The notes below the pieces were generated by a model that saw only the letters and a program-made list of their open reading frames with translations, searched no databases and had not been told where the DNA came from. Positions 1-64,000 of a stretch of DNA of 64,000 nt are shown piece after piece. How positions within the stretch are numbered: the first letter of the stretch is position 1; every line of letters begins with the position of its first letter. Both the position numbers and the translations under genes were made by a program. This DNA is from Nitrosopumilaceae archaeon (GTDB lineage Archaea > Thermoproteota > Nitrososphaeria > Nitrososphaerales > Nitrosopumilaceae), in NCBI GenBank assembly GCA_028279545.1, contig JANQNN010000003.1:1-64000 (forward strand), in the 5' to 3' direction.

Positions 1-81
1 AGCAGTCGTTGCTTTAACTTTGGTTTTAGCAGTCGTTGCTTTAACTTTGGTTTTAGCAGTCGTTGCTTTAACTTTGGTTTT
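1..81. repeat. 27-bp perfect tandem repeat, three copies plus partial fourth
   Basis: Units at 1-27, 28-54 and 55-81 are identical, and a diverging fourth begins at 82. Each encodes KTKVKATTA on the minus strand in the tail of the Cys-rich protein. Exact DNA identity points to recent slippage expansion, so copy number may vary between strains. The array may continue beyond base 1. Confidence 0.95.
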
Positions 82-378
82 AGCAGTCGTTGCTCTTGGC
101 TTTTTTACAGCCTTTACTTCTTCAATAATCTCTTCAGGTTCTTCTCTTGCAATTGCTTTGGCCTCAATTGAGTCAGCCTCAACTCTTGCTCGGAGTTTAG
201 CCTTGTATTTGAGATTTCTTGGTTTAGTTCTTAGTCTGTACCCACAACATGGACACCATAGACCTTCCCATTTGATGAATATTTCACAAATTTGACATCT
301 TCTTTGTCCTGAAGCATACCTTCCGGTTCCAACAGGTTTTTGAGCCTTATACCTTACACAAATTCCTTTACAAGTCAT
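1..378 (-). CDS. Cys-rich zinc protein with Lys/Thr/Ala repeat tail (C-terminus cut by window edge)
   Basis: Read from ATG at 376-378 on the minus strand; 126 codons are present and the frame is still open at base 1, so the C-terminus lies outside. The first ~45 residues hold Cys3, Cys7, Cys28, Cys31, Cys42, Cys44 and Cys45, which suggests zinc binding in a small basic domain. A Glu/Lys-rich linker follows, then an exact 9-residue repeat (KTKVKATTA) encoded by 27-bp tandem DNA repeats at 1-81. The tail resembles histone H1-like or other nucleic-acid-binding basic tails. Thaumarchaea have conserved proteins with this N-terminal pattern; a ribosome- or nucleic-acid-associated role is inference. 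A TATA box lies ~30 nt upstream. Confidence 0.7.
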   Translation of the reverse strand, partial: MTCKGICVRYKAQKPVGTGRYASGQRRCQICEIFIKWEGLWCPCCGYRLRTKPRNLKYKAKLRARVEADSIEAKAIAREEPEEIIEEVKAVKKPRATTAKTKVKATTAKTKVKATTAKTKVKATTA

Positions 379-403
379 CTTTGTAATTTAATGTAGAATT
401 CAT

Positions 404-413
404 AACTATATAA
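404..413 (-). promoter_or_regulatory. TATA box for the window-edge zinc protein
   Basis: On the minus strand this reads TTATATAGTT, centred ~30 nt before the ATG at 378. That is the spacing expected for a leaderless or short-leader archaeal transcript. Confidence 0.55.
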
Positions 414-766
414 GGATGGATCGATAATTTTCAATAAAAATTCAACTATTTTTTGTAAAAATTTTATTTTTTGTGACGATCAATGTTATTTGTTGGTCGA
501 AATTTCGAAAAAACTTCAATAAATATGTATAGCTTTACCTAATTCAAAAATTTTTGAATTTTTAATATCTATCCATATAGATGTTAAAGAAAATTTTTCA
601 TTTTTTAATTAAAAATTTGAATAAAATTTCAGAAATTAAATTTGTTCAAGGTATATTTTCCCTTAACCCTAAATGTTGTTTTTTCAAAAGGGTTCGTGAG
701 CAACTGAAAATAAGAATATGAAGAAAATTATTTTTAAAGAGGCAAAAATTTTGAAATATTTCAAAT
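414..766. other. Intergenic region with one AT-rich perfect palindrome
   Basis: No ORF or RNA gene is recognisable. A 20-bp perfect palindrome sits at 541-560 (AATTCAAAAA followed by TTTTTGAATT), directly followed by a T-run, so it could be a factor-independent terminator or a protein site. The rest is very AT-rich and featureless. Confidence 0.5.
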
Positions 767-1426
767 TTATCCAGTTAATGAAAGGGGTAACACCGAATAA
801 CGATTCCCTTCTCTTTGTGAAATAAATTTAGCAGAGAGCATGTCTCTTTTTCCTCTTTGATTATAGTTTTTTATTTTTAGACTAGTTTTACTTTCGTCTA
901 CATACTCTAATTCAAAGGAAGAGCAAAACCTTAGGTTAAGTAATTTTTCAATTTTTTTTCCTATTTCCATATTTCCGTTACCAATTTTGATAATTTTTCT
1001 ATTAGCTCTTAAATTTCCTAAAATTCCAATTAGATGGAAAATTAAACTATCGATTGAAGAGTGAAATGAATTCTCAATTTCCTTCCCTAAATAGAAAACG
1101 GATAATCCTATTTGATGTCCAGGATCTATTCCTATCACAAGATTTTTTTCCTCATATTGGAAATTTAATTTTTGAACGATTAAACCTCTAATTACAGTAA
1201 AATTGTGTTCAAAAACATCTTCATCTAAAATGGGTTTTTTACATTTTATTGGGTACTCTTTCTTTGTTGTTAGAATCAAATTTCCCTCATAAGTTGAAAT
1301 TTCCTCCGGAAGGATTGAATCAAAAGGTAATTTTAGATCCTTCAAAATATTGGAAAATCTATAGTATGATTTACCATAAGTCGTGGCGATTCCAATGCGA
1401 AAATTCGGAAGGTTATCGATATTCAT
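767..1426 (-). CDS. Predicted RuvC/RNase H-fold protein
   Basis: A 219-residue protein from ATG at 1426; a TTG five codons upstream (1441) is an alternative. Near residue 100 it has the pattern LVIGIDPGHQIGLSVF, the first strand and catalytic-Asp motif (GIDPG) of RuvC/YqgF-type RNase H-fold proteins. Regularly spaced acidic residues follow (E, D and E in the second half). This suggests a nuclease or a resolvase-like scaffold, perhaps related to the archaeal COG2433 group. It is the last gene of a minus-strand run with the A-ATPase-H-like, NAC and PUA genes; the gap to the preceding gene is short. Catalytic activity is inference. Confidence 0.6.
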   Translation of the reverse strand: MNIDNLPNFRIGIATTYGKSYYRFSNILKDLKLPFDSILPEEISTYEGNLILTTKKEYPIKCKKPILDEDVFEHNFTVIRGLIVQKLNFQYEEKNLVIGIDPGHQIGLSVFYLGKEIENSFHSSIDSLIFHLIGILGNLRANRKIIKIGNGNMEIGKKIEKLLNLRFCSSFELEYVDESKTSLKIKNYNQRGKRDMLSAKFISQREGNRYSVLPLSLTG

Positions 1427-1450
1427 AAAAAATGACTGCAAGATTTAGGG

Positions 1451-1786
1451 TTATGCCTTCAAAACAGTTGACACAACATGTCTTACTGCTTCATCAAAAT
1501 TAGAATCAATTTTAGAGGAAATCTCAGAAAGTTTGGCTTCCCCCTCTTGAGAAATTCTTTCAGATTCTCCCTTTGCCTTTTCTTTAGCTGAATTGATTAA
1601 AATTTCAGCCTCTTTTAATCCCATTTCTTTGGTTTTTTCCAGAAGTTTATCGATTTCAGTTTGAGTTTTACCTGAAAGTTGTTTTTTCATTTCTGAAACC
1701 TTGTCGTTTAGTGAATCTAGATCATCCTCTAAGGCCTTTAGTGATTGAATTATCCCAGTAACCTTTGATTCAGCCATATTACTCAT
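1451..1786 (-). CDS. Coiled-coil protein resembling A-type ATPase subunit H (AhaH)
   Basis: A 111-residue, highly charged, almost entirely helical protein with heptad-like Leu/Ile spacing and an Ala/Glu/Lys-rich middle. It ends in a hydrophobic helix (AVRHVVSTVLKA), the architecture of the archaeal ATP synthase peripheral-stalk subunit H/G family. No other ATPase subunits are nearby, so the assignment rests on size and pattern alone. It could instead be an unrelated coiled-coil or prefoldin-like protein. ATG at 1784-1786; a second ATG lies three codons in. Confidence 0.4.
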   Translation of the reverse strand: MSNMAESKVTGIIQSLKALEDDLDSLNDKVSEMKKQLSGKTQTEIDKLLEKTKEMGLKEAEILINSAKEKAKGESERISQEGEAKLSEISSKIDSNFDEAVRHVVSTVLKA

Positions 1787-1864
1787 TGTACTTTCAACCC
1801 CACTAGTCCATTAATTAAATCATTCATTTTTGTTAATTTGAAGTCGTAAATTTTCATAATAAAG

Positions 1865-2206
1865 TCATCCACTTGTTAATAACAGAATTGCTCTTGCTAA
1901 ATCCCCCTTAGCTTCTTCAAGGGCACTTTTTGCTTTTGCTTCATCTACCCCTGCTTGTTGGCTAACCAGTTGAATATCATCGTCAGAAAATATTGGAACT
2001 TCAAGTTCCATTTCCTCGTAATCCTCAGCCGTAACGGTAAAAATAGAGTTGTCTTGTGCTTTCATTTCCGTTACTGATGGTTTTGAAATAATAATTTCTT
2101 TTTTATCTGTTTTAATAATAACTTCTTGAACATTGGGAACTTCTTTCATATCGAGACCCATTTTATCCATCATTCTCCGCATCTCGCGGTTTCCTCCTCT
2201 CATCAT
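1865..2206 (-). CDS. nac: Nascent polypeptide-associated complex protein (archaeal NAC)
   Basis: A 113-residue protein, the usual length of archaeal NAC. After a Met/Arg-rich start (MMRGGNREMRRMMDKMG) comes the NAC beta-barrel, where VQEVIIKTDKKEIIISKP and the following YEEMELEV strands are typical. A UBA domain fills the last ~45 residues (DIQLVSQQAGVDEAKAKSALEEAKGDLARAILLL). Archaeal NAC is a homodimer that binds nascent chains at the ribosome exit tunnel. The PUA-domain gene ends 11 bp upstream, an adjacency seen in many archaea. Confidence 0.95.
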   Translation of the reverse strand: MMRGGNREMRRMMDKMGLDMKEVPNVQEVIIKTDKKEIIISKPSVTEMKAQDNSIFTVTAEDYEEMELEVPIFSDDDIQLVSQQAGVDEAKAKSALEEAKGDLARAILLLTSG

Positions 2207-2217
2207 ACAGGTATTCC

Positions 2218-2694
2218 TCAGTTTGTACTTTTTAAACTATCTCTGATCTTTACTGCAATCCCTCTTTCAAAATCCTCAATCATTTCTGCAGATAAGACAG
2301 CTTTTCCTACCGCGATTATCTTATTTTGATATATAATTGGGGTTTCTGAGGAAATTTGGACATTTTTTCCACACCAAATAACATGTTTACAAAAAACAGA
2401 CTTACCCTCTAATACAAAAGGGGCTGCTTCTTTTTCAATCTCGACACAATTTTGTTTAAATTTTTTATTTTTCATTAATAATTGGGCAAAATAAGGAGTT
2501 ATTGCAATACCTCCATCAATTCTTAAAGTAAAAAGTAGATTCTCATTTTGATATACAGTTCTAATTCTTCCATTTTTTTTTGAAAAAACTAATTTTAGGT
2601 CATTTGGCAAATTTTTTGAAATTCCTGCTCCAAATAAAGCATCGATTGAACTTTTTATTTTGAGAATTTCATCCATATCTATGAAATTTACCAT
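2218..2694 (-). CDS. PUA-domain RNA-binding protein (MCTS1-like)
   Basis: A 158-residue protein with an N-terminal alpha/beta domain and a C-terminal PUA domain of about 75 residues. The PUA part contains PFVLEGKSVFCKHVI, an internal strand ending ETPIIYQNKIIAVGKA, and the final AVKIRDSL strand. The domain order and length resemble archaeal homologues of the translation factor MCT-1/Tma20, but substrate and role are not shown by sequence. It lies just upstream of nac, suggesting a shared transcript related to translation. ATG at 2692-2694; an internal ATG at 2676 is an alternative. Confidence 0.8.
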   Translation of the reverse strand: MVNFIDMDEILKIKSSIDALFGAGISKNLPNDLKLVFSKKNGRIRTVYQNENLLFTLRIDGGIAITPYFAQLLMKNKKFKQNCVEIEKEAAPFVLEGKSVFCKHVIWCGKNVQISSETPIIYQNKIIAVGKAVLSAEMIEDFERGIAVKIRDSLKSTN

Positions 2695-2732
2695 TCTAAA
2701 TATTAGTTCAATGTTTTACTTAGAAAAGAATT

Positions 2733-2743
2733 AAACTATATAG
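2733..2743 (+). promoter_or_regulatory. TATA box of the PhoU-family gene
   Basis: AAACTATATAG lies ~28 nt before the ATG at 2766, consistent with a leaderless transcript. Confidence 0.6.
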
Positions 2744-2765
2744 ATAAGATTTTTTTCTTTATACC

Positions 2766-3812
2766 ATGGATGAAACAGGAGAAACAAGAAAAATACAGTT
2801 TACAGGCAAGTCTTCTTACATTGTTTCCTTGCCTAAATTATGGATAAAGGAATTAGGTCTTAAACAAGGAGATCAAATTAGAATGGCAAGGAAGGGAGCG
2901 TCAACATTAGAACTCTATCCCCCAAAATTTGAAACACGGTTGCAGAAAAAAGAAGATGCTTTGATTGAAATTGGGATGGAGGAAAAAACCCCCACAATTA
3001 TTAGAAAACTAATCTCTCTTTATTTTCTTGGTTACAAGACAATTACAATTAAACCAAAATCTGGACGATTAGATCCAATTCAGAGAACCGCAATTAAAGA
3101 TGCTGTTAAAAAGATGCTAATGGGTTCTGAAATCATATCTGATTTTACTGGTGGAATTACAATTCAAGTCTTGGTAAATCTTTTGGAACTTTCCGTAGAT
3201 GGTGCATTCAAAAGAATGCTCCACCTTGCCAAGTCTATGTCAAACGATGCAATTTTAGCCGTTAAAGAAAATAATTTGGAACTTGCTAAAGAGGTTATTA
3301 ATACAGATGATGAAGTAGATAGATTTGGATTCTATATTATTAGACAATTAAAAATCGCCATTCAAAATGAACATATGTTAAAAGAAATGGGTTTTAGAAA
3401 CGCTAGGAATTGTCTTGGTTACAGACTCGTAGTAAAAAACATAGAGAGAACAGGTGATCATGCAGCATTCATCGCAAAAGACCTTTTGGAATTTAAAAAA
3501 CCGGTAAAAAAAGAAATTTTAGATAAAATTCAAGAAATGAATTCCTTTTGTTTAGGAGTTTTAGATGATTCTTGTTTAGCTTTATTCAAGGAAGATTATA
3601 TTCATGCAGAAAAAATAATCGAAAAAACTTTTGAAATTACAAAATATGAGAAAAAGATACGAGATGCATCTAAATCTTTAAAGGATGATGAAGAAGTGTA
3701 TAGAATTAGAAGAATTACTGAAAGCCTAAAAAGGATTTCAGAATATGCAAGTGATATTGCAGAAATTGTTCTAAATATGAACATTGAAAAAGCTCTAAAA
3801 AAAAAGGTGTAA
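2766..3812 (+). CDS. AbrB-PhoU fusion phosphate-uptake regulator
   Basis: A 348-residue protein with two parts. Residues 1-50 form a SpoVT/AbrB-type DNA-binding barrel (RKIQFTGKSSYIVSLPKLWIKELGLKQGDQI). From about residue 130 onward is a PhoU-like helical repeat with characteristic segments such as NDDEVDRFGFYIIRQL-type and ERTGDHAAFIAKD. Archaeal proteins of this layout are thought to couple phosphate status to transcription of Pst-type transport. No pst genes are in the window, so it would act in trans. Promoter TATA is at 2733-2743. Confidence 0.85.
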   Translation: MDETGETRKIQFTGKSSYIVSLPKLWIKELGLKQGDQIRMARKGASTLELYPPKFETRLQKKEDALIEIGMEEKTPTIIRKLISLYFLGYKTITIKPKSGRLDPIQRTAIKDAVKKMLMGSEIISDFTGGITIQVLVNLLELSVDGAFKRMLHLAKSMSNDAILAVKENNLELAKEVINTDDEVDRFGFYIIRQLKIAIQNEHMLKEMGFRNARNCLGYRLVVKNIERTGDHAAFIAKDLLEFKKPVKKEILDKIQEMNSFCLGVLDDSCLALFKEDYIHAEKIIEKTFEITKYEKKIRDASKSLKDDEEVYRIRRITESLKRISEYASDIAEIVLNMNIEKALKKKV

Positions 3813-3862
3813 TCTCCAAGAAAAATAGGTTCAGATAGGTTTACAAAAAAAATAATTTAAAA

Positions 3863-4984
3863 ATGAACTCTGCAATTTTAATCACATATGATAAGGAAGA
3901 TGTAATAAATGAAGCAATGGGTTTGTGTAATGCTGCAGGATATAATGTAATTCACACTATAACTCCGAATTTCTTAAAAAATCCCAAATATGGAATCAGT
4001 ACTGGAATCCTCGGAAAATTAGAAGAATTTACTAAAAAACTGAGACCAGATGTAATTATTTATGATGAAATTTTAAAACCCAGTCAGAATTATAATTTAG
4101 CCTCATTGCTTCATCGAGAAATTTTAGATCGAGAAGCCTTAATTCTTGAAATCTTTGAAAGCAGGTCTTCAAGTTCGGAATCGAAATTGCAGGTAAAACT
4201 TGCTCAGTTAAGATATGAAATGGCTAGAGCAAAAGAAAAAGTTCGATTAGCTAGAGCAGGAGAACAACCAGGATTTATGGGCATTGGACAATTTGAGGTT
4301 GATGTTTATTATAATGATATTAAACATCGGATACAAACTATTAGATCGAAATTAGAAAAAGCAGGAAAACAAAGAGAACTACATCGCCAAGGTCGAAAAA
4401 GACAGGGATTCAAAACTATTTCGCTGGCAGGCTATACCTCTGCAGGAAAAACAACTCTTTTTAATAAATTAACGGGGGAATCAAAAAAACAAGGCAAAGA
4501 GCTTTTTACAACTCTTTCTACTACCACAAGAAGAATAACAATAAATCAAGAACAATTTTTGATTTCAGATACAGTTGGTTTTATTAGTAAATTGCCAGCT
4601 TATATGATTGATGCTTTTAAATCGACTTTAGAAGAATTAGTTTACACAGATATTGTAATTCTTGTAATTGATGTTAGTGATTCATTATTTGAATTAAAAA
4701 AGAAATTTGCTAGTTGTATGAGAACCCTAAACGATGTAGGGGTAGAACAAGATCGAATAGTTTTTGTTCTAAATAAATCAGATTTAATATCAAATTATCA
4801 AATCCAAGAACGAGTAAAAATTCTAAATTTGTCTGATAATAAAAAGTGGATTGCAGTATCAGCCATAGCAGAAAAAAATCTAACTGAATTAAAATGCTTG
4901 TTAAAGGATATTATCGAAAATCAAAGCTCTTCAAATTTTGTTAAGAATTTAACTTCAGAAACCAGTGATAAATATGATAATTGA
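3863..4984 (+). CDS. hflX: GTPase HflX
   Basis: A 373-residue GTPase. The N-terminal HflX domain and long coiled linker ([19 protein letters not shown]) precede the G domain. The P-loop [11 protein letters not shown] is at residues ~190-200, followed by [10 protein letters not shown] (switch II) and LNKSDL (NKxD). These are diagnostic of HflX, a ribosome-associated GTPase implicated in rescue or splitting of stalled ribosomes. The reading frame overlaps the start of trm56, consistent with cotranscription. Confidence 0.93.
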
Positions 4985-5507
4985 AGTATTGAGAATCGGT
5001 CAAAGAGTTGTACGAGATGATAGGGTTACAACCCACGTTGCCTTGGTGGCAAGAGCTTTTGGTGCCAGGAAAATATTGATGACAGAAGTAAATCCCGATA
5101 TCAAGTGTACCATTGAAAAAGTAACGAACATTTGGGGCGGAAACTTTTCTTTGGAATTTATTGAGAATTGGAAATCAGAAATTAAAATGAAAAAAAATTC
5201 TGGCTTTAAAATAGTTCATCTCTCAATGTATGGCGAAAAAATTAATGATATTCAAGATAAACTAAACAAACAAGAAAAATTGCTAATTGTTGTAGGCGCA
5301 GAAAAAGTACCTAGAGAAATTTATGAGGTTGCAGATTTTAATGTGAGTATTGGAAACCAACCTCATTCTGAAATCAGTGCTCTAAGTGTGCTCTTAGACC
5401 GTATTCAATATGGTACCCAATTTGAAAAGGTGTTCTCAGGTGCAAAAAGGAAGATTACTCCTTCAAAAAGAGGAAAATCAGTGGAAATGGAAGAGCCAAG
5501 GGATTAA
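4974..5507 (+). CDS. tRNA (cytidine-56-2'-O)-methyltransferase Trm56
   Basis: A 177-residue archaeal SPOUT methyltransferase. It starts [30 protein letters not shown] and has the knot region [35 protein letters not shown], both characteristic of Trm56, which modifies C56 in the T-loop of tRNA. ATG at 4974 is preferred; an in-frame GTG lies at 4965. Either start overlaps the end of hflX (11 bp with the ATG). Confidence 0.9.
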
Positions 5508-5533
5508 TAGTAGAACAAAAGTAGTGATAAAAG

Positions 5534-6049
5534 TTGGTAGATAAATACGAAGATCCATTTGTAAGAATTGCCTCTATGATTGGAGGTGATGAATACCTCA
5601 AAGTCGCTAGATCACTTTTGAAAGCTGAAGATGCAACTGATGAGGAAATTGCAAGTTCCACTGGTTTGAGAATAAATATGGTTAGGAAAGTACTCTATGA
5701 TTTATTTGGAAAATCCTTGATTACAGGAATTAGGGTAAAAGATGAAAGAAAGGGCTGGTTTGTTTATAGGTGGAGAACAAGAAGGGAAGAAGTAGAACAT
5801 TTTATTGAGAACCAAAAAAAGAAAATTACTGAAAGGTTGCAGCAAAGATTAGATTACGAAAATTTTTCAGATTTTTACCATTGTGGAAATGAAGATTGTC
5901 CTCGAGTAACCTTTGAGGAGGCTTTAGAAGGAATGTTCAAATGCCCATCTTGCCAGAACGTCTTGAATTTGAAAAAAAATGATAAATCAAAAAAAGCCTA
6001 TGCTAAAAAAATTGATGAAATGAAAAAGGATATGCAACAAGTTTTCTAG
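5534..6049 (+). CDS. tfe: Transcription factor E, alpha subunit (TFE)
   Basis: A 171-residue protein of the archaeal TFE/TFIIE-alpha family. It has an N-terminal winged helix (DATDEEIASSTGLRINMVRKVLYDLF) and a coiled linker. The C-terminal zinc ribbon uses C-x4-C (CGNEDC) and CPSC pairs around residues 116-142. It helps open the promoter with TBP, TFB and RNA polymerase. The start is TTG at 5534 (TTG-GTA-GAT-AAA); no better in-frame start covers the conserved N-terminus. Confidence 0.95.
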   Translation: MVDKYEDPFVRIASMIGGDEYLKVARSLLKAEDATDEEIASSTGLRINMVRKVLYDLFGKSLITGIRVKDERKGWFVYRWRTRREEVEHFIENQKKKITERLQQRLDYENFSDFYHCGNEDCPRVTFEEALEGMFKCPSCQNVLNLKKNDKSKKAYAKKIDEMKKDMQQVF

Positions 6050-6134
6050 TTATTTTAGTAAATATTTTTGAAAACCATCAAATTAGAAAAAAAGTTATTT
6101 TTCTACGTATGAATTCTAGCTGCCTAGATTAAAT

Positions 6135-7550
6135 ATGAGTAGTTATTTGACAAGATCCTTGAATCAAATTGTTACGACAAATCCAGCAACAGGAAAGGAA
6201 ATTTCAAAATTTACTCCCATGGATCAAAGCCAAGTCTTTAATTTGGTTGGGATTGCCAAACGTGCATTTCCAGAATGGAAAAAGGATTATGAAAAACGTA
6301 GAAGCTATATTTACAATCTAGTTGAGTATTTAAAAAAAAATAAAGCAAATTTAGCTGCTATTGCTACCTCCGAAATGGGAAAACCCCTCAAAGAATCTAT
6401 TGGAGAAGTTGAAAAATGTGCTTGGGCACTTGAGTTCTATGCGGATCATGGAGATAGTTTTCTGTCTGATGAAGTTCTAAACACAGATGCTCGAAAAAGT
6501 TTCATAACTTTTGAACCTTTGGGGGTAATTGGATCAATTATGCCATGGAATTTTCCTTATTGGCAAGCCTTAAGATTTGCTGCACCTTGTCTGATGGCAG
6601 GAAATGTAATTGTAATGAAACCATCAAGAGTAACTCTTCAATCAGGTATTGAGATTCAAAAAGCCTTTACAGAATCAGGAATGCCTGATGGAATTTTCCA
6701 AACTGTAGTTGGAAGTGTGGATTCAGCAAATCACCTAATTGATTCAGAAGTTAGTGCAGTTACTTTCACTGGAAGTACAAATGCAGGTGCCAAAGTTGCT
6801 GAACGTACATCTAGAAATTTAAAAAAATGTGTTTTAGAACTTGGAGGTAGTGACCCCTTTATTGTATTAGATGATGCAATAATAGAAAAAGCTGCAGAAG
6901 GTGCCGTTAAAGGAAGATTCATTAATTGTGGACAAAGTTGCGTTGCATCAAAACGATTTTTTGTGGGAAAAAATATTGCCGAAGATTTCATAGAGTTGTT
7001 CATTAAAAAGGCCTCTCAACTAAAGGTTGGAGACCCAACATCCATAGAGACTGATGTTGGCCCACTCTCAAGCAAGGACGGTTTGGAGACAATATCTGGA
7101 ATTGTAGAAGACGCAAAAGAGAAAGGAGCAGAGATTCTTCTTGGAGGTTCAGAAATTGAAGGAGATGGTTATTTCTATCAACCTACTGTTCTTACGGGAG
7201 TAAAACCAAACATGCGAATTGCACAAGAAGAAACTTTTGGTCCTGTTGCTCCTATTACTGTAGTTGAAAATGAAAGTGAGGCAATTAAATTTGCAAACGA
7301 CATTGAGTTTGGTTTGGGAGCAAGCATTTGGACAAAAGATCTACAAAAGGCAGAAAAAATGTCTCGAAGGATAGAATCAGGTATTGTAAGTGTCAATAAT
7401 GTGGTTCTTTCAGACCCAAGAATTCCCTTTGGTGGAGTTAAGCATAGTGGATTTGGAAGAGAGCTTTCAAGATATGGAATGATGGAATTTGTAAATATTA
7501 AAGCAGTTAGATTTTATGAAAATCTTACCCATCATCATTACGTAGAATAA
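6135..7550 (+). CDS. NAD(P)-dependent aldehyde dehydrogenase, succinate-semialdehyde-dehydrogenase-like
   Basis: A complete 471-residue ALDH-family enzyme. Visible motifs are PWNFPYWQALR, the nucleotide-binding FTGST at ~214, the general-base Glu in LELGGSDPF (~E235), catalytic Cys in NCGQSC (~C269), EETFGPVAP, and the C-terminal PFGGVKHSGFGRELS. The overall pattern resembles short gabD/ssadh enzymes. In thaumarchaea such an enzyme may oxidise or reduce C4 semialdehydes around the 3-hydroxypropionate/4-hydroxybutyrate cycle, but substrate cannot be read from sequence. It is monocistronic and converges on the hemerythrin gene. Confidence 0.85.
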   Translation: MSSYLTRSLNQIVTTNPATGKEISKFTPMDQSQVFNLVGIAKRAFPEWKKDYEKRRSYIYNLVEYLKKNKANLAAIATSEMGKPLKESIGEVEKCAWALEFYADHGDSFLSDEVLNTDARKSFITFEPLGVIGSIMPWNFPYWQALRFAAPCLMAGNVIVMKPSRVTLQSGIEIQKAFTESGMPDGIFQTVVGSVDSANHLIDSEVSAVTFTGSTNAGAKVAERTSRNLKKCVLELGGSDPFIVLDDAIIEKAAEGAVKGRFINCGQSCVASKRFFVGKNIAEDFIELFIKKASQLKVGDPTSIETDVGPLSSKDGLETISGIVEDAKEKGAEILLGGSEIEGDGYFYQPTVLTGVKPNMRIAQEETFGPVAPITVVENESEAIKFANDIEFGLGASIWTKDLQKAEKMSRRIESGIVSVNNVVLSDPRIPFGGVKHSGFGRELSRYGMMEFVNIKAVRFYENLTHHHYVE

Positions 7551-7560
7551 AAAAAGAAAC

Positions 7561-8118
7561 TTATTCTTTTTGTGTTAAGACATCTTTAGAAAGATTTTCA
7601 ACCAAACTTTCATAATGTTCTCTTGTTTTTCCTGTTTCTTTTAGTTTAGATTCTTCAATTGTTTTTAAATCGTTATCAACTTTTTGTGAAACATATTGCA
7701 ATCGAGCTTCTGCCATTAAAAATAATCTGTTATTCTCTTTCCAAAGATGTTCTGTAATGTGTTCAGTGTACTGTTTCATATCTTTAATTAAATTCTCTGA
7801 ATTCTCAGTTTCCAAGTATTCCTTGGCTGATTCCTCCATATGTTTTGCAATTTCTCTTGAGCGTTCATGATCTTGTAACATTATTGCAATTGGACCCATA
7901 TTTCTTGGCATTCCTGCTTTTTCCAAAGCGGGAAATAATGCATTTTCTTCTTTACTGTGATGACATACATCAGTAAAATTTTTTGAAAAGTCAATTACTG
8001 GTAGTAGAATTGATTCGGGAATTTGCTTTCCATTATTAAGAAGTTCAATTGTAGCTTCCATGGCTTTGATAACTTTTTCAATTAAATCATGATCTCGTCG
8101 TAAAGAAACTGTTGACAT
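7561..8118 (-). CDS. Hemerythrin HHE-domain protein
   Basis: The start is ATG at 8118 (MSTVSLRRDHDLIEKV), 185 residues. The longer reading frame to 8199 runs through an AT-rich leader and close to the terminator hairpin of the next gene, so it is not used. Iron-ligand motifs of a four-helix hemerythrin are present: DHDLIEK near the start, DVCHHSKEENALFPAL (HxxxE), ML-QDHERSREI, and HITEHLWKENNRLF (HxxxE). Such proteins bind a di-iron centre and may sense or store O2 or NO. The C-terminal helix is charged. Confidence 0.88.
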   Translation of the reverse strand: MSTVSLRRDHDLIEKVIKAMEATIELLNNGKQIPESILLPVIDFSKNFTDVCHHSKEENALFPALEKAGMPRNMGPIAIMLQDHERSREIAKHMEESAKEYLETENSENLIKDMKQYTEHITEHLWKENNRLFLMAEARLQYVSQKVDNDLKTIEESKLKETGKTREHYESLVENLSKDVLTQKE

Positions 8119-8182
8119 GAAATAATTTGAAAAATTCCTGTATCTAAAGTTTTTTAAAATAATTTTGATTAATTTAAAATAT

Positions 8183-8212
8183 AAGAAAAAAGTTAACAAA
8201 TTTTTTGTTAAC
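8183..8212 (-). terminator. Hairpin terminator of the Lys-rich SWIB-like gene
   Basis: A 9-bp perfect stem (8192-8200 with 8204-8212, 3-nt loop) lies 10 bp after the stop codon. On the minus strand it is followed by TTTTTTCTT. The stem-plus-T-run layout is that of an intrinsic terminator. Confidence 0.6.
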
Positions 8213-8221
8213 CTTTTGTTT

Positions 8222-8485
8222 CTACCTGTTAGAAAGATTTTTTGATTTTACAAATGCCCAAATCTTTTTAGTCATTTCACTTGGGGCAATTGGTTTTTTT
8301 CCAAACACTTGTTCAACCGTTTCTTTTCGACCTGAAAAATCTATAGCATATCCCCCAAATGCGGGTTTCTTAGTTTTAGAGGTGGATTTTTTTTTGCCCG
8401 AACTTTTACTAGCTTTCCTTTTTGTGGTAGTTTTCCTTTTTGTGGTAGTTTTCCTTTTTGTTGTAGCTTTCTTTTTTGCTGCCAA
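8222..8485 (-). CDS. Small Lys-rich protein with SWIB-like C-terminal segment
   Basis: An 87-residue, strongly basic protein. Residues 3-35 are Lys/Thr/Arg-rich with a TTKRKT repeat encoded by three near-identical 18-bp units at about 8418-8471. The C-terminal part (PIAPSEMTKKIWAFVKSKNLSN) matches the last helices of SWIB/MDM2-type domains, though the domain looks truncated. Together this suggests a chromatin or nucleoid-associated protein; that is inference. The start is TTG at 8485, the only in-frame start covering the basic tail. A terminator follows at 8183-8212. Confidence 0.65.
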   Translation of the reverse strand: MAAKKKATTKRKTTTKRKTTTKRKASKSSGKKKSTSKTKKPAFGGYAIDFSGRKETVEQVFGKKPIAPSEMTKKIWAFVKSKNLSNR

Positions 8486-8552
8486 TTCTCGTACTTGTGT
8501 TTTAAATTAAGTATAATAACTTACAGGTTAATTGATACTATTATCCTATATC

Positions 8553-9209
8553 TTAGAGTTTAGAATAATTCAAAACAAGGTCATTTTCAAGCCTATAGAA
8601 CCTTTTTAATTGAAATTTTGGAGATTTTGAAACGGTCCTAAATCCTTCACCTTGAACCAAAGAAATGGCTTTTTCTCCTCCAATAATGAATGGGGTAAGG
8701 GTAATAAAAAATTCATCCACTAAATTGTTTTTTATGAATTCCCACGCAAGGGTTCCTCCACCTTCTAAAAGGATTGTTTTGATTTTCTTTTCTTTGAGAA
8801 TTTTTAAAAGTAATTTTACGTTTACTTGCTTGGTTCCAATTGTTAAAATTTCCACCGGAAATTTTTCTAATTTTTGTAAATTTTTCTTTGGTATTTTTTT
8901 TGAAACTACAATGATTGTTTGAATTTTATCACTTGTTTGTAATATTTTTGATGTTTTAGAAATTGTTCCACTTGAATCTAAAATAATTCTAATGGGGTTT
9001 TTCCCTTTGGAATATCTAACTGTGAGCAAAGGATCATCTTTATTGACAGTATTTTTTCCAATTATTATACAATCTACTTTTGATCTTAACTTATGAAGTC
9101 TAATTAGATCCTTCCTTGAAGAAAGTTTAGAATCTCCAGAAACAGTTGCTATTTTTCCATCAATGGAAATTGCAGAACTAAAAATTATTTTTTGATTAAA
9201 TTTTTCCAT
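8553..9209 (-). CDS. arfC: Riboflavin pathway pyrimidine reductase (RibD C-terminal/ArfC type)
   Basis: A 218-residue stand-alone reductase of the RibD-C/DHFR-like fold. It begins IIFSSAISIDGKIATVSGDSKLSS, has DCIIIGKNTVNKDDPLLTVRY near residue 45 and LLEGGGTLAWEFI near 150, all typical of 2,5-diamino-6-ribosylamino-pyrimidinone 5'-phosphate reductase. It lacks the deaminase domain fused in bacterial RibD. Its start overlaps the amidohydrolase gene by 14 bp, at the end of the riboflavin operon. Confidence 0.9.
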   Translation of the reverse strand: MEKFNQKIIFSSAISIDGKIATVSGDSKLSSRKDLIRLHKLRSKVDCIIIGKNTVNKDDPLLTVRYSKGKNPIRIILDSSGTISKTSKILQTSDKIQTIIVVSKKIPKKNLQKLEKFPVEILTIGTKQVNVKLLLKILKEKKIKTILLEGGGTLAWEFIKNNLVDEFFITLTPFIIGGEKAISLVQGEGFRTVSKSPKFQLKRFYRLENDLVLNYSKL

Positions 9210-10386
9210 GAACTATTTTTCCTCCTATCATTACAGCTTTAATGTTTGATTCTGAAGTTCTATGCACTATTGAAGCAAAAACATTATTCATTGGATCTAA
9301 ATCAAGGGATTTTTTTTCTATAAAAATTCCATCTGCAAGTTTCCCTGATTCAATTACACCTATTTCCTTTCTTAAAATTTTTCCACCATTGACGGTTGCC
9401 ATTTTTAAAATTTCTTTGGGGCTAACTCTATTTCTTTGAAGTCCCATAGAAACTTTCCATAAATAATCCATTTCTCTAAACATATCAGGAGAATTAATCA
9501 TTACATTATCAGTTCCTAATGCAAGCGTGCATCCAGATTTATTCATTAGATCAATGTTTGGAATTCCTTCAGCAAGTGATGCATTTGCCCGTGGACAAAT
9601 TACAATACCTCTAGTTTTTTTTGCGGTGGTAAAGAGATCCCCTTTGGAAGCGTAAGTCATATGCACTAAAAAGTGAGGTTTAAGATTTAAGGCTCGGATT
9701 GTCTCAGATTTACCAGTATTTTTTTTTGAAACAGAAACACTTTGCTTTGTTTCTGAAGAATGAATTGCCCTAATTTTTTTTGTTTTAGAATAAAAATTAA
9801 GAACTGAATTACTATTTTCATTTGCCCCACTAACTCCTAGTCCGTCGCATTTTTTTAGCAGATTCTCTAATTCTTCTTTTTTAATTTTGGGTATTGGAGT
9901 ATTTTTTTTTATTTCAAATTTATTTTGGTAATATTCAATTCTTCCAAGAATGATTGATCTTATGGGTAATGTTGATAAGACTTCCTTTAACATCAAAATT
10001 CCTTCCATTCCACCTTCCCGAAAATCAACAAAGGTTGTGATGCCTTTTGTTACCATTGATTGACATGAATTTTTCATAAATTTTTTAAGATATTTTGGAT
10101 CGGTTTCTTTTAGTATTTTTGCTTTAATACCAGAAATTGGGTGAATTCTTTCATCTACAGAACTATTCAAATTGATATCTTTTGCAATTGAATCGCCAAT
10201 ATGGGTATGACAATTAACAAAACCTGGAATTAATAGTAAACCTTCACAGTCAATGGATTCTTCTTTTGAACTATGATGCAAATTTGGTTGAATTCGTTGA
10301 AATTTACCTTGACTTATTTTCACATTAGTTTTCAAAATAAATTTTAATTCATTGCCAAATAGTATACTTACATTTTTTATTAACAT
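9196..10386 (-). CDS. Metal-dependent amidohydrolase within the riboflavin operon
   Basis: A 396-residue amidohydrolase of the cytosine/guanine/SAH-deaminase superfamily. Metal ligands are visible in order: HTH in FVNCHTHIGDS (~61-63), His in RAIHSSET, His in FLVHMTYAS, and the catalytic Asp in LALGTDN, with a C-terminal metallo-dependent composite domain (GVIESGKLADGIFIE). Substrate is unknown. The gene overlaps arfA by 7 bp and arfC by 14 bp, so it very likely acts in riboflavin or deazaflavin precursor metabolism. Possible roles are pyrimidine deaminase or deformylase. Confidence 0.85.
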   Translation of the reverse strand: MLIKNVSILFGNELKFILKTNVKISQGKFQRIQPNLHHSSKEESIDCEGLLLIPGFVNCHTHIGDSIAKDINLNSSVDERIHPISGIKAKILKETDPKYLKKFMKNSCQSMVTKGITTFVDFREGGMEGILMLKEVLSTLPIRSIILGRIEYYQNKFEIKKNTPIPKIKKEELENLLKKCDGLGVSGANENSNSVLNFYSKTKKIRAIHSSETKQSVSVSKKNTGKSETIRALNLKPHFLVHMTYASKGDLFTTAKKTRGIVICPRANASLAEGIPNIDLMNKSGCTLALGTDNVMINSPDMFREMDYLWKVSMGLQRNRVSPKEILKMATVNGGKILRKEIGVIESGKLADGIFIEKKSLDLDPMNNVFASIVHRTSESNIKAVMIGGKIVHGKI

Positions 10387-11132
10387 GGTAATTCATAAAC
10401 TTCAATTTTCTCTTTTCCTGAATCTCGAATTTCTCGTATAGTATCCAGAGATTTTGTGGCAAGTTTGGCTGCTTCTCTAGAAGTACTTCCAGTACCTATA
10501 CCGCAATTAAGAATTATTCCATCTTCTTTTTTAATCAATTCAACAAAATCTTTTGCAAATTTTTTACCTTCTTTACTTGCCACAACCATAAAATTATCTC
10601 CTCCCAAAAAAAAAGAGAGTGAATTTTTTTCCAGGAATAATTTTGACATTTTAGCATAGAGCTCAATAATAATTAATGAAATTTCATATGGTGACATAGT
10701 TTCTCTTCTTGAAGATAGGTTATCTACATCAAAATGCATGATGATTACCTCATGATTTAAGGAATTATTTTCAAATCCAAAAATATTGTGATTTTTATCT
10801 AATGATATTTTGTTTTTTTTCCCCTCATAGGCCTTCTGGTTAGCCTCAAATGGAGAATTTCCGTAGCCAATCGAGATTGAAAGGCTAATCTCAAAAATAC
10901 TCTCTAAATTCTTTTGAATTTTTACATGACCTTCAAGATCTAAATTGTTAGATACTACGAAAAATTCATCTGCTCTGTTCAAAAAAACAAGGCAATTTTT
11001 TTGTGAAAATTGTCTTTGTAATTCTTTGTAAAGTGACGCTTGAAGAATTTGAAGCTCATGTTCACGATCGCTACCAAGAGTCAGAGTCCAGGGACCATAA
11101 TCCTGTATTTTTAAAATACTAAGTTGAATCAT
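10380..11132 (-). CDS. arfA: GTP cyclohydrolase III (ArfA)
   Basis: A 250-residue protein with the two ferredoxin-like, cyclase-related halves of archaeal GCH III. Recognisable segments are the N-terminal MIQLSILKIQDYGPWTLTLG, VIIMHFDVDNLSSR with metal-binding Asp residues, FFLGGDNFMVV, and LNCGIGTGSTSREAA near the end. It opens GTP to 2-amino-5-formylamino-6-ribosylaminopyrimidinone 5'-phosphate, the first step of archaeal riboflavin/F420 chromophore synthesis. It overlaps ribH by 14 bp and the amidohydrolase by 7 bp. Confidence 0.92.
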   Translation of the reverse strand: MIQLSILKIQDYGPWTLTLGSDREHELQILQASLYKELQRQFSQKNCLVFLNRADEFFVVSNNLDLEGHVKIQKNLESIFEISLSISIGYGNSPFEANQKAYEGKKNKISLDKNHNIFGFENNSLNHEVIIMHFDVDNLSSRRETMSPYEISLIIIELYAKMSKLFLEKNSLSFFLGGDNFMVVASKEGKKFAKDFVELIKKEDGIILNCGIGTGSTSREAAKLATKSLDTIREIRDSGKEKIEVYELPC

Positions 11133-11544
11133 TCTTTATCCTATCTAATTCTTTTTTAATTTTTAAAATAGCTTCAACTGCTCGCTCTGATACAGGTCTA
11201 ATTCTTGCAAATGCCTGTCTTTCTTTCATTCCAGGACCGGTAATTCCTAGTGAAACAGGTTTTTTATATTTTAAAGAAAGTTCTGTTAAAGCACTAGCCG
11301 TTGAATGAGCAATTACTTCATCATGTTTTGTTTGTCCTTTAATTATTGCACCTAAAGTAACTACGCCATCAACATTTTTTTTCTGTAACAACGAATCAAC
11401 AATAATTGGCATATCATATGCTCCAGGGACTTCACAAATAAATGAAATTTTTACTTTCAATTGTTTTGCCTTTTCTTGAACTACTAAAAGCATCCTAGAA
11501 GTCACTTCTTGATTAAATTCTGAGACCACTACAGCGATTTTCAA
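11119..11544 (-). CDS. ribH: 6,7-dimethyl-8-ribityllumazine synthase
   Basis: A 141-residue lumazine synthase with the signature segments SEFNQEVTSRML, CEVPGAYDMPI, TLGAIIKGQTKHDEVIAHS (catalytic His) and PVSLGITGP. It condenses the ribityl-aminopyrimidinedione with dihydroxybutanone phosphate. The start is TTG at 11544, only 2 bp after the ribB stop. Confidence 0.95.
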   Translation of the reverse strand: MKIAVVVSEFNQEVTSRMLLVVQEKAKQLKVKISFICEVPGAYDMPIIVDSLLQKKNVDGVVTLGAIIKGQTKHDEVIAHSTASALTELSLKYKKPVSLGITGPGMKERQAFARIRPVSERAVEAILKIKKELDRIKNDST

Positions 11545-11546
11545 AA

Positions 11547-12209
11547 TTATTTCACCTTAGAATATTCTAGCAATTCCTTTCCGTCAATTAAGGGAATTGC
11601 GTTTTGTTTTGCATATTTTTCAGCCTTTTCTACTGATAAGGCAGAATAAGTTTCACTATCCATCATTTCACATATTGCAGTTACCGGGGTTAAACCTGCC
11701 AATTTTGTTAAATAAATTGACATTTCTGTATGGCCTTGTCTATATTCAAGTAATCCTTTAGATGCTAGTAATAATGGAACATGTCCTGGAGTTTTGAAAG
11801 ACGATACAAATTTTCTCTTTCGGTTTTCAAGATCAAAAATTTTGGCCATTTCTCTTATGGTTAGACAACGATCTTTATCGGTAATTCCAGTATAGGTTTG
11901 ATAGTGATTAATTGAAATTGAAAAAGTTGATCGGTCGCCATAGGGAGCCAATCCCATGATCATTTCTTTATCAATGGATGAACCTCCTAAAATGTCGTGC
12001 ATATATTGCAGTCCCAACGAATTTGCAAAGTCATAGTCTATTGCAAGACATAAAAGACCACCAGCATGTTGACGCATTCTAGCTACATGTTCTGGAGTAA
12101 CATATTGGGCTGCCACAACCATATCGATTTCATTTTCTCTTCCTGCAGAGTCAAATAAAAGAACAAATTCGCCTCTTTTTAGTGACTCAAGTGCTGATTC
12201 TAATGACAT
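11547..12209 (-). CDS. ribB: 3,4-dihydroxy-2-butanone 4-phosphate synthase
   Basis: A 220-residue DHBP synthase. It has the acidic substrate loop (FDSAGRENEIDMVVAAQYVTP), RMRQHAGGLLCLAID, DRCLTIREM, FKTPGHVPLLLASKGLLEYRQGHTEMS and AICEMMD, covering the known metal and Ru5P ligands. It makes the four-carbon unit for lumazine synthase. It appears to have its own TATA box (12233-12243), so it can head the ribB-ribH-arfA-amidohydrolase-arfC transcript. Confidence 0.96.
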   Translation of the reverse strand: MSLESALESLKRGEFVLLFDSAGRENEIDMVVAAQYVTPEHVARMRQHAGGLLCLAIDYDFANSLGLQYMHDILGGSSIDKEMIMGLAPYGDRSTFSISINHYQTYTGITDKDRCLTIREMAKIFDLENRKRKFVSSFKTPGHVPLLLASKGLLEYRQGHTEMSIYLTKLAGLTPVTAICEMMDSETYSALSVEKAEKYAKQNAIPLIDGKELLEYSKVK

Positions 12210-12232
12210 GTATTACAAAAGATCTGTGTTAG

Positions 12233-12267
12233 AATTATAAAGTTTACTAAAATTGTGGTAATTACCA
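12233..12267 (-). promoter_or_regulatory. ribB promoter with upstream palindrome
   Basis: On the minus strand a TATA-like CTTTATAATTC at 12233-12243 lies ~29 nt before the ribB ATG. Just upstream is a 12-bp perfect palindrome, TGGTAATTACCA (12256-12267), placed where a TFB-element-competing repressor or an activator could bind. Confidence 0.45.
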
Positions 12268-12287
12268 TAATATTGGTACAAAAAATT

Positions 12288-12872
12288 TTATTTTAAAATG
12301 TATTTTCCAAGAATATCCGTTTCGATATTAACCTTATCACCAATTTTTTTTGTTTTAAAATTAGTAACCTCTATTGTATGAGGGATTAGGCAAACTGAAG
12401 CGAGATTTTTTTTAATATCAACAACAGTTAGGCTTATTCCGTCTATGGCTATTGAGCCTTTTTTCACTACATATTTTGATAAAATTTTTGGAATTTCAAA
12501 CCAAACTTCAACTTCTTTAGGTTTTTTCTTTATTTTTTTAATAATACCAACTCCATCTACATGACCTAAAACAAAATGTCCCTCTAATCTATCACCGGCT
12601 TTTAAACTTCTTTCGATATTCACTATTCCTCCAGTCTTTAAATTTCCTAAATCAGTTTTTTTTGTTGTCTCTTCAATCATTTCAAAAGTACATCCAACTT
12701 TGGATAACTTTGTAACCGTTAAACAAACTCCATTCAAAGCCACACTTTGCCCCATCTTTAATCCCTTTCCGTGTTTTCCTAAATCTACAATCATTTGTAT
12801 TGCACTTCTATTTTTAGTCGATTTAGAAATTTTTTTTATTTTTCCTATACCCTCAACAATTCCAGTAAACAT
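12288..12872 (-). CDS. ribE: Riboflavin synthase, bacterial two-domain type
   Basis: A 194-residue protein with two lumazine-binding repeats, each starting with the characteristic motif (MFTGIVEGIGKI at residue 1, LEGHFVLGHVDGVGII near residue 97). Conserved NGVCLTV and GISLTVV segments are present. It dismutates two lumazines to riboflavin. Most euryarchaea use an unrelated RibC-type synthase, so this bacterial-type enzyme beside archaeal arfA is a thaumarchaeal hallmark. It is followed by a 78-bp gap before ribB, which has its own promoter. Confidence 0.95.
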   Translation of the reverse strand: MFTGIVEGIGKIKKISKSTKNRSAIQMIVDLGKHGKGLKMGQSVALNGVCLTVTKLSKVGCTFEMIEETTKKTDLGNLKTGGIVNIERSLKAGDRLEGHFVLGHVDGVGIIKKIKKKPKEVEVWFEIPKILSKYVVKKGSIAIDGISLTVVDIKKNLASVCLIPHTIEVTNFKTKKIGDKVNIETDILGKYILK

Positions 12873-12887
12873 TAAAAAAATTATTCG

Positions 12888-12966
12888 TTATACGTATAAA
12901 TTTATTTAGATTTAATTTAAATTATACATAAACACTTGAGATGATTACTACCTTACCGTATACGTA
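12888..12966 (-). promoter_or_regulatory. ribE promoter with TATACGTA palindromes
   Basis: A 12-bp perfect palindrome TTATACGTATAA (12888-12899) overlaps the minus-strand TATA position ~22 nt before the ribE ATG. The octamer TATACGTA recurs at 12959-12966 within CGTATACGTA. Two copies of the same palindromic core at a riboflavin promoter suggest an operator for a riboflavin-pathway regulator. Confidence 0.45.
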
Positions 12967-13033
12967 ATTGCAAAGTAAAAAGATTACTAATATCTATTAT
13001 AGTACAAATTAAAATAATTTCAAAATAAATTTT

Positions 13034-13147
13034 TTAATCATGATCAACATTTAGTGGATCTCTGCATTTTAGACATATCGGTAACTTATTTTCATCTAAT
13101 TCCAGTTCGACATTGCTTCTGTGACAACGATGACATAAACCCTTCAT
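13034..13147 (-). CDS. 37-residue zinc-ribbon microprotein
   Basis: From ATG at 13145-13147, this very short frame has two CxxC knuckles: CHRC (Cys5, Cys8) and CLKC (Cys25, Cys28), spaced as in zinc ribbons. An acidic Leu/Glu segment lies between and a short DPLNVDHD tail follows. An in-frame TTG at 13168 would add seven residues. Paired CxxC codons in such a short frame are unlikely by chance. Function is unknown; it lies between ribE and a wHTH gene. Confidence 0.6.
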   Translation of the reverse strand: MKGLCHRCHRSNVELELDENKLPICLKCRDPLNVDHD

Positions 13148-13211
13148 ATTTTTACTGTTTTCCTTCAAGATTTCAACCTTAACTTTCGTTGTAAAATCAA
13201 GTTTCGTGAAA

Positions 13212-13466
13212 TTATAGATTTTTTAGAACCTTCCTACCGTCTGAGGTCAAATCATATAGTCTTCCCTTACGTAGTTTTGGTGTAAGACATACCACTAATT
13301 TTTCCTTTGTTAATTCTGATAATGTGTTACTAATATGACTAGCATGAAGACGAGTTTTATTGGCTACCATGACTGGAGTTAGGGGTTTATCTTTTAAAGC
13401 CAATACAACTTTTTTTCTATACGTGCTTGCCAACACATAACCAATTAAGTGAGGTTTTTGAGTCAA
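13212..13466 (-). CDS. Small winged-helix transcriptional regulator
   Basis: An 84-residue wHTH protein. The helix-turn-helix spans ~28-60 (PLTPVMVANKTRLHASHISNTLSELTKEKLV) and the wing follows (CLTPKLRKGRLYDLTSDG). This resembles archaeal single-domain ArsR/HTH regulators. The start is TTG at 13466. It is divergent from the small membrane protein gene, with direct repeats of ACAAGTTA around 13512-13530 in the shared promoter that could be its operator; this is inference. Confidence 0.75.
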   Translation of the reverse strand: MTQKPHLIGYVLASTYRKKVVLALKDKPLTPVMVANKTRLHASHISNTLSELTKEKLVVCLTPKLRKGRLYDLTSDGRKVLKNL

Positions 13467-13550
13467 GTAGCTATCTTGTAACTATCTCGTAGTGATGGTT
13501 TTCTTCATTACCACAAGTTATATACAAGTTACACACGGATTTACCACATT

Positions 13551-13841
13551 ATGATGAGGAAAAAAAATTGGATTTTTGTTTTTTTTCTAATTTTTATCAT
13601 TAATCCTGCCTATGCAGCACCATGCGATACCAATGAAATACATCGATATTGTCGAGAATTGTACCCCCAGGCTTTGTCACAATCAGAACAATTCAACTTT
13701 TGTACTTCCTCCAAAATTACTGGATGTCAGCAAGATGCACAATTTCTAGCCGTATATCTAATAATAATAGGAATAATAGTCATGGCAGTAATCATTATTG
13801 GGGCTATTTTGATAAATAAAAAAAGACAAAATAAACGCTGA
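13551..13841 (+). CDS. Small exported Cys-containing protein with C-terminal membrane anchor
   Basis: A 96-residue protein. Residues 1-22 form a signal peptide ending AYA, then a ~45-residue exterior domain has four Cys (around 25, 34, 51 and 59) likely forming two disulfides. A transmembrane helix at ~67-88 and a basic tail KKRQNKR follow, giving an extracytoplasmic domain anchored at the C-terminus. No known family recognised. It is divergent from the wHTH gene and may be its target. Confidence 0.65.
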   Translation: MMRKKNWIFVFFLIFIINPAYAAPCDTNEIHRYCRELYPQALSQSEQFNFCTSSKITGCQQDAQFLAVYLIIIGIIVMAVIIIGAILINKKRQNKR

Positions 13842-13885
13842 TTTTAGGAAGATATAAAATATACTTAATATATTAAATCTATAAT

Positions 13886-14035
13886 ATGGTTAAAACTCTC
13901 CGTATTTCAGATGAAAATCACAGAGAAATGTTAAAAATTCAGGGAGAAATTCAAGCAAAATCAGGTGAATTTACAAGCATGGATGATGTAATTGCAAATC
14001 TAGTTCGCTCTTTCAAATCAAAACACAGACGTTAA
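13886..14035 (+). CDS. 49-residue ribbon-helix-helix-like protein
   Basis: A short frame from ATG at 13886: MVKTLRISDENHREMLKIQG, then SMDDVIANLVRSFKSKHRR. One beta-strand followed by two helices and a basic tail is the pattern of ribbon-helix-helix antitoxin or regulator proteins. The last codons overlap the convergent 14032-14904 gene by 4 bp. No toxin partner is obvious. Confidence 0.6.
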   Translation: MVKTLRISDENHREMLKIQGEIQAKSGEFTSMDDVIANLVRSFKSKHRR

Positions 14036-14904
14036 GATTGAGCCAGTTCAGCAATTTCCTTTTTTGACATTTTTAGTATTGCTTCTCTCATATCAAAATC
14101 ATTTGTATCAAGATAAAAACTCACATGTTCATTAATAGTTCTAGGTAAATGGGGAAGATCAAAATAAAGAAACCAATATTGATTTAAATTGTTTAAAACT
14201 ACAGATTCTTTTATTTTTGGATTAAAAGGAGTTTTATTTTTCAAATGTTTTTTCCAAGCTCTGTAAACTTTATCAGCGTCATAATAAAAGCAATCATAAA
14301 CTGCCCATGTGTAAGAATTGTAATATTTATTGTAAAGATATTCAAAATGAGATTTAACAGAGTCTTCAAGGTCTCCAATTTCAATTCCAGAATCTATATA
14401 AAATTGACCTTTTTCAGTTACTCTATTTTTTTGAAGGTATCTTTTTAAAAACTTGAATTGAAACCAGTTTATTCCTTGTAAGTTATTTACCTGCAAAATA
14501 AAGTCAATCTCATCTTCAATATACGTCAAAATTGAATTTACTTTTTCTGATTTATATGCATATTTTGAAAGATATTCCTTATATCGTTTAACATAAAATT
14601 GATCATCAAAATCTACATTAGACAATGATGCCATAAATCCTTTTAAAGTTAGATTATAGAGTGTTTCTTTTTTGTTTTTCTTGATTTTTTGAACATAATC
14701 ATATGGAATAAGTCCATAAAATTGAGTAGAGCCTAAAATTCTTTTTTTAACACCCCATCTATCGAATCCATTAATAGTTCCTCTTGAAGTTAATTTCCCT
14801 AATTCAGTAATACTAAGAGGGCCCTTTAAAGCTAAAAATTTTAAAATTCTAATTTGCCCTAATTCTAAACCAAAAAATACATCAAGATCAAACTCTGATA
14901 TCAA
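14032..14904 (-). CDS. Hypothetical protein with N-terminal winged helix
   Basis: A 290-residue protein of unrecognised family. Residues 14-50 look like a winged helix (LGQIRILKFLALKGPLSITELGKLTSRG), with a wing-like segment to ~93 (KKETLYNLTLKG). The remaining ~195 residues are helical and unusually rich in Tyr, Phe and Trp. The start is TTG at 14904, with a TATA box (minus strand, about 14927-14938) ~28 nt upstream. It may be a regulator. It is at the left edge of the integrase-containing region. Confidence 0.6.
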   Translation of the reverse strand: MISEFDLDVFFGLELGQIRILKFLALKGPLSITELGKLTSRGTINGFDRWGVKKRILGSTQFYGLIPYDYVQKIKKNKKETLYNLTLKGFMASLSNVDFDDQFYVKRYKEYLSKYAYKSEKVNSILTYIEDEIDFILQVNNLQGINWFQFKFLKRYLQKNRVTEKGQFYIDSGIEIGDLEDSVKSHFEYLYNKYYNSYTWAVYDCFYYDADKVYRAWKKHLKNKTPFNPKIKESVVLNNLNQYWFLYFDLPHLPRTINEHVSFYLDTNDFDMREAILKMSKKEIAELAQS

Positions 14905-15020
14905 TTACGAATAAAAATATGTGACTGATTTTATATATTCATTTTGAATTTAGGTATAATTTATGCCTATAATTTATGTGATTAGGTAACAACAAAGAAG
15001 GTATACACCTATACTAATCT

Positions 15021-15200
15021 ATGAATAAAAAGTTTACAGACCTACAAGATATTCTTGTAGAGAAAGTAGTATCAATCAAAATAGAACTACTTCTAAGACT
15101 TCAGAAGCTCGGTCATATGTTTTCAACATATAGTGAAGTAATAGAAGAAATTCTAAATCACTGTGATGCATGTGATCGATTCGTGGAGGACAGAAATTGA
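15021..15200 (+). CDS. 59-residue RHH-like small protein, first gene of HNH mini-operon
   Basis: From ATG at 15021. The segment VVSIKIELLLRLQKLGHMFSTYSEVIEEIL reads as strand-helix-helix, as in CopG/Arc-type DNA-binding proteins, and the tail has two Cys. Its TGA overlaps the next gene's TTG (TTGA, 4-bp overlap), so translation is likely coupled. Upstream (14955-15012) are near-palindromic TAGGTATA/CCTATA elements that could be autoregulatory sites. Confidence 0.55.
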   Translation: MNKKFTDLQDILVEKVVSIKIELLLRLQKLGHMFSTYSEVIEEILNHCDACDRFVEDRN

Positions 15201-15412
15201 TTCTCAAGGAGATTTCTCCTTATTTTTTTGAGAACAAGTTAATAATCTCATTGTCAAGAGATTGGCTGAGATTATTCAAAGAAGTGCCGAAATTCAAAGT
15301 AACACTTGATAAAAGAAATCGTCTAGTGTTACAGTCACAAGAAATACAACAAAGATCATTGAGAGAAAATTCTCTCTCAGAACTAAAAAAAGTTGAGATG
15401 ATACAAAAATGA
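15197..15412 (+). CDS. 71-residue AbrB-like small protein
   Basis: It starts at TTG 15197 and ends with a TGA overlapping the ATG of the HNH gene (ATGA), so it is coupled at both ends. The segment LIISLSRDWLRLFKEVPKFKVTLDKRNRLVLQS has the alternating strand pattern of SpoVT/AbrB or MazE-type swapped-hairpin proteins. The tail is charged. It may be an antitoxin or regulator for the downstream nuclease; this is inference from order only. Confidence 0.5.
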   Translation: MILKEISPYFFENKLIISLSRDWLRLFKEVPKFKVTLDKRNRLVLQSQEIQQRSLRENSLSELKKVEMIQK

Positions 15413-15981
15413 CACAACTATCACAAAAACAGAAAATACAGATAGCAGAACAGCTAACAGAACGTGATGGCGGATACAGATGTTTTTACTGTAAAACACC
15501 ATGTAGCATGAAGAGACGACCTATCATAGAACATCTAAATGATAAAAGATCTGATAATAGACTAGATAATCTAGTTCTATCATGTCAATCATGTAACATC
15601 AAAAAAGCTGCTGATGAAGATTGTGTATATAGTGACATAGCTTTTCTAAAAAGAGAACAGAATGAAAATCAGATTTATGTGAGAGAGAAAATTCTCAACA
15701 GACTCACAAAATCTACAAAAAAAGAGATTCCCACAGAGATAGATATTAACACGAACAACTACAAAGTTGTTCTAGATTTCATTGAATCAAGAGTAGAATC
15801 TTTTGATTCTGTAGAGTACAAAGATGCTCTGAATTCTTGTGTCTATCTATGTAAGAGTAAAACTAGTCATGGCAGTCAGCAATGTGTTAGAAACTACATT
15901 CAAGCTATGACAAGTTCTGTTAGTCCCTATGAGATAATAAAGAGAGACAACAAGAAGATTATCGTGAAAAGAGCTCGATAA
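15409..15981 (+). CDS. HNH endonuclease
   Basis: A 190-residue HNH protein. The zinc-organised core spans residues ~20-65: CFYC, then IIEHLNDKRSDNRLDNLVLSC and CQSCNIKKA, the His-Asn...CxxC HNH pattern. The C-terminal ~120 residues, helical and with a KSKTSHGS segment, are unrecognised. HNH genes are frequent in phages, plasmids, introns and toxin modules. It is the last gene of a three-gene overlapping operon and is followed by the iterated dyads and the integrase gene. Confidence 0.8.
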   Translation: MTQLSQKQKIQIAEQLTERDGGYRCFYCKTPCSMKRRPIIEHLNDKRSDNRLDNLVLSCQSCNIKKAADEDCVYSDIAFLKREQNENQIYVREKILNRLTKSTKKEIPTEIDINTNNYKVVLDFIESRVESFDSVEYKDALNSCVYLCKSKTSHGSQQCVRNYIQAMTSSVSPYEIIKRDNKKIIVKRAR

Positions 15982-16016
15982 TACTCTCTTTCTTTTTTTT
16001 GATAAGATCCTATACT

Positions 16017-16165
16017 ATTGTGACTATCTGTAACAACAGTTGTTACAGATCTCACGTTTTTTTCATACTTTTGTGACTAGATATGACATAATATGTCATA
16101 AATTCTTCAAAATCGTTCACACTTTTGTGACTATCTGCGAAAGGTTCTTTCACAGATCCCACAAA
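16017..16165. repeat. Three iterated TTGTGACTA-dyad units beside the integrase gene
   Basis: TTGTGACTA occurs at about 16018-16026, 16072-16080 and 16125-16133. Each is followed by an inverted repeat: arms 16028-16037/16039-16048 (10 bp, perfect), 16082-16089/16093-16100 (8 bp, perfect) and 16134-16143/16147-16156 (10 bp, one mismatch). Units 1 and 3 extend to a GTGACTATCTG...CAGATCYCAC outer dyad. Arm sequence differs but pairing is kept. Integrase attachment or arm sites, regulator operators, or structured RNA are all possible. Confidence 0.7.
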
Positions 16166-16193
16166 TTCAAGTAAAATTTTCCAAAAATCAGTA

Positions 16194-17309
16194 TTACTTT
16201 ACTAGTTCGGTAGGTGGTTCTATGCTTTTATTCTGAATGTATTGTTTGAGATTCATAAGGCTGTCTTCAAGCTCATTACATTTTACAGTTAGATTTGTAA
16301 TCTCACGTTCAACTTCTTTAAAATCAGAGAATGTCAAATGTGGTTCAGCTCGTAAGTACAGTTCTACCTTAGATTCTTCTGTTAAGTTATAGTACGTATC
16401 CATGTAAAATGAATGACCAATCAATGACTCTGAAAAGTCTCTTCCACTGACGTTTCCTACTATAGTTCTAAAGTATTTTCTAAACCCGTGAAAGTGAATA
16501 GCCTTGTAACCGTTCTCATTTGTTTTGTCTAGCTCTGGTATCTTTGAGACATGATCACGAAGTCCTTTCTGAAGTGTCAATTTTGCAGAATCTACACTAA
16601 ATTCAGATGTTTTTGATTTTCGACCTTTCTTTGTGATTCGACCAAATATGTAAGTATCATTTAGATGAGAATTGTCATTAATCTCAGAGTATTCAAAGTA
16701 TCGTACTAAATAGTCTTTGAGTGACTTTGTAGCTTCAGATGTAATAAAAGTCTCACGTGATTGTCTTGTTTTACTAGTGTTCGCTCTTACAGTAATCTTT
16801 GTTGGTTTATGATCAAAATCAATATCAGATACTTTTAGCTGTACCAACTCACCAATTCTCAAACCGCTAGAACAAGCTACAAGTATTGCCGTTTGGATTT
16901 TTGAACTTGAGTTGTGTAATACTCGTAGGATCATTTCTTTGTCAAGTGGTATCTCTCTAGTCTTGACTAACTTGGGTACGCGTACTGTGTGTTTGAAATC
17001 ATCAGAGTTAATTTTTATCTTAGAATATCTCAAAAAACCTTTGACACCACTAAGATAAGCTCGAATTCCCTTGGGTTTGATGCCAAGTTTATCTAGATAA
17101 ATTATGAATTCTCTGAGATAGTCATACACATCAATTTCTTCAGATCTTATCTGTGAGATTATCTCAAAAAGTGTGTTTTTGAACTTTTTTTGAGTGAATT
17201 TTCGAAGATGATTTATCGATGATCTGTATGTTTGAACTGTCTTTTTACTATGAGATATCACATACACTGAATCTAAGAATCCTGATTCGTAATCTGAGAT
17301 CGAAACCAT
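16194..17309 (-). CDS. Tyrosine recombinase/integrase (XerC/D-type)
   Basis: A 371-residue tyrosine recombinase with a SAM-like core-binding domain (~15-110) and the catalytic domain. Catalytic residues in order are Arg (SSGLRIGEL, ~R151), Lys (TSKTRQSRE, ~K180), HxxR (HGFR, ~H274/R277), His (LIGHSF, ~H299) and Tyr (MDTYYNL, ~306-307). The C-terminus has a ~35-residue coiled coil. The start ATG at 17309 is chosen because a minus-strand TATA box (17328-17337) sits 25 nt upstream. The longer frame to 17393 only reads AT-rich promoter repeats. The gene looks intact; no tRNA is adjacent. Confidence 0.88.
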   Translation of the reverse strand: MVSISDYESGFLDSVYVISHSKKTVQTYRSSINHLRKFTQKKFKNTLFEIISQIRSEEIDVYDYLREFIIYLDKLGIKPKGIRAYLSGVKGFLRYSKIKINSDDFKHTVRVPKLVKTREIPLDKEMILRVLHNSSSKIQTAILVACSSGLRIGELVQLKVSDIDFDHKPTKITVRANTSKTRQSRETFITSEATKSLKDYLVRYFEYSEINDNSHLNDTYIFGRITKKGRKSKTSEFSVDSAKLTLQKGLRDHVSKIPELDKTNENGYKAIHFHGFRKYFRTIVGNVSGRDFSESLIGHSFYMDTYYNLTEESKVELYLRAEPHLTFSDFKEVEREITNLTVKCNELEDSLMNLKQYIQNKSIEPPTELVK

Positions 17310-17327
17310 CCATAATTCCATACCATA

Positions 17328-17337
17328 CTTATATAAT
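17328..17337 (-). promoter_or_regulatory. Integrase TATA box
   Basis: CTTATATAAT on the plus strand (ATTATATAAG on the minus) is centred ~25 nt before the ATG at 17309, supporting a leaderless integrase start and excluding the upstream ATGs. Confidence 0.6.
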
Positions 17338-17344
17338 ATAAATT

Positions 17345-17380
17345 TATGGATTTTATATATAATATGGATTTTATATATAA
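17345..17380 (+). repeat. 18-bp perfect tandem duplication carrying TATA boxes
   Basis: TATGGATTTTATATATAA occurs at 17345-17362 and again at 17363-17380. Each copy holds a TTTATATATAA TATA-like element. The second copy lies ~40 nt before the ATG at 17417, so it is the likely promoter of that gene. The duplication lies between two divergent genes. Confidence 0.75.
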
Positions 17381-17416
17381 TAATAAAAAACATAGAGTTT
17401 CTGACTCTTTTTTAAT

Positions 17417-18286
17417 ATGAAAATACTCTTTTTCTTAGATAAATTTAATAAAGAAATTTCTAATATTTATGACCGGTGTATGAATTTGTCTATAATCCAA
17501 GATCAAGACAATAAAAATGAGAAATGGTTGATTCCACAAGGTTGTGGAGTAGATAAACTCTTTTCAATTTTAACAGGAATAAGAAACAAAAATGGAGATA
17601 ATGAATTTGTGGAAGAAGAAAAAATAAAAAAATCAATAGATCTTTCTGATCCTTTAATTACCTCAGGTTTTGGTTTCTTAAAATCAATTAAATTAATTGA
17701 AAAACAACAGAAAGAAATTAAATTAACCAAAATTGGGGCAGAATTTACCGAAGCTTTTATTCGAGAAGATGAAAATATTTCAAAAATAATTTTACAAATA
17801 ATAAAAGGATCGTATTTGATAGATCTTTTTGATTACTTGAATAATAATAAAGACCTAAAAGTTTCTAAGGTTTTTACATTCATTAAATCCCAAGCAAAAT
17901 TATCAAATTCAACAGACGGAAGATTATTTTCAGATCTTGCTTTTCAAGGAGTAAAGGCAATTATTGGTTTATTTCAGAAGGCAGAATTATTAACTGAAAC
18001 ACAAATCCAAGACTTTAAGAATTACAAAAATAGTACTAAGAAAAAAGATAGCAAACCTATAACAAAAAAGAAAGAAACCAAGAAAGATCGAACCAAAATT
18101 AAGGCTGTTTTATCAAATAAGCCGGAATTAATTCAAGGCTCAAAAGGTATTATCTCGTTATCAAGTGGAATTGATATCCAATTAACCTCTAAAAAAAATG
18201 TAGAATTGGCGATATCCCAATTAAACGACTTAATTAAAGAATTTCAAAATATAGAAAATAATAATGAAGGGGATTCAACAGATTAA
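17417..18286 (+). CDS. Hypothetical protein with wHTH-like segment, possible defence-locus component
   Basis: A 289-residue soluble protein. Residues ~75-110 read as a winged-helix-like segment (LITSGFGFLKSIKLIEKQQKEIKLTKIGAEF), and a second helical block follows at ~115-190. A Lys-rich linker (~195-215, KKKETKKDRTK) leads to a short C-terminal beta/alpha part. The two-block layout is loosely like DUF5343-type proteins of defence islands, but I do not recognise a firm family. It is upstream of, and collinear with, the HEPN-like gene (83-bp gap). Confidence 0.5.
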   Translation: MKILFFLDKFNKEISNIYDRCMNLSIIQDQDNKNEKWLIPQGCGVDKLFSILTGIRNKNGDNEFVEEEKIKKSIDLSDPLITSGFGFLKSIKLIEKQQKEIKLTKIGAEFTEAFIREDENISKIILQIIKGSYLIDLFDYLNNNKDLKVSKVFTFIKSQAKLSNSTDGRLFSDLAFQGVKAIIGLFQKAELLTETQIQDFKNYKNSTKKKDSKPITKKKETKKDRTKIKAVLSNKPELIQGSKGIISLSSGIDIQLTSKKNVELAISQLNDLIKEFQNIENNNEGDSTD

Positions 18287-18369
18287 ATTTGTCTAGCAAT
18301 ATTGAAAAAAATGATATTTTTATTTTTCATCGAAAGTAATATTTTATACCCAATTTATTAAAATAAAAA

Positions 18370-19029
18370 ATGAAACTTGAAGAAATAACTACTCCCACTC
18401 AATTTATTCAGTGGTTGTGGGAAAGCAACAATTATTTTGACACCCACAAAACGGTTTCTCAAATAGAAAAATTGGCTAGTTCTAAAGGATTTACTTTTAG
18501 CTTGCCCGCAATTAGGATGGCATTGGAACGATCTAAATTCATAACAAGAGCTGGAAAACTTGCTAATAGAGTACCTCTTTACAAACAGATTTACCCTGCA
18601 ACAAAAAAGGAGTTTAAAGTCGGAAATCCAAAAAATAAAATTTTAGAATCACTTGGTTTACATAGTCAAATTAAGAAAGTTAGTTCAAGATTATTTTATG
18701 ATGGATACCATACAGAAGCGGTTTTTGCTGCTTTTAAAAAAGTCAACAACATGGTTAAGAAAAAATCCGGTGTAAACAAAGATGGTAAGGATTTAATGCT
18801 TACAGTTTTCTCTGTAAAGTCTCCTATTTTGAAGGTAAATAAAATGAAAACGGATTCTGAAAAAGATGAACAGGAAGGGTACATGCATATTTTTGCTGGG
18901 TCTATGCATGGAATAAGAAATCCAAGGGCACATGAGGATGAAATTAAAGAAGACCCAATGAAAGCTATTGAGTACCTTTGCCTTGCCAGCCTTTTAGCAA
19001 AAACAGTCGATAAAACGAGAAAAACCTAA
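18370..19029 (+). CDS. TIGR02391/Ymh-like HEPN-type protein
   Basis: A 219-residue protein. The C-terminal half has the pattern of the TIGR02391 (Ymh) family: LFYDGYHTEAVFAAFKKVNN, then KDLMLTVFS, GYMHIFAGSMHGIRNPRAHE. The R183-N-P-R-A-H188 motif is an Rx4H, as in the catalytic motif of HEPN ribonuclease domains. The N-terminal ~80 residues are a separate helical or wHTH-like domain. Relatives are often found in defence islands and beside restriction genes, where a role as RNase effector is suspected. Confidence 0.65.
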   Translation: MKLEEITTPTQFIQWLWESNNYFDTHKTVSQIEKLASSKGFTFSLPAIRMALERSKFITRAGKLANRVPLYKQIYPATKKEFKVGNPKNKILESLGLHSQIKKVSSRLFYDGYHTEAVFAAFKKVNNMVKKKSGVNKDGKDLMLTVFSVKSPILKVNKMKTDSEKDEQEGYMHIFAGSMHGIRNPRAHEDEIKEDPMKAIEYLCLASLLAKTVDKTRKT

Positions 19030-19043
19030 ATGGTTATTGGTTT

Positions 19044-19649
19044 TCAATTGTTGTTACTTTCTTCCATTTCTTGATCTTTTGATAGTTTTCTTATATATTC
19101 AAATCCTAAATCCATTCCCTTTCCGGTAACCATATATTTTTTGGAGCTTGAGGATCCTGTCCCTACAATTAATGAGGTTTTTTTCAAGCTTCTAGGTAAA
19201 TGATTTAAATCACCAACCCCAGACTTATCCAAAGACTTTTTCAGTAAAGATGCTTTCATCCATTCCCTTTCCGAAAGAACTCTATAAATTGTTAAAATAA
19301 CTATGCTAAAGATTACATGTTTTTTATTCTCTTTCTCTTTTCTTCTCTTTAAAATTTCGATAATATTTTCATGAATAGAAATAGTTTCTTTGAATTCGCC
19401 AGCTGTAATGTTACTTTTTGAAACAATTTCCTCAAAATCAGTTTTTAGCTCTATGTCTTCACTGTTATTCTTAGATTTTCTTGAAGGAGGTGTAAGTTTT
19501 TTTCCCAATATTTTTTTTTGAGAATTAATATCTGAATCTAGCAAAAAAGAAAAGATTATTTTGAATCCTTCAGTTCTAAAAGGCTCTTTTTCCTCCTGAA
19601 CTATATTTTTTGCAATTTCAAATTTCTTTTTAATATTTTCCTCACTCAT
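19044..19649 (-). CDS. Hypothetical protein with C-terminal winged-helix-like segment
   Basis: A 201-residue, charged protein, convergent with the HEPN-like gene (14 bp apart). The N-terminal 110 residues are helical with low-complexity Lys/Ser/Glu parts. From ~110, VIFSIVILTIYRVLSEREWMKAS then SLDKSGVGDLNHLPRSLKKTS and the wing-like KKYMVTGKGMDLGFEYI look like a winged-helix 'predicted regulator' fold. Family not recognised. Confidence 0.5.
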   Translation of the reverse strand: MSEENIKKKFEIAKNIVQEEKEPFRTEGFKIIFSFLLDSDINSQKKILGKKLTPPSRKSKNNSEDIELKTDFEEIVSKSNITAGEFKETISIHENIIEILKRRKEKENKKHVIFSIVILTIYRVLSEREWMKASLLKKSLDKSGVGDLNHLPRSLKKTSLIVGTGSSSSKKYMVTGKGMDLGFEYIRKLSKDQEMEESNNN

Positions 19650-19989
19650 TTTTACCTCAAATTTTGATCTATCCCATTGTATTTTTATGATATTAGAGTA
19701 TGAAAACTTTCTCTTTTTTTGGAATAAATAATTGATTTAATATTGCCATCAAGATCAATTTTTATTAAAATATCCAAAAAAGTCATTTTTGGATGTATCA
19801 GTGCAGGGATTTACAAATTGGTATGAAATTGGTAAAACTTTTCAGGTATTCAACCTGAAACTGTTTTTGTTTATCTTTTATTTTAATTACACATAACAGA
19901 GAATCTGCAAAATTATCTAACAAATATTATAAAAATTCAAACCAGTCTTAAGAACGAAAACTAAAATCAAAGGTTTAACCATTTACAGT
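19650..19989. other. Intergenic region with two hairpins and a 34-bp repeat copy
   Basis: No convincing ORF. Hairpin A (19772-19780 with 19786-19794, 9 bp, 5-nt loop) and hairpin B (19840-19847 with 19853-19860, 8 bp, 5-nt loop) are perfect; B is followed by CTGTTTTTGTTT, like an intrinsic terminator on the plus strand. The first copy of a 34-bp direct repeat is at 19869-19902. A small RNA ending at hairpin B is possible. Confidence 0.5.
19869..19902 (+). repeat. 34-bp direct repeat, left copy
   Basis: It matches 21414-21447 at 30 of 34 positions, same orientation, including the runs GTTTATCT, AATTACA and ATAACAGAGA. The two copies bracket the three-gene retropepsin/Trypco1-like module. Confidence 0.75.
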
Positions 19990-20268
19990 ATGGTTTCTAA
20001 AAAATTAAAAACAAAAAGCAGTAAGAAAAAAGAAGAAGGGATTCCATTTGCGGATATTAAAACCAAAAAGGTGTATTTGCTCAATAAGAAAGATCTAGAG
20101 GATGAACTAGAAAAAATCTATAGTAAAATCTCTGGTACTCTTTCTAAATTTGAAAAATTGGGAAAATATGAACTGGATGAAATAGAGATTTCACTTGGTG
20201 TGAGTGGTGGAGTAATCGTGTTTAACGTTGAAGGTGGAGTTTCTTTACGTTATAAATACAAAAAGTGA
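19990..20268 (+). CDS. Trypsin-co-occurring-domain (Trypco1)-like protein
   Basis: A 92-residue protein with a Lys-rich start, then a helix (DLEDELEKIYSKISGTLSKFEKLG) and four predicted strands (DEIEISLGVSGGVIVFNVEGGVSLRYKYKK). This has the shape and phrase structure of the Trypco1 domain: helix, 'EVEFGV', a Gly/Ala-rich turn and a final beta-strand pair. In other prokaryotes such domains accompany trypsin-like proteases in conflict systems. It converges on a retropepsin gene 7 bp away. Assignment is by eye. Confidence 0.5.
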   Translation: MVSKKLKTKSSKKKEEGIPFADIKTKKVYLLNKKDLEDELEKIYSKISGTLSKFEKLGKYELDEIEISLGVSGGVIVFNVEGGVSLRYKYKK

Positions 20269-20275
20269 GAAAAAA

Positions 20276-20674
20276 TCAGTTGGGTCTTTTACTAATTTCA
20301 AATTCGGATTTTGGTCCAGCTAGATTTACATATAATTGGTTAAGGAGATCTCTTCCGATTAGTATCACATCAATATCTAAAAGAACAACGGATATCTGAT
20401 TAAACGATATACCAAATTCGGTTAATTCTATATCAACTAGGGCAACTTTTTGTTCTGAATCAATGTTATCTTCATTTGAAGTTGCACTTTCAATAATGGT
20501 TGTTGTATAAGGAATAATCTCCAGAATTTTTTCAAATCTTTTGGGAATAGCTGAGATTTCAGAACCGGTATCTAACAATCCAAGAAATTCTTCTTCCAGT
20601 TCCTTCCAGGAGTTTTTTAATTTGACTTTTACCATTGGAGCTGGTTTATTGGACAGTGTTTGATTATAGTCCAA
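20276..20674 (-). CDS. Retropepsin-like aspartic protease
   Basis: A 132-residue single-domain aspartic protease of clan AA. The catalytic DTGS is at 35-38 in FLGLLDTGSEISAIPK. The hydrophobic-hydrophobic-Gly motif ILIGRDLLNQ (~105-114) completes the retroviral-type fold, and length fits a homodimeric protease. The start is TTG at 20674; an ATG at codon 14 is possible. It follows the HTH-DUF5678 gene by 3 bp, so the pair is one operon. Confidence 0.8.
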   Translation of the reverse strand: MDYNQTLSNKPAPMVKVKLKNSWKELEEEFLGLLDTGSEISAIPKRFEKILEIIPYTTTIIESATSNEDNIDSEQKVALVDIELTEFGISFNQISVVLLDIDVILIGRDLLNQLYVNLAGPKSEFEISKRPN

Positions 20675-20677
20675 TGA

Positions 20678-21301
20678 TTATTTGACACCCAAGATAGATG
20701 GGATTTTAGTTTTTTTCTCTTTTTTTGAAACTAGTCCGATATACATAGGAACATATCCCTTTTTCTCATACACTTGTTTTGCTAAATCAATTTCGTTTGA
20801 ATCTTCTCCAAAAACTTGGTTTTCTACTATTGCAACATACTTTCCTAAATATTTAGTATCTTTCATTAAGGATGGTTTCAATTTTTTAAAAGTCAGTTTA
20901 TTTTGCTCAAACTCATTAAGATTAATTCCAGTAAACATTGAATTTTGTTCTTTTTTTGGTTTTTCAGACTCTTGGTGAATATTTTTTGAAGATGGTGAGT
21001 TTTTTTGTTCACTTGATTGAATGACTATAGAATCATTGATATCAGATTGCAAAATTTGAATTTTTTGTAGTAATTCAGTTCGAAGATCTCTTGCTACCCT
21101 CCTAACAGTTGGTCTAGGCACACCTAAATCATCTACTACTTTTGAATAGATGCTTGGCTTGTGACGGATTTCTTCTTGAATTGAAGAATACAAATATTCT
21201 CTAACTACTTGAGAAAGGTTTTCAATTGTAATAGATTCCTCTGATAATTTCTCGAACAATTCATTATTTTCAAATTTCAATGGTCTTTTTTTTGATTTCA
21301 T
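20678..21301 (-). CDS. HTH plus DUF5678-like protein
   Basis: A 207-residue protein. Residues ~45-75 form a helix-turn-helix (KPSIYSKVVDDLGVPRPTVRRVARDL) and ~85-125 a Ser/Gln/Lys-rich linker. The last ~70 residues match DUF5678-type domains: KYLGKYVAIVENQVFGEDSNEIDLAKQ then GYVPMYIGLVSKKE. DUF5678 proteins commonly sit beside small retropepsins, as here (3-bp spacing). A role as protease substrate, inhibitor or DNA-binding partner is inference. Confidence 0.65.
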   Translation of the reverse strand: MKSKKRPLKFENNELFEKLSEESITIENLSQVVREYLYSSIQEEIRHKPSIYSKVVDDLGVPRPTVRRVARDLRTELLQKIQILQSDINDSIVIQSSEQKNSPSSKNIHQESEKPKKEQNSMFTGINLNEFEQNKLTFKKLKPSLMKDTKYLGKYVAIVENQVFGEDSNEIDLAKQVYEKKGYVPMYIGLVSKKEKKTKIPSILGVK

Positions 21302-21413
21302 ATGAGATGTTTAGTTATTCTTTTTTACATTTAAAAGTGATCGTTGTGAGTATAAGAACAAGGTAGGAGCCTAGTAATGCTATCATATGGGATTATGACT
21401 TTAAAGTAAAATT

Positions 21414-21447
21414 GTTTATCTATAATTCTAATTACATATAACAGAGA
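21414..21447 (+). repeat. 34-bp direct repeat, right copy
   Basis: It is 30/34 identical to 19869-19902 and in the same orientation, in the intergenic space upstream of the HTH-DUF5678 gene. It does not precede any plus-strand gene, so a simple promoter explanation does not cover this copy. Confidence 0.75.
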
Positions 21448-21538
21448 TTAGGAGTCTGTTAGTTTATAATTTGAAAAATCATCTATAGATTAACCAGACC
21501 TTTCTGAAGGTGAACTTGGTATAATTATATTGGAAAAT

Positions 21539-22174
21539 TTAAAATTGTTGAGGCTTCTTACTTCTAATTTTTTTTCTTTTAATAAAATATGCAGACAAGA
21601 TTCCAGAAATTATTATTATTGAAAGTAACAAAATGATTGGAAGATAAAGACCAGTAAATTCTCCTCCTGTAATGACATTTTCTCCTTCTATAGTAATTTG
21701 TCCACCAGGTCCATATGTTAAAGCTTCAGGCAATAATGTGTGAATGTGAAATGTTCCTGCCTTTAATGGATAAAGAGTGATTTTATAATTAATTATTACT
21801 TCATCTTCTGCAAAAGTAATTTCTGGTGGGTTTATCTCTTTGTTAAAATACCAATTGGAATTATGTGAAAAGGCTTTTTTATCTCCATAAAACAAATTGT
21901 GAAAGAAATTTGTCACTGGATCATATCCTCCTTCATAAGTAACAAGAATATCTATAGAAGAATTTAATTCTGATTTGGTTGTTTTAACAAGTTGTCCGGT
22001 AATGATTATAGGATCTTCTACAGTAGTTTTAGAGGAAAAAGATTCATCTTCAATCCTTATTGAACTAGTTTGAATTGGATTGATGGCTGGATGGCCGTAC
22101 GAATTTGTAAGTGGTAAAAAAATTATCGAAGTTAGTAGAATAAGGAATAATAAAGTAGGAAAATTTTTCTTCAT
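21539..22174 (-). CDS. AmoB/PmoB-like copper-domain membrane protein
   Basis: A 211-residue protein from ATG at 22174 (the frame extends to 22216 without a signal peptide). Residues 1-27 are a signal peptide; the likely mature N-terminus is His28, as in PmoB/AmoB. The beta-rich domain carries SIRIEDESF, IIITGQLVKTTKSEL, and KAGTFHIHTLLPEALTYGPGGQITIEGE, which parallel archaeal AmoB in order and spacing. His28, His143 and His145 correspond to the CuB ligands. A C-terminal TM helix (~184-205) and a basic tail follow. amoA, amoC and amoX are absent here. It is the last gene of a three-gene exported-protein operon. Confidence 0.7.
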   Translation of the reverse strand: MKKNFPTLLFLILLTSIIFLPLTNSYGHPAINPIQTSSIRIEDESFSSKTTVEDPIIITGQLVKTTKSELNSSIDILVTYEGGYDPVTNFFHNLFYGDKKAFSHNSNWYFNKEINPPEITFAEDEVIINYKITLYPLKAGTFHIHTLLPEALTYGPGGQITIEGENVITGGEFTGLYLPIILLLSIIIISGILSAYFIKRKKIRSKKPQQF

Positions 22175-22256
22175 TTTTAACACTACAGTAATCTTATCAA
22201 TTAAAGGATTTATCATTTAGCTCATCATTGGGGGTTTTTTTGGAAATATACGCCAT

Positions 22257-24275
22257 TTATTTTTCAATAATTGCACCATCAGCAATCAGAACCCAACTTC
22301 CATCTTTTACTAGAAGATAATCATCAGAAAGATCAACATTCAAGTTAACTGGATTGGGAATTAGCAACCGAGAATCTTGATCTACTGTTATATTACCTGA
22401 AATGGCAACGTCAAATCCGAGAGTACAATCGTTATTTAAATTCCAATTTCCTGGTGAAGGAAGACTGGTGAAACATGGTGTATCATACTTTGCACTTGAT
22501 TTGAATTGATATTGTGTTCCGGTATCACCTATTGGACTTTCCCAGAAAATGTATCGGTTGCTTTCTGCAGGCAATACACAACTCTTTGTAAATGCTGCAG
22601 AATTACATCTTTTAAAATCAACGGTGGGTGTGCCTCCTGAATCAGTTGCATCATAAACCATTTCAATATAGGTATTATCTAAAGTGTTAAAAATATCTCC
22701 TCCTGAATGTCCAACTAAAACCATATTTGTGGCGTACTCCTTCCCTTCAAATGTATCCGATGTAAAATGTTGATTTGAACTAGTCATTGCAAATTCACTA
22801 GTGGTATTCCACAACTCCGTAAAAGCTCCACAACTGCTTAGCAAATCACTCGTACAGGTTCTAAATTTGGAAATTAATTTTACTTTTCCATTGGTTTCTA
22901 ATTTATCATATAGATTTATATCAAATCTTTTTTTCCCATCAAGTCCAATATTAACTGGTTCTATGATATCATCTTCTATATGATAACAAGCATCGTCCGC
23001 AATGTCATATTTCCAGAATCCCAAGCTTACGCTTCCTTGTTCACAAGTGTTTAAGATCCCTGTATCATCGGTATGAAATTCCATCCTTGAGTTTAGATTA
23101 ACCTTATCGACATATGCGCAAGTATAGGTTCCTGATGGCCATGTTGAACATGTGTAAGTGTTATGATTTAGACTATCAGCAACTACAAAAATAATGTTTT
23201 GAACCCATAGATAATTCGTTCCAGTAATTTGGCCACTTAGGAAAGCATTGTGTTGTAATCCAAATCCTTCAGCATCTTGTAGACCCTCGAACCTTGCACC
23301 AAAAATATCAGCTTCTCCTGATGCTTCATTGAAGTTAGAATCAGTATTGTCGACCTCTATTCCTTGTGCTACATTATCCCAATCTCCATAGGCTTCTTGA
23401 AATGGAGAAAAAAGATTTAGTAAAGCTGAGGTCTTTGAAGAGATGTCCGTATTTAGTTCAGAATCTTTAGGTAAAATGGTAATAATTTTGGGTTCACTTA
23501 TCACCCCTGATTGAGTAAATCCAACAACTGTGTATTCTCCAGGTTCTAAAATATGACTAGCTCTATATCTTTTGTACTTATTTTCTCCAATTTCTTCCAT
23601 GGTTTCTTCAACATCATAATATTTTGTAATATCATGTATCATTATTTTTAAATCTCTCTCAGTAACTTTTTCTCCACCTGATCCGGTCTTATAGGTCTCT
23701 ATAGATTTGGAAAATTTAAAACTTGGAGAACTTGGTGATGAGAATAATTTATCAATTAATCCGGGCCTTGACAATTCGAAATTAATGATTTCTTGTTGAG
23801 ATAATTCTTGTGTGATAGAGGGAGATATCTTTATCGAAGTTGTTTCACCATGAAAACCTGTCATACATGTTTTTCTTGCATGAGGATATTTTACATTAAT
23901 CTCATTTTCCTGTAAGTCAATTAAATTTTCATAAGAGGAAATATCTTCATGTGAACCTCTTAAAAAAATAAAATCTAAATATAATTGACCGCAAGGTGAT
24001 GGAAGGGTTGGACTTTTAGTCTTAAATTTATCAATAATAATTTCCTCACCATTGTTTAAACGTACTTCTGAAATAATAGAAATAGGCTCACCCTGTCTGA
24101 ATCGTTCGCCGTTAACATTAATCACAACCTGTTCTATACCTTCATTTCCGGTTTTTGAAGAAGTTATGATATTTGTTGATTCTGAAAATTCTTCTGTTTG
24201 AGAAAAAGAAAGAAGGATAGTACTTGACATTAAAACAAGTCCCAAAACAACACCAAAAATTATTTTAAATTTCAT
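22257..24275 (-). CDS. Exported thermopsin-like (peptidase A5) protein
   Basis: A 672-residue protein with a signal peptide (1-26). The N-terminal ~300 residues are beta-rich and archaeal-specific. From ~310 a thermopsin-like domain is suggested by FGLQHNAFLSGQITGTNYLWVQNIIFVV (~338-362) and later NMVLVGHSGGDIFNTLDNTYIEMVYD, paralleling the 'LQlN..yyWvQNV' and 'elVlgGpg.G' signatures. Several Cys pairs suggest disulfides. The C-terminal ~60 residues form strands ending DGAIIEK. No C-terminal TM is seen. It lies 6 bp from the upstream fibre-like gene and 82 bp from the AmoB-like start. Confidence 0.6.
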   Translation of the reverse strand: MKFKIIFGVVLGLVLMSSTILLSFSQTEEFSESTNIITSSKTGNEGIEQVVINVNGERFRQGEPISIISEVRLNNGEEIIIDKFKTKSPTLPSPCGQLYLDFIFLRGSHEDISSYENLIDLQENEINVKYPHARKTCMTGFHGETTSIKISPSITQELSQQEIINFELSRPGLIDKLFSSPSSPSFKFSKSIETYKTGSGGEKVTERDLKIMIHDITKYYDVEETMEEIGENKYKRYRASHILEPGEYTVVGFTQSGVISEPKIITILPKDSELNTDISSKTSALLNLFSPFQEAYGDWDNVAQGIEVDNTDSNFNEASGEADIFGARFEGLQDAEGFGLQHNAFLSGQITGTNYLWVQNIIFVVADSLNHNTYTCSTWPSGTYTCAYVDKVNLNSRMEFHTDDTGILNTCEQGSVSLGFWKYDIADDACYHIEDDIIEPVNIGLDGKKRFDINLYDKLETNGKVKLISKFRTCTSDLLSSCGAFTELWNTTSEFAMTSSNQHFTSDTFEGKEYATNMVLVGHSGGDIFNTLDNTYIEMVYDATDSGGTPTVDFKRCNSAAFTKSCVLPAESNRYIFWESPIGDTGTQYQFKSSAKYDTPCFTSLPSPGNWNLNNDCTLGFDVAISGNITVDQDSRLLIPNPVNLNVDLSDDYLLVKDGSWVLIADGAIIEK

Positions 24276-24281
24276 TTTTTT

Positions 24282-24821
24282 CTATGAAGATGGACATCCC
24301 GAACCCAAACACAAATCCCCAGTAGAGGTAATCTTTGAATCTGAATCAGAAAGATGAATATTTCCTTTGACTTCTAATTGTTCCGAAGGTGTGTTAGTAC
24401 CAATACCAACATTACCGTTTGATCGTTCTATTGAAACATCAATTCTAAGTTGGTTATTAGCAAAATCCGCTAATTCAAAATTTCCATTTGAACCCGTGGT
24501 GCTTCTTACCAAGTATTTTTGACTGCTATCAGGATCTTCAAATTGAAATGCGATATTTTTGTCATTATTAATTAATCGCATTGTGGTTTGAACACCATCT
24601 CGGGTAAATTGAAAAGCACCGTCTTCTACTACTACATCACCACCATCCACACTAAGATCTCCAAATATTTCAACTGGAACTGTTCCATCGACTTCGTCAA
24701 ATGCATCATCATCAAAGGTAGAAGTTGCCCAAACAGTTCCTGTAGTTATTCCAGCTAGAACAATTAAAAACAGATGATAATGTGTAATCTTCAAATTTTT
24801 CTTCTGTTTTTTTATTAACAT
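24282..24821 (-). CDS. Exported fibre-like surface protein
   Basis: A 179-residue protein with a basic N-terminus and signal/anchor helix (~14-31), then Asp/Gly/Val-rich beta repeats. The C-terminal segment SNGNVGIGTNTPSEQLEVKGNI (~133-154) is the recurrent motif of phage tail-fibre and surface-stalk proteins preceding intramolecular-chaperone-type or spike domains. It ends with CLGSGCPSS. Likely surface-exposed. It heads the operon with the thermopsin-like and AmoB-like genes. Confidence 0.65.
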   Translation of the reverse strand: MLIKKQKKNLKITHYHLFLIVLAGITTGTVWATSTFDDDAFDEVDGTVPVEIFGDLSVDGGDVVVEDGAFQFTRDGVQTTMRLINNDKNIAFQFEDPDSSQKYLVRSTTGSNGNFELADFANNQLRIDVSIERSNGNVGIGTNTPSEQLEVKGNIHLSDSDSKITSTGDLCLGSGCPSS

Positions 24822-24830
24822 GATATATGT

Positions 24831-24853
24831 CTATAACACAAATTTTGTTATAG
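24831..24853 (-). promoter_or_regulatory. Perfect dyad over the exported-protein operon promoter
   Basis: CTATAACA (24831-24838), a 7-nt spacer and TGTTATAG (24846-24853) form a perfect 8-bp inverted repeat. On the minus strand the distal arm (CTATAACA) lies at the TATA position, ~28 nt before the ATG at 24821. A repressor bound here would block TBP. Confidence 0.55.
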
Positions 24854-24919
24854 CCTTATGGTATCTATTTGAGCCAAGAGGTGTCAAACAATATTTAAAA
24901 TAAAATTTTTAAAATAATT

Positions 24920-25468
24920 TTAATAATTATTTAATTGTGGTTGAACAAGTTCAACTTTAAAGACTACAGCAGAGTCTCCTACTTTTGTATCTTTGATTCG
25001 TACCTTTAATGAATCCAAAACTGTTGTAACATACATCGTAAGATAATTTTTCCACCGCAAACCCAACGATGTCTTGAAAACTAATCTGTATTGATCATTT
25101 TTATTTGAATAAGAAAATTGAAACCATCCCCAATGTTCACCTATCAAATTAAAGAAATGCTCTATTACATTGTCTAAATTATAATCATGGTTTAAAATTA
25201 AAAACAAATTTTGAATTACTTTAGGACCATCTTTTACCATTTCATTAAACTCTGATTCATCAACTTTTTCGATTATTTTCTTTAGGGTTTTTTGAGAAAT
25301 TGTGATGTTAGGAATTGTATTTAGATCTAGCTCGCATATAATCACTTTATAAAGAAAAGTTGTGACTAGCGCGTTTAGTGAAAGATTTCTAGTTTCAGCC
25401 TCATTTTGCAAGGTTCCTAAAATGTCAGTTGGTAAACGCAAGGTCACCCTACTGGTACTATTTCTCAT
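24920..25468 (-). CDS. RHH-domain protein with novel C-terminal domain
   Basis: A 182-residue protein from ATG at 25468 (TTG at 25474 alternative). Residues 4-45 form a ribbon-helix-helix domain (SRVTLRLPTDILGTLQNEAETRNLSLNALVTTFL). The ~135-residue C-terminal domain (DGPKVIQNLFLILNHDYN, GWFQFSYSNKNDQYRLVFKTSLGLRWKNYL) is alpha/beta and may be a sensor or dimerisation domain; a few thaumarchaeal proteins share this layout. It may regulate the neighbouring operon through the 24831-24853 dyad; that is inference. Confidence 0.65.
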   Translation of the reverse strand: MRNSTSRVTLRLPTDILGTLQNEAETRNLSLNALVTTFLYKVIICELDLNTIPNITISQKTLKKIIEKVDESEFNEMVKDGPKVIQNLFLILNHDYNLDNVIEHFFNLIGEHWGWFQFSYSNKNDQYRLVFKTSLGLRWKNYLTMYVTTVLDSLKVRIKDTKVGDSAVVFKVELVQPQLNNY

Positions 25469-25474
25469 TCTCAA

Positions 25475-25807
25475 TTATGGAAATTACGCTCAAATCAATA
25501 AAGGGTTACTCATTTTTGATTCGCCAACCTGTCGTAAAAGAAAATTCTTTAATAATTGACTCAGATTGTGCCAAGATAATCCAAAATGAGTCACCTTGTG
25601 TCACTTATGATTCTGTAAAAAGAAATTTTCTGCTAAACTCTTTTTGATATCACTATTCTAAGAATCAAATTGAAATTTTTAATTTCAAATTTTGTAAAGT
25701 CCATCTGTAGATGATTTTCAACAAAATTACATCTAATTAAGATTAGGAAAAAAAGATTTGGTCAACTTATGTAGAATAAATGAAAAGGAAAATTTAGGAC
25801 AAGTACG
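25475..25807. other. Intergenic region, no gene recognised
   Basis: About 330 bp separating the RHH gene promoter from the 3' end of the tyrosinase gene. Short plus-strand frames here have no recognisable content. The only structure is an AT-rich 8-bp hairpin at 25670-25688, a possible terminator region. Confidence 0.4.
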
Positions 25808-26773
25808 TTAATCATCTGGATTATTGTTATCGTATTGATAAATTCCGTTCCATTTTATTACATCTGCAGGTGTTATGTTATTCCAAGGATACATCTTTTC
25901 ATTTAGATTTTGGAATGGTGGAGCGCCACTATTAGGATAAATGAAGTTTGGCTTTAATTGCATCCATATATCCCACAGTTTGTCTACAAAGCAGTGATGT
26001 AACCAAAATACTGGATCATTTGGTGACGTACCGCTTTCCATGTTTCCGCCAACCCACATGTGTACTCGGTTGTGCATAAATGTATAATCACTTGGTGATG
26101 GTGAAACCCAGCCTTCAAGATAATTTCTAAATTGTTTACAATCAGGTAGATTACAATATGGAGGTTCATCAAAATATGGTAGATCTAATACCCATCCTAT
26201 TTCCGCAAGTGTGGGCAATTCACGTGCAAATGGTGATTCTCCAAAACTACGATTTAGATCACCCTTTATTCCTTCCTTTGTAATGGTCGTCCAATTTCCT
26301 TTTCTAAATGGGCCTGTTCTCACAATTCCCGAATTATCCCCATTACCACCAAGAAAATTATTTTGCCATATTACTGAACTTAGGGGATCAGGTTCATCTT
26401 GACCCCAGTTCCAATACGGAAGTGCAAAGTTTTGCTTCAATACAATTCCCAATAATTTCTCAAAAAACATCAAATACGCTCTATGCCAGGGTAAAAATGC
26501 GGGACCTTCATGTGCCAAGCTAGTGCCATTGCCAGAACTTGGGGGCCATTCATATTTTTTGTCAAATACTTCACAATGTTGCAAAACAAGTGCATGGTAT
26601 ACCGTAAAATTACTTAGATCTGAAAACTTTTGTGTTCCATTTTTTAACCACGAATACTCTGAATATTTTTTAATAAAATCTTTGACATATATTTTTCCTA
26701 AAGCATGCACTCCCCGGCTATAATTGGACATTTCATGTGTGACAAGTGAACGAACATTTTTTCTAGTTAACAT
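25808..26773 (-). CDS. Tyrosinase (type-3 copper protein)
   Basis: A 321-residue tyrosinase. The CuA site is seen as His66 (LVLQHCEVF), His88 (LAHEGPAF) and His97 (LPWHRAYLMFFE). CuB is His234 and His238 (FMHNRVHMWVGG) plus His259/His260 (DPVFWLHHCFVDKLW), with the invariant DPVFWLHH segment. There is no signal peptide, so it may be cytosolic. A tyrosinase from Candidatus Nitrosopumilus koreensis has been described, as I recall, so this family exists in marine thaumarchaea. A 115-residue protein is encoded 5 bp upstream. Confidence 0.93.
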   Translation of the reverse strand: MLTRKNVRSLVTHEMSNYSRGVHALGKIYVKDFIKKYSEYSWLKNGTQKFSDLSNFTVYHALVLQHCEVFDKKYEWPPSSGNGTSLAHEGPAFLPWHRAYLMFFEKLLGIVLKQNFALPYWNWGQDEPDPLSSVIWQNNFLGGNGDNSGIVRTGPFRKGNWTTITKEGIKGDLNRSFGESPFARELPTLAEIGWVLDLPYFDEPPYCNLPDCKQFRNYLEGWVSPSPSDYTFMHNRVHMWVGGNMESGTSPNDPVFWLHHCFVDKLWDIWMQLKPNFIYPNSGAPPFQNLNEKMYPWNNITPADVIKWNGIYQYDNNNPDD

Positions 26774-26778
26774 GAAAT

Positions 26779-27126
26779 CTAAATTTTGCCTACAACTACA
26801 TCCTCATCTGCTGTAAGTGTTAAATAAAAAGCACCTGACCCCTGAGCAAGGTGTTTAGCACCAGAATAAGATTTAGTTTTATTCCCACATATTTCTTGAC
26901 CGTCGGAACTATTCCAATTTTGAAATATCCACCAAAGTATTTTTCCATCTTGTTCGATTGTGATACACTTTTTCATTTCATCTTGTCTTCCAACCCACGG
27001 AATTCTAAAACCTGACACCTTTTTTCCGTCATGTGATCCAACTGTATGAGTATTTGAAAATTGATTATCATGGAATGTAGCAGCAAGCATGGAATTATTA
27101 ATCAATTCATCAAAATAATTAACCAC
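26779..27126 (-). CDS. Tyrosinase-associated small protein
   Basis: A 115-residue, beta-rich protein of unrecognised family encoded immediately before the tyrosinase gene. It has clustered His (HDNQF, HTVGSHDGKK) and an internal repeat-like structure ending TADEDVVVGKI. By position it could be a copper-delivering caddie or lid, as MelC1 is in Streptomyces. The GTG at 27126 is the nearest start, but the frame continues upstream for 26 codons (KNSNRGKKGEKAPSVVV) without ATG/GTG/TTG, so the true start may be unusual. Confidence 0.55.
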   Translation of the reverse strand: MVNYFDELINNSMLAATFHDNQFSNTHTVGSHDGKKVSGFRIPWVGRQDEMKKCITIEQDGKILWWIFQNWNSSDGQEICGNKTKSYSGAKHLAQGSGAFYLTLTADEDVVVGKI

Positions 27127-27323
27127 TACAGATGGTGCTTTTTCTCCTTTTTTGCCTCGATTTGAATTTTTTTGTTTTGCCGTGATCGAAATAATAATAA
27201 GAAGTTAATAAACATTTAATTAGATAATTTAATACCTTTTTACTATCATATGAATTATAAATCTACTGTAGTTAAACTTGTAATATTTTGTGATAAATGT
27301 TTGATTTCTGCTCGGGGGAAATT

Positions 27324-27836
27324 ATGATTTTATCTGCTCATCAATCCACAATGGTTGAGCTTCCACCATCCTCAAAACATCTTGTTTTAGATTTAGTAAA
27401 TGGTTCATCTGAAGAAGCAAAAATTTTGGTACAACAGAACCAAAAACCAGATGAAAAAATAATTCCTCCTAACTCTACTCAAACCATAACAATAACTTCA
27501 AAGGTAACGAGTCTTTCAAATATTGGATATGTTGATATTGAAATATTAGAGTCGGGCGTAAAATTACCCGATAATCCGTATGAATTTAAAAAACTTGATG
27601 AGAATCAGACCGCATCATTTCAATGGCCCGGCATGAGTGTAATCAATGTGGAAATTCAAAACAGAACAAATGAAATTGCAGAGTATTCAATGTGGGTATG
27701 TCTAAACTACCCGAAATATTATCAATTAGGAGCAAATGGAACAAACGAATTTACTAAGACTTTTATCTATTCTGGAATTATGGGAATTGAAAACATTACT
27801 GATACTCCAATTTGGTATCGTGCATATCGTACGTGA
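27324..27836 (+). CDS. Hypothetical beta-sandwich protein
   Basis: A 170-residue protein from ATG at 27324, chosen because GGGGGAA (27314-27320) lies just upstream like a Shine-Dalgarno. It is made of alternating strands (HLVLDLVNGSSEEAKILVQQ, QTITITSKVTS, VINVEIQNRTNEIAEYSMWVCL) resembling an Ig-like or jelly-roll fold. No signal peptide and no known family. It is divergent from the tyrosinase pair. Confidence 0.55.
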   Translation: MILSAHQSTMVELPPSSKHLVLDLVNGSSEEAKILVQQNQKPDEKIIPPNSTQTITITSKVTSLSNIGYVDIEILESGVKLPDNPYEFKKLDENQTASFQWPGMSVINVEIQNRTNEIAEYSMWVCLNYPKYYQLGANGTNEFTKTFIYSGIMGIENITDTPIWYRAYRT

Positions 27837-28136
27837 GGCAGATTTCTAAATTAATTTAATTTTATTTTTGGAAATTTTTCTTTAAAAAGTGAAGTTTAAA
27901 TTTTCTAAACCGAAATTTTTATTCATATTTTCTTCTACTAAAATAATTTGAAATAGTTCCAATAGTGGAGTTTTTCAGATAGAGGGGAGAGATCAATCTA
28001 CATAAAATACTTTCAAACTTGAATTTAGGAGAAATTGAAGATAAAGTTTTGACTATATGTGCCTGATTTGAATTAAATTGTAACAAAAAAGAGAATTCAA
28101 AAAATCCTTAAAATATTCATAAATTCATAACAAAGA
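27837..28136. other. Intergenic region with promoter of the propeller gene
   Basis: No ORF. A TATA-like CTTAAAATAT at 28107-28116 lies ~26 nt before the ATG at 28137. Nothing else stands out. Confidence 0.4.
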
Positions 28137-30665
28137 ATGGGCGGTAAGATGAATAGAATTTTTACCATTACAATAATCTTAGTAGTATCTGGTTTACTCA
28201 TTCCAATTTCAATTCCGCAGGCACATGCTGGTGAAGGCGATTTCATTGTGGTTGATAGCGTTGGTGTTTTACTAAGGATGACTCCTAATGGAGCAACATC
28301 AATTATTGATGTTATTAATCCTAATCTTGGAACTCCGCGTTATGTAACTATTGACTCTGCTGGTGATTTTATAGTAACGTCTTCTTCAAATCTATTTAGA
28401 ATAACAACTGACGGTGAATTATCAATAATAGCTAATATTTCCTCACAGGGAATTGCAATTGACGCTGATGGAAATTATATTACGGTTAAAGGCAATTCGC
28501 TTGTCAAAATAACACCTGCTGGGGAAGTTTCAAACATTGTAACAGGAGGTCTAGGAAATCCAAAAGATGTTGTAGTTGATTCATTTGGTGATTTTATTTT
28601 GACTGGTACTAATGGTAACCTACGAAAAGTAACTCCCATGGGAGAAGTATCCACAATTGCTGGTTTTGATGATGGATTGATACGCCTTTTTGGTGTTGAA
28701 ATTGATTCTGATGGTGATTTTATAGTGATTAACACAACAGGCGAATTACAAAAAGTAACTCCTTCTGGGACGGTAACAACTATTGCTAATATCGATATAA
28801 GTTCTGGAGCTACCATAGATGTTGCCATTGACTCTAACGGTGATTTCATAGTTCCCCAAATTGGAGGAAAAATAATCAAGGTAACGCCAACTGGAGAAAT
28901 TTCAACAATCATTCAAAGTGGGTTTGATTCTATTTGGAGTATTGCAATAGAGCCTAAAAATCAAATCGTTACAGAAGAAGGGGATTTTATAGTGGTTGAT
29001 AACTCTGGAAATCTTTTACACGTAAAACAAAGTGGGGCAGTTGAAACTATTGCAAAAAATCTTGCAAATCCATTTGATGTTGCAATTGACTCTGCTGGTG
29101 ATTTCATAGTTACTGGTAACTTAGGAGAATTGCTAAAAGTGACCGCAGATGGAGACGTATCTACTATTGCTAATAACGGACTTGGTTTTCCCTCAGGTGT
29201 TGTCATTGATTCAGATGGTGATTTTATTTTGGCTTCAAGTGGAAGTGTTTTACGAGTAACTCCAAATGGAATAGTATCAACTATTGCAAGTAGTGGTCTT
29301 GGAACTTTGAATGACATTGTTATTGACTCTAGTGGAGATTTCATAGTTACTGATCTTTCTGGCAAACTACTAAGAATAACTCCAGATGGGGATGTATCGA
29401 CTATTGCAATCAATCTTGGAAATCCAGCTGGTGTTGCCATTGACTCAAATGGTGACTTTATTGTGATTGATGCCAATGGGAGACTGCTAAAAGTTAGTCC
29501 AGATGGAACAGTAACTACCATAAAAAACCCTTTTGGAAATGTCTTTGGTATTGCTATTGACTCAAATGGGGATTATATTATAACTTCGCTCCATGGTTTC
29601 TTGTTTAGGGTACCTCCAAACGCACCTTCATCAGGCATTGCTATTAATTTAGAAGATCCACTTTCCGTTGCAATTGTCCCACCTAAACAATCCATAAAAG
29701 ATGTAGGGGGTTCTTCTGCAAAATCCTATTTGAACAAACCAACCTTTGGATTATCTCACGCTACTCATCAAATTTTAGTTGAAAACGGTTTTACAGTAAA
29801 TGGCAATTCGTTTTCAATTACAGATAACTGGCACACAGACTTTGAAAAACAGACAATTCATGTTGGAGAGTCTAACACCTTTTCTGCAAAATCCTATGCT
29901 CCCTTTGGATTACATCGTATGGAGTTTATGTTTGGAATCCCCGAAGTTGGAAAAGCACATGAATCAGAAGCAGTCGTTGAGGTATGGCTCAATAGAAATG
30001 GTGCTATCGAAAATATTGTGTTAAACCAAAAAGACCATCTAATTGATTCAGAATCATTATCAGCGCAAGCTGAAATGACAGAATGCACCAAAAACTCTAT
30101 AGAGAAAAATTGTAATTTAGTAAGTATTTTTGTATCATTTAATGAAGCTCCATTAGAAGAGGTCTTTGCATTACAGGGAGTTGATTTTACAAGGAGAAAC
30201 CATATCACATATCTCAATGAAGGTCTTTTAGTTCAAGGTGAATCATTAAACTTGTCAAAAACTGATCTTTTTGCTTCTGGTGACAAAGGAGTGGGATTAG
30301 TAGAGTTGACGTTAATTGATAAGAGAAATAACATATGGGTTGATGATTCTGGAAATAAATATAACAAAAATTCCTTTGGTACATTTTTTAAAACGACAAC
30401 AAATCACCTTGAGAGAGATGATCCTTTAGTTAAAGTATTGACTAGACAAAATTCTAATTTTTCTAAAATTATTTCATATGAGCAAAGCCGAGCAATTCAC
30501 GTGTTTAATGGAACAACAATACAATCTGAGATACCAGATAGTTTTGCCTATGTTTTTCCAAAAACAAATGAAAGAATTTCAGATGAGATGAAATCCCAGA
30601 TGATTGAGCAAGAAAAAATTGCAAAACAATTACTAAAAGAATCCACCTTGCAGGCTAGATGGTGA
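28137..30665 (+). CDS. Large exported beta-propeller protein
   Basis: An 842-residue protein. A signal peptide (~5-27, ending AHA) precedes about 13 repeats of ~36 residues with the signature IDSxGDFIV...LLKVTPxGxVSTI, an NHL/SMP-30-like propeller forming two domains (~30-265 and ~280-520). The C-terminal ~300 residues are a thaumarchaeal-type domain (FGLSHATHQILVENGFTVNG, FGIPEVGKAHESEAVVEVWL). No TM or PEFG-CTERM is seen, so it is probably secreted or wall-associated. ATG at 28137 fits the TATA spacing; ATG at 28149 is also possible. Confidence 0.75.
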   Translation: MGGKMNRIFTITIILVVSGLLIPISIPQAHAGEGDFIVVDSVGVLLRMTPNGATSIIDVINPNLGTPRYVTIDSAGDFIVTSSSNLFRITTDGELSIIANISSQGIAIDADGNYITVKGNSLVKITPAGEVSNIVTGGLGNPKDVVVDSFGDFILTGTNGNLRKVTPMGEVSTIAGFDDGLIRLFGVEIDSDGDFIVINTTGELQKVTPSGTVTTIANIDISSGATIDVAIDSNGDFIVPQIGGKIIKVTPTGEISTIIQSGFDSIWSIAIEPKNQIVTEEGDFIVVDNSGNLLHVKQSGAVETIAKNLANPFDVAIDSAGDFIVTGNLGELLKVTADGDVSTIANNGLGFPSGVVIDSDGDFILASSGSVLRVTPNGIVSTIASSGLGTLNDIVIDSSGDFIVTDLSGKLLRITPDGDVSTIAINLGNPAGVAIDSNGDFIVIDANGRLLKVSPDGTVTTIKNPFGNVFGIAIDSNGDYIITSLHGFLFRVPPNAPSSGIAINLEDPLSVAIVPPKQSIKDVGGSSAKSYLNKPTFGLSHATHQILVENGFTVNGNSFSITDNWHTDFEKQTIHVGESNTFSAKSYAPFGLHRMEFMFGIPEVGKAHESEAVVEVWLNRNGAIENIVLNQKDHLIDSESLSAQAEMTECTKNSIEKNCNLVSIFVSFNEAPLEEVFALQGVDFTRRNHITYLNEGLLVQGESLNLSKTDLFASGDKGVGLVELTLIDKRNNIWVDDSGNKYNKNSFGTFFKTTTNHLERDDPLVKVLTRQNSNFSKIISYEQSRAIHVFNGTTIQSEIPDSFAYVFPKTNERISDEMKSQMIEQEKIAKQLLKESTLQARW

Positions 30666-30821
30666 TAATCCAGTATCTTGGTTAAATCCTTGTTTACCTG
30701 CAACTCGTGTAAAAAGCAATTTCCAATCAGTGACATAGAAAAACACGTCATAGAAGACCACTCATGGAATTAATTTTTTTATGAGGAAAATCGTTATTAC
30801 AAGAATTTACCTTTTGATGTT

Positions 30822-33326
30822 ATGAGAAATCTTATAATTCTAACTTGCTTGGTTATTTTTATTTCAATTATAGGAATACCTGAGGTTTTGGCTCAATATC
30901 AGAAACCGCCAGATGCTGACATTGATTATTTTTATGACGAAAATGAGAATTGGAACTCTATTTCTATTTCCCAAAATGATTTTATTCTAAAATTACAAAC
31001 AAGTCAGGTTGAGGAATTTTTTGAGCATGAATACATTAGAATAAAATCAAAAATACTATACACGGGATCTGAGGAATTAATTGTTCCCGTAAGTTCTGGG
31101 TGTGACAAGCCTGCTTACAATCGTTTTCTCGTAGAGGGAAACTCGCAAAAATTTAAACCACGCAATGATTTTACCCTTAACAAAACAAATTTCGATAGCG
31201 AGAGGATATGCTTTCCTGCAAACGGAAATATTTTAATTAAATCAGGAGAAACTGTTGAACGAGAAATTTATTGGAAGCATGCATTAAAGCCTGAAAATTA
31301 CACTCTAACTTCTTATTGGTTTGATTTTGTAAATGCAAGTCTTCCCATCCGAATAATAAGCAATGAGGACATGATTGAGGCTCAATACATTGGAAATAAA
31401 ACTGGTTCGTTTACTTTAAAGGAAATATTAGAGAATCAAAAAAATAAAACTCATTCTACTCCAATTCCTGACTCTGAGCAAAATGTACCCAAATGCCAAC
31501 AAGAACCAAAAAAAGATGTTGATCTTTCTTACTGTGATTTAAAAGGTAGAGATTTTTCTGACTCGAATTTATATGGTGCAAATCTTTCATTCTCTGATCT
31601 TAGTCATGCAAATTTTGAAAATGCATTAATGAATACTGCAAATCTAACTGGTGCTAACATTAAAGGTACCAATTTTACAAACGCCAGTCTATTTGCTAGT
31701 ATTTTAGATGGGCTTGATTTTACCAAAGCTATAGTAGCTAATACCATATTTCTATATGCAAATCTTTCTAATGCAATTTTTCCCGTAGAACTTATTCATA
31801 AAATTAATCCTAGTATGGATGGAATTAATCTTAGTGGAAAGGATCTTTCTGGTTTGGATTTAACTAAAAAGAAATTTGGCTCAGCAATCCTAAGAAACAC
31901 AAATCTAAGTGGTGCTGATCTTTCTCATTCTTATTTTCCCAGTGCAGATTTTGCAAATGCAGATATGTCAAATGTAAAAATTAATCAAACAGAATTTACA
32001 GGAGTAAATTTTACCAATGTAAATATTGAATCAATTGATTTTACTCAAACGTATTATCTAAGCAGGACAGATTTTAGCGGTAAAGACCTTAGTGGATTTA
32101 ATTTTCCCTATTATGACTTCAAATTTACAGATTTTTCAAATGCCAATCTAACAAATACTGCATTTCCTTCATCAAACCTTTTTTCAGTTGATCTTACCGG
32201 AGCTACCTTAAAAAATACAGATTTTAGCAATGCGTATTTAAGATTTGTAAAACTAGTGGATGTTATTTTTGATAACACTGTTTTTGAAAATACAAAACTG
32301 AATTATGTTGATTTTTCAAATAGTGATGTGTCAAAAACAGACCTTTCCAAAGTAGCAGAAATTGATTCTTCAAATCTAAGTAATCAGATGCTAGATGGAG
32401 TAAATTTTAGTACAATTAAAGTTAGGGAGACAAATTTTTCAAATTCTAGCTTGCAAAATACCAATTTTGAAAATTCTGAACTTTATCGGAACGACTTTAG
32501 AGGCTCAGATGTTCAGGGAGCAAATTTCAATGGAGTAAGTCTCACATATTCTGATCTAGTTGGATTTGATTTGCCTAAATCTGAAATAGAGAAGATTTCT
32601 AGCTTTAAGCGTTCTAATTTGTCAGGGTGGGATTTATCCAACCTTGATCTTTCCAATACTAATTTTCAAGGATCAAATCTAACAGGAGTAAATTTTGAAA
32701 ATACAAACTTGAGAAATTCAACTCTTAATCTGGCAAATCTGCAAAGTGCTAATCTTTTGGGGGCAGACTTTGAGGGTGCAAGTATATGGCAAATTGACCT
32801 TGCTCCTAAAAAACAAATGAAATTTCTAGGATTAGAGTCTGAAGAGGTTGAATGTGCGATTTATTTGAATATAATATTCAAACAGGATAATTCTCCTGCA
32901 TGTGTAAAGCGTGAATCTATTTCAAAGTTGGTTGAACGTGGATGGGCAGACAAGAAATTTTTTAGTTCGGAATATCCTGAGACTGTAGATTTTAGAGTAG
33001 ACGCGGGAGAAAAGGGAGTTTTTAATGTTCCTTACTATATTGAGGGCGCAGAACTTGAGGATATTTTCTTTGAAGGAAATTCAAATAACTTGATTATTAA
33101 AATAAAAAATTCTGAAAATGGACACTTGATAATTTCACTTCTTAGAGATTTAATTTATGCAAAAATTTACGATGAAGATCATGTGTTTTTTGCAATAATT
33201 GATGGGGAAGAGGTACCATTTGAAGAAAAAAAGTACTTTAATGAGAGAATTTTGTTTGTTCCTTTTGAATATGGAACTAGCCAAATTGAAATAAATTCAA
33301 CCCAAGGAATAATGGGAAATAAATAA
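30822..33326 (+). CDS. Exported pentapeptide-repeat protein
   Basis: An 834-residue protein with a signal peptide (1-24, ending VLA). Residues ~25-190 are a beta-rich domain. From ~228 to ~660 are many tandem A(N/D)LxX-type pentapeptides (for example LYGANLSFSDLSHANFENALMNTANL), predicting a long right-handed quadrilateral beta-helix. The C-terminal ~150 residues are a beta-domain. Pentapeptide proteins can mimic DNA or serve as surface stalks; an extracellular role is inferred from the signal peptide. Confidence 0.85.
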   Translation: MRNLIILTCLVIFISIIGIPEVLAQYQKPPDADIDYFYDENENWNSISISQNDFILKLQTSQVEEFFEHEYIRIKSKILYTGSEELIVPVSSGCDKPAYNRFLVEGNSQKFKPRNDFTLNKTNFDSERICFPANGNILIKSGETVEREIYWKHALKPENYTLTSYWFDFVNASLPIRIISNEDMIEAQYIGNKTGSFTLKEILENQKNKTHSTPIPDSEQNVPKCQQEPKKDVDLSYCDLKGRDFSDSNLYGANLSFSDLSHANFENALMNTANLTGANIKGTNFTNASLFASILDGLDFTKAIVANTIFLYANLSNAIFPVELIHKINPSMDGINLSGKDLSGLDLTKKKFGSAILRNTNLSGADLSHSYFPSADFANADMSNVKINQTEFTGVNFTNVNIESIDFTQTYYLSRTDFSGKDLSGFNFPYYDFKFTDFSNANLTNTAFPSSNLFSVDLTGATLKNTDFSNAYLRFVKLVDVIFDNTVFENTKLNYVDFSNSDVSKTDLSKVAEIDSSNLSNQMLDGVNFSTIKVRETNFSNSSLQNTNFENSELYRNDFRGSDVQGANFNGVSLTYSDLVGFDLPKSEIEKISSFKRSNLSGWDLSNLDLSNTNFQGSNLTGVNFENTNLRNSTLNLANLQSANLLGADFEGASIWQIDLAPKKQMKFLGLESEEVECAIYLNIIFKQDNSPACVKRESISKLVERGWADKKFFSSEYPETVDFRVDAGEKGVFNVPYYIEGAELEDIFFEGNSNNLIIKIKNSENGHLIISLLRDLIYAKIYDEDHVFFAIIDGEEVPFEEKKYFNERILFVPFEYGTSQIEINSTQGIMGNK

Positions 33327-33390
33327 AAAAATTGTTTCAACATTCTCATTTAATTTGAGTTTCAAGTTTATTTTTAAATGATTTAATTTA

Positions 33391-33402
33391 ACTTAAAATA
33401 TG
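33391..33402 (+). promoter_or_regulatory. TATA box of the FG-GAP gene
   Basis: ACTTAAAATATG is centred ~29 nt before the GTG at 33425 and supports that start as leaderless. Confidence 0.45.
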
Positions 33403-33424
33403 AGCTTCATAATTCATTAATTTA

Positions 33425-35191
33425 GTGTTTGGTAAATTCATGGTAATATTTTCACTTTTGATTTTTTTTTCCACAATTTCATTTGCAAGTGGACAAGAAA
33501 CTCATATGCTAAAACCTAATCAACAAACTGTCATTTTTCACCCAATAGAAGGCAATTCAAGGTTGGGAGATCTGGATTGGTTCTCTTGGTCTATTTCAGA
33601 TCCATTACTCTTAGATACTTCAGAAGGTTATACTGCAATTGATTTTGCCATAGGCGCCCCCTTAGATGATGATGGAGGCCATGACCGAGGTGCAATATGG
33701 ATTATGTCAAGGGACTCCATGGGTGTGATAACAACAAAATCCAAAATTTCAGACATAGCAGGTGGTTTTAATGGTATTCTTGAAAATAATGATAAATTTG
33801 GAGTATCGGTGACTGGTATTGGAGATCTAAATGGAGACGGCGTTGAGGATATTGCAGTTGGAGCATTGGGAGATGATGAAGCAGCAACCGAAGCAGGCGC
33901 AGTCTGGATTCTTTTCATGAATAGTAATGGGACAGTTAGTGGTTTTTCAAAAATTTCAGATCTTTTTACTTCAACGGGCTCGACCTTGCAGGAATATTCG
34001 GGATTTGGCCGTTCCGTAACTTGGGCAGATAATCAAAATAATAACCCGTACTTGGTAGTTGGTGCTCCAATCTCAGATGGGCTTTTAGCGGGTAAAATAT
34101 GGATTCTTAATTTGGACAATTCTGGAATAGTAACATCGGGACATTATTTCGAGGAATCTTCTGGTTTTGGGTGGTCTGTTGAATCCATTAGTGATCAAAA
34201 TGGAGATTCGATTCCTGATTTAGTAGTTGGATCTCCTGCTAGAATTTCAACTGATGGAGATTCTTTGGGTGCTATTTGGATATTGTTTATGGATCAAGAT
34301 GGAAATGTAATTGAAACAAGAGAAATTATCAATCCTAGTCCCGTTGACTTTGGTGTGTTTCAGGATCCACCATCTCAAAGTTTTGGGACATCAGTATTAG
34401 GGATAGGTGATCTCAATGGAGATGAAATTGAAGAAATTGCAGTTGGAGCAGTTGGAGCCAATGCAGGATTTGTTGGAAATCAACAATTTTCAAGTAGTGT
34501 TTTAGTGCTAATTAGTAGTGGAGACGGAACGTTCCAGACCGGTTTTAGGATTGATGAAGAAGATAGTTCTTGGTTAAACCCAGTTCGTCCTCAACCAAAT
34601 GACTTGTGGCGATTTGGTATTTCACTTGCGAATTTTGGAGATCTTGATGGAGATGAAATTGAAGAAATTGCAGTTGGATTAGTAGGAGCGGAAGCAAATT
34701 TATTTGATCCTAGAGGCAAACCAGAGTATCCTATTTCTCAAACTTGGATTGTGAATTGGCAACAACAATGTACTATTGAATTTGATAAAGAAGAATATTT
34801 TCCAAATGAAATAGCAATTGTAACTATTAGTTGTAATAAATCTAATCTAGACAGATCTGAAATAGATTCGATTTCAATTTCAGTATATTCAGATTCTGAT
34901 ATAGGAGGACTGGAAATGAGAGTTAGTGAAACAGGCAGAGATTCAGGTATCTTTACAGAACAAATTCAATTGGTAAGTTTAGATGAATCCTCTGCAGACC
35001 GGCTAAGAGTTTCTTGTGACGATTTAATTTATGTCGAATCAATTTTTTCAGATATTGCCTTAATCCAATGTTCTACTCCAAGTGATAATTTCAACATAAT
35101 TGAAACTCCACCTTTTGTAATTTTATGGATGTTAGGGATAATTGTTATAGTAAGTGGTTTTGGATTATTTTCTATTTTTAGAAAATCTTAA
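33425..35191 (+). CDS. Exported FG-GAP-repeat surface protein with C-terminal anchor
   Basis: A 588-residue protein. It has a signal peptide (~1-24) and five to seven FG-GAP/integrin-alpha-like repeats at ~45-440, several with Ca-binding loops (IGDLNGDGVEDIAVGA, IGDLNGDEIEEIAVGA, FGDLDGDEIEEIAVGL). A thaumarchaeal surface-protein domain follows (~450-545; DSDIGGLEMRVSETGRDSGIF). A TM helix at ~560-580 and FRKS tail end it. It is the third of three large plus-strand exported proteins. GTG at 33425 is preferred; ATG at 33440 is possible. Confidence 0.82.
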   Translation: MFGKFMVIFSLLIFFSTISFASGQETHMLKPNQQTVIFHPIEGNSRLGDLDWFSWSISDPLLLDTSEGYTAIDFAIGAPLDDDGGHDRGAIWIMSRDSMGVITTKSKISDIAGGFNGILENNDKFGVSVTGIGDLNGDGVEDIAVGALGDDEAATEAGAVWILFMNSNGTVSGFSKISDLFTSTGSTLQEYSGFGRSVTWADNQNNNPYLVVGAPISDGLLAGKIWILNLDNSGIVTSGHYFEESSGFGWSVESISDQNGDSIPDLVVGSPARISTDGDSLGAIWILFMDQDGNVIETREIINPSPVDFGVFQDPPSQSFGTSVLGIGDLNGDEIEEIAVGAVGANAGFVGNQQFSSSVLVLISSGDGTFQTGFRIDEEDSSWLNPVRPQPNDLWRFGISLANFGDLDGDEIEEIAVGLVGAEANLFDPRGKPEYPISQTWIVNWQQQCTIEFDKEEYFPNEIAIVTISCNKSNLDRSEIDSISISVYSDSDIGGLEMRVSETGRDSGIFTEQIQLVSLDESSADRLRVSCDDLIYVESIFSDIALIQCSTPSDNFNIIETPPFVILWMLGIIVIVSGFGLFSIFRKS

Positions 35192-35381
35192 CAAAAAAGA
35201 ACGTTAGTCTTAATTTTAATTAGGAAACAATAATTTTTTTCAGTAAATAAATATTTGAATTTACTAGATTACAATTGTACTTGGTTTTCAAAATTATTAG
35301 TACTTTCTGAATTAGGTTTCAGTTCTCAAATGATTACTTGATAAATTTTCTAACCAAAATATAGTGTATGCTGGTATTTAA

Positions 35382-35401
35382 GTTTATATAATTTATATAT
35401 A
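35382..35401. promoter_or_regulatory. Orphan TATA-like cluster
   Basis: TTTATATAATTTATATATAA lies between convergent genes, so it does not precede any recognised gene on either strand. It may be a promoter of an unannotated transcript, or merely low-complexity AT sequence. Confidence 0.25.
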
Positions 35402-35453
35402 ATATATATGAAATATAGATTTATTTAGATAAAATTAAAGAAATAATAATTTT

Positions 35454-37535
35454 TTATCGTGGCAGATAATTATCGTTTATTTCATAAATAAAAATACCTA
35501 GTAATATTTTATCTTCGTTCACAAATGATGGGGATTCATGAACTAATTTGAAAGGCCCATCATCATTGGCAGAATATTTGATATCTTTGAAATAAACTGG
35601 AGTTAATCCAGGAAGGTATATTTCAGATTGAAATTCAGTTCTTAAGTCAACATATGCTAAAGTAGAAAAAGGGAAAAGGTTACCTAACAATGTATTTTCC
35701 CAAAAATGTTCTGTTCCACTTAACCCGTCAGGAAGAATAAATTTTTCTGTAGGTTCACCCGCAATACGCATGAACCATTGTTTTTTGGATTCATCTCCTC
35801 CTCCATTTAACAAATACAAAGGTTCTTCAAATTCATTATCAATCCTTTGACCTGCCACAAAAACTAATACATAATCAGCACCCATATTTTGAAATGAATT
35901 CCATGCTTCATCAGGTGAACTAACTAGAATTTTAGCAATTTTTTGAATTTTTTTAGAATCTAACGTTGCGTTGTCTGTTAATGTGGTTCTTTCTGACATT
36001 GTAGTAATCCAATATCCATAATCCCACCAGGCTGCAATCACAGAATCTTCTGAAGTGTTTTCTTTTATCCATTCAAGAGATTCTTTCCAATCATTAGTTG
36101 CCACATCATATACTGATCCACCGTTTAAAATAGTTGGAGGAGCCTTTGTAACTGTAGTCCAGTTCCCATTTTGTGGAATTACCAATGGTATTACAAGAAG
36201 TAAAATTAGGAATCCAAAAAATGAAAATTTCATTATGTTTTTTTGAATATTGCTTTCAACTACGATTTGAAAAATTTTTTTTGTTAAAACCGATAAACCA
36301 ATGGAGGAGAGAATTATCAGTGAGATTGAGGCAAAAACTTCTAAACGTACAAAAGCTGAACTAACATAAACTCCAATTATACCTATAATTAACGCAAAAA
36401 CTATAGAGTCTTTTTCCAAAAAATTTATTTTTTGTTTTTTATCAAGAACAAACCAAATTCCTAATCCTGCAAAAATCATTAAGATTGAATGGAAATAAAA
36501 TGATTGAGGAAGTGTAGTAGTAGCATGTTCCGCTACAGAATCAACTAATGGATCTGTTGTTGTTAAAAATGGATTAATAGCATTCAAGTATCTAAAACTA
36601 GGTAACGGTAAAAGATTCGAATCCTCATTTATTATTATTAAAAATGAGCCAACAATCAAAATTGCCATTAAAAGTAAAATTCCATTTCGAGTTTTTGATT
36701 CATGTTTACTAAATTTCTGAATTATTATACAAATAATTAGGAAAATGGTGGGACCAATTATTGAAAAACCTCCTAAACCTAAAACAAAACTTAATCCTGG
36801 TCTTTCAAAAATTAAAACAGCCGACAAAAATGAAATTACAAAAAGAGGAACACTCCAAAGAAGAAAATTATGATCTTTTCTAATAAAAGGTAAAGCAAGA
36901 ATAAAAGCTCCAATAGGTATTACAAAAAATTGAATTCCTCCCCATGAAGCAAGACCAAAACTTAGGAGAATCCCTCCTCCAATTATTTTAGGAATTATTA
37001 TTTTCTTATTTTCAGTTTTTATTCCACTTAGAAATAGGTAAACCCCTAATAATCCATAAAATAACCCAAGGGGCTCGGATTTGAACCAACCTATTGTTCC
37101 TCTAATAATAAGAGGCATAGAAATGGAAAAAAGTAAAGATGCAAAAAGACCCGCTGTGGTTCCACCCAAAAGTCTGACTAAAGCAAAAATAACTATTACG
37201 GTTAATGAACTAAAAACTACTGGAAATAAAATCGTGAAATCATATAGACTCGAATTTCCTCCAAAAATTTTGTAAGTTCCAGCTGCTGTAATATGAAGCA
37301 TAACTTGTGAAGTTGCAGAAACATTTCTCCCCTCAGGGTACCAACTTAAGCTATCTTGCCATTCGAAATATTCTGAGAGCCCATTTTCTATGATAAATTC
37401 TGTTGCTCTATAATTAAAAAATGGATCAAATTCATTTAGCTCAAAACCATAATCCAAAGCTTGTGACCTAATCAAAAATGAGGTAGTAAAAGATAGAACT
37501 AGAATTCCAATTATTAACAAATGGTAAAATTTCAT
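35454..37535 (-). CDS. aglB: Oligosaccharyltransferase AglB (STT3)
   Basis: A 693-residue protein with about 12-13 TM helices and a C-terminal soluble domain. The catalytic WWDYGYW motif is at about residue 505, and an N-terminal acidic motif (EFDPFFNYR) precedes the first large loop. It transfers lipid-linked glycans to Asn of exported proteins, so the nearby large surface proteins are potential substrates. ATG at 37535 is preferred because GGTGGGC lies just upstream; TTG at 37571 is an alternative. Confidence 0.95.
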   Translation of the reverse strand: MKFYHLLIIGILVLSFTTSFLIRSQALDYGFELNEFDPFFNYRATEFIIENGLSEYFEWQDSLSWYPEGRNVSATSQVMLHITAAGTYKIFGGNSSLYDFTILFPVVFSSLTVIVIFALVRLLGGTTAGLFASLLFSISMPLIIRGTIGWFKSEPLGLFYGLLGVYLFLSGIKTENKKIIIPKIIGGGILLSFGLASWGGIQFFVIPIGAFILALPFIRKDHNFLLWSVPLFVISFLSAVLIFERPGLSFVLGLGGFSIIGPTIFLIICIIIQKFSKHESKTRNGILLLMAILIVGSFLIIINEDSNLLPLPSFRYLNAINPFLTTTDPLVDSVAEHATTTLPQSFYFHSILMIFAGLGIWFVLDKKQKINFLEKDSIVFALIIGIIGVYVSSAFVRLEVFASISLIILSSIGLSVLTKKIFQIVVESNIQKNIMKFSFFGFLILLLVIPLVIPQNGNWTTVTKAPPTILNGGSVYDVATNDWKESLEWIKENTSEDSVIAAWWDYGYWITTMSERTTLTDNATLDSKKIQKIAKILVSSPDEAWNSFQNMGADYVLVFVAGQRIDNEFEEPLYLLNGGGDESKKQWFMRIAGEPTEKFILPDGLSGTEHFWENTLLGNLFPFSTLAYVDLRTEFQSEIYLPGLTPVYFKDIKYSANDDGPFKLVHESPSFVNEDKILLGIFIYEINDNYLPR

Positions 37536-37644
37536 ATGGAAATTGCCCACCGTAAATAATGTAGAGTTCAATTGCTTTTTGGGCTAAAGAATTGCTTATT
37601 ACTCTTTGGTAAAAATATGAAAAATTTTTAAAAAAAATTAAAAA

Positions 37645-39309
37645 TTACATTGTAGCTTGTGTTGCTTCGTGGAACATTTGACTTTTAGCACAACCAGCTG
37701 CAAGTTCATCACCTGCACCACGTCTCATAAGCCCACGGTAAAGACCATCTTCAAGTTTAACACCTTCTCGTTCTTCCCACTCTTCAACAGTAATGGAATA
37801 TTTCTTTTGAATTCTATCTCTATACCATTCTGGAATCACATTAAATGCACAAAATGGAATAATTCTAAGATCAGGTGTTACATAGTGAATATCACATCTC
37901 TGTAATCTTTCAAGATCTTCATTGTATTTGTCTTGGAAGTGCATCATGCCTAAGAACAATCCTTTGACATGCCAAGAGCCAATTGAATCAAATGATCTTT
38001 TCATTAAGATGTTTCCAAACATTTTTGCTAAATCTAGTCCTGCAGGTTGTTTCTTCGTATCTATAAAGCTCTTAAGTTTCCTAACAACTTCAAGCATAGT
38101 AAAGTACTTGTTCTTACCAGAGCGAATTTCTTCAGATTTATCTTCAAATAATTCTAACATTCCTTGAATATCACAGAATTTCGTTAAAGGTACAAATTTC
38201 TTTGTCTCTTCATCTTCAAAGATGTAGGTACCTGCACCACAAGCAAAGTGGATTGATAGTTCATATTTTGGTTTACTTGAAAATGCTTCTATAACATTTG
38301 TTAGTGGCATACAACTTGGTACTGGGAACCAATCATCAACAGTTACCTCGCCATTTGTTTGTTCTTCAATTCTTTGGATACAATCAGGAACTGTAATTCT
38401 ATATTTTTCACGTTCGGATTTACCCATTCTTCCTGTTAATGAAACTGGTTGGAAATTAACAGCATGAACAACATCCATATTTTTTTGAGCGTATCTAATA
38501 ATACCGCCTAATTCATGATCGTTGATTGATTTGATTACTGTGGGAACAAATACAACTGTAGTTCCAGTTTTTCTACAACTATCAAGGGCATAAGGAATCT
38601 CCCAGTGATTTTTTGGATTTGTTCTTGCAGTTACACCATCAAAACTAAGATACAAGTTATTACAACCAGCAAGTCTTACTTCTCTTGCTGCTTCAGGATC
38701 CATGGCATGTCTAATACCATTTGTATTCATTTGAATATGATCGACTCCTTCCTCTTTCATTATTTTAATAAGATCAGTGATATCCTCTCTTAGCATTGGT
38801 TCACCTCCCGTAATTTGCATTGAATTTCCAGGAATTGGTCGTTCAGCTTTTAGAGTCTTCATCATTCCTCTAACTTGATCATGGTTTGGTTCATACATGT
38901 AAGCCCCTTCAAGACCTTTCTTAACATAGAAGAAACAATACCAACATGTCAAATCACATCTATTAGTAACAATCATGTTTGCTAACCCACTATGAGACAG
39001 GTGATTTGAACATAAACCACAATTATTTGGACATGAACACTTGTCAATCATAACATTTGGAGCATGAGCTCCTTTACCATCTACCCAATAGGTACTAAAT
39101 TTTTTGTACATTTGATAGGAACCAAAGTATAACTCTTCACATTCACCGTGAGTTGGGCAAATTTTTGACATGTATACTTTGTCATCTCTTTCGAAAACTT
39201 CAGCATCCAAAATCATATTGCAATCCGGACAAATACTTTGAGTAAATCGTATTGTAGATTTCTTGCCTAGATTTTTTGTAGACTGATTGGAAATCTGAAT
39301 GAGAGCCAT
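37645..39309 (-). CDS. tes: Tetraether lipid synthase (Tes), radical SAM
   Basis: A 554-residue radical SAM enzyme. N-terminal zinc/Fe-S Cys clusters (CPDC ~27-30, CPTHGEC ~51-57, CSCPNNCGLC ~91-100) precede the CxxxCxxC SAM motif CDLTCWYC (Cys118, 122, 125). QITGGEPMLRED, LYLSFDGV and other core motifs follow. The layout matches MJ0619-type enzymes shown to join two diether phytanyl chains into tetraether (GDGT) lipids. A TATA box on the minus strand (~39336-39347) starts divergently from the TrmB gene. Confidence 0.9.
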   Translation of the reverse strand: MALIQISNQSTKNLGKKSTIRFTQSICPDCNMILDAEVFERDDKVYMSKICPTHGECEELYFGSYQMYKKFSTYWVDGKGAHAPNVMIDKCSCPNNCGLCSNHLSHSGLANMIVTNRCDLTCWYCFFYVKKGLEGAYMYEPNHDQVRGMMKTLKAERPIPGNSMQITGGEPMLREDITDLIKIMKEEGVDHIQMNTNGIRHAMDPEAAREVRLAGCNNLYLSFDGVTARTNPKNHWEIPYALDSCRKTGTTVVFVPTVIKSINDHELGGIIRYAQKNMDVVHAVNFQPVSLTGRMGKSEREKYRITVPDCIQRIEEQTNGEVTVDDWFPVPSCMPLTNVIEAFSSKPKYELSIHFACGAGTYIFEDEETKKFVPLTKFCDIQGMLELFEDKSEEIRSGKNKYFTMLEVVRKLKSFIDTKKQPAGLDLAKMFGNILMKRSFDSIGSWHVKGLFLGMMHFQDKYNEDLERLQRCDIHYVTPDLRIIPFCAFNVIPEWYRDRIQKKYSITVEEWEEREGVKLEDGLYRGLMRRGAGDELAAGCAKSQMFHEATQATM

Positions 39310-39335
39310 CGTTAATTGAAAACCTTCTGAGATAG

Positions 39336-39400
39336 TATATATTCCATTTCACACTAGCCCCCGTGTGGAATTTAGGTTATAGGCATACCTGATTTAAATA
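39336..39400. promoter_or_regulatory. Divergent tes/trmB-like promoter with dyad
   Basis: A minus-strand TATA (ATATATACTA) serves tes and a plus-strand one (GATTTAAATA ~39391-39400) serves the TrmB gene. Between them, TTCCA (39343-39347)...TGGAA (39366-39370) and CACAC (39350-39354)...GTGTG (39363-39367) form a nested dyad, a candidate operator for the adjacent TrmB or DtxR regulator. Confidence 0.45.
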
Positions 39401-39423
39401 CCAAAAACAATCGATTAGATCGC

Positions 39424-40191
39424 ATGAACATATCTGATAAAACTAAAAGGTCTTTGGAAAAAATAGGGTTAACCAGTTATGAAATTAGGACTTTTACTTC
39501 ATTATTAAAAAATGGTGAGTTAACAGCCTCTGATCTAAGTCAAAAATCTGGAGTCCCTTATTCAAAAATTTATGAAGTCTTAGGAACGCTTGAAGAAAAA
39601 GGTTGGATCGGTTCAGATGAATCAAGACCAACAAAGTATTTTGCTAAATCTCCTTCTACTGGGTTAGAAACTACAAAACGAAAAATTGAAAGAGAATTTT
39701 CAAAAAATCAAAGTGTAATTTTAAATGAATTGGTTCCATTGTACGAAAAAAGTGGAACTAGTGAGAAACCAGATATTTGGGTTCTCTCTGGTGCTGTAAA
39801 TATTACTTCAAAAATTTTGGAAATGGTAGATTCTTGTAGAAATGAGGTAATGATTGCGGTACCTGAAGCAGGACAGGAATTGGTAAAATTGGCCCTACCA
39901 AAATTAAGATTACTTCATGACAAGGGAGTAAAAATTACTCTTCTAACTTCTGATAAAATGGCCAAAGAATCAATTACAGCAATTAAAAGGGTTGCAACGG
40001 TAAAAATTAAAAAAGGATTGTTTGGCGGTGGAATAATTTCTGATAAAAGATATGTAGTCATTTTATTAGGCCCTGAGCGAATAGAAGAAAACTCAAGTGA
40101 GGTAGTAGCAATTTGGGCAGACCATGCTGGTTTAGCTGTTTTTGCAAGAGAGTATTTTGAATATTTATTAAAAGATTCTAAGAAGGTATAA
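39424..40191 (+). CDS. TrmB-family transcriptional regulator
   Basis: A 255-residue protein. Its N-terminal winged helix (GLTSYEIRTFTSLLKNGELTASDLSQKSGVPYSKIYEVLGTLEEKGWI) is diagnostic of TrmB. A coiled-coil dimer helix and a C-terminal PLD-like effector domain follow. Many TrmB proteins sense sugars, but ligand is unknown here. It is divergent from tes and 1 bp from the DtxR-like gene, so the two regulators are cotranscribed. Confidence 0.9.
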   Translation: MNISDKTKRSLEKIGLTSYEIRTFTSLLKNGELTASDLSQKSGVPYSKIYEVLGTLEEKGWIGSDESRPTKYFAKSPSTGLETTKRKIEREFSKNQSVILNELVPLYEKSGTSEKPDIWVLSGAVNITSKILEMVDSCRNEVMIAVPEAGQELVKLALPKLRLLHDKGVKITLLTSDKMAKESITAIKRVATVKIKKGLFGGGIISDKRYVVILLGPERIEENSSEVVAIWADHAGLAVFAREYFEYLLKDSKKV

Positions 40192-40192
40192 T

Positions 40193-40645
40193 ATGGATAT
40201 TTTAGATGATGAGACTCTATTTGTAGGAACTGCTGAAGCAGAGCATGTGGAAATGTATCTTAAAGCAATTTGGCATATTAAGGAAAAAGGAGGAGAAGTA
40301 AAAATTAGCACCATTGCTAAAATGCTGAATGTAAGACAACCAAGTGTTGTACAAATGTTAAAAAAATTAAATTCAAAAAATTTGGTAACTTACAACAAAG
40401 CGGGAGTTATTCTAACAGAGGAAGGAGAAAAGGTTGGTTCAAGTATGATGAGAAACAGTAGACTTTTAGAAGTACTAATGGATAGTGCACTAAAAGTAGA
40501 AATCGATGAAGAAATGGTTTGCGGCATAGAACACCATATGAATAAACAATTTACAGATGCCCTTTGTACCATGTTAAAACATCCCCGAAAATGTCCTCAC
40601 GACCACGATATTCCAAAGGGCGAATGTTGTAATGTTGAAATATAA
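40193..40645 (+). CDS. DtxR/MntR-family metal-dependent repressor
   Basis: A 150-residue protein. The wHTH (EMYLKAIWHIKE, ISTIAKMLNVRQPSVVQMLKKLNSKNLV) and the metal-binding dimerisation domain with MVCGIEHHMNKQFTDAL are characteristic of DtxR. The C-terminal His/Cys-rich tail (CPHDHDIPKGECC) may be a further metal site. There is no SH3 domain, as in MntR. It is in an operon with the TrmB gene. Confidence 0.9.
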   Translation: MDILDDETLFVGTAEAEHVEMYLKAIWHIKEKGGEVKISTIAKMLNVRQPSVVQMLKKLNSKNLVTYNKAGVILTEEGEKVGSSMMRNSRLLEVLMDSALKVEIDEEMVCGIEHHMNKQFTDALCTMLKHPRKCPHDHDIPKGECCNVEI

Positions 40646-40702
40646 TTTTTTTAAAAAATTATTTATCCTAAAAGATATATCATCATCTGTTCTACAATAG
40701 GT

Positions 40703-40867
40703 ATGGGATGTTTTTGTGGCTGCGAAATTTATCAAAAAGATGATAATGGCTACAAGGTAGCTTGTGTAAAATGTGGTCATGGACCTCAAAATCATGATGA
40801 TGAGTTTCGAAATGCTGCTAGAAAAAATGAATCTCAAAGTCAAAAACGAGATGCCGACTTTGGATAA
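40703..40867 (+). CDS. 54-residue Cys-rich zinc protein
   Basis: A short frame from ATG at 40703. The first half contains CFCGC (Cys3, 5, 7) and CVKCGHG (Cys21, 24), a likely zinc knuckle, and the second half is charged and helical (DDEFRNAARKNESQSQKRD). Codon use and the Cys pattern support a real gene. It follows the DtxR gene but its link to metal homeostasis is only positional. Confidence 0.6.
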   Translation: MGCFCGCEIYQKDDNGYKVACVKCGHGPQNHDDEFRNAARKNESQSQKRDADFG

Positions 40868-40872
40868 ATTTT

Positions 40873-41292
40873 TTATTCTCCAATAATTTTTACTAAAACC
40901 CTTTTGTTTCTACGTCCATCAAATTCTCCATAGAAAATTTGTTCCCATGGACCAAAATCTAATCTGCCGTTTGTGATTGCTACTATAGTTTCTCTTCCCA
41001 TTACCTGTCTTTTTAAATGCGCATCTGCGTTATCTTCTCCTGTTTTGTTATGATCGTATTGATTTATCGGTTCATGGGGAGCAAGTTTCTCTAACCAAAG
41101 GTCATAATCCCGATGCAACCCCTTTTCATTATCATTAATGAAAACACTTGCGGTGATATGCATCGCATTTACAAGACAAATTCCTTCTTGGATTTTACTT
41201 TTGTGGACTAATTTTTCTATTTTTGGAGTAATGTTAACAAAACCTCTTCTAGTGTTTAAATTAAAAGTAAGATACTCTGTAAGATACTTCAC
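40873..41292 (-). CDS. YjbQ/UPF0047-family protein
   Basis: A 139-residue protein of the YjbQ (COG0432) family. Segments [73 protein letters not shown] match the family throughout. Members have shown secondary thiamin-phosphate-synthase activity, but the natural role is unclear. The start is GTG at 41292. Confidence 0.92.
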
Positions 41293-41325
41293 AAATTAAC
41301 CCCATCTTTAGCCCATAAAATTTTA

Positions 41326-41874
41326 ATGGCAGGCTCAGAACTCAAGATCCTCATCATCGATCATCGGGATAAAAACATCACTGCCTGCAAAGCAAGTTTC
41401 AATCAGATACTAATTGAGTCTTTCAAGAACCTTGATAAATGGCCAATTAATCATCCTTTCAAAATGGTTAAGATTGATATGGCTACCTCATTGGAAAATT
41501 TTAGGAGATTTGTTATATCTAGTACATGCAAATCCTATGCACCCAGAAGTTATTTGGATGATAACGAGGTTTTTGCAGAAAGAGATGAAAGTCTCGGATC
41601 TATTTATGTTGAAGCAGCTGATAAAGTTACCCTAAAAAAAATTCGAGACATAACTTTTGTTAATGCAAGGGATGTGCTTGGAATAATTTATAATTCCAAA
41701 ACCGGTAATACTTCCTTAAAGTGGCGTCAGATTAAAAGGGAAAGTGGAAAAGTCACGGGAGAAGCTTCTTCAAATTCATTAACCAATTTAGCTGAATCAG
41801 GTGTTCTTACATTAGATTGGGTAGAGAATTATCTCAAGAAAAAAACTGATGAAAAAAAACCTGATCCAAGTTAA
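41326..41874 (+). CDS. Conserved hypothetical protein upstream of Pelota
   Basis: A 182-residue soluble protein, unrecognised. It starts ELKILIIDHRDKNITACKASFNQILIESFKNL and has an extended middle (AERDESLGSIYVEAADKVTLKKIRDITFVNARDVLGI) with a charged tail. No motif suggests catalysis. Its 38-bp spacing to pelA may mean cotranscription. Confidence 0.55.
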   Translation: MAGSELKILIIDHRDKNITACKASFNQILIESFKNLDKWPINHPFKMVKIDMATSLENFRRFVISSTCKSYAPRSYLDDNEVFAERDESLGSIYVEAADKVTLKKIRDITFVNARDVLGIIYNSKTGNTSLKWRQIKRESGKVTGEASSNSLTNLAESGVLTLDWVENYLKKKTDEKKPDPS

Positions 41875-41912
41875 AAGTAAACTCTTTTGTCCTTGAAATC
41901 TAGAGGATAAAT

Positions 41913-42959
41913 ATGATTACAAAGATTATTGATGAGAATTCTACCTCCGTAATTCCAGAAGATTCTGATGATTTATTCAATCTTAGACGAATAATCAAAG
42001 AGGGAGACACGGTAGTAAGTGACACTACAAGGGTAATTAAGCAGGAAAAAGATTTTTCAAGACCAGATAAAGGAGAAAGAATCAAAATTAGAGTTTTGTT
42101 AATGGTAGAAAAAATTTCACTTGATGAAGTTTTAGATAGATTAAGAGTTAGTGGAACAATTTTAGAATCAAATAATGAACTGATACCAAATGGTTCTCAT
42201 CACTCAATTATTCTTAAAATAAATGATAGTATAGTTATCAGAAAAAAGACTTGGTCACCAGTTGAAAAAAATTTAATTAATTCAACTAATCAACAAACAA
42301 GATTTCTACTAATTGCAATTGATACAGGTGATTGTGGTATTGCAAAATTAAATGGTACGCACTTAGAGTTTATTCCAAATATATATTCTGGATCTGGTGG
42401 AAAACGGTACAAAACAAATTTCAAAATTGAAAAATTTTTTGAACAAATACAACAAGCAATTTCTTCCATAATTATTGAAGTAGATTCAATTATTATTTTT
42501 GGTCCCGGAGAAACAAAAAAACGATTTGCAAATTTTCTTCAAAAATCCAAAGAAAAGTTTAAAATTAAAATTGTTGAGGGAATTGATTCAGGTGGGGAAG
42601 ATGGAATTTACATTTTTACTAAATCTCAAATAATGAAGGAGATAATGTCCGATAGTAAATTAGCCAAAGTTTCCTCAATTATTGATGAAATAATGATTCT
42701 TGCCCAAAAAAAAAGTCGAAAGTTTACAATGGGTTATGAGGAAACCTTTCAAGCAAACGAATTTGGAGCTGTGGACTCGCTGATATTTTCAGATAAAATA
42801 ATTCAGACCCAGGATGAATCAAAGATTATAAAATTTCTTAACGATGCAGAAAGTAAGGGTGTAAAAACTTACGGGGTTGATTCTACTACAGATATTGGAC
42901 TGAGGGTAACTGGATTGGGTGGAATCGTTTCAATTTTACGATTTCCAGTGGAAAATTAA
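41913..42959 (+). CDS. pelA: mRNA surveillance protein Pelota
   Basis: A 348-residue protein, the usual archaeal length. The N-terminal Sm-like domain (SVIPEDSDDLFNLRRIIKEGDTVVSDTTRVIK) and the eRF1-like middle and C-terminal domains (ETFQANEFGAVDSLIFSD, GVDSTTDIGLRVTGLGGIVSILRF) are visible. There is no GGQ motif, as expected. It rescues ribosomes stalled on mRNA together with ABCE1 or aEF1A. Confidence 0.95.
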   Translation: MITKIIDENSTSVIPEDSDDLFNLRRIIKEGDTVVSDTTRVIKQEKDFSRPDKGERIKIRVLLMVEKISLDEVLDRLRVSGTILESNNELIPNGSHHSIILKINDSIVIRKKTWSPVEKNLINSTNQQTRFLLIAIDTGDCGIAKLNGTHLEFIPNIYSGSGGKRYKTNFKIEKFFEQIQQAISSIIIEVDSIIIFGPGETKKRFANFLQKSKEKFKIKIVEGIDSGGEDGIYIFTKSQIMKEIMSDSKLAKVSSIIDEIMILAQKKSRKFTMGYEETFQANEFGAVDSLIFSDKIIQTQDESKIIKFLNDAESKGVKTYGVDSTTDIGLRVTGLGGIVSILRFPVEN

Positions 42960-43267
42960 TTTGTAGATTCTGAAATCCAATCAAGATATGATTTGTTAAT
43001 TGATGTTATGTCAAGTTCAGCAATTTCGGGAACATCATATGGATGAGTAGATTTAATTTTTTCTTTAAGAATTTTTTTGTTTTTGTAGGTAGTTTTGAAT
43101 AAGGCCAAGTACTCTGAAGAATTTTCAATTTTTCCTTGCCAGGAATAAATTGAAGAAATTTTGGTTATGTTTACACATGCTACTATTTTGGATTTTACTA
43201 GTTCATTTGAAATTTTAAGAATAGATTTTTTGTTTGGGTAAGTTGAGAGTATTATTATTGGTTTCAT
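42956..43267 (-). CDS. cutA: CutA1 divalent-cation tolerance protein
   Basis: A 103-residue CutA1: IILSTYPNKKSILKISNELVKSKIVACVNI, IYSWQGKIENSSEYLALFKT and THPYDVPEIAELDI match the trimeric ferredoxin-like family. Function in metal tolerance is uncertain even in model systems. The 3' end overlaps convergent pelA by 4 bp. Confidence 0.93.
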   Translation of the reverse strand: MKPIIILSTYPNKKSILKISNELVKSKIVACVNITKISSIYSWQGKIENSSEYLALFKTTYKNKKILKEKIKSTHPYDVPEIAELDITSINKSYLDWISESTN

Positions 43268-43310
43268 AGTAAACGATAAATGGCCGAGGTTTAAAAAATT
43301 AACAATTAGT

Positions 43311-44507
43311 TTGGAACTTGATTTTATTACCCAAAATGCGATTATCTATGTTTTGATTGCTTGGGTAGTAATAGTTGTTTCAGCCAAGGCATTGAAACTG
43401 GAAAAATATGGGTTTGAGATTAAGGCATATAGTTTAGTTTATAAAAATAAACAAGTCCAATCAGTTTTAACAAAAATTCTTGGAAGAACTAGAAGAGGAA
43501 TACGAATTTTTGCAGATGTAAGCGTAATTGCGGGTTTTATAATGATGGGGTTTGCATTTTGGTTTTTAATAGACAATGTTGTAAAATATTTTGCAGAATC
43601 ATCTGATTTTGCACAACTTACCGTTTTGATACCAGGAGTAACTTTAACTTCATCATCATCAATTGCATATTTTCTTTTATCGATTCCAATTGTTTTAGTT
43701 GTACATGAGGGTGCTCATGGAATTGTTGGTACCTTAGAAAAAATTAGAATAAAGACTGGAGGTTTTGCAATCTTTATCGCTATGTTTGCAGGATTTGTAG
43801 AACCAGATGAAGAAGAATTTGGTAAAGCAAAAAAGATTTCCAAATTAAGAGTTATTGGGGCAGGAGCTACTGCAAATGTAATTTTCGCATTTGTATTAGG
43901 GTTTATTCTATTGACAAATCCATTATTTGCATTAGTTATGCCAGAACCACTGTTAAGTACATTTTATGAATTACCTCAAGGGGTTTTGGTTCTTTCAATC
44001 ATCGAAAATTCGGGAGCTGAACAAGCTGGATTATTGGCAAATGATATAATTACTTCTATAAATGGAAACCCGATTTTAAATCCATTAGATTTTCCTAGCT
44101 TGACGCCAGGAGAGACTTCGGAGGTGTCGGTTCTTAGAGATGGTGAACAATTAGATTTCTTGGTTGATATTACTCCATCTCCAGAAGATCCAGAACGAGG
44201 TTTGATTGGAATAATGCGAGATAATTCATTGGCCTATAAACCTGTTCTAAATTTTATTGAGTGGAATGATCCAAGTGTCTCGATGTTTTTGTTATGGTTA
44301 TGGATGATTTCATTTTTCATTGGTATCATCAATATGTTGCCATTGCCAATTTTAGATGGAGGAAAGTTCATTCATACTATTATTGATAAAAAAATGTCTG
44401 AGAAAACAGTAAATGGAGTAATGTGGGGTATTTATGGCCTTACCTTTGCTCTTTTCGGTCTAAACATCGCTTTATCATATTTGAAATCTGGTTGGTTTAC
44501 CATCTAA
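43311..44507 (+). CDS. Site-2-protease-type (M50) membrane metalloprotease with PDZ domain
   Basis: A 398-residue intramembrane protease. The active-site helix is HEGAHG (HExxH) in VLVVHEGAHGIVG at ~138-145. A PDZ domain (~225-285; VLSIIENSGAEQAGLLANDIITSINGNPI) and the third-ligand motif LPLPILDGGKF (~345) complete an M50B protease. Six or so TM helices. Likely role is regulated intramembrane proteolysis or quality control; substrate unknown. The start is TTG at 43311. Confidence 0.88.
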   Translation: MELDFITQNAIIYVLIAWVVIVVSAKALKLEKYGFEIKAYSLVYKNKQVQSVLTKILGRTRRGIRIFADVSVIAGFIMMGFAFWFLIDNVVKYFAESSDFAQLTVLIPGVTLTSSSSIAYFLLSIPIVLVVHEGAHGIVGTLEKIRIKTGGFAIFIAMFAGFVEPDEEEFGKAKKISKLRVIGAGATANVIFAFVLGFILLTNPLFALVMPEPLLSTFYELPQGVLVLSIIENSGAEQAGLLANDIITSINGNPILNPLDFPSLTPGETSEVSVLRDGEQLDFLVDITPSPEDPERGLIGIMRDNSLAYKPVLNFIEWNDPSVSMFLLWLWMISFFIGIINMLPLPILDGGKFIHTIIDKKMSEKTVNGVMWGIYGLTFALFGLNIALSYLKSGWFTI

Positions 44508-44550
44508 AAAGTCCTAAAGAATAATTAATGAAATAATTTAGTTTAATTTA

Positions 44551-45465
44551 TTGAAATGTGATAGATGTGAAAATCAAATAGCATTCACACGGAAATATTC
44601 AGGAGAAAAATTATGCTCTCAATGCTTTTCAAACTCCATTCTTAGAAAAACCGCTAAAACGATTTCAAAATATAAAATGATAAAAAATGATGAATTAGTT
44701 TCTGTAGCAGTTTCTGGGGGAAAAGATTCCTTGGCTCTCTTAAATATATTAAACAAAATGGCCACAAATCATAATTTTAGAATTAAGGCAATTACAATCG
44801 ATGAAGGAATACCAGGATATAGAGATGAGGCACTTGAAATTGTGGAAAAGTTTTGTAAAAAACTAAATGTAGAATTAACTACATATTCATACAAAAAATT
44901 ATTCGAATTAACTCTAGATGAGGCATTAAATTTAAGAGAAAATCAAAAAATGTCCTCTTGTTCTATTTGTGGAACCCTTCGGAGAAGAGCAATGGATTAT
45001 GCCGCAAATGATATTGGTGCTGATGTAATTGCTACGGCTCATAACTTGGATGATGTATTGCAAACTTTTGTAATAAACATGTTATCTGGAGATACAAACA
45101 AGGTTGGTTGGATGGATCCAGATACCTCTGAAAACTCTTTGAGAAAAATAAAGCCATTTTGTGAAATTTATGAATCAGAAATTGTGTTTTATGCCTTTAC
45201 AAATAATATTCCTTTTCAGTCAGAGCCTTGTCCCCATATGAATGAGGGAATTAGGACAGAAATTCGTGAATTTTTAAATTCGTTAGAAAATCAGCATAGT
45301 GGAGTAAAAAATAATCTATATCAATCAATAATCAAGATTTCTCAAATTGTAAAAGATTCAAATCAGAAACAAAAAAAAGTTTGTAAAAAATGTGGAAAAC
45401 CTTGCACAGGGACCATTTGTTCTGTTTGCAGTATTATTTTGAAACTAAATGAAAAGAAAACCTAA
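44551..45465 (+). CDS. tRNA 2-thiouridine synthetase, TtuA/Ncs6-type
   Basis: A 304-residue protein. The N-terminal zinc finger (CDRCENQ...CSQC), the PP-loop SGGKDSLALL at ~57-66, SCSICGTLRRRAMDYAA with the catalytic CxxC, and a C-terminal CKKCGKPC...CSVC zinc finger define the TtuA/Ncs6 family. These thiolate U34 or U54 of tRNA using a ubiquitin-like or Fe-S sulfur carrier. The start is TTG at 44551. Confidence 0.9.
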   Translation: MKCDRCENQIAFTRKYSGEKLCSQCFSNSILRKTAKTISKYKMIKNDELVSVAVSGGKDSLALLNILNKMATNHNFRIKAITIDEGIPGYRDEALEIVEKFCKKLNVELTTYSYKKLFELTLDEALNLRENQKMSSCSICGTLRRRAMDYAANDIGADVIATAHNLDDVLQTFVINMLSGDTNKVGWMDPDTSENSLRKIKPFCEIYESEIVFYAFTNNIPFQSEPCPHMNEGIRTEIREFLNSLENQHSGVKNNLYQSIIKISQIVKDSNQKQKKVCKKCGKPCTGTICSVCSIILKLNEKKT

Positions 45466-45493
45466 TGCAAATATAACAATAAAAATAAAGAAA

Positions 45494-45815
45494 AATGGTA
45501 GTGGGGAGGATCAGGGTGCTAGCCGTGCCCTATTCTGAAACCGGCTATATGCAGAGATCAGTAACTGTTGAGTAAATCTCTAGGTAGGTAATTCCCACTT
45601 GGTGTGCGGAAATGAAATCACGCCGAGGCGGGTGGTTGCAGGACTAGAATTATCCGAAGGGATAACTTCTAAGACCGAACCATTGAAAGGGATGAGGTCC
45701 GGGAGGGAGCAATCCTAAGATGGAGTATCCACGCTTCCTCGTCAACGTGGCGGATCTTGTATGCCTTGAAAAGGGGTTATCCGTCTAGACTGGGATCAGC
45801 AGATCTACTACCATT
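45494..45815 (+). ncRNA. Signal recognition particle (7S) RNA
   Basis: A ~322-nt region, GC-richer than its surroundings. The ends pair (AATGGTAGT at 45494 with ACTACCATT at 45807-45815) as helix 1. The helix 8 hallmark of SRP RNA is visible as GAGGTCCGGGAGGGAGCAAT followed by the apical part. The length and the Alu-domain-like 5' end are those of archaeal SRP RNA. It targets exported and membrane proteins with SRP19/SRP54. Confidence 0.9.
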
Positions 45816-45859
45816 AACTTCAATTAAATAACTTTCAATTACTTTACCATAAAATAATT

Positions 45860-46138
45860 TTAGTAACGCACATCAAACTCTGAAAATTCATTCATAAACT
45901 TTTCATTTCTTATTTCTACATCATCAACTCTTGCATTAGCTGGTCCCCCGTGACACCATTCCACTAAATTATTTACGTTTTCACCATTTCCTTCAAGAAG
46001 AGCTTCTACTCGTCCATCCATTAGATTTTTTACCCAGCCAAAAACATTTTGTTGTTTTGCCTTTACTTTTAATGCTTGACGAAAAAAAACACCTTGCACT
46101 TTTCCTTTCACAAAAACTCTAACTCGTTGATTTGTCAT
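45860..46138 (-). CDS. acyP: Acylphosphatase
   Basis: A 92-residue acylphosphatase. VRVFVKGKVQGVFFRQALKVKAK carries the phosphate-binding loop with the catalytic Arg (FFRQ), and GWVKNLMDGRVEALLEGN has the catalytic Asn. It hydrolyses acyl phosphates. It converges on the SRP RNA. Confidence 0.95.
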   Translation of the reverse strand: MTNQRVRVFVKGKVQGVFFRQALKVKAKQQNVFGWVKNLMDGRVEALLEGNGENVNNLVEWCHGGPANARVDDVEIRNEKFMNEFSEFDVRY

Positions 46139-46191
46139 TAAGAGATTTTAATTCTCAAGTTGCTTATCAATTTTAGGTTGAAAAAAAGAAA

Positions 46192-46926
46192 TTATTTACG
46201 TTCCTTGATTCGGGCTCTACCTGTTTTTCTAGCAGCAATACTTCCTACCTTTGCTCCAGGAGGAGCATCACGAGAAACTGTAGAACCTTGTCCAACATGT
46301 TGGTGTCTTCCACCACCGTGAGGGTGTACATAAGCTGCTTGTGCAACACCTCGAACAATAGGATACTTTTGTCCTTTGGCACGGAAACTTCGCCATTTGT
46401 TGCCTGCTAACATAAAGGGTCTATCAGTTGAACCTCCACCTGCAAGAGTCCCAATCATTGCTCGATTTTTTGGATTAAGCGTAATGAATTTGCCTGATGG
46501 AAGTTTTAATGTTACACCTTCTTCACCATGAGAAAAAACTGTCGCATTACCACCAGCTGACTTTACGATGGTTCCACCATCACCAAAATGGCGTTCAATA
46601 TTACAAACAATAGTACCATCAGGAATATTTTGAACGCTAATTACGTTACCTTTTTCAATTTTTGATTTTAAGCCAAAGTTCAAAACTTCTCCAACTTTAG
46701 TTCCCAGAACTGCCGGAACAAAAGAAACAGAGCCGTCTTCAAATCGTACTTTACTAAGGGGGGCTTCCCTACCGCTCTCATGGATTAAATCAATTACTTC
46801 TCCAGAACGCTGTTCACTTAACGAAAAACGAGGATATTTTGCTTTTTGTCCTACTTTTCCTGTAGATGATGCTCTAAATTGATTCCCTCCACGGCCACGT
46901 CTTCTAACTAAAGGTCTTTTACCCAA
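46192..46926 (-). CDS. rpl2: 50S ribosomal protein L2
   Basis: A 244-residue archaeal uL2. The start is TTG at 46926, giving MGKRPLVRRRGRGGNQFRAS, the family N-terminus; the longer frame to 46995 is not conserved. IERHFGDGGTIVKSAG, NKWRSFRAKGQKYPIVRGVAQAAYVHPHGGGRHQH and the basic C-terminus are characteristic. It is essential for the peptidyl transferase centre. It lies alone here, without the other S10-operon genes. Confidence 0.96.
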   Translation of the reverse strand: MGKRPLVRRRGRGGNQFRASSTGKVGQKAKYPRFSLSEQRSGEVIDLIHESGREAPLSKVRFEDGSVSFVPAVLGTKVGEVLNFGLKSKIEKGNVISVQNIPDGTIVCNIERHFGDGGTIVKSAGGNATVFSHGEEGVTLKLPSGKFITLNPKNRAMIGTLAGGGSTDRPFMLAGNKWRSFRAKGQKYPIVRGVAQAAYVHPHGGGRHQHVGQGSTVSRDAPPGAKVGSIAARKTGRARIKERK

Positions 46927-46998
46927 GTAGATCGTTTGCCAATTATTGTAGATTTTAAGCTTGTGATTATATTGTGTTTCTACCCAAAATACCACAAA

Positions 46999-47009
46999 GG
47001 TATAAAAAT
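46999..47009 (+). promoter_or_regulatory. TATA box of the Cdc48 gene
   Basis: GGTATAAAAAT is ~25 nt before the ATG at 47030, indicating a leaderless message. Confidence 0.6.
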
Positions 47010-47029
47010 TAGACGACTGAATTTCCTTT

Positions 47030-49216
47030 ATGAGTCAAAATGCTCTTTCTTTGAAGGTTTTAGAAGCTTATACCCGTGATGTTGGGCGGGGAGTAGCAAG
47101 GATTGATTACGATTCGATGGACACTCTTGGAGCATCAACTGGTGATGTAATTGAAATTAAAGGTAAAAGAAGAACGGTAGCAAAATGTCTTCCTTTATAC
47201 CCCTCAGATGAAGGAAAAGGAATTATCAGAATTGATGGGTTAGGTAGAAACAATTCTGGAATAGCAATAGGAGATACAATAACAGTAAGAAAAATCAAAG
47301 CCGTTGCAGCTGAAAAAGTTGTAGTAGCTCCCTTAGAAGCAATTCCTCCAATTGATGAGCGATATTTAGCTGATGCTTTAGAAAGTGTTCCCTTGATTAA
47401 AGGAGATAACGTTATGGTTCCTTATTTTGGTGGACGTTTAACTTTTCAAGTTATTGGGGTTACACCAGCAGCAGATGCCGTTTTAGTTACTCAAAAAACT
47501 GTATTCCACATTGCTGAAAAAGGAGAGACATTACGAGGAGTTCCTCAGGTAACTTACGAAGATATTGGAGGAATTGGAAATGAAATTAAAAAAGTTAGAG
47601 AGATGATAGAGTTGCCATTAAGGCACCCTGAAATTTTTGAAAAGTTGGGAATTGAAGCACCTAAAGGTGTTTTGTTGTTTGGTCCACCCGGTACAGGAAA
47701 AACTTTGCTTGCAAAGGCAGTAGCAAATGAAAGTCAAGCTCATTTCATTAGTATATCAGGCCCTGAGATAATGAGTAAGTTTTATGGTGAAAGCGAAGCA
47801 AGGTTACGTGAAATTTTCAAAGAAGCTAGAGAAAAAGCACCATCAATTATTTTTGTTGATGAAATTGATTCCATTGCTCCCAAAAGAGAGGAAGTAACAG
47901 GCGAAGTTGAAAGAAGAGTAGTTTCACAAATGTTATCTTTAATGGATGGCTTAGAAGCAAGAGGTAAAGTAATTGTAATAGCTGCTACAAACAGACCAAA
48001 TGCAATTGATCCTGCTCTAAGGAGACCGGGTAGATTTGATAGAGAAATTGAGATTAAAGTGCCAGATAAAAAAGGAAGACGAGACATTCTTTCAATTCAT
48101 AGTAGGAATATGCCATTAACTGATGATGTAAATATCGATAAAATTGCAGCAGTTAGTCACGGTTATGTTGGTGCAGACTTGGAATATCTTTGTAAGGAAG
48201 CTGCAATGAAATGTTTGAGAAGATTACTTCCTGTATTAAATTTGGAAGAGGAGAAAATACCTCCCGAAACACTTGAACAACTTGTGGTGAACCATGAAGA
48301 TTTCCAAAAAGCTTTGATTGAAGTTACACCATCTGGAATGAGAGAAGTATTCATTGAAAATCCAGATGTTAGATGGGATCAAGTTGGTGGATTAGATGAT
48401 GTTAAACAAGAACTTCAAGAAGCCGTAGAATGGCCAATGAAATATCCAGGACTCTATGATAAATTAGGACATAGAATGCCTAGAGGAATTTTACTTCATG
48501 GTCCTAGTGGTACTGGAAAAACTTTGTTAGCTAAAGCAGTTGCTACAGAAAGTGAAGCAAACTTTGTTTCTGTTAGAGGGCCAGAACTTTTATCAAAATG
48601 GGTAGGAGAATCTGAACGTGGAATTAGGGAAATTTTCAGAAGAGCCAGACAAGCATCACCATGTGTAGTATTCTTTGATGAAATTGATTCAATTGCCCCC
48701 ATTAGAGGAGCTGGTGGCGAAACAGCTGTTACAGAAAGAGTGGTAAGTCAGCTTTTAACTGAATTAGACGGCATGGAGAACATGCACGGAGTAGTAGTTT
48801 TAGCAGCTACTAATAGAGCAGATATGATTGATCCTGCCTTGCTTAGACCAGGAAGATTTGATAAAATTATCCAAATTCCATTGCCTGATAAAGAAAGTAG
48901 AAAGATGATAATTAAAATTGGATCTAAAACAATACCAGTAATCGATGAGGCTAGTGATCCTCAAAGAGTAGATTATGATAAAATTGCAGAGTTAACTGAT
49001 GGTCTTAGTGGTGCAGACGTTGCAGCAATTTCAAATACCGCTGTTTCTTTGGTTATTCATGAATTTTTGGATAAGCATCCTGATGCAAAAGAAGTAGAAA
49101 AGAGTTCAGAAAATGCAAAAGTTGGAATGAAACATTTTGAAGAAGCAGTAAAGAAAGTTAGAGAACAAAAAGACCTAAAGATTGGCGAAAAATTAGTAGC
49201 ATCTTATTACAGGTAG
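47030..49216 (+). CDS. Cdc48/p97-type AAA+ ATPase (VAT)
   Basis: A 728-residue two-ATPase protein. The N-domain (1-180, [36 protein letters not shown]) is followed by D1 with Walker A GPPGTGKT (~218) and DEIDSIAP, and D2 with GPSGTGKT (~491) and DEIDSIAP. D2 has Ser in place of the second Pro of GPPGTGKT. An SRH motif and arginine fingers are present in both. It unfolds proteins for the proteasome. Confidence 0.96.
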
Positions 49217-49250
49217 TTTTTATTTAATAGAATTCTAGTATTTCTGGTAA

Positions 49251-50537
49251 ATGCACGAATATACAGGATATACTGGACAGTCTCTTCAATTTCTAAAATC
49301 TAATGAGGTCGCAGTTGGAAATTCAGTGAAAATTATTGCTGATTTAACGTTCTTTGGAATTATAATGCCTAGGTATGAACATTCAGATGATAAACACATT
49401 GTCCTCAAATTAAATAGTGGGTATAATGTTGGCTTAGAAATAGAAAAAATCAAGCAAGTTGAAAAATTAACCACTGTTGAAAAAAATATTGAAGAAAATG
49501 AGAAAGTAGAAAAAAATCCCAATCTACCAAAAATTCTATTATTGTCTACTGGAGGAACTATTGCAAGTAAGGTAGATTACAGAACAGGTGCAGTTACACC
49601 CATTTTAACAGCTGATGAATTGAATTCTTCTGTTCCAGAACTTGCAGAGATGGCCAATATTGACACTCAAGTTTTATTTTCTGAATATTCAGAAAATATT
49701 ATTCCTGATCATTGGATAGAAATTTCAAATAAATTAGTTGAATATTCAAATTCTGATTATGCAGGAATTTTAATTGCTCATGGTACTGATACCATGCATT
49801 ATACCTCATCTTTCCTTTCTTTCGCTTTAGCAGGATTTCCAATACCTATTGCATTAGTGGGCTCACAAAGATCTTCAGACCGAGCTTCTTCAGATGCTGC
49901 CCTAAACCTAATTGGGGCAACCAAATTTTTGGTTGAATGTAAAACTAAAGGAATCTATGTTGTCATGCATAACGATGAAAGTGATGAAACCATAGCGTGT
50001 CATTTGGGAACTAGAGTAAGAAAAAATCATACAAGCAAAAGGAGTGCATTTAAAACCGTAGGAGAAAATCCTGCATATCTTATTTTTAAAGAAAAAATTT
50101 TAAAAAATACCACAAAAGATTTTTTTACATCAAAAGAATTTAATCCAAAAATAAATCTAGATTCTAAAGTTGCTCTAGTAAAATACTATCCCGGATATGA
50201 TCCAAATCTTTTGGAAAAAATTATTGAAATGGGTTATAGGGGAATAATTTTTGAGGGAACAGGATTAGGTCATGTTGGAAAAACAATGTATGATACTGTA
50301 AAAAAAGCTCAAAGTAAAGGAATATTCCTTGGAATGACTTCTCAATGCATAGATGGAAGAATAAGTATGACAGTATATGAAAGTGGTCGGGATTTACTTG
50401 ATTTAGGAATTATTCCCTTAGAAAATATGATACCAGAAGTTGCTCTAGTAAAAGCAATGTGGGCATTAGGAAATTTAAAAGAAACTAATGATATTAAAGA
50501 AATTATGTTATGTAATATTGCATCTGAGATATCATAG
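49251..50537 (+). CDS. gatD: Glutamyl-tRNA(Gln) amidotransferase subunit D
   Basis: A 428-residue asparaginase-like subunit. A short N-terminal extension (~1-90) precedes the catalytic domain with LLSTGGTIASKVDYRTGAVTP (nucleophile Thr), AHGTDTMHYT (DTM motif) and GSQRSSDRASSDAALNL. It releases ammonia from Gln or Asn for GatE. It is followed by gatE after 18 bp. Confidence 0.96.
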   Translation: MHEYTGYTGQSLQFLKSNEVAVGNSVKIIADLTFFGIIMPRYEHSDDKHIVLKLNSGYNVGLEIEKIKQVEKLTTVEKNIEENEKVEKNPNLPKILLLSTGGTIASKVDYRTGAVTPILTADELNSSVPELAEMANIDTQVLFSEYSENIIPDHWIEISNKLVEYSNSDYAGILIAHGTDTMHYTSSFLSFALAGFPIPIALVGSQRSSDRASSDAALNLIGATKFLVECKTKGIYVVMHNDESDETIACHLGTRVRKNHTSKRSAFKTVGENPAYLIFKEKILKNTTKDFFTSKEFNPKINLDSKVALVKYYPGYDPNLLEKIIEMGYRGIIFEGTGLGHVGKTMYDTVKKAQSKGIFLGMTSQCIDGRISMTVYESGRDLLDLGIIPLENMIPEVALVKAMWALGNLKETNDIKEIMLCNIASEIS

Positions 50538-50555
50538 AAAATTGAAAGAGCAAAA

Positions 50556-52457
50556 ATGTCTGAATTAAATTTTGAAGAAATAGGATTAAAGGTTGGCTTG
50601 GAGATCCATCAACAATTAGCTACAAATAAAAAATTATTTTGTAATTGTAAACCCGTAGAATCAGATGAATTTACAAATAAATTTCAAAGGAAATTACGTG
50701 CCGTAAAAAGTGAGCTTGGAGAATATGATCCTGCAGCTTTATTTGAAAAGTCAAAATCAAAGACAATAATTTATTATTCACATCCCCAAAGTAGTTGCCT
50801 TGTAGAAGAAGACGAAGAACCTCCACATGAGTTAGATAACGATGCCAAGGACCTTGCGTTTGTTATTTCATCTTCCTTAAAATCAAACATATTCCGAGAA
50901 ATTTACCCTATGAGAAAAACTGTAATTGATGGCTCTAACACTACAGGTTTCCAAAGAACTATGTTGATATCACAAGGGGGATTTATCGAAGTTGATGGGG
51001 AAAAAATTGGGGTTCAATCTATTTGTCTCGAGGAAGACGCAGCAAAACTTCTAGGAGATAAGGGAGTCATAAGAGAGTTTAGCCTAGACCGCCTTGGAGT
51101 TCCACTTGTTGAAATTGCCCTTGAACCTGTAGAAGGTAAACCCTCAAAAATTAAAAAAATTGCATTATCTCTTGGAAAGCTGCTTAGAAGCACTAAAAAA
51201 GTGACAAGAGGGATTGGCTCTATTCGCCAGGACGTTAATGTATCGATAAAAAATGGTGGAGCTGTTGTTGAAGTAAAAGGAGTTCAGCAGTTAGATCAAT
51301 TAGAAAAAATTATAGAATTTGAGGCAAAAAGACAGTATGGTTTACTCAAAATTGCAAACAAACTTCAAGATTCAAATTTTGAAAAAATTTCAGAAAAAAA
51401 TGTCTTTGTGATTACAAACGATTGGAAAAATTGTAAATCAAAAATTATTCAGAAAGCTCTTAAGGATAATTCTGTAATAAAGGCAATAAAAATTCCAAAT
51501 TTTTCTGGAATGTTTGGTTTTTCTCCTTTTGAAGGAATAAGATTAGGAAAAGAAATAGCTCAAATAGTAAAATTTTTTGGAATCGGAGGGGTTTTTCATT
51601 CAGACGAACTTCCAAATTATGGAATTGAAGACGATGATATTGATATTGTAAAAAACTTGTTAAAAATTAATGAAAATGATGCATTTTTGATAATTGCAGC
51701 ACAAGAAAATAAAATAGGTTTTGCAATAAATTCAATAATTAATAGAATCAATCACGCAGTTGAAGGAGTACCCGCTGAAACTAGATTAGCTACATCCAAT
51801 GGGGAAACAATTTTTCTTAGACCACGTCCAGGATCTTCAAGAATGTATCCTGAAACGGATATTCCACCTATGCTTATAACAAACGAGGAGATTGAGCTAG
51901 CAAAAAAAAATATTCCAAAACCATGGGATAAATCAATTGAGGAGCTAAAAGAAAAATATAATTTAAACACACAACTAGCAGAACAAATCTTTGATTCTCA
52001 ATATTTTGAAATTTTTGAAGAAATAATTAAAAAAATATTAATTAATCCTATCTTTGTTGCATCTATTCTTTGTTCGACCATTACCAATTTAGAAAGGAAT
52101 GGCTTGAATTCACAACTTTTATCTAATGAAGAGATCACAAAATCCTTCAAGTTTTTAGAAAATGGAAAAATTACAAAAGAGTCTATTGAAATAATTTTTG
52201 AAAATATAATGTCCGGAAAATCAAAAACAATTGAAGATGCCTTAAAAGATACTGAAATTGAAATTGTTGATGAGGAAAAATTAGAAAAAATTATTGAGAA
52301 TATTGTGAATGAAAATAAAGAATTAATTCAGAAGCAAAAAGAAAGATCAATAGGACCTTTGATGGGAATAGCTATGAAGAAATTAAGAGGAAAAGCTTCA
52401 GGAGAAAATATCAATAACCTCCTTTTAAAATATATTAAAACAAATTTGGAAAATTAA
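50556..52457 (+). CDS. gatE: Glutamyl-tRNA(Gln) amidotransferase subunit E
   Basis: A 633-residue kinase-type subunit. It shows GLKVGLEIHQQLATNKKLFCNC, RKTVIDGSNTTGFQRTMLISQGG, SIRQDVNVSI, the GatE-specific insert domain (residues ~260-400) and the C-terminal YqeY-like tail (RSIGPLMGIAMKKLRGKA). It converts Glu-tRNA(Gln) to Gln-tRNA(Gln), replacing GlnRS in archaea. The presence of tRNA-Gln at 58822 fits. Confidence 0.96.
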   Translation: MSELNFEEIGLKVGLEIHQQLATNKKLFCNCKPVESDEFTNKFQRKLRAVKSELGEYDPAALFEKSKSKTIIYYSHPQSSCLVEEDEEPPHELDNDAKDLAFVISSSLKSNIFREIYPMRKTVIDGSNTTGFQRTMLISQGGFIEVDGEKIGVQSICLEEDAAKLLGDKGVIREFSLDRLGVPLVEIALEPVEGKPSKIKKIALSLGKLLRSTKKVTRGIGSIRQDVNVSIKNGGAVVEVKGVQQLDQLEKIIEFEAKRQYGLLKIANKLQDSNFEKISEKNVFVITNDWKNCKSKIIQKALKDNSVIKAIKIPNFSGMFGFSPFEGIRLGKEIAQIVKFFGIGGVFHSDELPNYGIEDDDIDIVKNLLKINENDAFLIIAAQENKIGFAINSIINRINHAVEGVPAETRLATSNGETIFLRPRPGSSRMYPETDIPPMLITNEEIELAKKNIPKPWDKSIEELKEKYNLNTQLAEQIFDSQYFEIFEEIIKKILINPIFVASILCSTITNLERNGLNSQLLSNEEITKSFKFLENGKITKESIEIIFENIMSGKSKTIEDALKDTEIEIVDEEKLEKIIENIVNENKELIQKQKERSIGPLMGIAMKKLRGKASGENINNLLLKYIKTNLEN

Positions 52458-52469
52458 GGAAAAAGAAGA

Positions 52470-52554
52470 TGCGGGAAGTGGGATTTGAACCCACGAACTC
52501 CTAAAAGATAAGGATCTGAACCTTACACCGTTGACCAGGCTGGGTGATTCCCGC
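52470..52554 (-). tRNA. tRNA-Leu (CAG)
   Basis: On the minus strand the acceptor stem GCGGGAA pairs with TTCCCGC plus discriminator A. The anticodon stem TAAGG/CCTTA encloses TTCAGAT (anticodon CAG). A type-II variable arm of ~12 nt and a T-loop (GTTCAAAT) are present. It is intronless, and CCA is not encoded. It lies 13 bp after gatE. Confidence 0.93.
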
Positions 52555-52633
52555 ATTTTGAGACTAAAAAGCCTTGAATAAGTTTCTTTATTACCCCGTT
52601 TTTTAAAATAGGAAAATAACTTGTGATGATTAA

Positions 52634-52801
52634 ATGAAATTTCGAGAAATCTATTGTAACAATTGTAAAAAAATGTTAGGGCGGTATAACATAAAATATT
52701 ATGATAATGATAAAATTAAAGAAATTTTGAAGTTTAGACATTCATTACATGTTAGAAAAGGACATCAAGTAATAATTAGAGATGTCATTAAAAAATCCTG
52801 A
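52634..52801 (+). CDS. 55-residue zinc-knuckle microprotein
   Basis: A frame from ATG at 52634. One CxxC pair (YCNNCKKMLGRYN) at 8-11 is followed by a basic helix-strand segment rich in His, Lys and Arg (FRHSLHVRKGHQVIIRDVIKKS). Probably a zinc-stabilised RNA- or protein-binding microprotein. It lies in the region between tRNA-Leu and dnaJ, convergent with dnaJ. Function unknown. Confidence 0.55.
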   Translation: MKFREIYCNNCKKMLGRYNIKYYDNDKIKEILKFRHSLHVRKGHQVIIRDVIKKS

Positions 52802-52917
52802 AAGATTGGATTCAACTAAAATTCTATTTTAAAATTCCCTTTATTGAAATAACCAAAATAATCAATTCAAAATTAATTTAATAAATCATTTAAAATAATT
52901 GTAAAATTTTTTTTGCA

Positions 52918-54000
52918 TTATTCAAAGGAATTTTGAAATTCTTCTAATAGATTTTTTTGATGCTTTGAAAGTTTTTTGGGAATATTTACTACAATTCTAA
53001 CATATTGATCTCCCCTCCCTCTTGAATTCATCCTTGGTAATCCTTTTCCTTTTAGTTTAATGATGGTGTTTGGTTGGCATCCTGATTCGATTTTGATTTT
53101 TTCATCCCCATCTAAAATGGGCACAACTACTTCTTTTCCAAGGGTACTATCAACCATAGATACCTCTTGGTCATAAAAAATGTCTGCACCATCACGCTTA
53201 AATTTCTCATGTGGTTGCACATGAATTCTAACAATAAGATCTCCGTTAATTCCACCTGGAATTTCATCACCTTCATTAGGAATTGTATAATCTCCATTAT
53301 CGATCCCGGGTGGGATATCAAACTCTACTTTTTTTGTACCTTTTTTCTTACCATTTCCTTTACATTCACTACAAGGCTTGTCTATAGTTGTCCCTTTTCC
53401 TCGACATGAAGAACAAGGTTCAACTGTTACAAAAGATGCAAAACCCATGCTTCTACTTTTTCTTACTTGTCCCTGCCCATTACAGCTATTGCAAGTTTTT
53501 GGGCTGCTTCCTTCTTTGCAACCTGAACCCTTACAAATATTGCATTCAATATTTTTTTCTAGTTCAATGTTCATTTTTTTTCCATGTAGAACGTCTTCTA
53601 GGGAAATAGAAGTTTGGTAAAGAAAATCTGAACCTCTTTCCTGTCTGGTTCCAAATCCTCCGCCTCTCCCAAAAATAGATTCAAAAATAGAGTCAAAACC
53701 TCCTCCACCACGCCCAAAAATATCACTAAAATTTGCACTGGCTCCCTGGAAAATATCATCGGTGCTATACCTGCCATCTACTCCTGCATGGCCATGTTGG
53801 TCATAAAGTGACTTCTTTTCAGGATCGGAAAGAACAGCATACGCTTCCGATATTTCCTTAAAATGTTCTGCTGCTTCTTTTGATTTATTCCGATCGGGAT
53901 GAAATTTTAATGCAAGTTTTCTATATTGTGATTTTATTTCATTCAAAGAAGTATCTTTGGAAATTCCTAATACTTCATAATAATCCCTTTTTGCAGTCAT
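52918..54000 (-). CDS. dnaJ: Chaperone DnaJ
   Basis: A 360-residue type-I DnaJ. The J-domain (YYEVLGISKDTSLNEIKSQYRKLALKFHPDRNK, HPD present), Gly/Phe-rich region, four CxxCxGxG zinc repeats (~155-215; CNICKGSGC, CNSCNGQG, CSSCRGKG, CSECKGNG) and the C-terminal client domain are complete. It stimulates DnaK. dnaJ begins 49 bp after the dnaK stop. Confidence 0.97.
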   Translation of the reverse strand: MTAKRDYYEVLGISKDTSLNEIKSQYRKLALKFHPDRNKSKEAAEHFKEISEAYAVLSDPEKKSLYDQHGHAGVDGRYSTDDIFQGASANFSDIFGRGGGGFDSIFESIFGRGGGFGTRQERGSDFLYQTSISLEDVLHGKKMNIELEKNIECNICKGSGCKEGSSPKTCNSCNGQGQVRKSRSMGFASFVTVEPCSSCRGKGTTIDKPCSECKGNGKKKGTKKVEFDIPPGIDNGDYTIPNEGDEIPGGINGDLIVRIHVQPHEKFKRDGADIFYDQEVSMVDSTLGKEVVVPILDGDEKIKIESGCQPNTIIKLKGKGLPRMNSRGRGDQYVRIVVNIPKKLSKHQKNLLEEFQNSFE

Positions 54001-54049
54001 TTATTATTCTTAAACTACCTTTGTTGTATAAAAGATCAATTTGAGAGTA

Positions 54050-55909
54050 TTAACTATTTTTTGATTCATCAGTGGTAGATGAATCTGAATTTTGTTCGCT
54101 TGTTTTTTCTTCTTGTTGACTTTGTTCTGATTGTTGTTCTTGACCTGGAGGAGGAGTAGCATTCTTGTAAAGTTCAGTAGTAACCTCATTTACAGTTGAC
54201 TTTAATGCTTCAAGTTTTGGCTTAATTTCATCTGTATCTTTATCAAGTACTTCTTTTAACTCCTTTATACTATCAGTAATCTTGATGCCTTGTTCTTGTG
54301 AAATTTTGTCTTTGAGATCGTGGTTGATTAATTTTTCAGTTGTATAGATAAAACTTTCAGCTTCATTTTTAATATCAATTTGTTCCTTTTTCTTTTTGTC
54401 TTCTTCTGAGAATTTTTCTGCATCCTCCTTTAGTTTTTCAATTTCATCTTTAGATAATTTTGTATTGGATTCAATTGTAATTGTTGCTACTTTTTGTGTT
54501 CCAAGATCTTTGGCAGTTACGTTGATTATTCCATTTGCATCAATATCAAATTTTACCTCAATTTGAGGTACTCCTCTTGGAGCAGGGGGAAGATCAGTAA
54601 GATTGAAGCTTCCTAAAGAAACATTGTCATTTGCCATAGGTCGCTCTCCTTGAACCACGTGTATGGTAACTGCGGTTTGATTATCTGCAGCAGTAGTGAA
54701 TACCTTAGCTTTTGAAGTGGGTATTGTTGTATTTCTCTCAATTAATGGCTCTCTTACTCCTCCCATCGTTTCAATTCCCAACGTTAGGGGAGTTACATCC
54801 AAAAGAACAATATCACTTGTAACATCACCTGCTATTATCCCTGCTTGAATAGCCGCACCCATAGCAACAGCTTCCATTGGATCTACACCAGATTCAACTT
54901 CTTTTCCTATTGTTTCGCTAACAAATTTTTTTACTAGTGGAATTCTAGTAGGCCCACCAACCATCACGATCTTATTAATATCTGATTTTGCTAATTTTGC
55001 ATCTTCTAATGCTTTTTCTATTGAAGGTTTACACCTTTCAATTATAGGATTAATTAACTCATCAAGTTTGGCTCTTGTCATTCGAATTTCAAGATTTTTT
55101 GCTCCTGACGAAGGATCCTGTGCTATAAAGGGAAGATTAATGTCGGTTTCCATAACTGTGGAAAGTTCAATTTTGGCTTTTTCAGCTGCTTCCCGAATTC
55201 GGGTCATAGCAGTAGTATCTTGTGATAAATCCAGACCTTCCTTTTTCTTAAATTCATCAACGATATAATCAATAACAACTTTATCCATATCAGTTCCTCC
55301 AAGCTGGGTATCTCCAGATGTACTCATTACTTCAAACACTCCCCCACCCATTTCCATAATGGTAACATCTAAGGTTCCTCCACCAAAATCAAAAACAAGA
55401 ATTTTCATGTCTTGTTTTGTTTTATCTAGACCAAAGGCTAAGGAGGCGGCTGTGGGTTCATTAATTATTCGAACTACATCAAGTCCAGCAATTGTACCAG
55501 CATCTTTAGTTGCCTGTCTTTGGTTATCATCAAAATATGCGGGAACAGTGATTACAGCTTTTTGTATAGATTCTCCAGCAAATGCCTCTGCATCTTTTTT
55601 TATTTTTTGAAGAATAAAAGAAGATATTTGCTGAGGTTTGTATTCCTTGTCTTGGATTTTAAAAATATGATCACTGCCCATTTTCCTTTTGGCAGCAATA
55701 ATGGTACTATCTGGATTTGTTATTGCTTGTCTCCTAGCAGGTTCACCAACTAGTAAATCTCCAGTCTTGGTAAATGCAACAACAGAAGGGAAAGCTTTGC
55801 CTCCAACTGTAGCACCTTCCGCTGCTGGAATTATAGTTGGCTTGCCTCCCATAATTACAGCTGCTGCAGAATTACTTGTGCCTAAATCAATTCCTATTAT
55901 TTTAGTCAT
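54050..55909 (-). CDS. dnaK: Chaperone DnaK (Hsp70)
   Basis: A 619-residue Hsp70. [51 protein letters not shown] and [15 protein letters not shown] mark the ATPase domain; the substrate domain and a Gln/Glu/Ser-rich tail follow. The start ATG at 55909 lies within the last codons of grpE (8-bp overlap). Hsp70 is present in only some archaea and was likely acquired from bacteria. Confidence 0.97.
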
Positions 55910-56480
55910 TTTTATTTTCACCCTGTTTTTTTGAAATTTCTACTAACGTTGGTCTAATAATCTTATTATGAGAAATATATCCTTTCCTGATTTCTTTAGT
56001 AATTGTATTTTCATCAAGTTCGGTATCTGTAATTATGGAAATTACTTCATGTAAGTTAGGATCAAAAATTTCGCCCAATGCATCAATTGGTAAAACGTTG
56101 TTCTTTTCTAGTAATGAATCAATGTTTTTCAAGATAGAATCTAACCCCTCAGTGTTTTTCCCAACACTTGAAAATGCTTCTTTAGCTCTAATAAAATCAT
56201 CATAAATGTTGAGAAACTCAATCATAAACTGAGCAATTTTGGTGTTAATTCCATTTTCAACTTCATTTTTAGTTTTTTTATCTAAATTTTGGAAATCCGC
56301 TAATGCATGTTTTAATTTGTTTTCTAAATCTTGAGATTTTTCTTTTTCCTTTTCTAAAAGTAGCTTAATTTCTTCAATTGTGCTATCTTCTTCATTTTCT
56401 ATTATTTCGTTTTTTTCATTGTTTTCTTCATCAGATTTTACTTCTACCAAAATTTCATCAGAATTATTTTCATTTGACAT
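55902..56480 (-). CDS. grpE: Nucleotide exchange factor GrpE
   Basis: A 192-residue GrpE. An acidic N-terminus precedes a long coiled coil ([34 protein letters not shown]) and the C-terminal beta-domain ([45 protein letters not shown]). ATG at 56480 is chosen; a few further codons lie upstream. A TATA box (about 56502-56512, minus) ~27 nt before the start gives the promoter of grpE-dnaK-dnaJ. Confidence 0.93.
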
Positions 56481-56515
56481 TTTAAACACAGTAATTGATT
56501 AGCTAATTTATAGTC

Positions 56516-57655
56516 TTATTGAATTGTTTCACACAACGGATTTGCTTTTACGATAATAAGATTAGAATCTTTTCTGTTTTTAACAATATTTTCAAAATCT
56601 AACTTTGAGCAGGCTACTACGATAGTAGTTTTATCACTATGAAACAAATCCAGGTGGGGATCTTCATAAGCTTCCACATCTCCAATATAATCTCGTAAGC
56701 GTGATGTTAAGTTCTGTAACATTTCAATTTTATCCCCTCTCATTGCATGTTGATCAAGTGTCCAAGATATGGCAATTTTTGTTCTACTTGCTTTTAGATC
56801 ATTTTTCTTTAAAGTAGAACGAATTTCATCGATTAATTTTTTAATATAACCATCAATACCTTTAACGCTTCCATTAATTAGATACATCAGTGTATTTGCT
56901 CCTTCAAAGGAAGATCCTAAGGATTTAAGATCATGTAAACCAGTGACCATATCATCTAAGAAAATTTGTTGCAAATCATCTGAGGAAAGATCTTTTTTAG
57001 TAATTTCATCTTGAGCGTACTTACAAACTTCTAAAATACTACAAAGACTTGAAAATCTGGATAATACGTTAATGGCATGAAAATGTTCGGCTGAAGAAAT
57101 TGCTACAAATTTTTTTTCTTTCTTACCTGTGGACAAAAGTTCGATTAGTTTTGGATCTTCTTTTCCATTAAATGAGCCAATTATTTTTGGTTGTTGATTT
57201 AGATCCTCTAAAGGATAATAAAAATAAGAGATTTGTTTTCCAATTTCCAAACCTGTAATGTGTTCTAATAAGGAAATATTCTCATTATTTCCTCCAAATC
57301 CTGTGGGTAAGGTATAGATTATTGAGCTGTTTTTTTTCAAAGGATTGGTTGCATCTTTAAATTTAGAATGAATTTCCGTTTTAATATCCTGACCAGTTTT
57401 TCTGACCCTTGGAGTAAAGAAAAGATATTGAGCCTTTGAAATAGCAACATCAATTGGCTCCATTGCTAGAAGAGGTTCATCTTCTAGAAGTGAAGTGACA
57501 TTAGGGTAAATTTTGGCTATTTCGGCTTTTAATGAAATTGCTGAGGGATTAGATTCATCGATAATGTGAACATCGGCTCCTTTTATTGCCATTTGAGAGG
57601 CAATGGCATATCCTTCTGTACTAAGTCCATAAACTACAACTTTTGATCCACTCAT
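56516..57655 (-). CDS. Rossmann-fold NAD-binding protein, nucleotide-sugar-dehydrogenase-like
   Basis: A 379-residue protein from ATG at 57655; the 29-residue upstream extension is not conserved-looking. A GxSTEG Rossmann start (KVVVYGLSTEGYAIASQM) with HIIDESN after the second strand, and a helical C-terminal domain around GANTLMYLINGSVKGIDGYI, recall the UDP-glucose/hydroxyacid dehydrogenase superfamily. Catalytic Lys/Cys are not obvious, so substrate is unclear. It is divergent from the DUF354 gene. Confidence 0.65.
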   Translation of the reverse strand: MSGSKVVVYGLSTEGYAIASQMAIKGADVHIIDESNPSAISLKAEIAKIYPNVTSLLEDEPLLAMEPIDVAISKAQYLFFTPRVRKTGQDIKTEIHSKFKDATNPLKKNSSIIYTLPTGFGGNNENISLLEHITGLEIGKQISYFYYPLEDLNQQPKIIGSFNGKEDPKLIELLSTGKKEKKFVAISSAEHFHAINVLSRFSSLCSILEVCKYAQDEITKKDLSSDDLQQIFLDDMVTGLHDLKSLGSSFEGANTLMYLINGSVKGIDGYIKKLIDEIRSTLKKNDLKASRTKIAISWTLDQHAMRGDKIEMLQNLTSRLRDYIGDVEAYEDPHLDLFHSDKTTIVVACSKLDFENIVKNRKDSNLIIVKANPLCETIQ

Positions 57656-57720
57656 TACATTTACCGCTAAACAATGGACTAAGAAAAACTTATTGAACTT
57701 AGGATAATGATGAAAATTGC

Positions 57721-58746
57721 TTGAAAATTTGGATTGATGCATTAACTCCTAAACAATTACTTTTTTCGGAGCCAATCCTAGAGAAATTGAGAAAAAATCA
57801 CGATATCTTATGTACCTCTCGTGACTATAATGAAGTTGTTAGACTTTCTAAAATTCGGAAATTTAACCCCACCTTTATTGGAAAATATGGGGGAGATAAA
57901 AAATCAGCAAAGCTTAATTCACATATAGAAAGAATGCGTAAACTTTTTCCCTTAATTACCAAATTTAAGCCAGATTTAGTGATTAGTTTCTGCTCGCCAG
58001 AAGCAGCAAGAATTTCTTTTGGTTTATCAATCAAGCACGTAGCCTTTTGTGATTCCCCTCATGCCGAAGCTGTTATGAGATTGACTGTACCCTTAATTCA
58101 AAAGTTGTTAACACCATGGATTATTCCAAAAAAAGAATTTACCAAATATGGTATTAATTCAAAAAATATTATTCAATACAAATCCATTGATGCGGCAGTT
58201 ACAATCAAGAGAAAATCGATAAAAAAACAAAATGTGGGTTTTAAAATAACTAATAAAAAGAAAATTCTAATAAGAATGGAGGAAGATCAGGCTGCCTATT
58301 CGTCGAAGTCTAAATCAATTCTTCCAATAATAAAAAATATCATTGAACATTTTAATCAGGAAAATATAATCATACTTGGGAGATATCCTGAACAGATAAA
58401 AGAACTAAAAAGACTTTTTGGATCAAAAGCTCAAATTTTAAAAATGTCCTTTGATGGAAAATTCTTGCTTGAAAATGCCGATGTCTTTATTGGATCTGGA
58501 GGCACCATGACCGCAGAAGCTGCTTTACTTGGTGTACCTACCATATCTTATAACGCAGTACCAAATTTTATCGAAAAATTTTTGGTGAAAAAAAAATTAA
58601 TTAGAAGAGAATCAAACCCTCAAAGAATTGTAAAAATAATAAAAAAAGATATTGAGTCTCCAGATTATAAATTTAAAAAAATTGCACAAAACTTTTCAAA
58701 TCAAATGGAAGATCCAATTGGAAAATTAATACAAGTAATAAAATGA
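57721..58746 (+). CDS. DUF354-family GT-B-like protein
   Basis: A 341-residue archaeal DUF354 protein. It starts MKIWIDALTPKQLLFSEPILEKLRKNHDILCTSRDY and has LVISFCSPEAARISFGL, FCDSPHA and the C-terminal domain with VFIGSGGTMTAEAALLGVPTISY. This resembles UDP-GlcNAc 2-epimerase/MurG-type GT-B folds. Activity unknown; a sugar-nucleotide role is inferred. The start is TTG at 57721. Confidence 0.85.
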   Translation: MKIWIDALTPKQLLFSEPILEKLRKNHDILCTSRDYNEVVRLSKIRKFNPTFIGKYGGDKKSAKLNSHIERMRKLFPLITKFKPDLVISFCSPEAARISFGLSIKHVAFCDSPHAEAVMRLTVPLIQKLLTPWIIPKKEFTKYGINSKNIIQYKSIDAAVTIKRKSIKKQNVGFKITNKKKILIRMEEDQAAYSSKSKSILPIIKNIIEHFNQENIIILGRYPEQIKELKRLFGSKAQILKMSFDGKFLLENADVFIGSGGTMTAEAALLGVPTISYNAVPNFIEKFLVKKKLIRRESNPQRIVKIIKKDIESPDYKFKKIAQNFSNQMEDPIGKLIQVIK

Positions 58747-58821
58747 TTCCAACTAAATTTCAATTTAAAAATTTAATATAATAAAAAGTTCATTAAGGGA
58801 GCTTATTAGTTGGATTTTAGA

Positions 58822-58894
58822 AGCCCGGTAGTGTAGCGGTCAAGCATAGGGGCCTTTGGAGCCCTTGACCCCAGTTCGAGTCTGGGCCGGGCTA
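58822..58894 (+). tRNA. tRNA-Gln (TTG)
   Basis: The acceptor stem AGCCCGG pairs with CCGGGCT plus discriminator A. The anticodon arm GGGGC-CTTTGGA-GCCCT shows anticodon TTG. The T-loop GTTCGAGT and D-arm (TAGCGGTCA) are standard. Length 73 nt, no intron, CCA not encoded. Confidence 0.93.
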
Positions 58895-58904
58895 CTCAAA
58901 ATTA

Positions 58905-59666
58905 TCAAAAATCTAACTTTGTAAGAAGTTTCGTTGCAATTATGAAAAGTATGGTTGCAATCGAGGCTAAAATTCCCATTTCTATTATTACAAGCTGTGT
59001 AATTTCTCCAAAGATTCCTGCTCTAATAACATCCACCAAATAGGTAAGAGGATTAAAGAAAAATACAGTCCTTAAGGGTTCTGGAGCACCTACTGCGGGA
59101 TAAAAGGCAGTGCTAACAAAAGCAAAGAAAAGAAATGCAGTGTTTAGAATTACATTAAAACCTTCACTAGACTTTAATTTTGTTGCAATAATGGATGCGA
59201 TTGATCCAAACAAAACTGAACCAGTAACAGCTGCAAAAACTATCAATGGAATTGTGATTAGAGAAAATTCAATTGAATCAAAAAATACTGGATAGCCAAT
59301 TACTGCAATCAAAGTTGCACTAACTAACCCAATAATTCCAATAGTGCAAATGTTACTTAAAATATAATTCGTTCTGGTAAATGGTCCAGACATAATTTGT
59401 TCAAACATTCCATATTTTCTATCATTCCAAATAATAATTCCTGAAACTAAAGTACTATTCATAATATTGAATCCAATCATTCCAGATGCAAGGAATGCTG
59501 GATATCCCAAATTTTTAACACCGTATGGAACTTCTTGAATTAATGATGTATATGCAAAACCTGCAATAAAGATGTAAATCACTGGAAAAATTATTTGCCA
59601 GAGCAAAAAAGCTGGGTTAATTGATATGGTTAAATTTCTATTTACTAACCTAATGATTGGAAACAT
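58905..59666 (-). CDS. ABC-2-type transporter permease
   Basis: A 253-residue membrane protein with six predicted TM helices and the ABC-2 family pattern (LLWQIIFPVIYIFIAGFAY, ASGMIGFNIMNSTLVSGIIIWNDRKYGMFEQIMSGPFTR, FFFNPLTYLVDVIRAGIFG). Start at ATG 59666 (GTG at 59672 alternative), overlapping the ATPase gene. Substrate unknown. Confidence 0.92.
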   Translation of the reverse strand: MFPIIRLVNRNLTISINPAFLLWQIIFPVIYIFIAGFAYTSLIQEVPYGVKNLGYPAFLASGMIGFNIMNSTLVSGIIIWNDRKYGMFEQIMSGPFTRTNYILSNICTIGIIGLVSATLIAVIGYPVFFDSIEFSLITIPLIVFAAVTGSVLFGSIASIIATKLKSSEGFNVILNTAFLFFAFVSTAFYPAVGAPEPLRTVFFFNPLTYLVDVIRAGIFGEITQLVIIEMGILASIATILFIIATKLLTKLDF

Positions 59667-60588
59667 TTTCACTCACCATTTTTAGGAAAATTTCTTCAAG
59701 ATTTGTAGGAACTGCCGAGAGATCATCAATTTCTTTTCCATTTTCATTTAAAATTCTTAATACTTTCATTAATACCACTTCTGATTGTTCTGAATGAATA
59801 GTAATGTTTGTTCCAGAACTAAAATCAATTGTACAATCTGGAATTCCCGAAAGAAGTGAAATGATATCTTCTTGATTCTTTAGAAGATGAATCTTAATTG
59901 TTTTTTTGTTCCCAAATCTTTTTTTTAATGCCTCTGGTGTATCAACCGCAATAATTTTTCCCTGGTCAATAATTGCTATTTCATCACAAAGATATTCCGC
60001 TTCAGTTAGGATATGTGTTGTAAAAAATATAGTCAAGCCAGTTTTCACCTTTTTTTTCAAATAATCTAAAAGGTTTCTTCTTGCGCTAGGGTCTAAACCC
60101 ACGGTTGGTTCATCTAAAAACAATAGATCCATTTCATGCATAAATTCCCTAGCAACTTGGACTCTTCTTCTTTGACCAATAGATAGGTCTTCATTTCTTT
60201 TTTTACGAATCTCTACTAATTCGAAATCGCGGAGAAGTTTTTCCATTCTTATTTTACGCTCAGTTTTAGGCACGTTCCACATCATTCCGTATTTTTCGAG
60301 AGATTTTTCCACAGATAAGGTAGGTTCAAAACTTGGTTGTTGTAAAACGGCCCCAATTTTATGACGGACTTTAAGGGGATTTTTTATTGCATTTATTCCT
60401 AAAATAGAAAGGTTACCACTTGATGGTTGGATAAGAGTAGTTAGAAGTTTGATTGTTGTAGATTTTCCAGCTCCGTTTGGCCCTAAAAAACCAAAAACCT
60501 GTCCTTTCTTAATAGACATTGAAATATCATTTACTGCAATTACTGATCCATAAGATTTCGATAAATGCTCAACGTTAACACAAGACAT
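59650..60588 (-). CDS. ABC-2-type transporter ATPase
   Basis: A 312-residue ABC ATPase: Walker A GPNGAGKST (~35-43), Q-loop VLQQPSF, signature LSIGQRRRVQVAREF, Walker B LLFLDEPTVGLDP and the His switch TTHIL. A DUF4162-like C-terminal part follows. It pairs with the permease, overlapping its start by 17 bp. The pair resembles DrrAB/YadG-type exporters. Confidence 0.94.
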   Translation of the reverse strand: MSCVNVEHLSKSYGSVIAVNDISMSIKKGQVFGFLGPNGAGKSTTIKLLTTLIQPSSGNLSILGINAIKNPLKVRHKIGAVLQQPSFEPTLSVEKSLEKYGMMWNVPKTERKIRMEKLLRDFELVEIRKKRNEDLSIGQRRRVQVAREFMHEMDLLFLDEPTVGLDPSARRNLLDYLKKKVKTGLTIFFTTHILTEAEYLCDEIAIIDQGKIIAVDTPEALKKRFGNKKTIKIHLLKNQEDIISLLSGIPDCTIDFSSGTNITIHSEQSEVVLMKVLRILNENGKEIDDLSAVPTNLEEIFLKMVSENVSNH

Positions 60589-60661
60589 GTACGTTTTCCG
60601 ATCTTCTTATTAATTTAGGTAATGAAATTTTTATTAATAGACTCTGTTTACAACCAGTAAA

Positions 60662-62059
60662 TTGTCTGAATCTGAAAATCTTCTAAATAAACTTCTAGAA
60701 CAAAAGCCCGAATTAACTAAAACCGATGTTGAAGAATTGATAAAGCAAAAAAAGGAGAAAATAGGTGCGGGGTATCTTACAGATCAAGGAGCAATTTTTC
60801 TAATAGCATCTGATTTTGGGATTTCATTGTCGGAACCACAAAAAATTGAGATGAAATTAAAAGATCTTTATGCTGGCGCAAAAGAGATTTCCCTTGAAAC
60901 TAGAGTTTTAAACATGTCACCTGCAAAACAATTTTCAAGAAAAGATGGTAGTCCATTTTTCCTTAGGACAATGACAGTATATGACAATAATTCAACAGCT
61001 AGTGTGAAACTTTGGGACGAAAAAGCAAATATTCCTGGAATTGAAAAAATTAAACCAGGAGATCTAGTTAAAATTATCAAGGCATATGTAAAATCAGACC
61101 TCAATGGAGAACCAACAATTAACATTGGTTCTAATTCAAATTTAGAAGCTGTTGATATTGAAAGTGACATTCCAAATATTGACAACATTACAAAAGATGT
61201 TAGTGAATTAAAAGATGGTGAAAAAAACTTGGTGATATCCGGTACAATTGATGGAATGATTTCAAGTATGGAATTTACTAATTCCCGCGGTCAGCCTGGA
61301 AAAGCCCTTAGAATGAGGGTAAAAGGGAAGGATGGTAATTCAATGAGAGTGGTTCTGTGGGGGCAAGATGAATCAACAATTCCAAATATGATATCTCAAG
61401 AGGCAAAAATAAGATTGCTTGGAGTAAAAGTTAGGTCAGGGAATCAGGGTATGGAAATTCATGGCAATGAATCTACAATAATTGAAATAGAAGGTGGTAA
61501 AGAAGCAGAGCCTGTTATTGCAAGAATTCTTTCGATGTCTACGGGCGAAAATGAAAAGAAACTTATCTTAGGAGTTGACAAAAACAAAAATTTTTTCAAC
61601 ATTAATGATCTATCAAATTCTACGAATGTTTTCAACGAAGGAGATGTGATTGAATTAATGCCCTCAAAAGCCTATGGCAGTTCAATAACATTGGATAGTA
61701 ATTCTTTTGTTAGAAAATTAGAAGATGATAATTCTATACTAACTCTTTCAAAACTGCGAACAAAAATAAGTGATGTAAAGGTTGGTGAGAATTGTTGTAT
61801 TGAAGCAATTGTTTTAAAAATTCCTGAGAGAAGAGAGGTTCAAACAAAATCTGGTGAATCTATTGCATTGTCTGAAATGTTTGTAGAAGACGATACAAAT
61901 CAAATTTGGGTAAAAGGCTGGCGGAACCAAGCTAGATTAATTGAAAAATGTGAAATTGGAGAAATAATTTCAATAACTGGGCTTAATGCAAAGGCAGGAT
62001 TGGAAGGAAGAATAGAATTGTTCTTAACACCATTTTCAAAGATCACAAAGAAAAATTAA
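60662..62059 (+). CDS. rpa: Replication protein A (single-stranded-DNA-binding, multi-OB)
   Basis: A 465-residue RPA. An N-terminal helical segment precedes tandem OB folds (~60-170, ~175-275, ~280-350 and ~360-460), seen as ETRVLNMSPAKQFSRKDGSPFFLRTMTVYD, GTIDGMISSMEFTNSRGQPGKALRMRV and CIEAIVLKIPERREVQTKSGE. No CxxC zinc finger is visible. It binds ssDNA in replication and repair. The start is TTG at 60662. It converges on the helicase gene (4-bp overlap). Confidence 0.88.
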   Translation: MSESENLLNKLLEQKPELTKTDVEELIKQKKEKIGAGYLTDQGAIFLIASDFGISLSEPQKIEMKLKDLYAGAKEISLETRVLNMSPAKQFSRKDGSPFFLRTMTVYDNNSTASVKLWDEKANIPGIEKIKPGDLVKIIKAYVKSDLNGEPTINIGSNSNLEAVDIESDIPNIDNITKDVSELKDGEKNLVISGTIDGMISSMEFTNSRGQPGKALRMRVKGKDGNSMRVVLWGQDESTIPNMISQEAKIRLLGVKVRSGNQGMEIHGNESTIIEIEGGKEAEPVIARILSMSTGENEKKLILGVDKNKNFFNINDLSNSTNVFNEGDVIELMPSKAYGSSITLDSNSFVRKLEDDNSILTLSKLRTKISDVKVGENCCIEAIVLKIPERREVQTKSGESIALSEMFVEDDTNQIWVKGWRNQARLIEKCEIGEIISITGLNAKAGLEGRIELFLTPFSKITKKN

Positions 62060-64000
62060 GAATCCCAAAACCCTCTTGTAATAACAAATTGTCTTTCCGC
62101 TTCATAGATTTGTTTGAATAAAATTTCCTCATCAACCATATTTCTTAAGATTCTAGCAGCAGTGTCCGCACCAACTCCATAACCCGACATTACAGTTAGC
62201 GCTAGTTTTCCAAAATTTTCTACCAAGGACGCTACTTTCCATGCTCTTTTGAATTTGTGTAATTCATCTTTGGATAATTTTTTTCCTTCATGTTTTTTAC
62301 GAATGATTTTAGGTAGGTCGTAATCTGAGTAAAAAGTGGAAGTAATTTGTCTTGATTTGCAATAGGGGCAAGTAAGATGGTTTTTTGCCTCTCTAGTTTC
62401 AATTACTCTTTCCCATTGTCCACAGCGAGCACATACTAATCGATGTTTGGTTTTTGCTAGTCTGGACTTAACAAGATCAAGAATTCCTTGATCTAGATTT
62501 ACTGGAGATGAATAGTATTTTGTAGTATGGTCCAAAATTGGTTCAGCGAGTTTAGAGAATTTGTCAACCTCTATCCATTTAATTGAAATAGTATTTTCTC
62601 TAATTTTCTGCAAAATTTTTGCTGTATTTTTTAAATCATATTTATCATGAAATAATTCCCTAATTGCTTCCTTGGTAAGAGGGGTTTTGGAAAATCTTTC
62701 ATATAGAAATCGGGCAGATTTTTTTTCATAAACTGCGCCTCGTCTAACAACCCCAAACTTTTTTGCTACACACCATGTTCGCCAATTCAAATTATGAGTG
62801 CCCTTCAATGAAGCCGTTACCATCGAATAAAGATCATAATTATCATTTATTATTTCTCTAAACAGCTTTTCTGAAATCCTTGCACGTGAAGATAAAATTA
62901 TTCTATAGCCATCAGATTGGGTATCAACTAAAAATCCAAGAATTGAGGAGAGCATAGAAGAAAATAGAGTTGATAAGGTAGAATTAATTTTTGTTCCAAA
63001 ACATGAATGTACAACAATTGAGCCTTGAGACTTGCTGGATTCTATTACAATACTATCAAAACTTGGAATAGTTTCAAAAGATAAATTTTCAATAGTATGA
63101 TTAATTAAATTTAAAGAACCATTCTTTACTTTAGTTCTAAAAGCACCCACCTTTTTTGCAGTTTTAAAATCTATTGGAATACTTTCACCTTCCCAATAAG
63201 GAACAGTTATTCCTCCTCCCCTGAATGGTTCTACGTTTACACTAAAGGATTTTTCATCAACATTTAGGATCTTCCATTGCGAACCCTTTAAGATGAAAAT
63301 ATTTCCTGGGTCACCAAAATCCCCAACAAATCTCTGATCTAAAGAACCAATAATTTTTTTTTCAACAACATTAAAAACTTTGAATTTGAGAATATCTGGA
63401 ATTGTAGAAAGATTTTCAAAATAATACTTGAAGGAACTGCCCTTTTTTCTAAAAATCATTTTTTCCTTATCAAAAAATATCAAATAATTCGAATCAAGTA
63501 AATCTAAAACACCTACTAAATCTTCTAATTTTATATTTCTAAAAGGAAATGCTTTTGATATGATTTCCATTGTTTTATCAACAGAAATTTCTCCCATTTG
63601 CATTGTCAATCCAACTAAATGATGAGCAAGTACATCAAGGGAGCCTTCGTGAATTTGTTGGGATTCAATTGAACCTTCTTTTATTCGTTCAAGAATAGCT
63701 CTAGTTTCAAATTCATCATCTGAGTTGTTTGTAATGATTAATCCTTTGGCGGATTCGCTTCTATTGTGTTTACTCCTACCAATTCTTTGTACTAATTTTG
63801 AAACTTGTCTTGGAGAACCATAATGGATAACTAATTCAACCGATCCAATATCTAATCCTAATTCCAAAGAAGAGGTACAAACTACAATACTTTTTTTACC
63901 CTCTCGAAGTGATGCTTCTGTATCCTCGCGTACCTCCCTAGATAAGGAACCATGATGTAATTCCACCTTAATTGAAGTTTTTTCTTTCAAGATAGAGGCT
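62056..64000 (-). CDS. Lhr-family DEAD/DEAH helicase (N-terminal part beyond window)
   Basis: The C-terminal ~648 residues of a large helicase; the frame is open at base 64000, so the first helicase domain lies outside. Helicase domain 2 is visible with KKSIVVCTSSLELGLDIGSVELVIHYGSPRQVSKLVQRIGRSKH (motifs IV-VI). A Lhr-type winged-helix and core region and a C-terminal zinc site (CARCGQW...CPYCKS) follow. Such enzymes act on DNA or RNA:DNA in repair. Confidence 0.88.
   Translation of the reverse strand, partial: ASILKEKTSIKVELHHGSLSREVREDTEASLREGKKSIVVCTSSLELGLDIGSVELVIHYGSPRQVSKLVQRIGRSKHNRSESAKGLIITNNSDDEFETRAILERIKEGSIESQQIHEGSLDVLAHHLVGLTMQMGEISVDKTMEIISKAFPFRNIKLEDLVGVLDLLDSNYLIFFDKEKMIFRKKGSSFKYYFENLSTIPDILKFKVFNVVEKKIIGSLDQRFVGDFGDPGNIFILKGSQWKILNVDEKSFSVNVEPFRGGGITVPYWEGESIPIDFKTAKKVGAFRTKVKNGSLNLINHTIENLSFETIPSFDSIVIESSKSQGSIVVHSCFGTKINSTLSTLFSSMLSSILGFLVDTQSDGYRIILSSRARISEKLFREIINDNYDLYSMVTASLKGTHNLNWRTWCVAKKFGVVRRGAVYEKKSARFLYERFSKTPLTKEAIRELFHDKYDLKNTAKILQKIRENTISIKWIEVDKFSKLAEPILDHTTKYYSSPVNLDQGILDLVKSRLAKTKHRLVCARCGQWERVIETREAKNHLTCPYCKSRQITSTFYSDYDLPKIIRKKHEGKKLSKDELHKFKRAWKVASLVENFGKLALTVMSGYGVGADTAARILRNMVDEEILFKQIYEAERQFVITRGFWDS

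Follow-up and report, generated by a model that had tools for sequence, protein, structure and literature searches.

Ammonia-oxidizing archaea (AOA) depend heavily on copper, and the route by which copper is supplied to them is poorly known. To our knowledge, the structure of archaeal ammonia monooxygenase (AMO) is unsolved apart from an isolated AmoB domain, and the PmoB/AmoB domain has so far been treated only as a part of the enzyme. PmoB (3rgb) is composed of two cupredoxin domains joined by two transmembrane (TM) helices, and has a CuB-type N-terminal histidine and an HxH motif formed by His137 and His139. Archaeal AmoB, represented by 4o65 of Ca. Nitrosocaldus, contains a signal peptide, an N-terminal histidine, an RIED(E)xF motif, a single cupredoxin-type domain, HxH and GPGQT...VEGE motifs, and one C-terminal TM helix. 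Besides LPMOs, the proteins reported to have a histidine brace include PmoB and the copper-transport proteins CopC and PmoF (PMC9131454). Most soil AOA have single copies of amoA and amoB, and extra copies of amoC (PMC10030591).

The AmoB-like protein described here is encoded in a 64-kb stretch of DNA from a Nitrosopumilaceae archaeon (the window). According to its sequence and AF2 model, the window protein consists of one domain and one C-terminal TM helix within 211 residues. It shares all the elements listed above with archaeal AmoB, both 4o65 and the AmoB of its own genome, and its first-ranked fold match is AmoB. However, the aligned identity is 23%, the window protein contains an insert of about 25 residues and a different TM helix followed by a basic tail, and in the alignment it lacks the AmoB-type TM segment IPYTNIAYQ...ATRPWQVI. 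Its gene is located outside the amo cluster, and the protein falls on a separate branch of the tree and has no match to Pfam PF04744 at E-values up to 10. The CuB-type N-terminal histidine and the HxH motif aligned to His137 and His139 are common to the window protein and PmoB, which however has the second domain and second TM helix; no pmoA or pmoC adjoins the window gene. With CopC and PmoF, the window protein would have in common an N-terminal histidine brace on a secreted β domain; a sequence relation to these two proteins was looked for and none was found.

Structure and homology of the AmoB-like protein

The motifs of the window protein follow the order signal peptide, His28, RIEDESF, β-rich domain, KAGTFHIHT, YGPGGQITIEGE, TM helix, and basic tail (Table 1). 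The layout given in the original prediction, from the signal peptide and N-terminal histidine through the β-rich domain and HxH to a single C-terminal TM helix, is borne out, as are the positions of His28, His143, and His145 in the open reading frame and alignments. The AF2 model has a mean pLDDT of 79.9 and predicts helices at residues 5–19 (signal peptide) and 170–205 (TM helix). The positions of the histidines would fit a brace formed by an N-terminal His28 and the HxH motif; the model confidence is below 50 at residues 20–35, the region holding His28.

Table 1 Positions in the window of the AmoB-like gene, its parts, its partner gene, and the island.
Feature	Position	Strand	Basis or remark
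AmoB-like gene, 211 aa	22174-21539	minus	ORF intact from ATG 22174; homology searches
Alternative start, in-frame ATG upstream	22216	minus	+14 residues, giving 225 aa
Signal peptide (residues 1-27), with NSYG preceding His28	22094..22174	minus	sequence; cleavage predicted
His28 codon, predicted mature N-terminus	22091..22093	minus	aligns with AmoB N-terminal His
His143-Ile-His145, CuB-type HxH	21740..21748	minus	aligns with PmoB 3rgb HVH 137-139 and AmoB HxH
Mid-domain insert, ~25 aa	21863..21937, approximate	minus	alignments; two-piece AmoB match
C-terminal TM helix, then basic tail KRKKIRSKK	21575..21649	minus	sequence and AF2 helix 170-205
Partner gene, 672-aa secreted protein	22257..24275	minus	40-82 bp upstream of AmoB-like start
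Genomic island with AmoB-like gene, ~22.5 kb	12900..35430	.	flanking core genes, 12-bp repeat
12-bp direct repeat ATTTATTTAGAT at island ends	12900-12911 and 35419-35430	.	sequence
Tyrosine recombinase, phage integrase family, on island	16194..17393	minus	PF00589 E=6e-15

The likeness to AmoB claimed in the original prediction is well above chance when measured by phmmer, a paralogue profile, and Foldseek. The only phmmer match of the window protein below 1e-3 among 177,635 PDB sequences is archaeal AmoB 4o65 (E=1e-5). When the search is made with a profile that contains paralogues but no AmoB row, 4o65 is matched at E=6.9e-14 and chains of PmoB, 3rgb among them, at 3.6e-7. In the Nitrosopumilaceae genomes, the match of this profile to AmoB is split into two pieces because of the mid-domain insert of the AmoB-like proteins, which the alignments show to be typical of their branch and absent from AmoB. 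The profile alignment places the AmoB-like YHIHT on WHVHT of PmoB, that is, on His137 and His139, and His28 aligns with the mature N-terminal histidine of the AmoB from the same genome. In both proteins, the mature histidine and IRIED are spaced 11 residues apart. The earlier assignment of the three histidines to the CuB ligands of PmoB is thus upheld by alignment with AmoB and PmoB. A Foldseek comparison of the AF2 model ranks 4o65 first (E=4e-7) and 9cl6, a bacterial AMO B subunit, second, which rules out an unrelated fold. L039, a more typical AmoB-like member, and the AmoB of the window's own genome match each other at 7.5e-25. The window protein is almost certainly a paralogue of AmoB.

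As the original prediction stated, amoA, amoC, and amoX are absent from the window; a complete, separate amo cluster (amoB, amoC, amoX, and amoA) is present on contig C26 of the same genome. Canonical AmoB has a match in 196 of 250 Nitrosopumilaceae genomes, nearly always as a single copy. Since its own genome has an ordinary amo cluster, the window gene is an addition and not a displaced amoB. No amo genes were seen near AmoB-like copies at any locus read. An alternative oxidation complex, one of the roles proposed earlier, is unlikely because an AmoA or AmoC partner gene was found at none of these loci. The window protein is derived from AmoB, but is not AmoB, and is most likely no subunit of AMO. 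The reading as a diverged paralogue with a new role is supported by the domain and fold, the three histidines, the separate amo cluster, and the position outside AmoB in the tree.

Distribution and phylogeny of the AmoB-like family

Searches with the window protein and the paralogue profile identify AmoB-like genes in about eight of the 250 Nitrosopumilaceae genomes: the window's own genome G000 (two copies), G008, G043, G117, G149 (several), G174 (three), G176, and G175 with a secreted variant. An alignment-based scan of the genome contigs located ten loci; a single-sequence scan gave zero matches. In an order-wide search, the matches listed belong to four family codes only. Outside the Nitrosopumilaceae, the carriers are L113, L156 in G324, and broken copies in G322 and G300 among the Nitrososphaeraceae, and G251 and G404, whose versions are ligand-poor. 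Relatives with the histidine triad have three C-terminal architectures: a single TM helix, a multi-helix membrane fusion, and a secreted form without a TM helix. Phage and plasmid records gave no match and IMG/VR no relative, so that carriage by viruses is unsupported.

The AmoB-like proteins branch apart from the AmoB proteins of Nitrosopumilaceae, Nitrososphaeraceae, G251, and Nitrosocaldus with a support of 98/98, in a tree that has long branches and no outgroup. The simplest reading of the tree is that the AmoB-like protein is an old paralogue, which goes back to the split of the AOA families or further. It is also possible that its distribution reflects transfer between families, which may have taken place instead. 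A second, younger duplication within Nitrosopumilaceae AmoB (L041, L042, and L164; 100/100) has kept all three histidines. Searches of the literature outside subscription journals gave no account of AmoB paralogues separate from amo clusters, and the AmoB-like proteins are apparently a separate, old, and undescribed family.

The Nitrososphaeraceae proteins L113:9965-11131 and L156:1477-2559 (360–388 residues) are composed of an AmoB-like domain with all three histidines and a C-terminal membrane domain of approximately four further helices. These fusions recall CopC–CopD fusions; the fused membrane domain has no CopD match in Pfam, and its AF2 model has a pLDDT of only 45. The G322 copy contains a stop codon immediately before the histidine, and the G300 copy is frameshifted. 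The second copy in the window's own genome (G000:C13:48757-49347; L007:9258-9848) belongs to a ligand-poor subclade, and its HxH reads NIR. Its signal peptide is in another frame, so that the copy looks decayed, and a serpin gene as well as a restriction system lie next to it.

The genomic island and the putative partner gene

The riboflavin synthase (12288-12872) and STT3 (35454-37571) genes are adjacent in the sister genomes G008, G007, G001, G004, and G005. In the window they are separated by 22.6 kb, and the mobile island located between them is absent from all five sister genomes. The empty site in G008 contains a single, closely matching copy of the repeat, ATTTATTTAGAA, in the expected place. 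The AmoB-like gene is accessory DNA here, since it was inserted between core genes that adjoin in sister genomes. The ends of the island are less certain than the insertion itself because the repeat is short and A+T-rich.

The island also encodes a tyrosinase-family (type-3 copper) protein without an obvious signal peptide (25808-26773), with a small gene before it (26779-27126). Tyrosinase is present in 11 of the 250 family genomes, and three of those 11 also have AmoB-like genes. The tyrosinase, positioned 3.6 kb upstream, was considered as a partner of the AmoB-like protein and rejected, as the two genes were seen close to each other only here. A protein with a retroviral-type aspartyl protease domain (PF00077, E=1.4e-6) is encoded just downstream of the AmoB-like gene (20276-20674).

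The 672-residue protein encoded upstream of the AmoB-like gene has no match in Pfam or the PDB. For the neighbour that the original prediction called thermopsin-like, Pfam gives no support and the PDB no match. Among the 250 Nitrosopumilaceae genomes, the full-length partner gene is found only in the window's own genome. G251, which belongs to another family, encodes at L172 a 651-residue homologue (39% identity over 612 residues), whose gene precedes an AmoB-like gene by 85 bp, both being read in the same direction. That a gene this rare holds the same position in two families suggests a functional pair. As this synteny is one independent case, co-transfer by chance is possible. The G251 AmoB-like protein of the pair has none of the three ligand histidines, which argues that the common function of the pair is not simply copper transfer.

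Copper ligands, possible roles, and related genes

Ligand conservation was scored by eye in alignments of 21 relatives. The conservation of His28, His143, and His145 implied by the original prediction holds for 15 of them, which keep the N-terminal histidine and both histidines of the HxH motif, but does not extend to one subclade and two distantly related members. In this subclade, formed by L032, L033, and L040 (copies from G117 and G149) together with the C13 copy, the N-terminal histidine has been lost along with one or both histidines of the HxH motif. L158 lacks all three, and in L151 one histidine of the HxH motif remains. The losses in the subclade and in G251 indicate that copper is not essential to every AmoB-like member. 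In close pairs of relatives, dN/dS is 0.15–0.25 for histidine-bearing proteins and 0.30 for one pair without the histidines, the window gene itself having no relative close enough for the comparison. Since the values point to purifying selection in both kinds of pairs, AmoB-like proteins are maintained with or without the ligands. From this mixed conservation and dN/dS, we judge that the window protein probably binds copper, and only tentatively suggest that copper handling may be its biological role.

The best explanation as a whole, on which we are evenly divided between belief and doubt, is that the window protein is a module of AmoB origin that binds copper through a histidine brace, is anchored in the membrane, and has taken on an extracytoplasmic role. 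As read from the sequence and the model, the protein would be exported, removal of the signal peptide would expose His28 as the N-terminal residue, and the β domain would be held outside the membrane by the C-terminal helix. The ligand alignment suggests that the amine and imidazole of His28, together with His143 and His145, would hold one copper ion in a histidine brace of the kind present at the PmoB CuB site. Most likely, the protein would bind copper outside the cytoplasm in order to accept or donate it, or would be a copper-stabilised binding module. The AmoB-like protein would act with the secreted 672-residue partner and would be spread by genomic islands.

The neighbours of AmoB-like copies are genes for secreted proteins, serpins, a matrixin-like protease, and restriction systems; copper transporter or copper chaperone families were recognised beside none of the copies, which counts against the best explanation. 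A possible, if somewhat doubtful, reading is that the window protein is a structural or binding β-sandwich in a secreted arsenal, serving adhesion, interaction, or protease/inhibitor assembly, with an inherited and optional copper site. The location of copies within co-directional arrays of secreted genes, some beside a serpin or the matrixin-like protease, is consistent with such a protein, as are the loss of ligands in several branches while dN/dS remains low and the ligand-free G251 copy in a conserved gene pair. However, the retention of three histidines by the 15 relatives, despite long divergence and changed architectures, is unexpected for a useless site. It is improbable that the gene is a duplicate on a mobile island that decays or drifts neutrally and serves no selected function: the patchy distribution, the displaced signal peptide of the C13 copy, and the broken G322 and G300 copies would fit it, but the window copy is intact with all its motifs, the histidine-bearing close pairs elsewhere are under constraint (dN/dS given above), and the family is as old as the AOA family split or older, or was transferred between families. 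The window protein is very unlikely to be an alternative B subunit swapped into AMO in some condition, as proposed for the extra AmoC copies known in AOA (PMC10030591), since, although it has the same domain as AmoB and the younger AmoB duplicates L041, L042, and L164 keep an AmoB-like TM start, it lacks the YTNIAYQ...ATRPWQVI segment, contains the mid-domain insert, and is placed apart from AmoB by the tree, and none of the copies was found adjoining amoA or amoC.

If the window protein is the repurposed copper-binding module, the CuB site could be studied in isolation in a free-standing protein that is related to the AmoB copper domain and works with neither AmoA nor AmoC, and such a protein would show whether the site can be used to handle copper instead of catalysing a reaction. 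Here the PmoB/AmoB domain behaves as a reusable module, for which the ligand-less subclade provides a natural control, and part of an enzyme central to the nitrogen cycle seems to have taken on a different task at the surface of the cell. We speculate, while considering it rather unlikely in its entirety, that AOA hold an old, widely lost, AmoB-derived family of histidine-brace proteins for extracellular copper, in tail-anchored, secreted, and membrane-fused forms, which is spread by islands with a dedicated secreted partner and was reinvented at least once more from AmoB.

Other amo-like pieces occur in membrane and secreted proteins. The small membrane proteins L038:5697-6080, L193, L195, and L196 contain an AmoA-like loop, PTLPPHMTPIEPQVGKF, between helices (PF12942, E=1.3e-7), which gives the impression that part of AmoA was inserted into them. 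They are found in some of the genomes bearing AmoB-like genes, and have the loopless relatives L199 and L202. Two secreted proteins of G149 (L167:1396-2064 and L168:1048-1701) contain only the AmoB N-terminal motif (RFIRIDDEAFSHQSLKTGE and GFIRIDDPSFVRQNLQTGE) before a C-terminal TM helix, which suggests that pieces of amo genes may have been shuffled among surface proteins. A few Nitrosopumilus genomes contain long arrays of short genes that run in one direction (L036, L037, L038, L041, L042, and L043) and encode secreted proteins starting with MKTRLLII...; many of these genes have overlapping starts and stops, and AmoB-like genes are located inside the arrays.
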